The notes under the pieces are model-generated. The model had not been told where the DNA came from. It saw only the letters and a program-made list of their open reading frames with translations, and did no database searches. A program made the position numbers and the translations under genes. This document shows positions 1 through 30,362 of a stretch of DNA of 30,362 nucleotides, piece by piece (positions within the stretch are counted from its first letter, which is position 1; every line of letters begins with the position of its first letter). The DNA comes from Candidatus Aerophobetes bacterium Ae_b3b (GTDB lineage Bacteria > Aerophobota > Aerophobia > Aerophobales > AE-B3A): positions 1 through 30,362 of the forward strand of contig NJBP01000025.1 of the NCBI GenBank assembly GCA_005223085.1, read 5' to 3'.

Positions 1-127
1 TGTTATCGTAAACTACGGTAATAATTACACTTGAGAAATCTTCTGAATTTTTTTGCTCGCAGAATGCTTCCTTTAATGATAGCGAAAATATAAATGCTAT
101 GCTTATCATCTCTATTGCTACTTTCAT
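1..127 (-). CDS. Partial secreted protein, possibly MBL-fold hydrolase
   Basis: The gene starts with ATG at 127 behind a good ribosome binding site (GGAAGGTGAG) and runs off the left edge, so only 42 codons are seen. The first 24 or so residues form a hydrophobic signal-peptide-like segment (MKVAIEMISIAFIFSLSL) followed by KEAFCEQ; there is no clear lipobox. The mature start contains VIITVVYDN, which resembles the first beta-strand of metallo-beta-lactamase-fold hydrolases of the dihydropterin aminobenzene-phosphate synthase type. That family call rests on nine residues and is tentative; export from the cytoplasm is the firmer statement. Confidence 0.5.
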   Translation of the reverse strand, partial: MKVAIEMISIAFIFSLSLKEAFCEQKNSEDFSSVIITVVYDN

Positions 128-193
128 TTTGCTCACCTTCCTTATAGGTTTTTGCTCGTCTGTTCTAATTTCTATTTCCCCCTTTGAAGCCTT

Positions 194-331
194 TTAGGGC
201 CGATAGTGCTGCTTTCGGGGTGTGTTAAGGTCTTCTTGAGTTAGTCCTTCTGAAAAATTTTCATCCTTCATGCTTTTACCCACTCCCCCTTTTCCGCTGA
301 CGATTATTAATTTGTGCTTAATTTTCTTCAT
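194..331 (-). pseudogene. N-terminal fragment of an Mrp/NBP35-type ATPase
   Basis: A 45-codon frame from ATG at 331 begins MKKIKHKLIIVSGKGGVGKS, the N-terminal strand and deviant Walker A (KGGVGKS) of Mrp/NBP35 Fe-S carrier ATPases. Right after the P-loop Ser the sequence stops looking like an ATPase (MKDENFSEGLTQEDL...) and ends at a TAA; intact Mrp proteins are about 250-350 residues. There is no Shine-Dalgarno site. I read it as the remnant of a third deviant-Walker ATPase after the two intact ones upstream, left by an internal deletion. A functional 45-residue protein is unlikely because it would lack Walker B and the switch regions. Confidence 0.6.
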
Positions 332-350
332 CCGATGGTTAATTTTTTCT

Positions 351-1202
351 CTAGATTTCAAGAATCTTCTCCCAGAGATTTTTAATCTGCTGTGTTACTT
401 GATTATTTGAGTATTCCACTATGGGCAGGCCTCTAACTAAAGCCTCAGTAACCGAGATGTCAAAGGGAATTTCCCCAACCAGCTCAATATTATTACTGCG
501 GCAATATTCTTCAATTCTTTGAGTCATCACAAGATTCAGATCATACTTATTAATGCAGACCACCCCTTTAATACCGAAATGATGAGCTACTCCCACAATC
601 CTTTCCAAATCATGAATGCCGGAAAGGGTGGGTTCGGTAACAATTAAGGCAATATCTACTCCCGATAAGGAGGCAATAACCGGACAGCCGATCCCGGGTG
701 GACCATCTACGATGACAAAATCCCTTTCTTCCTTTTCCGCAATAAGTTTGGCATTTTGTCTGACCAGGGTTACTAACTTTCCCGAGTTCTCCTCAGCAAT
801 CCCCAGTTTTGCGTGAACAAAGGGGCCGTATTTGGTCTCGGAAACGAACCATTTTCCAGAAAGATTATCTACCATCTTAATTGCTTTTTCGGGGCAGATA
901 TGGGAACAAACACCACAGCCCTCACAGGAAATGGGATCAATCAGGTAATTAGCTATTGCTTCAAAGCGGCAAATCTCTTGACATTTTCCACATTGGGTGC
1001 ATGCCCGCTCATTAATGAAAGCAGTTTTTCCTCCGCTAAATTCATGAGTTTCTTTAACAGTTGGATGGAGCAAAAGATAAAGATCTGCGGCATCCACATC
1101 ACAGTCAGCCATAACTTTGTTTTTAGCTAAACTGGCAAAACTTGCCGTAATGACACTCTTTCCAGTTCCCCCTTTACCACTGATGACTACAATCTGTTTC
1201 AT
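351..1202 (-). CDS. MinD-family ATPase with inserted 2[4Fe-4S] ferredoxin domain
   Basis: A 283-residue cytoplasmic P-loop ATPase of the ParA/MinD/Mrp superfamily. The deviant Walker A GKGGTGKS is at residues 9-16 and the switch segment VDGPPG at 165-170. Between them lies a bacterial-type ferredoxin insert with cysteines 68/71/74/78 and 93/96/99/103, enough for two [4Fe-4S] clusters. Proteins of this type usually occur as tandem pairs beside NifX/NifB-like genes; the family is thought to handle Fe-S clusters or metallocofactors, but its exact reaction is not established. It follows its paralogue by 14 bp and is probably co-transcribed with it. The start is fixed by the P-loop close to the N-terminus, although no strong ribosome binding site is seen. 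Confidence 0.93.
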   Translation of the reverse strand: MKQIVVISGKGGTGKSVITASFASLAKNKVMADCDVDAADLYLLLHPTVKETHEFSGGKTAFINERACTQCGKCQEICRFEAIANYLIDPISCEGCGVCSHICPEKAIKMVDNLSGKWFVSETKYGPFVHAKLGIAEENSGKLVTLVRQNAKLIAEKEERDFVIVDGPPGIGCPVIASLSGVDIALIVTEPTLSGIHDLERIVGVAHHFGIKGVVCINKYDLNLVMTQRIEEYCRSNNIELVGEIPFDISVTEALVRGLPIVEYSNNQVTQQIKNLWEKILEI

Positions 1203-1216
1203 AATAATGAGACTAA

Positions 1217-2068
1217 TTAGCCTCCGGTTAACTCTTCGATCTTTTTATAAAGCTTTAGGAAATCTTTTTTGTAGGCCGGTTTTGCTTCTGTTAGAGGAGT
1301 CCCTTTGGAATAGGCGATGGCAATATCTCGATCCAGAGGGATCTGCATTAAGATAGGAATTTTCTCATCTTGACAATACTCATCAACTTTATTATCTCCT
1401 ACATCAGCCCGATTTATTATTACCCCAAAAGGTATTTTCAGTTTCTTTAGCACTTCCACTGCTAAGACCAGATCATTTAGACCAAAGGGAGTAGGCTCGG
1501 TTGCCAAAAGACAAAAATCGCTTCCCTTCACCGACTCAATTACCGGGCAGGAAGTTCCGGGAGGGACATCAATGATGGTAACTTGATTATTATGGGAACG
1601 GTTCTCAAGACTGGCTCTTTTTACTGCCCTGACTAAAGGGACGGCCAAGGCTTCTCCTACATTCAATTTTCCGTGAGTGAACAAAATGGAGCCAGCCTTT
1701 CCTTTTTGAAGCACTCCTATCGGCCTATTTACTTCTTCAATAGCATCCTCTGGACACAGAAGCTTACATCCACCACAGCCGTGACAAAGTCCAGTAAAGA
1801 CGAGCACCCTTTCCTTAACCACCGCCATGGCATTATAAGCACAAACTTGAGCACACTTTCCACAATAGCTGCACCTGTCTTCGTTAACTTTCGGTACCGG
1901 AATATTCACCCACTCGGTAAGGGTAATCTTAGGTTTTAGGAAAATGTGAGCATTTGGCTCTTCTACATCACAGTCCAAAAACTCAGTATTTCCTAAGGAC
2001 AGAGCTAAGCCTACAGCTATAGTAGTCTTCCCTGTTCCTCCTTTACCACTGGCTACTGCAATTACCAT
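1217..2068 (-). CDS. MinD-family ATPase with inserted 2[4Fe-4S] ferredoxin domain (paralogue)
   Basis: Second member of the tandem pair, 283 residues from ATG at 2068 (MVIAVASGKGGTGKT). Walker A is at residues 8-15, ferredoxin cysteines at 66/69/72/76 and 95/98/101/105, and the switch segment is VPPGTSCP. A GTG at 2104 would add 12 residues (MVFAKDNDWSRE) ahead of the conserved first strand, but it lacks a ribosome binding site and sits 9 bp after the previous stop, so I prefer 2068. The two paralogues are clearly diverged in sequence, which fits two distinct partners in one complex better than a recent duplication. Role: probably Fe-S or metallocofactor delivery driven by ATP; the substrate is unknown. 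Confidence 0.92.
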   Translation of the reverse strand: MVIAVASGKGGTGKTTIAVGLALSLGNTEFLDCDVEEPNAHIFLKPKITLTEWVNIPVPKVNEDRCSYCGKCAQVCAYNAMAVVKERVLVFTGLCHGCGGCKLLCPEDAIEEVNRPIGVLQKGKAGSILFTHGKLNVGEALAVPLVRAVKRASLENRSHNNQVTIIDVPPGTSCPVIESVKGSDFCLLATEPTPFGLNDLVLAVEVLKKLKIPFGVIINRADVGDNKVDEYCQDEKIPILMQIPLDRDIAIAYSKGTPLTEAKPAYKKDFLKLYKKIEELTGG

Positions 2069-2113
2069 TTCTCTCGACCAATCATTATCTTTGGCAAACA
2101 CCACTGTCAGATT

Positions 2114-2317
2114 TTACTTTCTAATCATTCTTGTTCCGCACTTGGGGCAGCTCATTTGATAACAAGGCTGGCCCGCTCCGTGAGGAACATTAGTTCCACA
2201 TTTGGGACAAACACATTCACCTCCAGGACCAGCACCTGGACGGGTACCACCCATCCTCCCGCCACCACCGCCACCTCTGCCTCCTCCTGGAGGTCCTGTT
2301 CCATTTCCTCTAGGCAT
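2114..2317 (-). CDS. Small Gly-rich protein with two CPKCGT knuckles
   Basis: A 67-residue protein. Residues 1-35 are an extremely Gly/Arg/Pro-rich flexible stretch (PRGNGTGPPGGGRGGGGGG). The C-terminal half carries two CPKCGT knuckles with an intervening Cys, typical of a small zinc-ribbon or rubredoxin-like metal site. The ATG at 2317 follows AAGGGG by 8 bases; an upstream in-frame start would add MLITVRGKK without a site. It lies between the NifX-like and ATPase genes on the same strand, so a metal-binding accessory of that system is a fair inference. No named family is certain. Confidence 0.8.
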   Translation of the reverse strand: MPRGNGTGPPGGGRGGGGGGRMGGTRPGAGPGGECVCPKCGTNVPHGAGQPCYQMSCPKCGTRMIRK

Positions 2318-2389
2318 TTTTTTACCCCTTACAGTAATTAGCAAAGCTAACTACCGATATTTAGTTATTAATGATTAGTTTTTGGATAA

Positions 2390-3046
2390 TTACTTTCCTT
2401 TTTCCCCTAGTTCTTTAATTCGCTTATTGATCTGGTCCAACTGTTGACTTAGAGCCTGAGCTTGACTCTTCAGGGACTGTAGCTCTTGATCTTTTGTCAT
2501 CGGCGAAGGAGCACCTGGAGCAGCTCCTGTTCCATAGGGTATTGTCTGGAAACCGCCTCCCATCATTCCTCCACCCATTCCACGACCAGCCCCGGCTCCT
2601 CCACCTCGTCCCATACCGCGACCACCCCCTATACCGGGAAATTGTCCCATACCGGGAGTCATTCCTGGAGTTGGACTCATCCCCCCAGTTCCAAAATGCC
2701 CAGGTACATTTGCCTGACCACTAGGTTGAAGCTCTCCCTTTTTATATTTTTCAACAGCATCTTTCACAGTTCCGCTGACTCCAACTATCACCTGGATTCC
2801 CGCCGCAGATAGGGTTTGGAAAGCATTGGGACCGCAGTTACCGGTAAGGATCACAGTGACACCTTTACCCGCTACCATTTGAGCAGTCTGAATCCCTGCT
2901 CCGTGCGTCGCGGCAAGGTTAGGATTTGGGACTGCTTCAAATTCCAACGTCTGCGGATCCACCACAATAAAATACTGGCAACGACCAAATCTGGCGTCCA
3001 CCAAAGCATTTAAATCTGGCCCTGTTGATGATACTGCTATTTTCAT
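2390..3046 (-). CDS. NifX/NifB-type cofactor-binding protein fused to DUF5320-like tail
   Basis: 218 residues in three parts. Residues 1 to about 108 form a dinitrogenase iron-molybdenum cofactor-binding domain (family of NifX, NafY and the NifB C-terminus), with the typical start MKIAVSSTGPD, the FGRC segment and TGNCGPNAF. Residues 110-180 are a Gly/Met/Pro-rich linker. The last 35 or so residues are a coiled coil (ELQSLKSQAQALSQQLDQ) nearly the same as the tail of the DUF5320-like protein encoded upstream. The start ATG has GGAGA 6 bases ahead. With no nitrogenase genes around, a role in binding some other Fe-S or heterometal cluster is more likely than FeMo-cofactor synthesis. Confidence 0.9.
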   Translation of the reverse strand: MKIAVSSTGPDLNALVDARFGRCQYFIVVDPQTLEFEAVPNPNLAATHGAGIQTAQMVAGKGVTVILTGNCGPNAFQTLSAAGIQVIVGVSGTVKDAVEKYKKGELQPSGQANVPGHFGTGGMSPTPGMTPGMGQFPGIGGGRGMGRGGGAGAGRGMGGGMMGGGFQTIPYGTGAAPGAPSPMTKDQELQSLKSQAQALSQQLDQINKRIKELGEKGK

Positions 3047-3204
3047 AATAGTCTCCTTTCATAGATTAATTTTGTTACCATTTCCAGATTAATTCCCAAA
3101 AAATTCAAGGCAAAATTGTCTTGGATTTTGAGTAAGGAATTTTCCACCTTCTTCTAAGGGATCATAAGAGGTAGGTAAAATTTACCCCTTAAATTACTTT
3201 ATTC

Positions 3205-3603
3205 TTACTTTTCCATCTTTTCTAATTCCTTGATGCGGGAGTTAGTCTGGTCTATCTGACTCTTTAGAACGCTAGCTTGACTCCGCAGAAAACTTAGCTC
3301 TTGCTCCGGGCCTGCCCCGGGTGCAAAGGGAGCTACCCCGGGAGTAGTCCCTGGAGCCTGTGGAAAACCGTAAGGCATTGCTCCTGTTTCACCATACATG
3401 GGATAAGGTGCCTGCCCTGCTTGCATAGCCTGCCAATAAGTCTGGGCCTGTGGAGTTGGCCATTGACCGGTCATGAGATAACTAGCTGTTGGTCCTAATC
3501 CGGTGGGACTCCTTCCCAGCCAACCCGGGGAGAAACCAAACCTCATCCAGCCAGGTAGACCAGTAAGATGATACATATATCTATTACCATATCCTCCAGG
3601 CAT
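3205..3603 (-). CDS. DUF5320-like Gly/Pro/Tyr-rich protein with C-terminal coiled coil
   Basis: 132 residues from ATG at 3603, preceded by AAAGGTGGTGAG; an in-frame codon four residues earlier has no site of its own. The first 100 residues are low-complexity, rich in Gly, Pro, Tyr, Trp, Met and Gln, with no cysteine cluster. The last 32 residues form a heptad-like helix (ELSFLRSQASVLKSQIDQ...RIKELEKMEK), the hallmark of DUF5320-type proteins and homologous to the tail of the downstream NifX fusion. Function is unknown for the family. The shared coiled coil suggests these two proteins pair with one another. A 158-bp spacer separates it from the next gene. Confidence 0.82.
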   Translation of the reverse strand: MPGGYGNRYMYHLTGLPGWMRFGFSPGWLGRSPTGLGPTASYLMTGQWPTPQAQTYWQAMQAGQAPYPMYGETGAMPYGFPQAPGTTPGVAPFAPGAGPEQELSFLRSQASVLKSQIDQTNSRIKELEKMEK

Positions 3604-3639
3604 TTGTCTCACCACCTTTCCCTTGGATTTATTGTTTTC

Positions 3640-3699
3640 TTAACTTTTAGCTTTTTCTTCGATTTGACTTATCTTTTGTAAGATTTTAGAGTGGTTCAT
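3640..3699 (-). CDS. Possible 19-residue coiled-coil micro-ORF
   Basis: ATG at 3699 overlaps the stop codon of the preceding small gene as TGATG and opens 19 codons (MNHSKILQKISQIEEKAKS) ending at TAA. The peptide looks like a shortened version of the coiled-coil tail that ends the two neighbouring DUF5320-like proteins. It could be translated by re-initiation or be a frameshifted leftover of a tail once fused to the upstream gene. Length and lack of comparison make this only a suggestion. Confidence 0.25.
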   Translation of the reverse strand: MNHSKILQKISQIEEKAKS

Positions 3700-3917
3700 C
3701 AGCGGTAGTAAGGGGAACCTAATCCTCTTCCATAATAGGGAGGATATCCTGCTCCCACATATCCGGGTAAAGCCCCAGCATAATAGGGACTGTAAGGAGT
3801 AGTAGCCCACCACCCACGGGGAAGCCAGGGAAACCGCCTGCAGAAAGGATAGGGATTACCTCCCCAAACCCCATAGCCTGGTCCCCAAAAACCTCTACCA
3901 CCAAATCCTCGTGCCAT
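3699..3917 (-). CDS. Small Gly/Tyr/Pro/Trp-rich protein, DUF5320-like without tail
   Basis: 72 residues starting at ATG 3917, with AAAGGTGGTGA upstream, almost the same translation-start element as the next gene. The whole chain is low complexity with repeated GYG, YPPYYG and PYY patterns, one cysteine and many aromatics. It resembles the N-terminal half of DUF5320-type proteins but lacks their coiled-coil tail, which instead seems to be encoded by a micro-ORF overlapping its stop. A second frame covering 3719-3937 is open but has no comparable start site or compositional logic. Function unknown; membership of the same operon is clear from spacing. Confidence 0.7.
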   Translation of the reverse strand: MARGFGGRGFWGPGYGVWGGNPYPFCRRFPWLPRGWWATTPYSPYYAGALPGYVGAGYPPYYGRGLGSPYYR

Positions 3918-3964
3918 TCTATTTCACCACCTTTCATGAGATGTTGATCTAAAAATCGGGGCTC

Positions 3965-4318
3965 TCAATGACAGGGCTCGCTACTTTTAAGCTCTCCTTT
4001 TAAGAAGCTGTGCACTGCTTCCTTAACCTTGCCACTTGCTCCAGTAACTACCTTGATTCCATACTGATTAAAGAACCCTACTGCTCTTGGTCCCATTCCT
4101 CCGGCGATGATGACCTCAATTCCTTGCTCCTTCAAGAAGGAAGGAACCTGTCCTGGTTGTCCATGAGCTGTAGCGTAAGGATTGGCAATTACTTTTACTG
4201 GCTGTTTAACTTTTTCCTCCTCTACCTCCAGAATCACATAGTAAGGACACCTACCAAAATGCCTGCTTATCTCAGCTTCCAGGCCGCTGTTGCTTTGCGC
4301 TGCCACACCTATCTGCAA
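3965..4318 (-). CDS. NifX/NifB-type dinitrogenase cofactor-binding domain protein
   Basis: 117-residue single-domain protein of the Nitro_FeMo-Co family: N-terminal strand MQIGVAAQSNSG, the HFGRCPYYVI segment, the AGGMGPRAVGFF turn and the KVKEAVHSFLKGEL C-terminal helix. Start is TTG at 4318 behind a strong GGAGGTG site, with no ATG nearby. It is the first gene of the operon after fur, and a Fur-box-like palindrome lies 16-32 bp upstream. It differs from the second copy in having no low-complexity linker or coiled-coil tail. Likely a carrier or scaffold for an Fe-S-type cluster passed to the downstream MinD-like ATPases; the nature of the cluster is unknown. Confidence 0.9.
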   Translation of the reverse strand: MQIGVAAQSNSGLEAEISRHFGRCPYYVILEVEEEKVKQPVKVIANPYATAHGQPGQVPSFLKEQGIEVIIAGGMGPRAVGFFNQYGIKVVTGASGKVKEAVHSFLKGELKSSEPCH

Positions 4319-4333
4319 CTTTACACCTCCTTA

Positions 4334-4360
4334 TTGAGAATTATTCTCAATTTGAGAGAA
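4334..4360 (-). promoter_or_regulatory. Fur-box-like array upstream of the NifX/ATPase operon
   Basis: TTGAGAATTATTCTCAA (4334-4350) is a perfect inverted repeat containing TGAGAATTATTCTCA, a 7-1-7 Fur box with one change per half-site from TGATAATNATTATCA. A third half-site (TTGAGAgAA, to 4360) makes a second overlapping palindrome, as in sites bound by two Fur dimers. It lies in the 48-bp gap between fur and the NifX-like gene. Binding is inferred from the motif only. Confidence 0.6.
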
Positions 4361-4366
4361 AAAAAA

Positions 4367-4813
4367 TTATTGGCATCTATTGCACGACCCATAAAAATGA
4401 ATTTGATGACTGTTTATCTTGAATTTGTGTTTTTTTGAGAGCTCAACCTCTAACTCTTTGATAAACTTGATTTCCTTTTTCATAAAATCACTATAGTCAA
4501 TTATTTGTCCACAGCGCGTGCAAACCATATGGTGGTGGTGCTCTTTTATAACTTCACTAGCCAGTTCATAGCGGCTCCGTCCATCGCCAAAATCAAACTT
4601 AAAGACAAGACCCATCTGAGTTAACAGGTCCAAAGTTCGATACACTGTGGCCAAACCAATCCCGGGATAGTTTCTATGAACGGATAAGAATATTTCTTCG
4701 GCACTTAAATGTTTAGGGTTTCTCGCGAAGACATTTAAGATTGCCTGCCGAGGCAAAGTCAACCTAAAACCCGCGTTTCTGAGTCTGCCATGGAGCCAGG
4801 GACGACCAACCAT
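4367..4813 (-). CDS. fur: Ferric uptake regulator (Fur family)
   Basis: 148-residue metal-dependent transcription factor. The N-terminal winged helix spans about residues 8-85 (LTLPRQAIL, then LATVYRTLDLL as recognition region). The dimerisation domain has E83 and His92-95 followed by C98xxC101, and a second pair C144xxC147 for structural zinc. Glu at the position where PerR has Asp (RYEL and not RFDF) favours a Fur-type iron sensor over peroxide-sensing PerR. It has its own consensus promoter with a Fur-box-like site over the start of transcription, so it is probably self-repressed, and it lies directly upstream of the NifX/ATPase operon. The start codon lacks a strong ribosome binding site, but the length is normal. 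Confidence 0.93.
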   Translation of the reverse strand: MVGRPWLHGRLRNAGFRLTLPRQAILNVFARNPKHLSAEEIFLSVHRNYPGIGLATVYRTLDLLTQMGLVFKFDFGDGRSRYELASEVIKEHHHHMVCTRCGQIIDYSDFMKKEIKFIKELEVELSKKHKFKINSHQIHFYGSCNRCQ

Positions 4814-4835
4814 TTTTGCACCATCCGCAATTGGT

Positions 4836-4850
4836 TGATAATGATTTTCA
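4836..4850 (-). promoter_or_regulatory. Fur-box-like operator at the fur promoter
   Basis: TGATAATGATTTTCA matches the 7-1-7 Fur box TGATAATNATTATCA at all but one position. It sits 5 bp downstream of the -10 element, over the expected transcription start and early leader of fur, the right place for auto-repression by steric block. Confidence 0.65.
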
Positions 4851-4855
4851 TTTTT

Positions 4856-4883
4856 ATTATACTCGATATGTAAAATTTGTCAA
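4856..4883 (-). promoter_or_regulatory. Sigma-70 promoter of fur
   Basis: On the minus strand, TTGACA (4878-4883), a 16-bp spacer and TATAAT (4856-4861): both hexamers are perfect consensus. The predicted start is near 4849, giving a leader of about 35 nt to the fur ATG at 4813. Confidence 0.8.
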
Positions 4884-5020
4884 CCCCTGGAATTAAATCG
4901 ACATGTGACCGAAATTGGTATAATACTCCCTGGTTAAATAAAAAGTCCGGGCAGCAAAGGACAACGAATATTAAAAAGTTAAGGATTGTTCAAAATGGAG
5001 TAGTTTCTATCAGGGCCTAG

Positions 5021-6307
5021 CTATCTTACCCTGACTAGATGAACAGAACAGGAGATGCAGGGATCGTAAGCTCTGGCCACCATCTCTAATTTTGCTTGGA
5101 GACTCTTCTCTGGCTCATTAATCAGGCGCCCGGCCGAGGCTCGAAAATCCTTTTCTATATTGGCCAAATTTTGAGCGGTGGGGGTGATGACATCAGCTTT
5201 GGTTACTCTTCCTTCCTTATCGAAAGTGTAACTATGATAAAGTGTTCCTCGGGGGGCCTCAGCAGCGGCCGTCCCCTGACCAGCTTTGGGTTTAATCTTA
5301 ACCGGTTTCTCATCCTTTATTCCTTTTTCAACTATCTCATCAATAATTTGGATAGATCTTTCTATAGAGTAGATTATTTCAATGGCCTGGGCGGTGTTAT
5401 TGTGAAGTATATTTTCAGTAGGCGAATCGAGGCCTAATTTTTCTTTGGCTTTTTTAGCTGCGGAATTTAATTTGTGACCATTGAGCATCACTCTGGCCAG
5501 GGCACCAACCATAAATGGTTTACCTTTAAAATGACTGCGTTTAGCATGGGAATGAGGAACAACTCTCTCATTGCAAACCTCTTTATATGATTCAATCTCC
5601 TTTGACTCTCCGCCAGAAAAAATAATTTTATCTCCAAAAAGACTGTATTCTTGGGCTGAGGAACCTAATGCTGCATAGACGGTAGGGGATTGGGAAAAAT
5701 TGGGAATTTCTAAACTGGCTATAAACTCAATGGCGGTCAGAGCCTCTTCTAATCCTTTTATTAACTCTTCTTTGAGCCTGAGGAGAGTTTCCCTGGTGGG
5801 TACCTTGCCCAACCCACCCAGAATAGCATTAACTGGATGGACAGCTCGACCTCCGATGATTTCCTGAATAGTATTACCCAGTTTTTTTAATCCTAGCCCT
5901 CTCTTCACTTCTTGGGGATGATCACTGACTAAGGTAAAAGCCCCGCTGTAGCCAAGAAAGTCGGGAAGGGCTAAACAAAATAAATGCAGGGCATGGCTCT
6001 CAATATTTCCTCCCTGAACTAAAAGGTCCCTTAATAGCTTCGTCTGAGAACTGACTTTGGTATCAAAAGCATCCTCTATGGCCAGTAAAGAAGTTATGGT
6101 ATGGACAGCAGAGCATATAGCGCAGATACGTGATAGTATGGGTGGTATTTCATTATAAGATCTTCCCACCACTAAAGCTTCCAGGAATCTGGTTCCCTCA
6201 AAGATATCCATCTCAACCCTGACCACTTTTCCATCTTCAATGGCCACGTTAATTCCTCCGTGACCTTCGACTCTACATAAATGATCAACCATGACTGATT
6301 TTTGCAT
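5021..6307 (-). CDS. hydA: Group 3b-like [NiFe] hydrogenase large (alpha) subunit
   Basis: Catalytic subunit of a cytoplasmic bidirectional hydrogenase. The four Ni ligands are present: C62 and C65 in RICAICSAVH, and C417 and C420 in DPCISCSVH close to the C-terminus. Only five residues (LVRVR) follow His423, a short cleavable tail like that of archaeal sulfhydrogenase alpha subunits. I place the start at ATG 6307 (428 residues), 5 bases after AAAGGTGA; a GTG at 6316 overlapping the previous stop (GTGA) is possible but has no site. It is the last gene of hydBGDA, whose order matches the classical sulfhydrogenase operon. The alpha subunit reduces protons or oxidises H2 and exchanges electrons with the delta subunit. 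Confidence 0.95.
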   Translation of the reverse strand: MQKSVMVDHLCRVEGHGGINVAIEDGKVVRVEMDIFEGTRFLEALVVGRSYNEIPPILSRICAICSAVHTITSLLAIEDAFDTKVSSQTKLLRDLLVQGGNIESHALHLFCLALPDFLGYSGAFTLVSDHPQEVKRGLGLKKLGNTIQEIIGGRAVHPVNAILGGLGKVPTRETLLRLKEELIKGLEEALTAIEFIASLEIPNFSQSPTVYAALGSSAQEYSLFGDKIIFSGGESKEIESYKEVCNERVVPHSHAKRSHFKGKPFMVGALARVMLNGHKLNSAAKKAKEKLGLDSPTENILHNNTAQAIEIIYSIERSIQIIDEIVEKGIKDEKPVKIKPKAGQGTAAAEAPRGTLYHSYTFDKEGRVTKADVITPTAQNLANIEKDFRASAGRLINEPEKSLQAKLEMVARAYDPCISCSVHLVRVR

Positions 6308-6312
6308 TTTCT

Positions 6313-7080
6313 TCACCTTTTAGTAAAATATGTTTGCAGAACTTCGGCCGGGGCAGCATAAGTACGCAATTGATTGCGTATATCTCCCAGAGTGAATCCC
6401 TTTTCTTTTAATATTTCTACCTCAGAGGCGATATTAGCCTCTTCCACCGGACCTCGACAACCGCAGCATGGTATGCCATAGCTCAGGCACCGTGCATTAC
6501 AGCCAGCAACCGTTATGGGTCCCAGACAGAGCTCACTTTTCTCCACTAAAAGACAGGTATTTTCATTTAGCTTGCACTCGGTACACACAGCATATTTTGG
6601 CAGAACCGGGATGTCTCCATGAACCAGAGAAGCAATTGCCTGCAGGAATTGTTCCTTCTCTATAGGACAGCCGGACACGGAAAAATCAACCTTTACGAAA
6701 CTATGAAGTGGTTGAGCAGGGATGCTCTTAAATATCTGCCCTCGAGGGCCGTAAACCTCATCCTTCAACCTCTGAGGTGAGACCTCGTTCTTCATAGCCG
6801 CCACTCCTCCCCAGACGGCGCAGGTGCCCAGGGCGATAAGAAGCCTTGATCTTTTTCTAATTTTCTTTAGCCACACCTCTTCCTCGGGTTGAACCACTGC
6901 TCCTTCCACAAAGGCTATGTCCAGATCACATTGCTCGTCATTTTCACTCATAGCAGTATGAAATGATCTAATATCCAGTACTTTAAGAATGTCCATAAGC
7001 TCGTCCTCGCAGTTGAGGATCACTATTTGCTCACCGGCACACCCGGTCATTCCGAACACTCCTACCTTTGGTTTCGCCAT
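6313..7080 (-). CDS. hydD: Group 3b-like [NiFe] hydrogenase small (delta) subunit
   Basis: 255-residue electron-transfer subunit linking the NiFe site to the diaphorase half. It has the small-subunit fold motifs GMTGCAGEQ (residues 11-19), GTCAVWGG (C87) and SGCPIE (C138) for the proximal cluster, then a C-terminal cysteine-rich part (CTEC, CLLVEKSELC, GCNARC, CCGC) for two more [4Fe-4S] clusters. The usual second Cys of the CxxC proximal motif is Glu17 here. There is no Tat signal, so it is cytoplasmic. Start ATG has AAAGGAG ahead; the gene follows hydG by 13 bp and overlaps the possible GTG start of hydA. Confidence 0.93.
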   Translation of the reverse strand: MAKPKVGVFGMTGCAGEQIVILNCEDELMDILKVLDIRSFHTAMSENDEQCDLDIAFVEGAVVQPEEEVWLKKIRKRSRLLIALGTCAVWGGVAAMKNEVSPQRLKDEVYGPRGQIFKSIPAQPLHSFVKVDFSVSGCPIEKEQFLQAIASLVHGDIPVLPKYAVCTECKLNENTCLLVEKSELCLGPITVAGCNARCLSYGIPCCGCRGPVEEANIASEVEILKEKGFTLGDIRNQLRTYAAPAEVLQTYFTKR

Positions 7081-7093
7081 AACTTTTTCTCCT

Positions 7094-7951
7094 TTATATC
7101 ATCTCTGGCAAATTAATGGCATCCCAGTAGGTAAATATGGGTCCATCAATACAGGTATATTTATAGCCGATGCTGCAGTGACCACATTTACCCACGCCGC
7201 ATTTCATTCTTCTCTCAAGGGACATCAGTATTCTATCCTTGGGAAGATTTCTCTCTAAAAGCTTTCTTAAAACAAATTTATACATAATGGGTGGTCCACA
7301 CACGGCAGCATAAGTTATCTCAGGATCAACCTTAACCGCATCAAATAGCTTGGTCACTACTCCAACTTGAGCTGGCCAGATTCCTTCCTCATCTTTGTCA
7401 ACGGTGAGAAGACATTTCATATCCGTTCGGTCCAGAAGACTCAATAGTTCATACTTAAAGAGCATTTCCTCAGAAATTTTTGTGCCCAACATAAGTATAA
7501 TCTCTTTGAATTTAGAACGGTTATCCAGAGCGTACCATAAAAGAGATCTTAAAGGAGCCATACCCAGACCCCCAGCAATAATTAAAAGGTTGTTTTTCTC
7601 CATTTCTTCCACCGGAAATCCGTTACCATAAGGGCCTCTTAAACCAACCAGAGAATTTAGAGGAAGTCTAAACAGAGCCTCTGTCACGCGGCCGATTTTC
7701 CTTACGCATAGTTCAATTACTTCTGGACGTGTAGGAGAAGAAGATATAGAAATAGGAGCTTCCCCCGTCCCAATGAGGCTTAATTCAACAAACTGACCTG
7801 GCCTGTAAGTAAAGCTCTGCCTTATTCCAGAATCCTCGAATCTGAGTTGAAACAACCGGTGATCCTCAATCTGAGGAAGAATCCGAACAATTCTGGCTAA
7901 GGATGGTTGGTAAATATTGTCCGCACCACTTGTTGAAGGATGGTTACTCAT
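7094..7951 (-). CDS. hydG: Hydrogenase gamma subunit, FAD/NAD(P)-binding reductase
   Basis: 285-residue flavoprotein of the ferredoxin-NADP reductase superfamily. FAD-binding barrel about residues 15-110 (RPGQFVELSL, GEAPISISSSP), NAD(P)-binding Rossmann fold about 115-235 (IAGGLGMAPLRSL, CGPPIMYKF), and a C-terminal [2Fe-2S] loop CGVGKCGHCSIGYKYTC. It passes electrons between NAD(P)(H) and the Fe-S chain of HydB/HydD. ATG at 7951 has AAGGAG 8 bases ahead and overlaps the hydB stop by 8 bp; a GTG at 7960 is too close to that site. A closely related gene occurs in the right-hand operon (17658-18491). Confidence 0.93.
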   Translation of the reverse strand: MSNHPSTSGADNIYQPSLARIVRILPQIEDHRLFQLRFEDSGIRQSFTYRPGQFVELSLIGTGEAPISISSSPTRPEVIELCVRKIGRVTEALFRLPLNSLVGLRGPYGNGFPVEEMEKNNLLIIAGGLGMAPLRSLLWYALDNRSKFKEIILMLGTKISEEMLFKYELLSLLDRTDMKCLLTVDKDEEGIWPAQVGVVTKLFDAVKVDPEITYAAVCGPPIMYKFVLRKLLERNLPKDRILMSLERRMKCGVGKCGHCSIGYKYTCIDGPIFTYWDAINLPEMI

Positions 7952-8972
7952 AACTGGCACTCCTTATTTTAGTCATTACTTCAACAATATCTATTTTTGC
8001 TGGACAGGACTGGATACATCGTCCACATCCAACGCAGCTTGGTCTTCCATATTGAGCCACGAAACCTCTCTGTTTATGAAAATATCTATTTTTAACCCTG
8101 GCGGATCTTTCACTCCTAAAATTAAGACCTCCGGCGACGAGAGCGTAATCTTTGAATAAACAGGAATCCCATTGCCTTCTGCGCTCACCAGTTTTGCCGT
8201 CCAAATTTAGCTGATCAAAGACATCGTAGCAATAACAGGTTGGACAAACCATGGAACAAGTGCCACAACTCAAGCATTTTTCTCCGATTTCTTCCCAAAT
8301 CTTGCTCTCATACTCCAGGTCCATTATCTCCGGCAAATTATAAAGTTCGAGATCTATTTTGAAATAATTTTTCCTCTCATTCGATTTCCTTTTGTATTCT
8401 GCTATGTCTTCTTTATCCACCTCTTTGAATAAAGATTGATTGGCCCGCACCATATCGTCTCCTAAACTAGTGGCAATTCTAACTAGATAGGAGTCATCGA
8501 TATCCGATAAGAATAGATCAAACCCATCCTCAACGAAATCTGTTTCCATCGAGCGGCAGAAACACATATCATCGGGGATACAACTGACCCCAATTATTGA
8601 TGTATTCTTCCTTCTGGTGAAATAGTAGTTATCTACATACGTGCCAGAAAAAACTAAATCAAGAATTTTTAGACCATGAATATCGCAAGAGTGGACTCCC
8701 AGAAGGACATATTTTTTGTTTAAATTATCTTGCGGTGGCTCATAACCCTTCTCGGGTGAAAACCTGAACATAGTCTCATTGGGCGGGAGAAAATATTTTT
8801 TGGGGGGCAGGATTGTTCTATTATAGTTAAGCTCAATTTTCGAGAGATCTTCAATTTTTGAGAATAGGTATGTATTTTCATCTTTTTTTATAGGAGCATG
8901 GATCTCCCCGAATTTGCTTAAGCCCCCCATGAACTTATCCAGGTTTTCTTTAGGCAGTTTAACTATTTGCAT
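7944..8972 (-). CDS. hydB: Hydrogenase beta subunit, 4Fe-4S electron-transfer protein
   Basis: 342-residue Fe-S protein of the sulfhydrogenase beta / anaerobic sulfite reductase A family. A conserved N-terminal domain (LPPKKYFLPPNE, then VLLGVHSCD with C96 and FCRSM) precedes two C-terminal ferredoxin modules, CLSCGTCSMVCPTCYC and CVGCGRCIQSCP. It relays electrons between HydG and the hydrogenase dimer or an external carrier. GGAGG lies 7 bases before ATG. As first gene of hydBGDA it starts 31 bp after the stop of the receiver-histidine kinase gene on the same strand, with no terminator between, so these regulators and the hydrogenase are probably one transcript. Confidence 0.93.
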   Translation of the reverse strand: MQIVKLPKENLDKFMGGLSKFGEIHAPIKKDENTYLFSKIEDLSKIELNYNRTILPPKKYFLPPNETMFRFSPEKGYEPPQDNLNKKYVLLGVHSCDIHGLKILDLVFSGTYVDNYYFTRRKNTSIIGVSCIPDDMCFCRSMETDFVEDGFDLFLSDIDDSYLVRIATSLGDDMVRANQSLFKEVDKEDIAEYKRKSNERKNYFKIDLELYNLPEIMDLEYESKIWEEIGEKCLSCGTCSMVCPTCYCYDVFDQLNLDGKTGERRRQWDSCLFKDYALVAGGLNFRSERSARVKNRYFHKQRGFVAQYGRPSCVGCGRCIQSCPAKIDIVEVMTKIRSASYE

Positions 8973-9003
8973 TTTTTTGCCTCCTTAAGACTCCTTCGAT
9001 ATT

Positions 9004-10128
9004 TTATCCGACAGAACTCTTTTCATTAGTCCCAGTAAACTTTGGCAGAAAGACAGTGAAGATACTTTCTTTCCCTTCCTCACTTCTCACTTCGATAGAG
9101 CCCCTATGAGCCTCCACAACTTTCTTGACAATAGATAATCCTAATCCGCTGCCAGTGATGTGCTTAGTTTTTTTATTTTTCACCCGGAAGAATTCGTCAA
9201 AGATAAAGGGGATATCTTTTTGAGGAATGCCTATCCCCGTATCAGATACTTCTATAACTACATAATCTCCTTCCCCTTTTGCCTTGACTGAAATCCTGCC
9301 TTCCTCATGGTTATAGTCTATGGCATTACGGAAGAGGTTGGTGAATACTCTTTCTATACTTAATTTCTCCCCTTTAATGAGGGGAAGATGGGCAGGGATA
9401 TTCACCTCTAGAGTAATCTTTTTGTTTTTTATCTTTTCCCTCAAGAGATCCACTGTCTTATAAAGAATTTGAGATAGATCCAGAAGTTCAAGGTTTTCTA
9501 ACATCCTGCCAGCTTCTATACGAGACATATCTAACCAATCTTTAATGAGGACTAAAAGGGTATTGATTTGACCACTAGCCTTTTCTAACATCCCCTTCTG
9601 CGGCTGAGTCAGTCTACCAACTATGCCGGCCCTAACTACCTCAAGATACTCTTGAACATCAATGAGAGGTCTTCGCAGTTCATGGGAGACCATGCTGATG
9701 AAGTTCTTTTCTATCTTTTCTTTTTCTCGGCGCAAAGAAAGAGATTCAAGGACAAGTTCCCTCCTTTCTAAACCTCTTTTTATGATAATCCGAAGCTCAT
9801 CGGGGGTAAATGGTTTGGGAAGAAAGTCATAGGCCCCGCGCTTCATGGCCTCAACAGCTGATTCTATAGTGGCATAACCGGTGATGATTATGGAGATGAT
9901 GGTGGAATCAATCTTCCTGATTTTCTCCAGAACCTCCATTCCACTAATTCCTGGCATTTTGAGATCAACCAGTACCAGATCAGGAGGGAATTCTCTTACC
10001 TTACGTAGACCATCGGCTCCATCGGCAGATGTCTCTGTGTGATATCCACTTTTACTAAGCACTTGCTGGCAGGCATTGCGCATAGTCTCTTCGTCATCAA
10101 TCACTAAAATAGTGGATTTTTTTGACAT
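9004..10128 (-). CDS. Response-regulator/histidine-kinase hybrid (REC-HisKA-HATPase)
   Basis: 374-residue soluble signalling protein with a receiver in front of a kinase. Receiver residues 5-120 with phospho-acceptor D55 (LVDLKMPG) and KPFTPDEL; HisKA with H149 in SHELRRPL; HATPase with N box NLFRNAIDYN, DTGIGIP and GSGLGLSIV. There are no membrane helices and no sensory PAS domain, so input must come through phosphotransfer to the receiver or a partner. Its receiver is very similar to that of the NtrC-type regulator encoded upstream. I use ATG 10128 (MSKKSTILVIDDEE); ATG 10152 and TTG 10182 are alternatives that overlap the previous gene. It sits between the double receiver and hydB in one orientation. 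Confidence 0.9.
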   Translation of the reverse strand: MSKKSTILVIDDEETMRNACQQVLSKSGYHTETSADGADGLRKVREFPPDLVLVDLKMPGISGMEVLEKIRKIDSTIISIIITGYATIESAVEAMKRGAYDFLPKPFTPDELRIIIKRGLERRELVLESLSLRREKEKIEKNFISMVSHELRRPLIDVQEYLEVVRAGIVGRLTQPQKGMLEKASGQINTLLVLIKDWLDMSRIEAGRMLENLELLDLSQILYKTVDLLREKIKNKKITLEVNIPAHLPLIKGEKLSIERVFTNLFRNAIDYNHEEGRISVKAKGEGDYVVIEVSDTGIGIPQKDIPFIFDEFFRVKNKKTKHITGSGLGLSIVKKVVEAHRGSIEVRSEEGKESIFTVFLPKFTGTNEKSSVG

Positions 10129-10159
10129 TGGTCTTTTCCCTAATTTTTCCATATCTACT

Positions 10160-10951
10160 CTATCTAGGGAGAAGTTTTTCAACCCGCTTTAGCAAATCAG
10201 CTGCCTTGATGGGTTTATCCACGAAATCATCTGCTTCCAGATACTCCCCGTCGCTCTGGGGAGAAAACTTAAAACCTGTCTTTTTAGTTACTCCGGTGAT
10301 CATAAGCACAGGGATTTTTTTAAGTTTAGGATCATGCTTAAGCTTGTAGCAGATGGTAAATCCATCATCCAATCTTTGCATCATCACGTCCAGAAGAATT
10401 AAATCCGGCTCCTCTTTTTTAATCTTCTCCATTGCCTCTTCTTTGTCATAGGCAGCTTCGACTTTATAGGACCCACTTTTTAGGATAGCCGTAGTTGCCT
10501 CCACAAAAGCAGGATCATCGTCGATGATAAGAATTTTTGCTTCTTCGTTCATTCTCCTCACCCCCTTAATCTTTCCCAGTTTTTTGAATACATCATGGAC
10601 GGCTAATCTCAGTTCTTCTCTGTCAAAAGATTTTATGTAGTAGTAGAAAATATCCTGTTCTCGCACCCTGGCTTCTAGCTCCGGGGTATTACGGGCAGCA
10701 GTCATAATTACGTCTATTTTTGGGTCAACTGTCCTTACGATGGGCAAGGCCTGGTAACCCTTCATTTCTGGTAGCTCAACATCGATGATGAGACAATCAA
10801 ACTTTATGTTTTTGAGTTTCTGCAGCCCATTGGTGAGCCCCTCACTTATTTCGACCTGGTATCCTTCACTGGCGAAAAGAGAAAGAAGCTCTTTGTGGGT
10901 CTCACGGTCAGAATTTATGATTAATACTTTTCCGCTTTTTTGGTAATACAT
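10160..10951 (-). CDS. Tandem double receiver-domain response regulator
   Basis: 263 residues with two CheY-like receivers and no output domain. Receiver 1 (residues 8-125) has D57 in LIIDVELPEM and Lys in YYIKSF, but its acidic pocket reads NSDR and not DD, so Mg binding may be weakened. Receiver 2 (138-263) is canonical: IDDD, D188 in LLDVMMQRLDDGF, ITG and DKPI. Such proteins act as phosphorelay intermediates, phosphate sinks or protein-binding switches. Start is ATG 10951 or GTG 10960; neither has a clear ribosome binding site. It is the first gene after a terminator and a sigma-54-like promoter. Confidence 0.88.
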   Translation of the reverse strand: MYYQKSGKVLIINSDRETHKELLSLFASEGYQVEISEGLTNGLQKLKNIKFDCLIIDVELPEMKGYQALPIVRTVDPKIDVIMTAARNTPELEARVREQDIFYYYIKSFDREELRLAVHDVFKKLGKIKGVRRMNEEAKILIIDDDPAFVEATTAILKSGSYKVEAAYDKEEAMEKIKKEEPDLILLDVMMQRLDDGFTICYKLKHDPKLKKIPVLMITGVTKKTGFKFSPQSDGEYLEADDFVDKPIKAADLLKRVEKLLPR

Positions 10952-10974
10952 TTTAATCACTATATAATTGTCTA

Positions 10975-10991
10975 TGCAATTTTTATACCAA
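10975..10991 (-). promoter_or_regulatory. Sigma-54-type promoter upstream of the signalling/hydBGDA operon
   Basis: The minus strand reads TTGGTATAAAAATTGCA: GG and GC dinucleotides exactly ten bases apart with the full TTGCA -12 box, matching YTGGCACGRNNNTTGCW at most conserved positions. The predicted start is near 10964, leaving a very short leader to the ATG at 10951 (or GTG at 10960). It lies between an intrinsic terminator and the double-receiver gene, and an NtrC-type activator is encoded immediately upstream. A weak sigma-70 reading of the same AT-rich stretch cannot be excluded. Confidence 0.55.
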
Positions 10992-11005
10992 ATTTTCTGA
11001 AGTTA

Positions 11006-11037
11006 CAAAAAAACCACCCGCTAGGCTCCGGGTGGTT
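11006..11037 (-). terminator. Rho-independent terminator after the NtrC-type regulator gene
   Basis: A perfect 9-bp stem (AACCACCCG / CGGGTGGTT, 11012-11020 with 11029-11037) and 8-nt loop, followed on the minus-strand transcript by a run of seven U (plus-strand A-run 11007-11013). It lies 42 bp beyond the regulator's stop codon and separates the sensor operon from the double-receiver/hydBGDA operon. Confidence 0.85.
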
Positions 11038-11078
11038 GATAAATAAAGAGCTATCAGTATATATTAATCTTTTTTCTT

Positions 11079-12503
11079 TTAGATTCCTTTTCCCTCCCTT
11101 GGAGAGTTTCTCCCCAATAATGGGAAATTATTCCCCAAATTTTCAGTTATGCGGTATTTTTTCATCTTGACACGCAGTGTCTTACGATCTACACCTAGAA
11201 GTTTAGCTGTTTGACTCTTATGCCATCCTGTCTCTTTGAGTATCTTTAAAATGTGTTCGGCCTCAACATCTATAAGGCGTTTGTGGTTTCCAGCCATAGG
11301 CCCAGGGGATAGATCAACCGCCAGTCCATAGTATGACAGATCAGAAGGCTCAATAACATTGCTTTTAGCCAATACTACGGCCCGCTCAATAGCATTCTCT
11401 AACTCTCTTACATTCCCCGGCCAGCTATACTCTGTTAGAGCCTTCATTGCTCTTGGGGAAATGCCGGTTAAGTTCTTTCCCCTCTTTTGATTATATTTTT
11501 TCAAGAAATAGTTGGCCAATTCTGGGATATCTTCCGGCCTTTCCCGCAGCAGCGGCAAGGTTATGGGAACGACACTCAATCTATAAAACAAATCCTCCCG
11601 AAATGTTTTTTCCTGAATAGCTTTTCTCAAGTTTTTGTTAGTAGCGGCAACAATTCGCACATCTATCTTAATGGTTTTTGAACTGCCTATCCTGGTAATT
11701 TCTCTTTCTTGAATTGCTCGCAGCAGTTTAGCTTGTACATTTGGTCCTATATTCCCAATCTCATCAAAGAACAACGTTCCTCCATTGGCTACCTCAAATC
11801 TACCGTGTTTGGTAGAGGCAGCATCGGTAAAAGAACCCTTAACGTGTCCAAAGAGTTCACTTTCAAAAAGATTTTCTACCAATGCACCACAGTCTACGAT
11901 GACGAATGGCTTATTCTTGCGCTGACTATGATAGTGTATCGCCTTGGCCACAAGTTCTTTGCCTGTACCGCTCTCTCCCAGAATGAGTACAGTACTATCA
12001 GTGGGCCCTACTCTCCTTATCAATTCATATACTTTTTGCATTACTTTACTTTTTCCAATAATGACCTCTGACTTACGCTTTACCTCCAGTTCCTGACGAA
12101 GGTAAATGTTCTCCAGAATTAATCTCTTTTTTTCCAGTGCCCTTTCTATAATTAGCCGAAACTCCTCTGGGGTAAATGGTTTGGGAAGAAAGTCGTAAGC
12201 GCCACGCCTCATAGCCTCAACAGCCGATTCTACGGTAGCATAACCGGTGATTACAACTACTGCTGTTTCTGGACTACTCTCTTTAATCTTCTCTAAAACT
12301 TCCATTCCATCAATACCGGGCATCTTTAAATCAAGGATGACTAAATCGAAGGATTTTTCTTTCAATAACTCCAATCCCTGGTATCCATCTTCTACTAGCT
12401 TGACATTGTGTCCTTGACGGGAGAGTATCTGCTTACACGAATCACGCATCACTTCCTCATCATCGATTACCAGGATATTGGCTAAAATAGACAGCTTAGC
12501 CAT
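11079..12503 (-). CDS. NtrC-family sigma-54-dependent response regulator (HupR/HoxA-like)
   Basis: 474-residue transcriptional activator. Receiver residues 8-122 with D58 (LDLKMPG); AAA+ domain about 145-370 with Walker A GESGTGKE (176-183), Walker B GGTLFFDEI, and a sigma-54 contact loop reading GSFTDA (223-228) where GAFTGA is usual; C-terminal Fis-type helix-turn-helix (DVEAEHILKILKE...GVDRKTLRVKM). Its gene overlaps the PAS kinase gene by 22 bp, as expected for a cognate pair, and follows a group 2-type hydrogenase, the arrangement of HupT/HupR and HoxJ/HoxA systems. In those systems the regulator controls hydrogenase operons; here the sigma-54-like promoter directly downstream is the obvious candidate target. 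Confidence 0.92.
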   Translation of the reverse strand: MAKLSILANILVIDDEEVMRDSCKQILSRQGHNVKLVEDGYQGLELLKEKSFDLVILDLKMPGIDGMEVLEKIKESSPETAVVVITGYATVESAVEAMRRGAYDFLPKPFTPEEFRLIIERALEKKRLILENIYLRQELEVKRKSEVIIGKSKVMQKVYELIRRVGPTDSTVLILGESGTGKELVAKAIHYHSQRKNKPFVIVDCGALVENLFESELFGHVKGSFTDAASTKHGRFEVANGGTLFFDEIGNIGPNVQAKLLRAIQEREITRIGSSKTIKIDVRIVAATNKNLRKAIQEKTFREDLFYRLSVVPITLPLLRERPEDIPELANYFLKKYNQKRGKNLTGISPRAMKALTEYSWPGNVRELENAIERAVVLAKSNVIEPSDLSYYGLAVDLSPGPMAGNHKRLIDVEAEHILKILKETGWHKSQTAKLLGVDRKTLRVKMKKYRITENLGNNFPLLGRNSPREGKGI

Positions 12504-13792
12504 GATTTCCCTTTTGTTTCCATAGGTAATTTAATGGTAAAAGTGGCCCCTTTCCCTACCTTACTTTTCACCTCTATGCTTCCCTTATGTCTTTCAATGA
12601 TTCCGGCAGTGATTGCCAGTCCCAGACCGGTTCCGTGACCCGCTTTTTTAGTGGTAAAGAATGGCTCGAACAATCTTTTTATATGGGCTGGTGTGATTCC
12701 ACAACCGTTATCGGTGATGGTAATTTCTAAAAATCGACTATCCGGGAGAGCATCAGTGGCAATGATCAGGCTTCCTTTTCCATCCATTGCTTCTGCAGCG
12801 TTTAAAACGATGTTCATAAAGGCCTGCTGAAGTTGAGATCTGTCTCCCATAATATTGGGTAGGGAGGGCTGGAATTTCTTGGTAATTTTGATGTTATGAA
12901 ACAGCGCCTGATCTTTAACTAACGATAGGGTCTCTTCCAGTACTACATTTATGCCTATAGGTTCCACCTTAGGCTGGGGCTGGCGGGCAAAATCGAGAAG
13001 TCTTTTCACGATGTCCTTACAGCGGGTGGCCTCTTTTATTATTCTCTCCGCATTGGCTCTTTTCGAATCATCCACGTTTAGATCCTCTAGCAACAGGTGA
13101 CTGTATACTAAGATTCCGCCCAGAGGATTATTTATTTCGTGGGCTACACCAGCAGACAACTGACCTATGACGGCTAATCTCTCTGAATGAATCAACTGGC
13201 TCTGAAGGTCTTTAAGCTCTTTATAGGCTCTTTCCAGCTCTTGAGCCTTGGTTCTCTCGGCTTCTGTTGCGGCAGCTTCAGCGAGAAGCCATTTAGTCTC
13301 TCGTAGATCCTTGGCTACTCCGATGACACCGATGATTTCTCCCTCAGAGTTTCTCATTACCGAGCTACTCAAAGTCATGGGGATTTTTTCTCCGGATTTA
13401 CTTTTAAAGTCAATCTCTAAATCCTGGATGGATGATTCCTTAAGCTTGCTTAAGTAAGATTCATTAAAAGGTCTTCTCTTTTCTTTTGGACTGGCAAGGA
13501 TCATTTTAGCCGTTTTTTTGATTATTTCTTCTTTCTTATATCCCAGAAGATCTAAGGTGGCCTGATTGACCATGGTTATCTTTTCCTCAGAATCCACTAC
13601 AATCAGGGCATCTACCATGCTCTTGAGAATGTTTTCCGTGAATTCTTGAGCCTGAAGAAGTTCTCTATTCTTTCTTTCAATTTCTGCCTGGTTATTGGCC
13701 AGTTCGGCATAGATAGTTTCCATCCTTCTGATGATCTCAATCCACATGCTCTCTTGTAATTGCTCCTCAGATAGGCTCACGCTCTTTTTCAT
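12482..13792 (-). CDS. Soluble PAS-domain histidine kinase (HupT/HoxJ-like)
   Basis: 436-residue cytoplasmic kinase. An N-terminal helical segment of about 50 residues leads into a PAS domain (about 55-165, MVDALIVVDSEEKI, LGYKKEEII), a coiled coil (165-205), then HisKA with H218 in GVAHEINNPLGG (NtrB type) and a HATPase domain (NIVLNAAEAM, DNGCGI, GHGTGLGLAI). No membrane segments, so it senses an internal signal or a protein partner. Its ATG overlaps the stop of the hydrogenase large subunit as ATGA, which implies translational coupling. This supports a model in which the hydrogenase signals H2 to the kinase, as HupUV/HoxBC do to HupT/HoxJ; direct contact is inferred. Confidence 0.92.
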   Translation of the reverse strand: MKKSVSLSEEQLQESMWIEIIRRMETIYAELANNQAEIERKNRELLQAQEFTENILKSMVDALIVVDSEEKITMVNQATLDLLGYKKEEIIKKTAKMILASPKEKRRPFNESYLSKLKESSIQDLEIDFKSKSGEKIPMTLSSSVMRNSEGEIIGVIGVAKDLRETKWLLAEAAATEAERTKAQELERAYKELKDLQSQLIHSERLAVIGQLSAGVAHEINNPLGGILVYSHLLLEDLNVDDSKRANAERIIKEATRCKDIVKRLLDFARQPQPKVEPIGINVVLEETLSLVKDQALFHNIKITKKFQPSLPNIMGDRSQLQQAFMNIVLNAAEAMDGKGSLIIATDALPDSRFLEITITDNGCGITPAHIKRLFEPFFTTKKAGHGTGLGLAITAGIIERHKGSIEVKSKVGKGATFTIKLPMETKGKSWLSCLF

Positions 13793-15312
13793 AAGTATCC
13801 CCTCTTAATTATCCCCTGCACTGCCAACTCAAAAGTAGCTATGGGTTTATTCATTTTCAAAGCATGTACAGTACAGAAAAGACAAGGATCGTAGGATCTG
13901 ATGATATGAGCAATCTCGACGGGATTCTTCTCATCTTCCACTGAGGTACCAATTAGAGCCTCCTCAACTGCACCTGGATTGCCGTGAGAGTCCCTTGGTG
14001 AAACATTCCAGGTAGTGGGAGTTATCACCTGGTAGTTCTTAATTTTGTCCTTTTCAATTATGATCCAGTGACCGAGTACGCCTCTGGCTGCTTCAGTCAA
14101 TCCTTTACCCTCTGCCTCTTTTGGCTTTTCTGGTTTTATATAAAAAGGCTGGGAGGGGTCGATTTCCTCGAGCCAGATCTTTAGTTGCTTCAGGAGTCTC
14201 ACTCCCTCGTGGAGTCGTGCCAGAACTCTGGTATAGACGCTGGGCCCTAAATCACTTACCAGGTTTAAAACCAGGGGATCCCTGTCGTTTATCATCCTGG
14301 CTAGTGGACCGACTTCCACCACATTCCCGCTATAACGCGGTGATTTAGCCCAACTATAGGCCCCGGGTTTATCAACATCGGGTTCGGTCACTCCCTCAAA
14401 AGGATGTCTTCCTTTTTCATAACCCTTAAGCCAGGAGTATTTAATGTCCTCAGTGATTTTTCCCTCATTAAAGGACTTAAATTCTCCGTCAAAATAACCA
14501 CTCTTAAGCCAGGTCCTGCCGTCTGCCAGCTCATATCCCCCGGAGGAGAGGAACTTGCCGGGCCCTTTACCTATTTTATCTAGGCCAAACTGGGGTGCGG
14601 ATTTGATAAAAATTCCCAGGTCACTATTCTCGTGACTATCTTCTCCCATCCAGAAATCGATATCTGGTAAATTTTTATTTTCCAGCCAGCCTTTAATCTC
14701 ACTGCCAAGCAAATCCTGTTCCAAAAAATTTTGGAATTCTACCAGGATACCCTTTGCTCTAATAATTTCGCTTAGGTTGAATGGTCGGGTAGTCCCACCA
14801 GGCTGTAAGGCAAGAGTATTGGGCCATTTTCCGGCGAATAGACCCAAAACCCCAAGAAGATTAGTCCGCGCCCTAATGAATTTTGAATAGGAACTGCCTT
14901 CAAAAGGGGCAAATCGCTTTGCCAATTCTCTGTGTGCGCGACTAGGAAGGTATTTTTTATTGACTAAATCTACCACGAAGAAAAGATAAAAGTGGGTAAG
15001 ATGGCTGAGCAAAACTTCAGTGGCCAGAATTATATTTCTAGCTAAATAAGCATTCGGAGGCATTTTTGCCTTGAAGGCGACTCTCAAGGCATTAGAACAG
15101 GCGGTGGAATGGGATGCACTACAGATGCCACAGATTCGAGGGGTAAAGACCAGAGCATCCATAGGGTCTCTTCCTTTGAGCAGCCTTTCAAATCCTCTAA
15201 ACATCACCCCGGAAGCATAGGCCTCTGTCACCTTGCCATTTTCTAATCCCACTTTTATCTCCAGATCTCCTTCCGCACGATTAAATGGACTTATCTTAAT
15301 AGTTTTTTTCAA
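13789..15312 (-). CDS. Group 2-type [NiFe] hydrogenase large subunit (putative H2 sensor)
   Basis: 507 residues with the Ni-binding pairs C61/C64 (RICGICSASHST) and C477/C480 (DPCLFCTVH). The GKWPNTLALQPGGTT segment is typical of group 2 uptake/sensory enzymes (HupL, HupV/HoxC). A 24-residue extension follows His483, resembling the tail cleaved from catalytic hydrogenases; known regulatory hydrogenases lack such a tail, so processing and enzymatic activity remain possible. Start is TTG at 15312 with AAGGA 8 bases ahead and no nearby ATG. It follows the small subunit by 16 bp and is coupled to the PAS kinase. The alternative role is a soluble H2-uptake enzyme that happens to share a regulatory operon. 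Confidence 0.93.
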   Translation of the reverse strand: MKKTIKISPFNRAEGDLEIKVGLENGKVTEAYASGVMFRGFERLLKGRDPMDALVFTPRICGICSASHSTACSNALRVAFKAKMPPNAYLARNIILATEVLLSHLTHFYLFFVVDLVNKKYLPSRAHRELAKRFAPFEGSSYSKFIRARTNLLGVLGLFAGKWPNTLALQPGGTTRPFNLSEIIRAKGILVEFQNFLEQDLLGSEIKGWLENKNLPDIDFWMGEDSHENSDLGIFIKSAPQFGLDKIGKGPGKFLSSGGYELADGRTWLKSGYFDGEFKSFNEGKITEDIKYSWLKGYEKGRHPFEGVTEPDVDKPGAYSWAKSPRYSGNVVEVGPLARMINDRDPLVLNLVSDLGPSVYTRVLARLHEGVRLLKQLKIWLEEIDPSQPFYIKPEKPKEAEGKGLTEAARGVLGHWIIIEKDKIKNYQVITPTTWNVSPRDSHGNPGAVEEALIGTSVEDEKNPVEIAHIIRSYDPCLFCTVHALKMNKPIATFELAVQGIIKRGYL

Positions 15313-15328
15313 CTTTTATGTCCTTGAA

Positions 15329-16300
15329 CTATTCTACATCAACTCTTTTGAATGAGACCGCATTTACCAGGAGTCTCTTAGGACAGGCTAACTTAGCCAG
15401 ACCACTTATTCCCACATACCAGGCCTTGGGGACATCAAGAGGTAGAGTGGTGGGAATATCTCCAATTTTCTCTGTTTCAAAGAAAGGTACAAATCCATCG
15501 GGAAACTTGGGGGAGGTGCAGGAAATACAGGGGAATCCCCCTCTGGTGCAACTTCCTGTTCGGCCCAGCCATAATCTCTCGTTACAATCGGATTCACACT
15601 GGGTAGCTTTGCAGCCTAGATTTTCAAACAGGCATCCTTGCTGTGAATACTCCTCGGCCGAGGCCTTAAATTCGTAATATTCATTTCGGGGACAGGCGTG
15701 ATGGGCTAATTTGCTGTAAAATACCTCTGGTCGTTGGTATTTATCTAGCCCGCTGCTATCTAGTTTTCCCGAAATTAGAGCAATAAGAGTTTCCACGATC
15801 CAATCTGGATGAGCGGGACATCCAGCAATATTGATCACAGGAAGACCGGACCTAGAGGTATAATTTGGCCCAAGTAGACCACCCTTTTTCTCATGAAGAA
15901 ATTGTAATCCCGTGGCCTCCATAGGATTGTTGCTGGCAGCCGGAATTCCACCGAAAGACGAGCAGGTACCTATGGCCATGGTGTAATGGGCAACTTTTGC
16001 CAGGTCCAAAATCCAGTCCTTGAAGGGACGATCATGAAAGATGAAGTACTTACCTGTTCCCTTGGGACCATGGTAAATTGCTCCCTCCACCATTAATACG
16101 TCCAGCCTTTCTTTCCCAGACTTTAACCTATCAAAGATTTCTAATACCTCTTCCCCCATGGTTGGGCTCAAGTCCGGATGCCACACGAACCTGGCGCCCA
16201 GCATTTCAAGAGCTGTAAGAATGTCCGGCTGGTCTGCATTCAGAAAAGAAATAGTGGAACCCCCACAGCAGCCACTTTGCAGCCACAGTAGATTTACCAT
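15329..16300 (-). CDS. Group 2-type [NiFe] hydrogenase small subunit
   Basis: 323-residue Fe-S subunit without a Tat signal, so the enzyme is cytoplasmic as in group 2. Motifs: WLQSGCCGGSTISFL at residues 6-20, GTCSSFGG (C113), AGCPAHPDW (C161), HHACPRNEYYEF, and a terminal set CNERLW...SCTRGGFPCISCTSPKFPD for the medial and distal clusters. The proximal CxxC is C12xxS15, with an extra Cys at 11. ATG at 16300 has GGAG 5 bases ahead; an in-frame ATG at 16339 overlaps the -10 element and can be dismissed. First gene of the sensor operon. Confidence 0.92.
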   Translation of the reverse strand: MVNLLWLQSGCCGGSTISFLNADQPDILTALEMLGARFVWHPDLSPTMGEEVLEIFDRLKSGKERLDVLMVEGAIYHGPKGTGKYFIFHDRPFKDWILDLAKVAHYTMAIGTCSSFGGIPAASNNPMEATGLQFLHEKKGGLLGPNYTSRSGLPVINIAGCPAHPDWIVETLIALISGKLDSSGLDKYQRPEVFYSKLAHHACPRNEYYEFKASAEEYSQQGCLFENLGCKATQCESDCNERLWLGRTGSCTRGGFPCISCTSPKFPDGFVPFFETEKIGDIPTTLPLDVPKAWYVGISGLAKLACPKRLLVNAVSFKRVDVE

Positions 16301-16337
16301 AATGTCTCCTCTCTCTTCGAACCACAAATCCACCATC

Positions 16338-16365
16338 ATTATAGAAGATCATAGAAACTAGTCAA
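16338..16365 (-). promoter_or_regulatory. Sigma-70 promoter of the hydrogenase-sensor operon
   Basis: On the minus strand, TTGACT (16360-16365), a 16-bp spacer, then TATAAT (16338-16343). The expected start near 16331 gives a leader of about 31 nt to the ATG at 16300. Only one base differs from the double consensus, so the sensor block is probably expressed constitutively at a fair level. Confidence 0.75.
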
Positions 16366-16820
16366 ACTACATTGATGGTACCAGAAAAGTATTTAGAAGA
16401 TTTATACGCGTATCGAGGGACTTTCCCCAAAGGAGCCTTATATCAGCCACCTTAACGAGTCAGCTCTGCAGGCTTTGAATTTAGGGGGAGCAGTGAGCGA
16501 AGCGAGCGTTGAGGGGGAATGTTTTCCCCCTCAAGAATAGTTGAGGAAAAGAAAGACGTGATGTCTGAGGAGCGAAGCGACGAGCTCTGCCTGTTTTTGA
16601 ATTTGGGGGGAGCAGCGTAGCGTCGAGGGGGGATGTTTCCCCCCTCGAGATCCTCATGTCTTTCCCGAAACGAGAAGACGAGCAGAAGCAATCCAAAGTC
16701 GATATACAGCGACGAAGGGGAAGAGTCCCGAGATATTTCTTGATAAGGAAAGGAGTTGTGGGTAAAAAATCTATTTGTATCTAACTTTCGCAACTTCGCA
16801 CGCCTGGATTTGGAATTTTC
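16366..16820. other. Divergent intergenic region with hairpin repeats and no supported gene
   Basis: This gap separates the minus-strand sensor operon from the plus-strand energy-converting hydrogenase operon. It contains two hairpin-bearing repeats (16460-16649), a short plus-strand open frame (16656-16784) that ends at TAA in the frame of the following HydB-like gene, and an AAAGGAG motif near 16748 not followed by a useful start codon. I found no convincing plus-strand promoter. The region takes the place where the N-terminal 70 or so codons of the HydB-like gene would be expected. Confidence 0.6.
16460..16649. repeat. Two direct repeats each with an 11-bp perfect hairpin and TGTT loop
   Basis: Copy A (about 16460-16535) and copy B (about 16581-16649) share AGCTCTGC, TTTGAATTT, GGGGGAGCAG and a terminal hairpin. 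Hairpin A is TTGAGGGGGAA/TTCCCCCTCAA (16509-16519 with 16524-16534); hairpin B is TCGAGGGGGGA/TCCCCCCTCGA (16623-16633 with 16638-16648). Both loops are TGTT, and the stem differences are compensatory. Copy B is also bracketed by imperfect arms (AAAGAC..TGAGGA and TCCTCATGTCTTT). Neither hairpin is followed by a U-run, so terminators are unlikely; a REP/MITE-type element or structured RNA fits better. Confidence 0.75.
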
Positions 16821-17642
16821 TTGGGTGAATATTTCGCTTCAAATTTTACCTCTTCCAGCGAGGAGAAAATTATCCTGGGAGCAAAGACATGCGATCTGGA
16901 ATCCTTGAGAATCCTGGACAGCGTTTACGCCAATGGAGATTTTAAAGACCCCTTTTATATTGAGGAAAGAGGCAATATAATCCTGATTTCCAGTGATTGT
17001 ACTAGGGCCCAAGATACGTGTTTCTGTAGTTTACTAGATCTAACTCCCTATCCCAAAGAGGGGTTTGACTTAAATCTTTCGCTGGTAGAGGGAGGTTTTG
17101 TTCTGGAAGTAGGCTCGGAAAAAGGTAAAAAAATAGTTGAGGAAAATAAGGAATTAATGGAAGAGGCAGGCGAAGAGCAATTGAGCCAAAGAGAAAAGAG
17201 ACGCCAGGATGTGCTCAATGAGGTAAAAGAAATTAACAAAGATTTTGATTCTGAGAGAAGTTTTCGAGAAGTCATAAAGGATAGCTTTAATTCTCCGGTT
17301 TGGGAAGAAGCTGTTGAGAAATGCGTGGACTGCGGCGGATGTAATCATATTTGTCCTACCTGTCGTTGTTTTCTTCTCTTTGACGAGAAAGGGAAAAAGG
17401 GGTTTAGCAGAACCTCCCTCTGGGATGCCTGTTTATATACAGGTTTTGCTCGGGTTGCCGCCGGGGCCAATCCCAGGATAAAACTTTCCCAAAGATTTGC
17501 CAATCGCCTCCTTTGTAAATTTGGCTTCTTTCCGGAAAACCTGGGACTGGATGCCTGTACTGGCTGCGGGAGATGTATCAGCGTCTGTATAGGTAAGATA
17601 GATATGAGAGAAGTGGTAAGAGATTTAAGAGTGAAAGTCTAA
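16821..17642 (+). CDS. HydB-like 4Fe-4S subunit, N-terminally short
   Basis: 273 residues homologous to HydB of the left-hand hydrogenase: EKIILGAKTCDLESL (C24), DTCFCSLL, then ferredoxin modules CVDCGGCNHICPTCRC and CTGCGRCISVC. Relative to HydB (342 residues, equivalent Cys at 96) about 72 N-terminal residues are missing. The only start is TTG at 16821 with no ribosome binding site, and the same frame is closed by TAA at 16782. It is either a 5'-truncated gene in the course of decay or a natural short form. It begins the long plus-strand operon and would act with the HydG-like flavoprotein as the NAD(P)H-side electron entry to the membrane hydrogenase. Confidence 0.75.
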   Translation: MGEYFASNFTSSSEEKIILGAKTCDLESLRILDSVYANGDFKDPFYIEERGNIILISSDCTRAQDTCFCSLLDLTPYPKEGFDLNLSLVEGGFVLEVGSEKGKKIVEENKELMEEAGEEQLSQREKRRQDVLNEVKEINKDFDSERSFREVIKDSFNSPVWEEAVEKCVDCGGCNHICPTCRCFLLFDEKGKKGFSRTSLWDACLYTGFARVAAGANPRIKLSQRFANRLLCKFGFFPENLGLDACTGCGRCISVCIGKIDMREVVRDLRVKV

Positions 17643-17657
17643 CCACGGGATGAGGAG

Positions 17658-18491
17658 ATGGAAAGTCCTTATCAACCGACAAAAGCAAAAATTTTAAAGA
17701 TAATTCCTGAAACTCCTAACATCAAGACATTTGTTCTTAAGCCCGAAGATTCCCTGGAATTTAAGGCAGGACAATTCATCCAGCTTACCGTGCCCGGATT
17801 GGGAGAGGCTCCCTTCACTCCTTCAAGCTCCCCTTATGAAAAAGAAAAGATTGAAGTTACTGTGATGAAGGTGGGTAGCGTAACTTCGGTCCTCCATAGC
17901 TTAAAAGAAGAAGATACCATAGGAATACGGGGACCTTATGGAAAGGAATATCCTCTTTCTGACTTTGAGGAGAAGGAAACCTTAATCGTGGGAGGAGGAG
18001 TAGGTCTTGCTCCTTTAAGATCACTCTTTCTTGCTCTTGCCAAAAATATCGAAAGATACAAGAAGGTTCTTTTCTGCTACGGAGCCAAAACCCCGGAGGA
18101 TATCGTCTATAAAGGGGCTGTCTTAAAGAACTGGCAAGATCTACATCCGGAAAAGATACATTTTCGCATCACCGTGGATAAGGCTGATGGAGAATGGAAA
18201 GGAAAAGTTGGATTGGTCACCACCACCCTGGACAACCTGGAGGAAGAGATCGAAGACATACAAAAAAGTCCGGTTATAGTCTGTGGACCTCCTATAATGA
18301 TGAAGTTCACTACCTTTAAGCTGCTTGATTTAGGCTACCGTCCACCCAATATTTTCCTGAGCATGGAAAAGAATATGTCCTGCGGGATAGGTAAATGTGG
18401 ACATTGTCAGACGGGAAAATACCTTGTTTGTAGAGATGGACCGGTGCTTACCTACGATAAAATAAAGGATATTCCTACTATCTGGGACTGA
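17658..18491 (+). CDS. HydG-like FAD/NAD(P)-binding reductase subunit
   Basis: 277-residue flavoprotein: FAD-binding barrel (KAGQFIQLTVPGLGEAPF, about residues 40-60), Rossmann NAD(P) site (VGGGVGLAPLRSL near 112-124; CGPPIMMKF), and C-terminal [2Fe-2S] loop CGIGKCGHCQTGKYLVC. It is a paralogue of HydG at 7094-7951 with full family length. It follows the HydB-like gene by 15 bp and precedes a polyferredoxin gene by 6 bp. In this position it should exchange electrons between NAD(P)(H) and the Fe-S chain of the energy-converting hydrogenase, taking the place that NuoE/F/G hold in complex I. ATG follows GGGATGAGGAG closely. Confidence 0.92.
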   Translation: MESPYQPTKAKILKIIPETPNIKTFVLKPEDSLEFKAGQFIQLTVPGLGEAPFTPSSSPYEKEKIEVTVMKVGSVTSVLHSLKEEDTIGIRGPYGKEYPLSDFEEKETLIVGGGVGLAPLRSLFLALAKNIERYKKVLFCYGAKTPEDIVYKGAVLKNWQDLHPEKIHFRITVDKADGEWKGKVGLVTTTLDNLEEEIEDIQKSPVIVCGPPIMMKFTTFKLLDLGYRPPNIFLSMEKNMSCGIGKCGHCQTGKYLVCRDGPVLTYDKIKDIPTIWD

Positions 18492-18497
18492 ATAAAA

Positions 18498-18980
18498 ATG
18501 GCCAAGCGACTATTTATTGATCTGGATAAATGTGCAGATTGTGAGGAATGTACGGTAAAGTGTAGATGTAGTTACCCTTATCATCCACAAAACAATGGAA
18601 TAATCTACCTCAGGGAGTGGTTACATTTCCAGCTCATTTGCCGAAAATGTGAGGATGCTCCTTGCCTTAATGCTTGTCGATATGAGGCCCTGGAGAGGTC
18701 AGAAAATGATATTATAAAAAGGAATAATTTTCTCTGTGTAGGATGCAAATCCTGTGCTCTAGCCTGTCCTTTTGGAACCATTTATTTTGAAATGATCCCC
18801 TTTCTTACCTTTAATTGTGATCTCTGCGAGGGAAGATTGGAGGAAAAAGAGATGCCTCTTTGCAGCAAAACCTGTCCCAAAGAAGCCATAGAATACGGGG
18901 ATTTTGAGGCTGATCCTAAAGGAAACAGGCATCTTTTGAACAATGTAGTGGTTCAGGTGACCCCCTGGAAAAAGGTATAA
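18498..18980 (+). CDS. Polyferredoxin electron-transfer subunit (HycB/CooF-like)
   Basis: 160-residue protein with sixteen cysteines in four groups: CADCEECTVKC (C12, 15, 18, 22), CRKCEDAPCLNAC, CVGCKSCALACP and CDLCEGRL...CSKTCP, giving four [4Fe-4S] clusters. This layout matches the HycB/HydN/CooF family that wires dehydrogenases to membrane-bound hydrogenases. It lacks membrane helices or a signal peptide. Its TAA is 3 bp before the NuoH-like start. Here it probably bridges the HydB/HydG-like diaphorase to the NuoI/NuoB-like chain. Confidence 0.9.
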   Translation: MAKRLFIDLDKCADCEECTVKCRCSYPYHPQNNGIIYLREWLHFQLICRKCEDAPCLNACRYEALERSENDIIKRNNFLCVGCKSCALACPFGTIYFEMIPFLTFNCDLCEGRLEEKEMPLCSKTCPKEAIEYGDFEADPKGNRHLLNNVVVQVTPWKKV

Positions 18981-18983
18981 GTG

Positions 18984-19913
18984 ATGGCGGCTAACATTTT
19001 TTACTTTATCGTTTTTCCTGGCTTTCTTTTTACTGCCGTGGTGGGACTCTTAGTAAGCTGGGTGGATAGAAAAATCACGGCCCGTATTCAGTGGAGGGTT
19101 GGACCTCCGTGGTATCAGAATTTCGTTGACTTTTTTAAACTTCTGGGTAAGGAAACTATTGTACCCCGGGGGGCTGGGCGGATAGGCTTTTTGTTTGCTC
19201 CCTTAATGGGGTTAATTGGAGTAACTCTGGTATCCCTCATTCTCTGGCAAATGAATCTCAATCCCAACAGGTCCTTTATGGGAGATGTTATCGTACTTAT
19301 CTACCTTTCCATTTTACCTGCTCTAGCCATCATCATAGGTGGTTCTTCCTCTGCCAATCCTCTGGGAGCTATAGGAGCATCGAGGGAGATGAAATTAATT
19401 TTGGCTGATGAACTTCCCTTTATTATGGCTATCTTTACTCCCTTGGTTAAGATTGGTAGCCTCAAGGTCGGTTCCATCATCACTTATCAGCTAAACCATG
19501 GCATGATGTTTACTCATCATCTTTCTTCGGTAATTGCCTTAGTAGTGGCCTTTTTATGTATGCAGGCAAAGCTTACCCTTGTTCCCTTTGATATACCGGA
19601 AGCTGAGCAGGAGATTATGGCCGGTCCTTATATAGAGTATTCGGGTCCTCTCCTGGCCTTATTTAAATTAACTCGGGCCATGATGTTGTTTGCTATGCCG
19701 GTTTTTCTTATCACTATCTTTTTAGGGGGGATGCAGTTTAACGGATGGGCTAGCGGCTGGTCAGTTGTTAAATATCTGGTTATCCTCATTCTCATAATAC
19801 TCCTAAAAAATACCAACCCTCGTTTGCGAATAGATCAGGCACTAAAGTTTTTCTGGCTAAGGATGTTTCCCTTATCCTGTATAGGGTTCGTTCTGGCCCT
19901 GTTGGGACTATAA
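18984..19913 (+). CDS. NuoH/MbhM-like membrane anchor subunit
   Basis: 309-residue membrane protein of the NuoH/HyfC/MbhM/EchB family, with about eight hydrophobic helices. The loop after the first helix carries DRKITARIQWRVGPPWYQN, the family signature that faces the hydrogenase module, and FDIPEAEQEIMAGPYIEYSG is the second conserved loop with its string of acidic residues. It anchors the NuoB/NuoD-like pair and forms the entry of the ion pathway. I choose ATG 18984, 8 bases after AAAGG, over GTG 18981. Confidence 0.93.
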   Translation: MAANIFYFIVFPGFLFTAVVGLLVSWVDRKITARIQWRVGPPWYQNFVDFFKLLGKETIVPRGAGRIGFLFAPLMGLIGVTLVSLILWQMNLNPNRSFMGDVIVLIYLSILPALAIIIGGSSSANPLGAIGASREMKLILADELPFIMAIFTPLVKIGSLKVGSIITYQLNHGMMFTHHLSSVIALVVAFLCMQAKLTLVPFDIPEAEQEIMAGPYIEYSGPLLALFKLTRAMMLFAMPVFLITIFLGGMQFNGWASGWSVVKYLVILILIILLKNTNPRLRIDQALKFFWLRMFPLSCIGFVLALLGL

Positions 19914-19916
19914 ACA

Positions 19917-20327
19917 ATGAACAAGCTCTGGGCATTAAAGAAATCCATCTGGGTCTATCATCTCTGTTCCGGATCATGTAATAATTGCGACATTGAGATT
20001 CTGGATTGTCTCACTCCCAAATTTGATCTGGAAAGGTTTGGTATTCTTCTGGTGGGAAGCATTCGGCATGCCGATGCGATACTAGCTACTGGGTCGATCA
20101 GCCGAAAGGCTCTTCCCAGAATAAAAAGAGTTTATGAGCAGATGCCTCAGCCCAAATTGGTCATTGCTGTGGGAGGGTGTGCCTGCAGCGGCGGAATTTT
20201 CAAAAATGCCTACAACATTGTGGGACCCTTCGATAAAATTGTCCCGGTGACTGCCTATGTTCCCGGCTGCCCTCCTAAACCGGAGGCCATCATCGATGGG
20301 GTGGTAAAGGTAATTAATAGTCTGTAG
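19917..20327 (+). CDS. NuoB-like small subunit of group 4 hydrogenase
   Basis: 136-residue small subunit holding the single proximal [4Fe-4S] cluster. All four ligands are visible: C21 and C24 in SGSCNNCDIE, one in GGCACSGG and one in PGCPPKP. Unlike the other two small subunits in this window, the CxxC pair is canonical. Length and motifs fit EchC/MbhJ/HycG. It follows the NuoH-like gene by 3 bp; the ribosome binding site is weak, so translation is probably coupled. It passes electrons to the NuoD-like catalytic subunit. Confidence 0.93.
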   Translation: MNKLWALKKSIWVYHLCSGSCNNCDIEILDCLTPKFDLERFGILLVGSIRHADAILATGSISRKALPRIKRVYEQMPQPKLVIAVGGCACSGGIFKNAYNIVGPFDKIVPVTAYVPGCPPKPEAIIDGVVKVINSL

Positions 20328-20341
20328 AAAGGAAACTTGGG

Positions 20342-20788
20342 ATGGTGCAACAAGACGTAATTAAGGAGCTTAAAGAAAAATTGGGAAAGAAAATATTAAA
20401 ATGGGAAGAAAAACCTCCCAAGAGGTATTACCTCACTATCCCCCGAGAAGATATTTTAGAGGCAGCGAATTTTATCTTTAAAAAGCAGGGGGCAAGGTTT
20501 ATCATTGAATCGGGGGTGGATACTCCCCGGGCAATGGAGATACTTTACCATTTTTCTTTTGATGAGCTGAATAAGATCGTTACCCTAAAGGTTTTGCTGC
20601 CTAAAGATAGGTGTGAAGTAGAATCTATTGCTCCGGTAATTCCTGGAGCTAGTTGGATTGAAAGAGAAATCGCCGAACTCTTAGGGGTAAAGTTTCTAAA
20701 TCATCCTGATCCTCGAAGACTATTACTTGCCGAGGACTGGCCAGAAGGAGAGTTTCCTTTAAGACAAGAGGTAAGGGAAAATCAATGA
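20342..20788 (+). CDS. NuoC-like 30 kDa-type subunit
   Basis: 148-residue protein of the complex I 30 kDa family. The conserved core near residues 96-145 (VESIAPVIPGASWIEREIAELLGVKF... HPDPRRLLLAEDWP) matches EchD/MbhK/HycE-N. It packs on the NuoD-like subunit and has no cofactor. A GAAAGGAAA site lies 8-9 bases before ATG. It overlaps the next gene by ATGA. In HycE-type enzymes this domain is fused to the large subunit; here it is separate, as in Mbh and Ech. Confidence 0.92.
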   Translation: MVQQDVIKELKEKLGKKILKWEEKPPKRYYLTIPREDILEAANFIFKKQGARFIIESGVDTPRAMEILYHFSFDELNKIVTLKVLLPKDRCEVESIAPVIPGASWIEREIAELLGVKFLNHPDPRRLLLAEDWPEGEFPLRQEVRENQ

Positions 20789-21987
20789 ACCGTAAAACCA
20801 TAATTCCCATTGGTCCTTACCATCCTTTGCAGGAAGAACCAGAGTTTTTTGAGCTGGAAATGGAAGGGGAAAAAGTTATTGATATTAATGTTCATATCGG
20901 ATACAATCACCGCTCCATAGAAAAAATAGCCGAGTCAAAGACTTTTGATCAAATGGTTTTTCTAGTAGAGAGAATCTGCGGGATATGTTCTACCTCTCAT
21001 CCCATTGCCAACTGTAATGCTGTGGAGGACTTAGCCCGAATTGAGATTCCAGAGAGAGCCAGGTATATAAGAAGTATAGTGGGGGAACTGGAAAGGCTTC
21101 ATTCGCATCTTCTATGGGCCGGATTAGCCGGACATTTCATTGGATACAATACTCTCTGGATGTGGATCTGGAAATATCGGGAGCCAATCCTGGAAATTTT
21201 TGAAGCCGTTACCGGTAACAGAAACCATTATGCCATGATGATCCCGGGAGGTGTGCGGCGAGATATAAAGGAGGAAGATATTCCCTTTCTTTCGAAAGGT
21301 CTGGATGAGGCCGAGCGAAAAATTGATATGGTAACCAAAGCAGTTCTGGATGATCCCGTACTAGCTGCTCGCCTTAAGGGAGTAGGAATTCTCTCCCGAG
21401 AGGATGCCATTAACTACTGTGCTGTAGGACCTACAGCCAGAGCCTCAGGAATACCCATTGATGTCAGACGGGATGATCCCTATGCTGCCTACGACCTGGT
21501 GGACTGGAAAATTATTACCCAGGAAGAGGGGGATGTCTTTGCCAAAGTAGTAGTCAGATTGCTTGAGTGTTTTGAATCCATTAAGATTATCCGTCAGTGT
21601 CTAAAGATGCTTCGCACCGTAAAAGGTGAGATTGCGGCCAAGGTTAAGGAAATCCCTCCCGGTGAGGGAATCGGTCATCATGAGGCTCCCAGGGGAGAGG
21701 TCTTTCACTATGTGCGCTCTGATGGATCCAATATGCCCGTCCGACTTAAGGTGAGAGCCCCTACCTATGTAAATCTTCCCACCTGTAAGGCCACCGTGCC
21801 TGGAGAGAGCGTAGCCGATGCTGCCATAATTTTAGCAGCCATTGACCCCTGTTATTGCTGCACTGAGCGAATTGTCACCATAAATAAACGTACCGGTCAG
21901 CGAGAATTAAATGGGCAGGATCTTTTGAGACTATCCCGGAAGAAGACAGAAAAAATTTGCAAGAATATGGGGAGAAGGAATGTCTAG
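20785..21987 (+). CDS. NuoD-like catalytic large subunit of group 4 [NiFe] hydrogenase
   Basis: 400 residues. Both Ni-binding pairs are present: C65/C68 in ERICGICSTSHP and C356/C359 in DPCYCCTER. This identifies an energy-converting hydrogenase, since NuoD of complex I lacks them. A 38-residue Lys/Arg-rich tail after R362 is probably removed by a maturation protease not encoded in the window. The protein reduces protons (or oxidises H2) and its conformational change drives ion transport through the membrane subunits. It overlaps NuoC by 4 bp and the first antiporter-type gene by 8 bp. Confidence 0.94.
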   Translation: MNRKTIIPIGPYHPLQEEPEFFELEMEGEKVIDINVHIGYNHRSIEKIAESKTFDQMVFLVERICGICSTSHPIANCNAVEDLARIEIPERARYIRSIVGELERLHSHLLWAGLAGHFIGYNTLWMWIWKYREPILEIFEAVTGNRNHYAMMIPGGVRRDIKEEDIPFLSKGLDEAERKIDMVTKAVLDDPVLAARLKGVGILSREDAINYCAVGPTARASGIPIDVRRDDPYAAYDLVDWKIITQEEGDVFAKVVVRLLECFESIKIIRQCLKMLRTVKGEIAAKVKEIPPGEGIGHHEAPRGEVFHYVRSDGSNMPVRLKVRAPTYVNLPTCKATVPGESVADAAIILAAIDPCYCCTERIVTINKRTGQRELNGQDLLRLSRKKTEKICKNMGRRNV

Positions 21988-23389
21988 CTGGTATCTAATG
22001 CTGAGTATCTTCGTTCCTTTGCTAGGGTCGCTGTTCTGTCTGGTATTTCCCGGAAAGATCAGGGGTGTCTGGTCAGTCATAGTTGTCTCTCTTTCTTTTG
22101 TTTTTCTTCTTTTCCTGCTTCCCTCCATCATGCTAGGGGAGGTGATAAGAGTTAATCTCGGGGTTTCAGCCACCGGATTTTTCAGCTTTTCCTTCCTTGC
22201 CGATGGAATAAGTCTCATCTTTGCCCTGGTATTTTCCTTCATTGGGATAATTATCCTCTTATACTCCCTAACCTACATAAAGCCTTACCATAATCAGAAG
22301 GAATATTACTTTATAACTACCTTGATGATTGGATCTCTGGTGGGAATTTCATTCTCGGCCAATTTAATGCTGCTTTATATCTTCTGGGAGGTTGCTGCTT
22401 TATCAGCCTGGCGACTTTATGGCTTCTTTAGAGGTAAAAAGGAGGTCATTTTTGCCAACAAGGCATTCTTGCTAACCTTTCTCGGTTCATCTTTTATGCT
22501 TTTAGGATTTATTCTCATTTATCAAGCAAGAGCCACCTTAGACCTGGTAGTTCTTCGAGGACAACCCGTATCTAACTTAGCTCTTTTCTTCATTCTTCTG
22601 GGAATAATTGCTAAATCTGCTACTTTGCCTATTCAAGTATGGATGCCTGATGCTTATTCAGGAGCACCCTCTCCTGTCTGTGCTCTTTCATCGGCCCTCA
22701 TAGCCAAAATTGGGGTCTTTGCTTTTGTGCGAATTTTTCTGTTTACTTTTACCGTTTCCTGGGACTGGATTTTGTGGCTGGCGGTTATTTCTTCGCTCCT
22801 TGGGGCAGCAGCCGCCCTAAGGGAAAAGAACATCAAAAGAATTATCGCTTATTCCACTATATCTCAAATTGGCTTTATCCTTCTGGGCTTGGCTCTAGTG
22901 GGGAAGATTGGACTTTTAGCTGGACTTTTGTACTTTGTTATTCATGCGGTGGGGAAAACTGGTCTTTTCTTAGGGGCTGGGATAGTAGAGCAAAGATGTA
23001 AAGAAGGCAACCTTGACAAACTGGGAGGCCTGGCTAAGGCAATGCCCGTTACCGCGGCAGGATTTCTCTTCTGCAGCCTTTCTATTATGGGCTTTCCTCC
23101 CTTTGGGGGTTTTTATGCCAAGCTCATGGTGATTTTGGCCATAGTGAAAGAAGGCCATTTCTGGATTGCTGGTCTGGCTATATTTACTGCTATCCTCACT
23201 ATGCTCTATCTATTCAGGTTGTTTAATGGAATCTTTTTAGGCCAAAGAGAAATCTCTTTCAGTTCTAAGGGCCGTGGATCTATGGTTGCCTGTGTGCTTT
23301 TTTTAGGCATTGTCTCTTTAGCTATAGGCCTTTTTATTGGCCAGCTCCTGGGTCTACCCAACATTGCAGTAGCCCAGATTTTCAGATGA
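21980..23389 (+). CDS. NuoM/NuoN-like antiporter-type membrane subunit
   Basis: 469 residues, about 13-14 hydrophobic helices, of the proton-conducting antiporter family. Key charges are present: E137 in LYIFWEVAAL (TM5 Glu), K212 in IIAKSATLPIQVWMPDAYSG (TM7 Lys), and Lys in LIAKIG and HAVGKTG further on. These support a working ion channel. The start overlaps NuoD; GAGAAGGA precedes ATG. It is an additional channel beyond the single MrpD-type one found in classical Mbh, and the gene is absent from the Mrp block further on. Confidence 0.9.
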   Translation: MSSWYLMLSIFVPLLGSLFCLVFPGKIRGVWSVIVVSLSFVFLLFLLPSIMLGEVIRVNLGVSATGFFSFSFLADGISLIFALVFSFIGIIILLYSLTYIKPYHNQKEYYFITTLMIGSLVGISFSANLMLLYIFWEVAALSAWRLYGFFRGKKEVIFANKAFLLTFLGSSFMLLGFILIYQARATLDLVVLRGQPVSNLALFFILLGIIAKSATLPIQVWMPDAYSGAPSPVCALSSALIAKIGVFAFVRIFLFTFTVSWDWILWLAVISSLLGAAAALREKNIKRIIAYSTISQIGFILLGLALVGKIGLLAGLLYFVIHAVGKTGLFLGAGIVEQRCKEGNLDKLGGLAKAMPVTAAGFLFCSLSIMGFPPFGGFYAKLMVILAIVKEGHFWIAGLAIFTAILTMLYLFRLFNGIFLGQREISFSSKGRGSMVACVLFLGIVSLAIGLFIGQLLGLPNIAVAQIFR

Positions 23390-23396
23390 GGTAAAA

Positions 23397-25322
23397 ATGA
23401 GTTCCCATATTCTCCTATATCCTCTGTTTTTACCGCTGATAGCCGGGATTGCATGCCTTTTAATCCCTAGGAAGGGAATAAAAGAGGGTCTTTCTATAGT
23501 GGTGAGCTTGACTGCTTTCATTTTAGCTCTCATTATCTTTACTGCTAAGGAGCTAGTCTTCACCAGACCCTGGCTTTCCATCCTGGGAGGAATAAACTTT
23601 TCCCTGCGAAGTTATCACTTTTCCTCCTTTATCCTTGTTTTTCTCACCCTTTTTGGCTTCCTGATCTGCCTTTATTCAGCAAAGTTCATGAGCGGGAGAA
23701 AAAGGTTAAGGGAATATTATGCCTATCTTTTATGGACGATTGGTGCCTCCAGTGGAGCTATTTTAGCCAATAACTTTATTCTATTCCTCGTGTTCTGGGG
23801 AGCTCTGGCTCTATTACTATATGGTCTTCTTTCTCTTGGTTCTTATCGATTAGCTACTAAAGGGATATTTATCATTGGAGCAGCCGATTTTGCCTTCATT
23901 CTGGGAGTGCTCTTCCTTTATAAGCTCAGCGGAACTTTCCAGATGAACCAACTGGGTCCTATTTCTCTTACCAGTCCTCTCTCCATTAGTGCTTTTATCT
24001 TGCTCATGATAGGAGCTATGGCCAAAGCAGGGACTATGCCTTTCCACACCTGGATACCCGATGCGGCAGAAGAGGCTCCTCTACCGGTAATGGCTCTCTT
24101 GCCTGCTTCTCTGGATAAACTCCTCGGTATTTATCTTTTGTCCCGGATTTGTCTGGACTTCTTTAGATTGATCCCTAACTCAGGGTTGAGTATTCTCTTG
24201 ATGATCATTGGCTCCTTTACCATCATCGCGGCAGTAATGATGGCCTTAATACAACACAACTTAAAAAGGCTTCTCTCTTATCATGCAGTGAGCCAGGTGG
24301 GATATATGGTTTTGGGTATAGGAACAGGGATTCCAGTAGCGGTAGCAGGGGGGATATTTCACATGTTAAACAATGCCATCTATAAATCGTCCCTTTTTTT
24401 AGGAGGTGGCGCGGTTGAGCACAGGATGAAAACCACCGATCTGGATAGACTGGGAGGTCTGGCTAAGCTAATGCCTGTCACTTTTATCACCTTTTTTATA
24501 GCTGCTCTCTCCATCTCCGGAGTTCCTCCCTTTAATGGCTTTTTTTCAAAATGGATGATCTATCAAGGAGTAGTGGAATTGGGAAAGTTTGGAGGCACAG
24601 GGAATTTATGGATCCTGTGGCTTCTGGCAGCTATGTTCGGCTCAGCTTTAACCTTAGCCAGTTTTATGAAACTTGTCCATGCCACATTCCTGGGTACCTC
24701 TTCCAGTTCCCCGCCAAAAAATGCCTACTCAAGTCCCAAAGAGGTAGGTCTTTCTATGACTATTCCTATGGTGATTCTGGCTTCCCTATGTATTGGCTTT
24801 GGGATCTTTGCTTATCGCCTGCCCCTGAGGTTGTTCATTCTTGCTTCAGTTCCCGGGATACCCTCTCCGGCGGAGTGGATGGGATGGTGGCAGCCAGGTT
24901 TAGCTACTGGCTTGATCATTGTTGGCATTATTATAGGAGCCATAATTTACCTTTTAAGCAAAGTAAGACTGTTTCGTGAAAGTACCTCCTATATCGGGGG
25001 AGAGGAAGTGAGCCCCGAGATGAAGGTCTCCGGGGTTGATTTTTATGATACGGTAAGAAACTTTTCCGGACTGAGCAAGATTTATGAGGCGGCGGAAAAG
25101 AAAAAATTAGATTTTTATGATTGGGGTATGGTGGTCTGTAAGGCCGTGGCCTATATCCTTCAGGTTCTAGATCGAGCCGTAGACTATATCTGGCGGGGCC
25201 TCGCTTATCTAGCCGTTTTAGGAGGAAAGGGAGCGAGCTTCTTGCACAGCGGAATTCTTCATACTTATCTGGCCTGGTGCCTGATAGGTCTTATCCTGTT
25301 GCTTTTAATTTTCTTATTATAG
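23397..25322 (+). CDS. NuoL/MrpA-like antiporter-type subunit with C-terminal extension
   Basis: 641 residues. The 14-helix antiporter core spans about 1-480 with K210 in GAMAKAGTMPFHTWIPDA and HMLNNAIYKSSLFL. The TM5 Glu that is part of the ion path is Gly135 here (LVFWGALAL). Residues 500-641 add a helix, a long amphipathic stretch (VDFYDTVRNFSGLSKI...) and a final helix, as in NuoL/HyfB lateral-helix extensions. The next gene supplies the DUF4040 portion that is fused to this domain in true MrpA, so this looks like a split MrpA. GAGGT precedes ATG. Confidence 0.9.
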   Translation: MSSHILLYPLFLPLIAGIACLLIPRKGIKEGLSIVVSLTAFILALIIFTAKELVFTRPWLSILGGINFSLRSYHFSSFILVFLTLFGFLICLYSAKFMSGRKRLREYYAYLLWTIGASSGAILANNFILFLVFWGALALLLYGLLSLGSYRLATKGIFIIGAADFAFILGVLFLYKLSGTFQMNQLGPISLTSPLSISAFILLMIGAMAKAGTMPFHTWIPDAAEEAPLPVMALLPASLDKLLGIYLLSRICLDFFRLIPNSGLSILLMIIGSFTIIAAVMMALIQHNLKRLLSYHAVSQVGYMVLGIGTGIPVAVAGGIFHMLNNAIYKSSLFLGGGAVEHRMKTTDLDRLGGLAKLMPVTFITFFIAALSISGVPPFNGFFSKWMIYQGVVELGKFGGTGNLWILWLLAAMFGSALTLASFMKLVHATFLGTSSSSPPKNAYSSPKEVGLSMTIPMVILASLCIGFGIFAYRLPLRLFILASVPGIPSPAEWMGWWQPGLATGLIIVGIIIGAIIYLLSKVRLFRESTSYIGGEEVSPEMKVSGVDFYDTVRNFSGLSKIYEAAEKKKLDFYDWGMVVCKAVAYILQVLDRAVDYIWRGLAYLAVLGGKGASFLHSGILHTYLAWCLIGLILLLLIFLL

Positions 25323-25330
25323 AGGAGAAA

Positions 25331-25858
25331 ATGTTACCACTTTATTTATTATTATTCTTAATGATCCTTGGGTCATTAGTAGCTGTCCATACCAGAACCC
25401 TTCTTTCGGCTGTTATCTCCTTATCACTGGTCGGGCTAGTTTTGTGTGTAACCTTCCTTTACCTTCAGACTCCTGACATTGCCATCACTCAGATTATAGT
25501 AGAGATTGTGGCTCTGGTTATTTTAATTAGAGCCGTAGCTACAGGAAAGGAAGTAAGTGATATTAAGGGGAAAAAAGAGGTCTTTAGCCTGGTAGCCGTG
25601 ATCGCCTTTATTGTTATTTTCGGATATTTCGCCTACCAGGCTCTCACCTTTATTGAATTTCCCAAATTTGGCTATCCCCTGATGAGAGTATCTCAATTTT
25701 ACGTTGAGGAGGGATTGAAAAAGACAGGTTCGGCAAATCTTATTACTTCAGTAGTATTAGGATTCAGGGCTTACGATACCTTAGGAGAGGTAACGGTTCT
25801 CTTTGCCGCCGTCCTGGGAACCCTAGTAATCTTAAGAGGGGTGGGAAGGAAAAAATGA
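25331..25858 (+). CDS. DUF4040/MbhD-MbhE-type membrane subunit
   Basis: 175-residue membrane protein combining two pieces normally found at the C-terminus of MrpA: a DUF4040 part with LQTPDIAITQIIVEIVAL (acidic residue in a membrane helix) and an MbhE-like part with ANLITSVVLGFRAYDTLGE. Helices at about 2-22, 24-45, 50-66, 78-99 and 132-170. Start at ATG 25331 behind GAGGAG; an earlier in-frame codon inside the previous gene has no site. In Mbh this pair helps form the Na+ pathway. Confidence 0.88.
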   Translation: MLPLYLLLFLMILGSLVAVHTRTLLSAVISLSLVGLVLCVTFLYLQTPDIAITQIIVEIVALVILIRAVATGKEVSDIKGKKEVFSLVAVIAFIVIFGYFAYQALTFIEFPKFGYPLMRVSQFYVEEGLKKTGSANLITSVVLGFRAYDTLGEVTVLFAAVLGTLVILRGVGRKK

Positions 25859-26301
25859 AAGGAATGACCATAATCGTAAAAACCATAACTAAATTTCTTT
25901 CTCCTCTAATTATCCTCTTTGGTGTCTATATCGTGCTGCATGGACATCTTACTCCGGGAGGAGGATTTCCTGGAGGAGTGATGATTGCCTCTTGTTTTAT
26001 TCTTCTTACTCTAGCTTACGGAAAGGAGATTGCTTATAAAAAATTAAAAAGATCAACCAGTTCTGTAATAGAAAGCTTAGGTGTCCTCATCTTTCTTATT
26101 CTTGCCCTTCTGGGAATTTTCGTGGGGGGCTACTTTTTCTTGAACTTTCTTCCCCTGGGACATCCTTTGAAAATAATTAGTGCCGGTATTATTCCTCTTT
26201 GTTATATCGGTGTGGGACTGGAGGTGGCAGGAGCAATATTTGCCGTATTTTTGGCCCTGGTTCTCTTCAAAGCTGGTGAAGAGAAGGAGAAGCCCCAATG
26301 A
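25855..26301 (+). CDS. mnhB: MrpB/MnhB-like subunit
   Basis: 148 residues, four hydrophobic helices. The family signature HGHLTPGGGFPGGVM follows the first helix (residues 29-43). It overlaps the DUF4040 gene and the next gene by 4 bp each (ATGA), so it is translationally coupled on both sides. In Mrp antiporters and Mbh this subunit packs with MrpC and the DUF4040 part to form the proposed Na+ site. Confidence 0.92.
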   Translation: MKGMTIIVKTITKFLSPLIILFGVYIVLHGHLTPGGGFPGGVMIASCFILLTLAYGKEIAYKKLKRSTSSVIESLGVLIFLILALLGIFVGGYFFLNFLPLGHPLKIISAGIIPLCYIGVGLEVAGAIFAVFLALVLFKAGEEKEKPQ

Positions 26302-26633
26302 TATTTTTCTTGTGCTTTGTAATTTTTCTTATTGGCCTTTACTGTGTTATTGTCAAAAAGAATATCTTAAAAATAGTGATAGGAATAGCCATTATGGAAT
26401 ATGCGGTGAATCTTTTTTTAATTCTTCTGGGCTATCGCTGGGAAGGAGTCCCGGCCATAGTAACAGAGACAGTTACCCAGGCAAAGTTTGTTGATCCTCT
26501 GCCCCAGGCACTGGTTCTCACGGCTATAGTTATAAGTATAGCTACCTTAGCCCTGATGGTATCTCTTTGTATCCGAATTCACCAGAGATATAAAACATTT
26601 GATATAACCAAAATTCGCAGGTTAAAAGGATAG
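26298..26633 (+). CDS. mnhC: MrpC/MnhC (NuoK-like) subunit
   Basis: 111 residues with three helices, homologous to NuoK. The first helix runs FFLCFVIFLIGLYCVIVKKN; IAIMEYAVNLFLILLGY carries the membrane Glu conserved in NuoK/MrpC; VDPLPQALVLTAIVI is the typical third-helix start. Overlaps the previous gene by 4 bp and precedes MrpD by 5 bp. Confidence 0.92.
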   Translation: MIFFLCFVIFLIGLYCVIVKKNILKIVIGIAIMEYAVNLFLILLGYRWEGVPAIVTETVTQAKFVDPLPQALVLTAIVISIATLALMVSLCIRIHQRYKTFDITKIRRLKG

Positions 26634-26638
26634 TCCAA

Positions 26639-28120
26639 ATGAATTTGATCCCCCTCTTTATAGCCGTTCCTTTAGGAGTTGCCTTTATTCTAGCCCTTTT
26701 AGGAAAATTTAAGGAAGTGGTGAGCGATCTTCTGGCAGCTCTTTGTACTCTTAGCCTGGCTATTCTCTCCTTTGTCCTCATTGGTCAACTTAAGACACAC
26801 GGAATCTTTGTCTACACCGTGGGTAAGTGGACTCCACCCTGGGGGATAAATCTGGTTCTCGATGGACTAAGTCTATTGATGTTGATTATTATAAATACGG
26901 TTGCCTTTTTAGTCATCATTTATTCGGTCAGTTACATGAAGAAATTTACCGCTAAGTCTAGATACTATGCTCTATTTTTGCTCATGCTGGCCGGAATGAA
27001 TGGGGTAGTCTTAACGGGAGACTTCTTTAACCTCTTTGTCTTCTCGGAAATTGCCGCTATCTCCTCCTATGCACTGGTGGCTTTTGGAGTAGAGGCAGAG
27101 GAGCTGGAGGCATCCTTCAAGTATATGGTTATGGGATCAATTGCTTCTATTCTTATCCTCTTTTCAGTGGGGTTGCTTTATGGTCTCACCGGAAGCCTTA
27201 ATATGGCTGATGTGGGAAGGATGATTCAGGGAAGAAGGAACGTCCTTCTTTCCTTCTCTATGACTCTCTTTTTAGCTGGTTTTGGACTGAAGGCAGCCGT
27301 AATTCCTTTCCATGCCTGGCTTCCCGATGCTCATCCCAGCGCTCCTGCTCCCATTTCAGCAATGCTGTCCGGGGTTTTGATCAAGGCTCTGGGGGTCTAT
27401 GCCTTGATGCGGATTTTCTTCAATGTCTTCGGTATGGGTCTTCAGCTTTACTGGACCTTTATGATTTTAGGATGCGTCTCTATGATAGGAGGAGGCCTAT
27501 TAGCTTTAAGACAGGAAGACCTCAAAAGGCTCCTTGCCTATTCCTCTATCTCTCAGATTGGCTATATAATTTTGGGTTTGGGATGTGGTAATTACTGGGG
27601 CATTATGGGAGCGCTTTTCCACCTTTTGAATCACGCTTCTTTCAAATCGCTTCTCTTTTTGAATTCCGGCGCGGTGGAATACTCTACCGGAACGAGAAAA
27701 CTGGAGAAGATGGGGGGCTTAAGTAAGGTGATGCCGGTCACAGGGGCTACCTCAACCATTGCCTCTTTATCCATTTCTGGAATTCCTCCTTTTAACGGAT
27801 TCTGGAGTAAGCTCTTCATTATCATCGGCCTTATTCAGGCAGGGCACTTTGTCCTGGCTGTTATAACTATTCTGGCTTCCGTTTTGACCCTGGCCTATTA
27901 CCTGAGGATGCAAAGATACGCCTTTTTTGGAGAACTAAAGGAGGGCCTGGAGAAAATAAAGGAGGCTCCTTTTTTGATGGGTTTTTCCGTGATAGTCCTG
28001 GCCATAATTTGCCTGGGGGTGGGGATTCTCTTTTACCCGGTAATGAAGATCGTACTGGAACCAGCAGTGGAGGTTCTACAGGAAGGGATAAGATATAGCA
28101 GCCTTGTCCTGGGAGGATAA
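26639..28120 (+). CDS. mnhD: MrpD/MnhD-like antiporter subunit
   Basis: 493 residues with about 14 helices. Ion-path residues are present: E137 in LFVFSEIAAISSYAL (TM5), K218 in GFGLKAAVIPFHAWLPDAHP (TM7), K in VLIKALGVY, and HLLNHASFKSLLFL. The LPDAHPSAPAPISAMLSG segment is typical of MrpD/MbhH rather than NuoM. The start site is weak (GGATAGTCC), 5 bp after the previous stop. It is the third antiporter-type subunit of the operon. Confidence 0.93.
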   Translation: MNLIPLFIAVPLGVAFILALLGKFKEVVSDLLAALCTLSLAILSFVLIGQLKTHGIFVYTVGKWTPPWGINLVLDGLSLLMLIIINTVAFLVIIYSVSYMKKFTAKSRYYALFLLMLAGMNGVVLTGDFFNLFVFSEIAAISSYALVAFGVEAEELEASFKYMVMGSIASILILFSVGLLYGLTGSLNMADVGRMIQGRRNVLLSFSMTLFLAGFGLKAAVIPFHAWLPDAHPSAPAPISAMLSGVLIKALGVYALMRIFFNVFGMGLQLYWTFMILGCVSMIGGGLLALRQEDLKRLLAYSSISQIGYIILGLGCGNYWGIMGALFHLLNHASFKSLLFLNSGAVEYSTGTRKLEKMGGLSKVMPVTGATSTIASLSISGIPPFNGFWSKLFIIIGLIQAGHFVLAVITILASVLTLAYYLRMQRYAFFGELKEGLEKIKEAPFLMGFSVIVLAIICLGVGILFYPVMKIVLEPAVEVLQEGIRYSSLVLGG

Positions 28121-28121
28121 A

Positions 28122-28610
28122 GTGAAAAGACTAGCGCTTTTTATTGTCTCATTTCTTTGCTGGATGGTCCTTACCTGGACACTGTACTTGCCTTCAGTTT
28201 TAATCGGGCTGGGCCTAGCTATCCTCGTTAGCTTCTGGTTTGCCGATTTATTCATCCAGGAGCCCCGAAAATTTTTCCAGATCAAACGCCTGGCCTTTTT
28301 CCTTTATTATATACCTATCTTCACCTATTATTGTATTATGGCCAATCTGGATGTTGCTTACCGGGTTCTTCACCCTAGACTTCCCATCAAGCCGGGTATT
28401 GTGAAAGTTAAGACCTCTCTTAAAACCCCGACCGGGAGAGTTGCTCTGGCCAATTCTATTACCCTTACTCCCGGTACTTTATCGGTTGAGATAACTGAGG
28501 AGGGTTATCTTTATGTACACTGGATTATGGTGAGGACAACCGATATAAAAGAGGCTACCGAGAGGATTGTGCGCAAGTTTGAGCCCATTCTTAAGGAGAT
28601 TTTTGAATGA
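28122..28610 (+). CDS. mnhE: MrpE/MnhE-like subunit
   Basis: 162 residues from GTG 28122, 5 bases after GGGAGG and one base after the MrpD stop; a longer frame from TTG 28104 lies inside mnhD and lacks a site. Two to three N-terminal helices precede a cytoplasmic domain with VALANSITLTPGTLSVEI, the MrpE signature. Structural part of the Mrp membrane arm; overlaps mnhF by 4 bp. Confidence 0.92.
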   Translation: MKRLALFIVSFLCWMVLTWTLYLPSVLIGLGLAILVSFWFADLFIQEPRKFFQIKRLAFFLYYIPIFTYYCIMANLDVAYRVLHPRLPIKPGIVKVKTSLKTPTGRVALANSITLTPGTLSVEITEEGYLYVHWIMVRTTDIKEATERIVRKFEPILKEIFE

Positions 28611-28876
28611 TGACCAATGTTCCTTTTATTTTCTCGCTTCTTCTAATTGTCTGCTGTTTTTTATGTCTTTATCGAATCTTCAGAGGTCCCACTTCTGCTG
28701 ACAGAATTGTAGCCGTAGATATTTTAGGAATTCTGGTAGTCGGTTTTTGTGCCCTTTTCGCCGTCTATACTCCCAGAAAATTCTTTATGGATATTGCCAT
28801 TGTCTGGGTTCTTCTAGGCTTTATCGGAGCTTTGGCTCTAGCCAAATATCTGGAGGGTAAGGGATTCGATGAGTGA
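28607..28876 (+). CDS. mnhF: MrpF/MnhF-like subunit
   Basis: 89 residues, three helices, with RGPTSADRIVAVDILG, the MrpF signature including the Asp residues next to helix 2. ATG overlaps the MrpE stop (ATGA). Overlaps mnhG by 8 bp. Confidence 0.92.
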   Translation: MMTNVPFIFSLLLIVCCFLCLYRIFRGPTSADRIVAVDILGILVVGFCALFAVYTPRKFFMDIAIVWVLLGFIGALALAKYLEGKGFDE

Positions 28877-29195
28877 AATAGTGGTAATTTTAGGAAACGT
28901 ATTTATCGTGGTGGGGCTTCTTTTTGATTTACTTGGCTGCATAGGTCTGGTGAGACTACCCGATGTTTATAATCGCCTCCAGGCTTCTACCAAGTGCGTA
29001 ACTCTGGGAACCTGCTTCATTCTCTTTGGAAGCTTTCTCTTAATGGGTTTTTTATGGAAGGCTATCCTGGCCATCGCTTTTGTAGTAATGACTTCACCCA
29101 CTGGAGCCCATGCTATTGCTCATGCCGCTCATCACTCCGGAATCAAGCTCTGGAAGAAGAGCGTGGTGGACAGGTATGAGGAAGACAAAAAATGA
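28869..29195 (+). CDS. mnhG: MrpG/MnhG-like subunit
   Basis: 108 residues, three helices, with GLVRLPDVYNRLQASTK and TSPTGAHAIAHAAHHSG, both characteristic of MrpG. It completes the Mrp set A(split)-B-C-D-E-F-G. Overlaps the NuoI-like gene by 4 bp. Confidence 0.92.
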   Translation: MSEIVVILGNVFIVVGLLFDLLGCIGLVRLPDVYNRLQASTKCVTLGTCFILFGSFLLMGFLWKAILAIAFVVMTSPTGAHAIAHAAHHSGIKLWKKSVVDRYEEDKK

Positions 29196-29857
29196 AATAT
29201 CCTAAACTCCGAGAGCTAAAAGAGGCATTTACAGCTTTGGTAAAGGGTCCTTACACTACGAAATTCCCTAAGGTCCCTTCTCCGGCGGCTCCTGCTTACC
29301 GGGGAAAGCCAGAGTTCAATCTCGAGGAATGTGTGGTTTGCGGCGCTTGTGCCAATGTCTGTCCGGCAGAAGCCATAGAGGTAATTGAGACACCTCCCCA
29401 AGGAAAAGAGGCGAGTGGGGTAGAGAAAGAAACCGAAAGTGAGCTTCCCCCACCAGGTTCTCGCAGAGTCATTCTCCATTATGATAACTGTATCTTCTGC
29501 GGACAATGTGAGGTCCACTGTCTCACTGAAAAGGGGGTTCATCTAACGCAAAAGTATGATTTAGCTGTCCTCGATAGAAAAGAGTGTATAGAAAAGGTGG
29601 AGGACAAGCTCGTTTTCTGTGAGCATTGTGGAGCAGCTATAGCTACCCAGAAGCACCTTCACTGGCTGGTGGAAAGACTTGGTCCTCAGGTCTTTTCCAA
29701 CCCCAATCTATTTCTAGCTTCCCATGAGGAGATAAAGCTCATGGAAAAAGGACTGCCCAGAGAAAAGGGACTTCCCTTAGGGCGTTTTGACCACTTAAGG
29801 ATTCTCTGCCCCAAATGTAGAAAGCAGCTTACCCTCAAAGAAGAATGGGGATATTAG
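29192..29857 (+). CDS. NuoI-like 2[4Fe-4S] ferredoxin subunit with C-terminal CxxC pairs
   Basis: 221 residues, last gene of the operon. Cluster 1 ligands C47/50/53/57 (CVVCGACANVCP) and cluster 2 C100/103/106/110 (CIFCGQCEVHC). Residues 68-91 between them are an acidic, Pro-rich insertion. The C-terminal part adds CEHC and CPKC, a likely zinc or extra metal site, as in HycF/HyfH-type proteins that extend NuoI. It should carry electrons from the polyferredoxin or soluble ferredoxin to the NuoB-like subunit. The start overlaps mnhG by ATGA. Confidence 0.9.
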   Translation: MKYPKLRELKEAFTALVKGPYTTKFPKVPSPAAPAYRGKPEFNLEECVVCGACANVCPAEAIEVIETPPQGKEASGVEKETESELPPPGSRRVILHYDNCIFCGQCEVHCLTEKGVHLTQKYDLAVLDRKECIEKVEDKLVFCEHCGAAIATQKHLHWLVERLGPQVFSNPNLFLASHEEIKLMEKGLPREKGLPLGRFDHLRILCPKCRKQLTLKEEWGY

Positions 29858-30015
29858 AACTTATTTTACTTTTCCCCATTTTGAGCTCAACTCCCAGACC
29901 ACCTTCCCTAGTGTTAACCTAGCCAGTTCTACCATGAAAATCCTTGATTCACAATGATTATCTTGTAGAATTAAGTAGAGAGGGGAGGGTGCCCACAGGG
30001 GTGCCTTCGCTTTTA

Positions 30016-30069
30016 TGGTAGCCGCAGACTTCAGCCTGCGTAGAGAAATGATAAATCCTGCGGCTACCA
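30016..30069. repeat. REP-like inverted repeat
   Basis: Perfect 12-bp arms TGGTAGCCGCAG (30016-30027) and CTGCGGCTACCA (30058-30069) with a 30-nt interior. The left arm continues into CGCAGACTTCAGCCTGCG, itself an imperfect palindrome. It is preceded by GGTGCC direct repeats (about 29989-30004). The form is that of short extragenic repeats found in many copies in bacterial genomes. It lies in the 236-bp gap after the operon and just before the flavin-reductase gene. Confidence 0.7.
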
Positions 30070-30093
30070 AATCAAAAGAGAAAGGAGGAATTG

Positions 30094-30362
30094 ATGAGAG
30101 AAGTAGATATAGGCTTTACTCGTTATCTAAGAGAGACATTTAAAATGATGAACGAAACAGGGCTGCTCCTCGTATCCGGCGATATGGAGAAATCCAATGT
30201 TATGACTATAGGGTGGGGGACCTCAGGAATCATCTGGGGTAAACCCGTGTTTATAGTATTGGTCAGACCCTCCCGTTATACCTATGGATTCATAGAAAAA
30301 ATTGGTCAGTTTACGGTAAATGTTCCCTTTCCTGAAATGGAGGAGATAGTCTCCTTCTGCGG
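30094..30362 (+). CDS. Flavin reductase-like (flavoredoxin-type) protein, partial
   Basis: ATG at 30094 follows AAAGGAGG by 6 bases and the frame stays open to the right edge (89 codons seen). The sequence NVMTIGWGTSGIIWGKPVF and VRPSRYTYGFIE, with FTVNVPF and a Cys near residue 88, is typical of the FMN-binding flavin-reductase-like split barrel found in anaerobe flavoredoxins. Likely a cytoplasmic FMN redox protein; the partner is unknown. It is separated from the hydrogenase operon by a gap and a repeat, so probably not part of it. Confidence 0.82.
   Translation, partial: MREVDIGFTRYLRETFKMMNETGLLLVSGDMEKSNVMTIGWGTSGIIWGKPVFIVLVRPSRYTYGFIEKIGQFTVNVPFPEMEEIVSFC

Follow-up and report, generated by a model that had tools for sequence, protein, structure and literature searches.

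Gene content of the locus

The window that we analyzed, 30,362 nucleotides long, is one entire contig of the 2.04 Mb MAG of Candidatus Aerophobetes bacterium Ae_b3b (candidate phylum Aerophobota), a little-known bacterium of sediment. All the genes named in the first-pass annotation were present on the minus strand, where they form two operons. The first begins with the small subunit (15329..16300; PF01058 and PF14720) and the large subunit (13789..15312, 507 aa; PF00374, trees and alignment) of a sensory-type [NiFe] hydrogenase, the small subunit being HupU/HoxB-like. They are followed by a HoxJ/HupT-like soluble histidine kinase (12482..13792) with an N-terminal helix (residues 9-58), PAS, HisKA and HATPase domains, and by an NtrC-type sigma54 activator (11079..12503). 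The junctions are as described before: the kinase gene is coupled to that of the large subunit by a 4-nt ATGA overlap, the regulator gene overlaps the kinase gene by 22 nt, and an intrinsic terminator (11037-11012, a 9 bp stem and a T run) lies between the two operons. The open reading frame of the small subunit extends to 16339. Since a sigma70-like promoter, TTGACT-16-TATAAT (16338..16365, minus strand, 11/12 matches), occupies 16365-16338, the ATG at 16300 is the most likely start, giving a protein of 323 aa.

The second operon codes for a double receiver (10160..10960), a receiver-histidine kinase (REC-kinase, 9004..10182) and hydBGDA: the iron-sulfur subunit HydB (7944..8972), the FAD/NAD(P) subunit HydG (7094..7960), the small subunit HydD (6313..7080) and the [NiFe] large subunit HydA (5021..6316), with DPCISCSVH. 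The best NCBIfam matches of the four were sulfhydrogenase beta, gamma, delta and alpha, i.e. group 3b type, at scores under the curated equivalog cut-offs. The set is complete and HydA has CxxC motifs at both ends, as in group 3b (sulfhydrogenase type) enzymes. The genome contains rpoN. No Rfam RNA or tRNA was found in the window, and no relative among viral contigs.

A third [NiFe] hydrogenase, left out of the first-pass annotation, is encoded by a divergent operon on the plus strand from 16821; it is of group 4 type, with CxxC motifs and Mrp antiporter subunits. Concerning another hydrogenase, that of C8, we considered its in-frame TGA as selenocysteine and rejected this, the stop coming just after DPCFSCSVH.

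Phylogeny and motifs of the sensory hydrogenase

In trees of both subunits the hydrogenase of the first operon grouped with the HoxBC/HupUV sensors, in a kinase-linked clade (support 100/100) that leaves out groups 2a and 2c and the deep group 2 hydrogenase L169 (100/100). The earlier reading of a group 2-type H2 sensor thus gains a place in a sensory clade, not a catalytic one. Identity with catalytic group 2a was rejected, as the trees refuse to join the two, and so was identity with group 2c, which branches elsewhere. Within the kinase-linked clade, group 2b proper may be a sister of the anaerobe lineage or nested in it (support 77/43).

The small subunit has no Tat signal, is about 50% identical to HupU/HoxB and ends in a HupU-type C-terminal tail, PKAWYVGISGLAKLACPKR. 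Group 2b regulatory hydrogenases are described as having Gln for a conserved His near the active site and a proximal cluster with four Cys (PMC5665086). We found Gln in 69/69 sampled 2b sensors, whereas the window and all scored members of its lineage keep the His. The proximal motif of the small subunit reads SGCCGGS versus SGGCGGC; at the second proximal-cluster Cys, a C in 64/64 parsed 2b sequences, the anaerobe lineage has Asp, Glu or Ser, leaving the four-Cys set incomplete. Besides, the large subunit continues for 24 aa after DPCLFCTVH, an extension found in none of the 69 sampled 2b sensors. Such a tail might point to processing of the kind seen in catalytic enzymes, but it is missing in L028, L029, L032, L033 and L039 and erratic in length elsewhere in the lineage. 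Therefore, the first description as a HupUV-like sensor holds for the clade and not for the details: in the His, the proximal cluster and the C-terminal tail this is not a standard HupUV/group 2b protein. By phylogeny and motifs, it sits on a deep branch, made up mostly of anaerobes, that lies next to the regulatory hydrogenases HoxBC/HupUV or is basal to them. A close large subunit appeared in only 1/392 genomes of the phylum of G098 and 3/395 of the phylum of G101, so the lineage is rare and its sampling thin. In every member with enough contig, a histidine kinase adjoins the sensor genes.

Kinase, regulator and receivers

The kinase starts with one long predicted helix, whose segment W-I-E-V-I..Y-A-D-L..LE-x-KN is the HoxJ/HupT signature, and this upholds its description as a kinase of that kind. 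Among 72,556 plasmids, the N-terminal 64 aa matched at E<=1e-4 only kinases beside hupUV/hoxBC. We saw the signature in 70 frames of sensor-linked kinases. PAS is missing from several partner kinases, yet all of them keep the helix, which makes it the candidate site of docking and signal entry. The HoxJ-type insertion after the H-box is absent in the kinases of the window, G008 and G013.

The regulator has the composition of NtrC-type sigma54 activators: a REC domain, an AAA+ domain (Sigma54_activat) with a GAFTGA-type loop and a Fis-type HTH (HTH_8). Its loop reads GSFTDA; we dropped the idea of a defect because GxFTDA is common to the three sigma54 activators that are full-length in this genome.

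Two receiver domains were indeed found in the double receiver, which has no DNA-binding domain. Receiver 2 is intact. Receiver 1 is degenerate, with IINSD replacing the acidic pair, and looks non-phosphorylatable from its sequence; it is likewise degenerate in the Spirochaete locus described below. The genome has 14 receivers, whose 91 pairs are on average 31% identical (sd 7.5). The most similar pair, with 62% identity, is that of the NtrC-type regulator and the REC-kinase, which fits one shared kinase. The REC-kinase has an 83% orthologue in the same place in G004. Versions with a single receiver plus kinase occur where no sensory hydrogenase is encoded, in operons for hydBGDA (G100), MetV-MetF (G103) and an [FeFe] hydrogenase (G010); the pair of double receiver and REC-kinase is separable from the sensor. 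In the same genome, two receivers that stand alone come before the C29 hydrogenase.

Promoters and candidate enhancer

Directly before the double receiver we found a sigma54-like promoter, TTGGTATAAAAATTGCA (GG-N10-GC; 10975..10991, minus strand), and no same-strand sigma70-like site was found between the operons. Further upstream, two dyads, TGGGGAATAATTTCCCA and TGGGGAGAAACTCTCCA, 21 bp apart, form a candidate enhancer (11100..11137, minus strand). The chance value of this tandem was 0.0007, which is optimistic because the dyads were first spotted by eye; both the dyad test and the sigma54 score used our own weights and settings. A third copy with one mismatch (3850-3866), inside a small coding frame, was taken as chance. 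The sigma54-like site leaves a very short leader before the double receiver, upstream of which no clear ribosome site was found.

Conservation of the gene order

The same six genes, from the small subunit to the REC-kinase, occur in identical order in Spirochaetes bacterium RBG_16_67_19 (L032), again with a sigma54-like site directly before the double receiver. There, in place of hydBGDA, a bifurcating group 3c set of the HdrA/NuoEF/MvhGA type (Mvh/Hdr/NuoF) comes next, the large subunit has no tail and the regulator loop reads GSFTGA. A tandem dyad like that of the window was not found in L032, nor a HupR/HoxA-type TTG-N5-CAA site before the sigma54-like site of either locus. The order double receiver, REC-kinase, hydBGDA is retained in another Aerophobota genus, and that of the four sensor operon genes in G013.

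Comparison with known systems

A close parallel is HoxBC-HoxJ-HoxA of Cupriavidus necator (L018), which shares the soluble small and large subunits (about 50 and 42% identical, respectively), the N-terminal signature of the kinase, an NtrC-type regulator and sigma54 target promoters, and which drives the NAD-reducing soluble hydrogenase (PMC10073562). The locus differs from it in the His for Gln, the proximal CxxS/D/E for CxxC, the C-terminal tail, the kinase core without the insertion of HoxJ and a regulator receiver only 28% like that of HoxA; moreover, its target would be an adjoining group 3b enzyme, with two added relay proteins. HupUV-HupT-HupR (Azospirillum, Afipia and others) follows the same three-part logic (HupU about 50%, the N-terminus of HupT up to 54% identical). 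However, in those loci the order is kinase-HupU-HupV, an uptake hydrogenase is often near and there is no double receiver. Neither a group 3b enzyme nor these receivers accompanied the sensor in any of 75 proteobacterial sensor loci. The layout, as first thought, is unusual in this respect, but a group 3 enzyme under H2-sensor control is as such not new.

A replaced second proximal Cys is also found in Huc (group 2a, PDB 7UTD; Asn), which has three [3Fe-4S] clusters (PMC10017518), and in the group 1h enzyme (PDB 5AA5; Asp). Unlike the window hydrogenase, these are catalytic, without a kinase link and in a separate clade. The putative diguanylate cyclase-linked group 2c is soluble as well, and a sensing role has been proposed for it (PMC5037454). 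However, its members from Ideonella and G1156 branch with 2a, and their neighbours are a gene for a maturation protease and signalling genes of other kinds.

A proposed H2-sensing control block

Taken together, the data point to a control block placed before its target hydrogenase, a reading that we hold to be probable: sensor, kinase and sigma54 regulator acting on an operon of relay proteins and hydBGDA. It draws on family and clade placement, the kinase signature, the gene order in a second phylum, the promoter-like site in both and the receiver similarity. The two hydrogenase subunits would form a soluble sensor for H2, from an anaerobe lineage, and be made together with the kinase at a steady level from the sigma70 promoter. 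The sensor would contact the kinase through the N-terminal helix, in a presumed complex, and the kinase would set the phosphorylation of the regulator in response to H2. The regulator would then bind the tandem dyad, a putative enhancer about 109-146 bp upstream of the sigma54 promoter, and turn on the double receiver, the REC-kinase and the group 3b hydBGDA. The REC-kinase probably takes its input from the same kinase, opening a second branch that, as it has no DNA-binding part, would most likely act on protein activity. The first-pass proposal that the first operon senses H2 and drives the second thus gains the sensory clade, the kinase signature, the sigma54-like promoter with its tandem dyad and rpoN, the wiring staying conjectural; its branched relay through two extra receiver proteins agrees with the likeness of the REC-kinase and regulator receivers and less well with receiver 1. 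We count against the control block the three missing marks of group 2b (Gln, four-Cys proximal cluster, tail-free C-terminus), the short leader, the search of L032 that gave no like enhancer and the relatives of the double receiver and REC-kinase without a sensor.

It is unlikely, in our view, that the sensor operon is real while the double receiver, REC-kinase and hydBGDA obey other inputs, lying downstream by chance or co-inheritance, with the receiver proteins as ordinary passengers of anaerobic redox operons. The sensor-free operons of G100, G103 and G010, the two receivers before the C29 hydrogenase and the promoter and terminator separating the operons would fit this; the six-gene order shared by two phyla despite different targets, the sigma54-like site right before the double receiver in both and the alike receivers of the two operons speak against it. 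We also find it rather improbable that the hydrogenase is soluble and catalytic, its proximal cluster being ligated by Asp/Glu/Ser, and that the kinase reads its redox output or partner rather than H2 binding as in HoxBC. The tail, the retained His, the precedents of Huc (PMC10017518) and the group 1h enzyme for the lost Cys and the existence of a kinase-free deep group 2 hydrogenase (L169) agree with such an enzyme, but the clade excludes 2a, 2c and L169, the tail is inconstant, the kinase is a constant neighbour and the sensor operon holds no protease, electron-acceptor or membrane gene.

We regard it as very improbable that the regulator chiefly targets the group 4-Mrp operon and not hydBGDA. 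This operon is divergent from the sensor operon, but neither a good sigma54 site (best 0.72) nor a near match to the dyad was found in 16300-16900, and two dispersed REP-like elements intervene. The control block also allows a bolder version, which we consider doubtful: a block of six genes by which anaerobes respond to H2, portable and set before different bidirectional or bifurcating hydrogenases. It would govern their synthesis by way of the regulator and their activity by way of the second relay, and its sensor, with Asp/Glu/Ser as a ligand of the proximal cluster, would come from the lineage that gave rise to the aerobic HupUV/HoxBC sensors.

To our knowledge, the NiFe H2 sensors studied so far come from H2-oxidising Proteobacteria, and H2 control of reversible group 3 enzymes is largely unknown. 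With its group 3b enzyme and added relay, the locus is a variant on the H2-sensing theme of HoxBC/HupUV. It would add a related, deep-branching sensor lineage in likely anaerobes, tied to reversible group 3 enzymes. The altered ligand of the proximal cluster may serve as a natural test of the role of the cluster potential in sensing, and the N-terminal helix, as the candidate site where sensor hydrogenase and kinase dock and the signal enters, bears on the mechanism of signalling between them.

Operon layout and neighbouring genes

The source MAG has 2.04 Mb (88.6% complete) and the window is one of its complete contigs. All the genes described in the first-pass annotation were present, in two minus-strand operons with a terminator between them (11037-11012). 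The first codes for the small and large subunits (SSU, LSU) of a sensory-type [NiFe] hydrogenase, a PAS histidine kinase and an NtrC-type regulator, with overlaps of 4 and 22 nt; the second for a double receiver, a receiver-kinase and the group 3b-type hydrogenase HydB, HydG, HydD and HydA. A near-consensus sigma70 site, TTGACT-16-TATAAT (11/12 matches), ends 38 bp upstream of the ATG at 16300, which makes this the most likely predicted SSU start (MVNLLWLQ).

Directly after hydA there is a FUR-family gene (4367-4813, minus strand) with a perfect TTGACA-16-TATAAT promoter (4883-4856), and the region 351-4318 (minus strand) codes for two MinD-like ATPases with 4Fe-4S inserts and for NifX/DUF5320-type and Gly/Tyr-rich small proteins. 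On the plus strand, the operon of a third [NiFe] hydrogenase (16821-29857) carries HydB-like (without the N-terminal part of HydB in the first gene) and HydG-like genes, NuoB/C/D/H/I-like subunits and then Mrp-type antiporter subunits. Its LSU has CxxC motifs at both ends (ERICGICSTSH, DPCYCC), and the complex is predicted to be of the group 4 ion-pumping type, possibly NAD(P)H-linked. Between it and the sensor operon lie two copies (16511-16532 and 16625-16646) of the REP-like dispersed palindrome GAGGGGGNATGTTTNCCCCCTC, found 23 times in the genome versus 0 for the reversed control pattern. Elsewhere in the genome, contig C29 (538-6243) has an operon-like run of two stand-alone receivers, a further [NiFe] hydrogenase whose best stretch shares 47% identity with the window LSU, MetV-/MetF-like genes and a maturation protease, and contig C8 a second group 3-type hydrogenase with HydB/HydG-like neighbours and an LSU ending in DPCFSCSVH.

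Probable link between the two operons

The regulator had been proposed to drive the second operon, and several sequence features point this way. Upstream of the double receiver we found a sigma54-like promoter, TTGGTATAAAAATTGCA (10991-10975, GG-N10-GC), which would leave a very short leader (from a few to ~13 nt). The score of the site, with weights of our own, was reached on that strand in 0.2% of Markov-model trials of the gap, and no sigma70-like site was found on the same strand of the gap. A candidate enhancer of two dyads (TGGGGA-N5-TTCCCA/TCTCCA, 21 bp apart) lies 109-146 bp further upstream, within the 3' end of the regulator gene; its chance value is 0.0007, the true one being weaker as the settings were picked after seeing the sequence. 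The genome has rpoN, and its full-length sigma54 activators number just three, each with a GxFTDA loop.

The strongest test of this link is the comparison with Spirochaetes bacterium RBG_16_67_19 (L032), the one example beyond the window of the six-gene order from SSU to receiver-kinase, both being MAG contigs. Identities were 45% for the kinase, 56% for the regulator, 35% for the double receiver and 39% for the receiver-kinase. Here too a sigma54-like site, GCGGCATGCCATTTGCA (8904-8920), is located ~30 nt upstream of the double receiver, and a sigma70-like sequence, read by eye, precedes the SSU. In place of hydBGDA, the genes behind the block in L032 are of HdrA/NuoE-, NuoF-, HdrA-, MvhG- and MvhA-type, together with one for a maturation protease; the order double receiver, receiver-kinase, hydBGDA is retained in another Aerophobota genus (G004). 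The signal may raise or lower the activity of the regulator: HoxA works in its unphosphorylated form (PMC10073562), but the window regulator has a receiver only 28% like that of HoxA.

As for how unusual the layout is, we surveyed 75 sensor loci from Proteobacteria, 55 of them 15 kb or longer. Neither hydBGDA nor a double receiver was found near the sensor in any of these loci, and a membrane-bound hydrogenase small subunit was found in 26. There is a precedent for a group 3 enzyme under sensor control, namely the soluble hydrogenase of C. necator, which is driven by HoxA (PMC10073562).

The proposed receiver branch

The receivers of the regulator and the receiver-kinase are the most alike of the 14 in the genome, with 62% identity against an average of 31% (sd 7.5) over 91 pairs, which fits a single kinase addressing both. 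Domain 1 of the double receiver has lost its acidic pair in the window and in L032; domain 2 is intact and most similar to the stand-alone receivers ahead of the C29 hydrogenase. As both relay proteins lack a DNA-binding domain, they would more probably act on protein activity than on transcription. The pair is a module of its own, because relatives occur in hydBGDA, MetVF and [FeFe] operons that lack the sensor.

Specifically, a Syntrophaceae MAG (G103:C318, 3642-9193) has this relay type joined to methylene-THF reductase-like genes (MetV-MetF, receiver, receiver, receiver-kinase, MetV-MetF) with no sensor hydrogenase. A Planctomycetota MAG (G100:C53, 2980-9110) has hydBGDA, protease, receiver and kinase, and carries the sensor lineage elsewhere (L033). 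In an Aerophobota genome (G010:C61) an [FeFe]-hydrogenase-type operon includes a kinase, a receiver, a receiver-kinase, a Rex-like gene, NuoF and a frame beginning like HydA with a NuoG-like N-terminus.

The predicted sensor kinase

A piece of 64 aa from the kinase N-terminus matched only kinases adjoining hupUV/hoxBC, down to E = 1e-4, among 72,556 plasmids. A W-I-E-V-I-x2-M-D-x2-Y-x2-L-type signature was present in 70 kinase frames adjoining sensors; it is retained in the PAS-less kinases of the order-level relative Kmv34 (G013), L031 and L033, lies C-terminal to PAS in L028, L039 and L131, and exceeds PAS in conservation, with a mean majority fraction of 0.63 versus 0.47 (25 kinases). AlphaFold2 gave one helix (residues 9-58) ahead of PAS, with moderate confidence there (pLDDT ~47-71), and we infer that it serves for docking and signal entry. 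Unlike HoxJ, the window kinase core has no insertion after the H-box. Across the lineage the sensing N-terminus is joined to kinase cores of several kinds, and the outputs differ as well: NtrC in the window, REC-HD-GYP in G676 and hybrid kinases in L028, L029 and L039. In G676 (L130; C13, 8817-14598) the sensor lies beside a hybrid kinase and the REC-HD-GYP protein, which suggests a c-di-GMP output.

Placement of the sensory-type hydrogenase

The SSU shares ~50% identity with HupU/HoxB and also has the C-terminal tail specific to HupU. When SSU and LSU were concatenated (30 rows), the tree had the window lineage as sister to HupUV/HoxBC (group 2b; support 94/93), and joining the catalytic group 2a was rejected (p-AU 0.0018). 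Two enzymes were then added, L169, a deep relative without adjoining kinase, and L170, the second 2c-like one. In this larger tree the phylogenetic check that had been called for placed the window hydrogenase in a kinase-linked clade with HupUV/HoxBC (100/100), with 2a rejected at p-AU 7e-59; inside this clade, the tree did not separate sister from basal-paraphyletic order (77/43).

The C. necator sensor has three [4Fe-4S] clusters, two with four Cys, and Gln where His is conserved elsewhere (PMC5665086). Among sampled 2b enzymes, Gln and a C-terminal end at DPCxxCxxH were found in 69/69 LSUs and the proximal CxxC in all 64 SSUs parsed. The window lineage retains His, and its second proximal Cys is D, E or S. 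The tail after DPCxxCxxH has 24 aa in the window, 16 in L031, 15 in G008, 8 in G013, 6 in L130, 4 in L131 and 0 in L028, L029, L032, L033 and L039. Because these three 2b marks (Gln, proximal CxxC, no tail) are missing, the window hydrogenase would be a deep-branching variant working like a 2b sensor, not a standard member. In our own comparison the same Cys is replaced by Asn in Huc, whose clusters are all [3Fe-4S] (PMC10017518); in a group 1h enzyme it is replaced by Asp, and database cases have been tabulated (PMC4070099).

Among the matches listed, the lineage occurs in MAGs labelled Aerophobetes, Desulfobulbaceae, other Deltaproteobacteria, Syntrophaceae, Spirochaetes, Planctomycetota and Nitrospinota, and judging from these labels the hosts are probably mostly anaerobes. 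Genomes with a close LSU numbered 1 out of 392 in the L032 phylum, 3 out of 395 in the L029 phylum and 3 of the 17 sampled from the window's own phylum.

The deep relative L169 (G1035:C33, 14923-17524) is a group 2 hydrogenase with GATDNGC as proximal region and no adjoining kinase. It branches outside the kinase-linked clade and is useful as an outgroup for tracing how H2 sensing arose.

What the first reader, a model, noticed from the sequence alone, without database searches (positions are those of the whole stretch)
16821..29857. Energy-converting hydrogenase carrying its own NAD(P)H module and a complete Mrp set
One operon joins HydB/HydG-like diaphorase subunits, a polyferredoxin, a NuoH/B/C/D hydrogenase core with intact Ni ligands, a NuoI-like ferredoxin, and Mrp A(split) to G. 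Classical Mbh uses ferredoxin only. Here the sulfhydrogenase-type diaphorase takes the place of NuoEFG, giving an NAD(P)H:H+ (or H2:NAD(P)+) ion-translocating complex intermediate between Mbh and complex I.
Basis: partly seen in the sequence, partly recalled or inferred. Interest (0 to 1): 0.74.

Follow-up and report, generated by a model that had tools for sequence, protein, structure and literature searches.

The report
NAD(P)H-fed, sodium-antiporter-linked membrane hydrogenase operon
This operon encodes a membrane hydrogenase fused to a sodium/proton antiporter and fed by a dedicated NAD(P)H-oxidising module; the same gene set recurs in MAGs labelled with about 18 bacterial phyla, often under a control switch that senses NADH, although in this genome one subunit gene of the NAD(P)H module is damaged at its start.

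Summary
In detail: 16821-29857 is one operon of HydB, HydG, a CooF/HycB-type ferredoxin, NuoH/B/C/D with all four Ni-ligand cysteines, three antiporter-like subunits, split MrpA, MrpB-G and a HycF/NuoI-type ferredoxin. Two corrections: hydB lacks its first ~80 codons (MITE-like repeat plus deletion), and an extra antiporter subunit (21980-23389) is present. The HydBG-CooF module is not incidental: 55 of 56 relatives with enough sequence carry HydG and CooF there, across ~18 phyla. Operon HydGs form their own clade, apart from soluble group 3b HydGs, and co-vary with the hydrogenase. New here: hydB is preceded by Rex operators (13 of 14 strong sites in 1.6% of the sequence) and rex adjoins hydB in 16 of 55 loci, tying the complex to NADH balance. 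AntB, the MrpA-N-like subunit, has lost the TM5 glutamate in 69 of 79 copies. Best reading: a formate-hydrogenlyase-like group 4 [NiFe] hydrogenase whose donor module was swapped for a sulfhydrogenase-type diaphorase, reversibly coupling NAD(P)H/H2 to Na+/H+ movement. One paper reported asrAB-cooF beside such genes in one Saganbacterium; HydDB calls group 4g 'undetermined'. 'Intermediate between Mbh and complex I' is analogy, not phylogeny.

The parts
16388..16743 (.). MITE-like repeat (about 356 bp) sitting where relatives have the hydB promoter and Rex operator; not part of the complex
   Evidence: Copies of 89-95% identity with the same two ends elsewhere in the genome; 74 partial matches
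16755..16820 (+). Possible 5' stub of hydB in another frame (VKNLFVSNFRNFARL), followed by a deletion and frameshift
   Evidence: Weak by-eye similarity to the HydB N-terminus of L026; residues 1-80 not found by tblastn
16821..17642 (+). HydB/AsrA-like Fe-S subunit, N-terminally truncated (273 aa against about 350)
   Evidence: NF040833 E 6.5e-46; best PDB match sulfhydrogenase I beta 9nez_B; all 15 family-invariant cysteines kept
17658..18491 (+). HydG/AsrB-like FAD/NAD(P)-binding [2Fe-2S] subunit
   Evidence: PF00175, PF00970, PF10418; best PDB match sulfhydrogenase I gamma 9nez_C; Cys 242/247/250/258 invariant
18498..18980 (+). CooF/HycB-type polyferredoxin
   Evidence: PF13247; PDB relatives include FHL HycB 7z0s_B; 8 Cys invariant in the family
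18981..19913 (+). NuoH-like membrane subunit
   Evidence: PF00146 E 5.7e-66
19917..20327 (+). NuoB-like hydrogenase small subunit
   Evidence: NF005012 over cut-off
20342..20788 (+). NuoC-like subunit
   Evidence: PF00329
20785..21987 (+). NuoD-like [NiFe] hydrogenase catalytic subunit; C65xxC68 and C356xxC359
   Evidence: PF00346 and PF00374; profile of the family best matches MbhL 6cfw_L (E 1.1e-109), then HycE 7z0s_E; C-terminal tail past the last CxxC
21980..23389 (+). AntA, extra antiporter-like subunit, TM5 Glu present
   Evidence: PF00361 E 1.8e-62; found in a minority of relatives
23397..25322 (+). AntB, NuoL/MrpA-N-like antiporter subunit with TM5 Glu replaced by Gly
   Evidence: PF00361; aligned to MbhH, MrpA and MrpD chains, all with Glu there
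25277..25858 (+). MrpA C-terminal part (MbhD/MbhE-like)
   Evidence: NF009288 positions 610-776 of 954
25855..26301 (+). MrpB
   Evidence: NF006248 over cut-off
26298..26633 (+). MrpC
   Evidence: NF006372, 80.7 bits
26639..28120 (+). MrpD (MbhH-like), key Glu137, Lys218, Lys249 and Lys391 all present
   Evidence: NF006240 E 5.2e-126; key residues in 57 of 57 copies
28104..28610 (+). MrpE
   Evidence: TIGR00942
28607..28876 (+). MrpF
   Evidence: NF009250
28869..29195 (+). MrpG
   Evidence: TIGR01300 over cut-off
29192..29857 (+). HycF/NuoI-type 2x[4Fe-4S] ferredoxin with Cys-rich C-terminal extension
   Evidence: NF009053 (FHL Fe-S subunit), PDB relatives 7z0s_F and 6cfw_N

Best explanation
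[quoted passage not shown] Inferred path: NAD(P)H to FAD and [2Fe-2S] in HydG, to the [4Fe-4S] clusters of HydB, to the CooF/HycB-type ferredoxin, to the HycF/NuoI-type ferredoxin, to the NuoB cluster, to the NiFe site in NuoD. The reaction (NAD(P)H + H+ giving NAD(P)+ + H2, reversible) is coupled through NuoH to a full Mrp module, so that H2 formation or uptake exchanges energy with the Na+/H+ gradient. In the family at large the operon is repressed by Rex when NAD+ is high and switched on when NADH accumulates, so its main duty is probably NADH disposal as H2 at low H2 pressure, helped by or feeding the ion gradient. Shown: gene content, intact ligands, near-invariant linkage, own HydG clade, Rex operators, maturation genes nearby. 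Inferred: complex assembly, NADH as substrate, direction, ion coupling. In this particular genome hydB has lost its 5' end, so function here is uncertain.
For: HydG and CooF upstream in 55 of 56 relatives, HydB in 54 of 56, full Mrp set downstream in 42 of 44. All 67 operon HydGs are one clade (SH-aLRT 100), excluding group 3b HydGs including the window's own. HydG distances follow NuoD (r 0.82) at least as well as NuoH follows NuoD (0.73). CooF/HycB and HycF types are those that dock a dedicated donor in FHL. Rex operators: 13 sites of at least 13/14 in 21.6 kb upstream of hydB against 1 in 1.30 Mb elsewhere, and that one precedes rex-hydB in L059 (binomial p 8e-23). rex adjoins hydB in 16 of 55 loci (identity checked). 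Perfect operator in L026, same family as the window. HycI protease next to the operon in 30 loci. Own genome: no NuoEFG found (single PF01512 match is RnfC-like), an RnfD gene, V-type ATPase ring with a Na+-type motif.
Against: No biochemistry exists. Rex also controls ferredoxin-dependent Ech/Mbh-type hydrogenase in Caldicellulosiruptor bescii (PMC6391272), so Rex control alone does not prove NADH is the donor. NADH to H2 yields only about -5 to -16 kJ per mol at 1 Pa H2, too little for complex-I-like pumping. The window's hydB is truncated and its Rex operator is gone. Cofactor preference was not resolved.
Confidence: 0.6

Rival explanations
1. Dual-donor complex: reduced ferredoxin enters at the NuoI/HycF-type or CooF-type ferredoxin as in Mbh, and HydBG passes electrons to or from NAD(P)+ as a branch, so the complex balances ferredoxin, NAD(P)H and H2 (with or without confurcation).
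For: The fuller energy budget fits ferredoxin (-28 to -51 kJ per mol); published work assumes ferredoxin for group 4g (PMC5037454; PMC8542988); Rex controls ferredoxin-dependent hydrogenases too.
Against: A CooF/HycB-type subunit, absent from Mbh by established knowledge, usually marks a dedicated donor rather than soluble ferredoxin. No NfnB/GltD-like bifurcating flavoprotein lies in the operon.
Confidence: 0.25
2. Ordinary ferredoxin-dependent Mrp-linked hydrogenase (Mbh-like); HydBG only shares the operon and works as a soluble ferredoxin:NAD(P)+ oxidoreductase.
For: Current annotation practice.
Against: Near-invariant linkage, separate HydG clade and co-variation across ~18 phyla; CooF always between HydBG and NuoH.
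Confidence: 0.08
3. In this genome only, the complex is a decaying version: the repeat insertion and hydB deletion removed promoter, Rex operator and HydB N-terminus, leaving a hydrogenase-Mrp core without working diaphorase.
For: Truncation and repeat; no Rex-like site in the window.
Against: Every other gene is intact; all family-invariant HydB cysteines remain; could be an assembly error at a repeat.
Confidence: 0.3

Closest known systems
Group 4g [NiFe] hydrogenases, Mrp-linked, of Omnitrophota and Cloacimonadota (PMC8542988; HydDB PMC5037454)
   Same: Same lineages, Mrp linkage and NiFe core; very likely the same family
   Different: Published as ferredoxin-coupled or of undetermined role; the conserved HydBG-CooF module and Rex operators are not mentioned in the passages read
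Saganbacteria RX5A group 4 hydrogenase region with asrA, asrB, cooF and Mrp (PMC6349859)
   Same: Same gene combination; the authors suggested an oxidoreductase module and Mbh-like function
   Different: Single region, includes a molybdopterin protein that the window lacks; no systematic linkage, no regulation, donor left open
Formate hydrogenlyase (E. coli Hyc, 7z0s) and archaeal Fdh-Mhy
   Same: HycB/CooF-type plus HycF-type ferredoxins between donor module and NuoB/NuoD-like hydrogenase
   Different: Donor is HydBG instead of formate dehydrogenase; Mrp module present; catalytic subunit in another clade
Pyrococcus Mbh (group 4d, 6cfw)
   Same: Best solved match of the catalytic subunit; Mrp subunits B-G and MrpD/MbhH
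   Different: Has HydBG, CooF and an MrpA-N-like subunit, which Mbh lacks (PMC7419157)
Soluble sulfhydrogenase HydBGDA (group 3b, 9nez)
   Same: HydB and HydG are homologous
   Different: HydA/HydD replaced by a membrane group 4 hydrogenase; operon HydG is a separate clade
Respiratory complex I
   Same: NuoH/B/C/D/I-like core and antiporter subunits; diaphorase input by analogy, with a degenerate FdhA-like subunit in some relatives recalling NuoG
   Different: Ni ligands kept, no NuoEF, no quinone chemistry expected

Membership tests
Group 4 [NiFe] hydrogenase | NuoD-like large subunit with both CxxC nickel motifs | tested here: met
   C65/C68 and C356/C359 present and invariant
Group 4 [NiFe] hydrogenase | C-terminal tail and HycI-type maturation protease | tested here: met
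   Tail of about 38 aa; HycI matches in own genome and next to the operon in 30 relatives
HydDB group 4g | Placement by HydDB classifier | not testable with these tools
   Inferred from published assignments of Omnitrophota and Cloacimonadota Mrp-linked hydrogenases
Mbh (group 4d) | Catalytic subunit clusters with Pyrococcus MbhL | tested here: inconclusive
   89-row family clade excludes MbhL (SH-aLRT 99) but reference branches are long
Mbh (group 4d) | No MrpA-N subunit and no extra donor module | tested here: not met
   AntB, HydBG and CooF present
Formate hydrogenlyase | Formate dehydrogenase subunit in the operon | tested here: not met
   None in the window operon; a low-scoring FdhA-like protein in some relatives
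Formate hydrogenlyase | HycB-type and HycF-type ferredoxins | tested here: met
Complex I | NuoEF diaphorase and loss of Ni ligands | tested here: not met
   No NuoF in the genome other than an RnfC-like protein; Ni ligands kept
Group 3b sulfhydrogenase | HydA/HydD with HydB/HydG; HydG in the 3b clade | tested here: not met
   Operon HydGs form their own clade; the window's true 3b set is at 5021-8972
Mrp antiporter module | Subunits A-G with key Glu/Lys residues | tested here: inconclusive
   All subunits present and MrpD key residues kept, but AntB lacks the TM5 Glu
Rex regulon | Operator TTGTGAAN4TTCACAA upstream of the operon | tested here: not met
   Met in relatives such as L026, L056, L064, L069 and L122 with perfect sites, but absent in the window, where a repeat sits

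The most novel reading that the evidence does not exclude
A widespread, overlooked family of Rex-controlled, NADH-fed, Na+-coupled [NiFe] hydrogenases works as a minimal reversible NADH:proton oxidoreductase, and the MrpA-N-like subunit has lost its TM5 glutamate to lower the coupling ratio to fit the small NADH/H2 energy span. It would be an independent answer to the design problem of complex I, with a degenerate formate dehydrogenase subunit kept in some lineages in the way complex I keeps NuoG.
Probability: 0.33. Interest if true: 0.8.

Novelty: new variant of a known kind. Interest (0 to 1): 0.6.

Why it matters
Group 4g hydrogenases have had no assigned role, and metabolic reconstructions of many uncultured anaerobes treat them as ferredoxin-dependent H2 producers that always build an ion gradient. 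If the donor is NAD(P)H, the energy books of these organisms change: the same complex would spend or barely gain ion gradient to reoxidise NADH, complementing Rnf. It would also give a second, independent example of a diaphorase joined to a NuoBCDH-Mrp core. The Rex operators and the AntB residue change make specific, cheap tests possible.

Tried and rejected
Intermediate between Mbh and complex I by descent: not supported by the tree, where long reference branches limit the resolution. Chance neighbourhood of HydBG and hydrogenase: rejected by 55 of 56 linkage. HydBG recruited recently from the neighbouring group 3b cluster in this genome: rejected by the HydG tree. Missing hydB 5' end located on another contig: not found. 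Complex I elsewhere in the genome: no further PF00361 protein, no NuoF beyond an RnfC-like one. NADH against NADPH preference from HydG residues: looked at by eye, not decidable. A Rex site in the window: none at 11 of 14 or better. A simple regular expression for the AntB TM5 position failed because of length differences and was dropped in favour of the alignment. No structure prediction was run; it would not decide the donor question.
Full report
What is there. The window is one end-to-end contig (C2) of an 88.6% complete, 2.04 Mb genome. From 16821 to 29857 seventeen genes run on the + strand with overlaps or gaps of a few bases. [quoted passage not shown] The large subunit keeps both nickel CxxC motifs. 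The three antiporter-like proteins of this operon are the only PF00361 proteins found in the genome. The single PF01512 protein is RnfC-like by inspection, not NuoF, and an RnfD gene is present. The V-type ATPase ring protein carries PGTQG, HQG and VEFYAVLG stretches of the kind known from Na+-binding rings such as Enterococcus NtpK (the comparison is from general knowledge).

HydB is truncated. Relatives have about 350 aa; the window has 273 aa beginning at an internal TTG, and from there it is 74% identical to the HydB of genome G002 in the same family. The first 80 residues are not found elsewhere in the assembly. A 356-bp MITE-like repeat with many copies in the genome lies at 16388-16743. 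Between the repeat and the ORF a short stretch in another frame resembles the HydB start by eye. The lost part holds no cysteines in the relatives read, and all 15 family-invariant HydB cysteines remain. This may be real decay or an assembly error.

Is the diaphorase part of the complex? Ten NuoD relatives from whole genomes made an alignment, and a scan of 84,980 species genomes gave 80 loci at about 59-70% identity, in MAGs labelled Omnitrophota, Bacteroidota, Cloacimonadota, Elusimicrobiota, Desantisbacteria, WOR-3, Latescibacterota, Thermotogota, Chloroflexota, Ignavibacteriota, Margulisiibacteriota, Nitrospirota, Hydrogenedentota and others, about 18 phyla by record title (MAG labels can be wrong). 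Of 56 loci with at least 5.5 kb upstream, 55 have HydG and CooF and 54 have HydB; of 44 with 9.5 kb downstream, 42 have the Mrp genes. The scan was seeded with members that have HydBG, so the figure describes this clade, not all of group 4. In a tree the family is one clade of 89 rows apart from MbhL and HycE (SH-aLRT 99; long reference branches). The 67 operon HydGs form one clade apart from Pyrococcus sulfhydrogenase and from the window's own soluble group 3b HydG. HydG and NuoD distances correlate at 0.82, against 0.73 for NuoH and NuoD. The diaphorase is thus an old, dedicated part of the system.

How it is probably wired. HydG and HydB match sulfhydrogenase gamma and beta best among solved structures. 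The CooF-like and terminal ferredoxins have relatives in formate hydrogenlyase HycB and HycF, the pair that carries electrons from formate dehydrogenase to the hydrogenase. The simplest reading is a formate-hydrogenlyase-like wiring with HydBG in place of formate dehydrogenase. In several relatives (L058, L100, L105, L118, L130, L131, L032) an FdhA-like protein of 520-615 aa, scoring well below formate dehydrogenase cut-offs, sits between HydG and CooF. This suggests descent from a formate-linked complex and parallels NuoG in complex I; that step is inference.

Regulation. In 16 of 55 loci with room upstream, rex lies next to hydB, and representative proteins pass the Rex family cut-offs. The published Rex site is TTGTGAAW4TTCACAA, released by NADH (PMC2883068). 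Sites matching at least 13 of 14 positions occur 13 times in 21.6 kb upstream of hydB and once in 1.30 Mb elsewhere; the exception precedes rex-hydB in L059 (binomial p 8e-23). Genome G002, of the window's family, has a perfect site 25 bp before hydB. The window has none, because the repeat sits there. Caution: in Caldicellulosiruptor bescii Rex also controls the ferredoxin-dependent membrane hydrogenase (PMC6391272), so this shows a link to NADH balance, not that NADH is the donor.

Energy. At 1-10 Pa H2, NADH to H2 gives about +1 to -16 kJ per mol depending on the NADH/NAD+ ratio, at most about one ion per two electrons. The complex must therefore run near equilibrium, be helped by ion inflow, run in the uptake direction at high H2, or draw on ferredoxin as well. 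In 69 of 79 AntB proteins the TM5 glutamate, present in the MbhH, MrpA and MrpD chains it aligns with, is glycine, while MrpD keeps it in 57 of 57 and AntA in 14 of 14. Reduced coupling is a possible reason; this is speculation that can be tested.

Known or new. PMC6349859 described the same combination (asrA, asrB, cooF, Mrp, group 4 hydrogenase, molybdopterin protein) once in Saganbacteria and proposed an Mbh-like function. PMC8542988 assigned Mrp-linked hydrogenases of Omnitrophota and Cloacimonadota to group 4g and assumed ferredoxin. HydDB lists 4g as undetermined, putatively ferredoxin-coupled. Searches of the held papers found no description of the conserved HydBG module, of its Rex control or of the AntB change; most subscription papers are not in that library. 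I rate it a new variant of a known kind.

Noticed in passing
window 16388-16743: MITE-like repeat family with long (about 356 bp) and short (about 210 bp) forms and 74 partial matches in this genome; imperfect inverted ends.
   Followed up: partly
window 9004-16339 (- strand): A NiFe hydrogenase pair (13789-15312 large, 15329-16339 small) lies beside a PAS histidine kinase, a sigma-54 response regulator and further receiver proteins; it looks like an H2-sensing system.
   Followed up: partly
window 5021-8972 (- strand) and G000 C8 (L042): Two separate soluble group 3b-like HydBGDA clusters in the same genome, so H2/NAD(P)H exchange without ion coupling is also possible.
   Followed up: partly
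window 351-4813 (- strand): Two MinD/ParA-type ferredoxin NTPases, NifX/FeMo-Co-like proteins with Gly/Met/Pro-rich tails, and a Fur regulator next to the group 3b genes.
   Followed up: partly
L034:6395-20000: Another HydBG-carrying group 4 complex, without Mrp E-G, with an FdhA-like subunit whose active-site region reads ARFYQAP; its HydG is the sister of the operon HydG clade.
   Followed up: partly
L028:8689-10864: In genome G014 (same order) all antiporter and Mrp genes between NuoD and the terminal ferredoxin are missing while HydBG-CooF-NuoHBCD remain; HycI, HypF, HypD, HypE, Rex and NfnAB-like genes follow.
   Followed up: no
L084:10001-11158: A NuoD of the same clade with NuoC and Fdx but no HydBG, CooF or Mrp nearby; a reduced or rearranged member.
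   Followed up: no
G000 C76 (L141) and C29 (L139): Own-genome rex lies between hypE and rnfD on C76; on C29 an MvhA/MvhG-like hydrogenase sits with methylenetetrahydrofolate reductase genes and a HycI protease.
   Followed up: no
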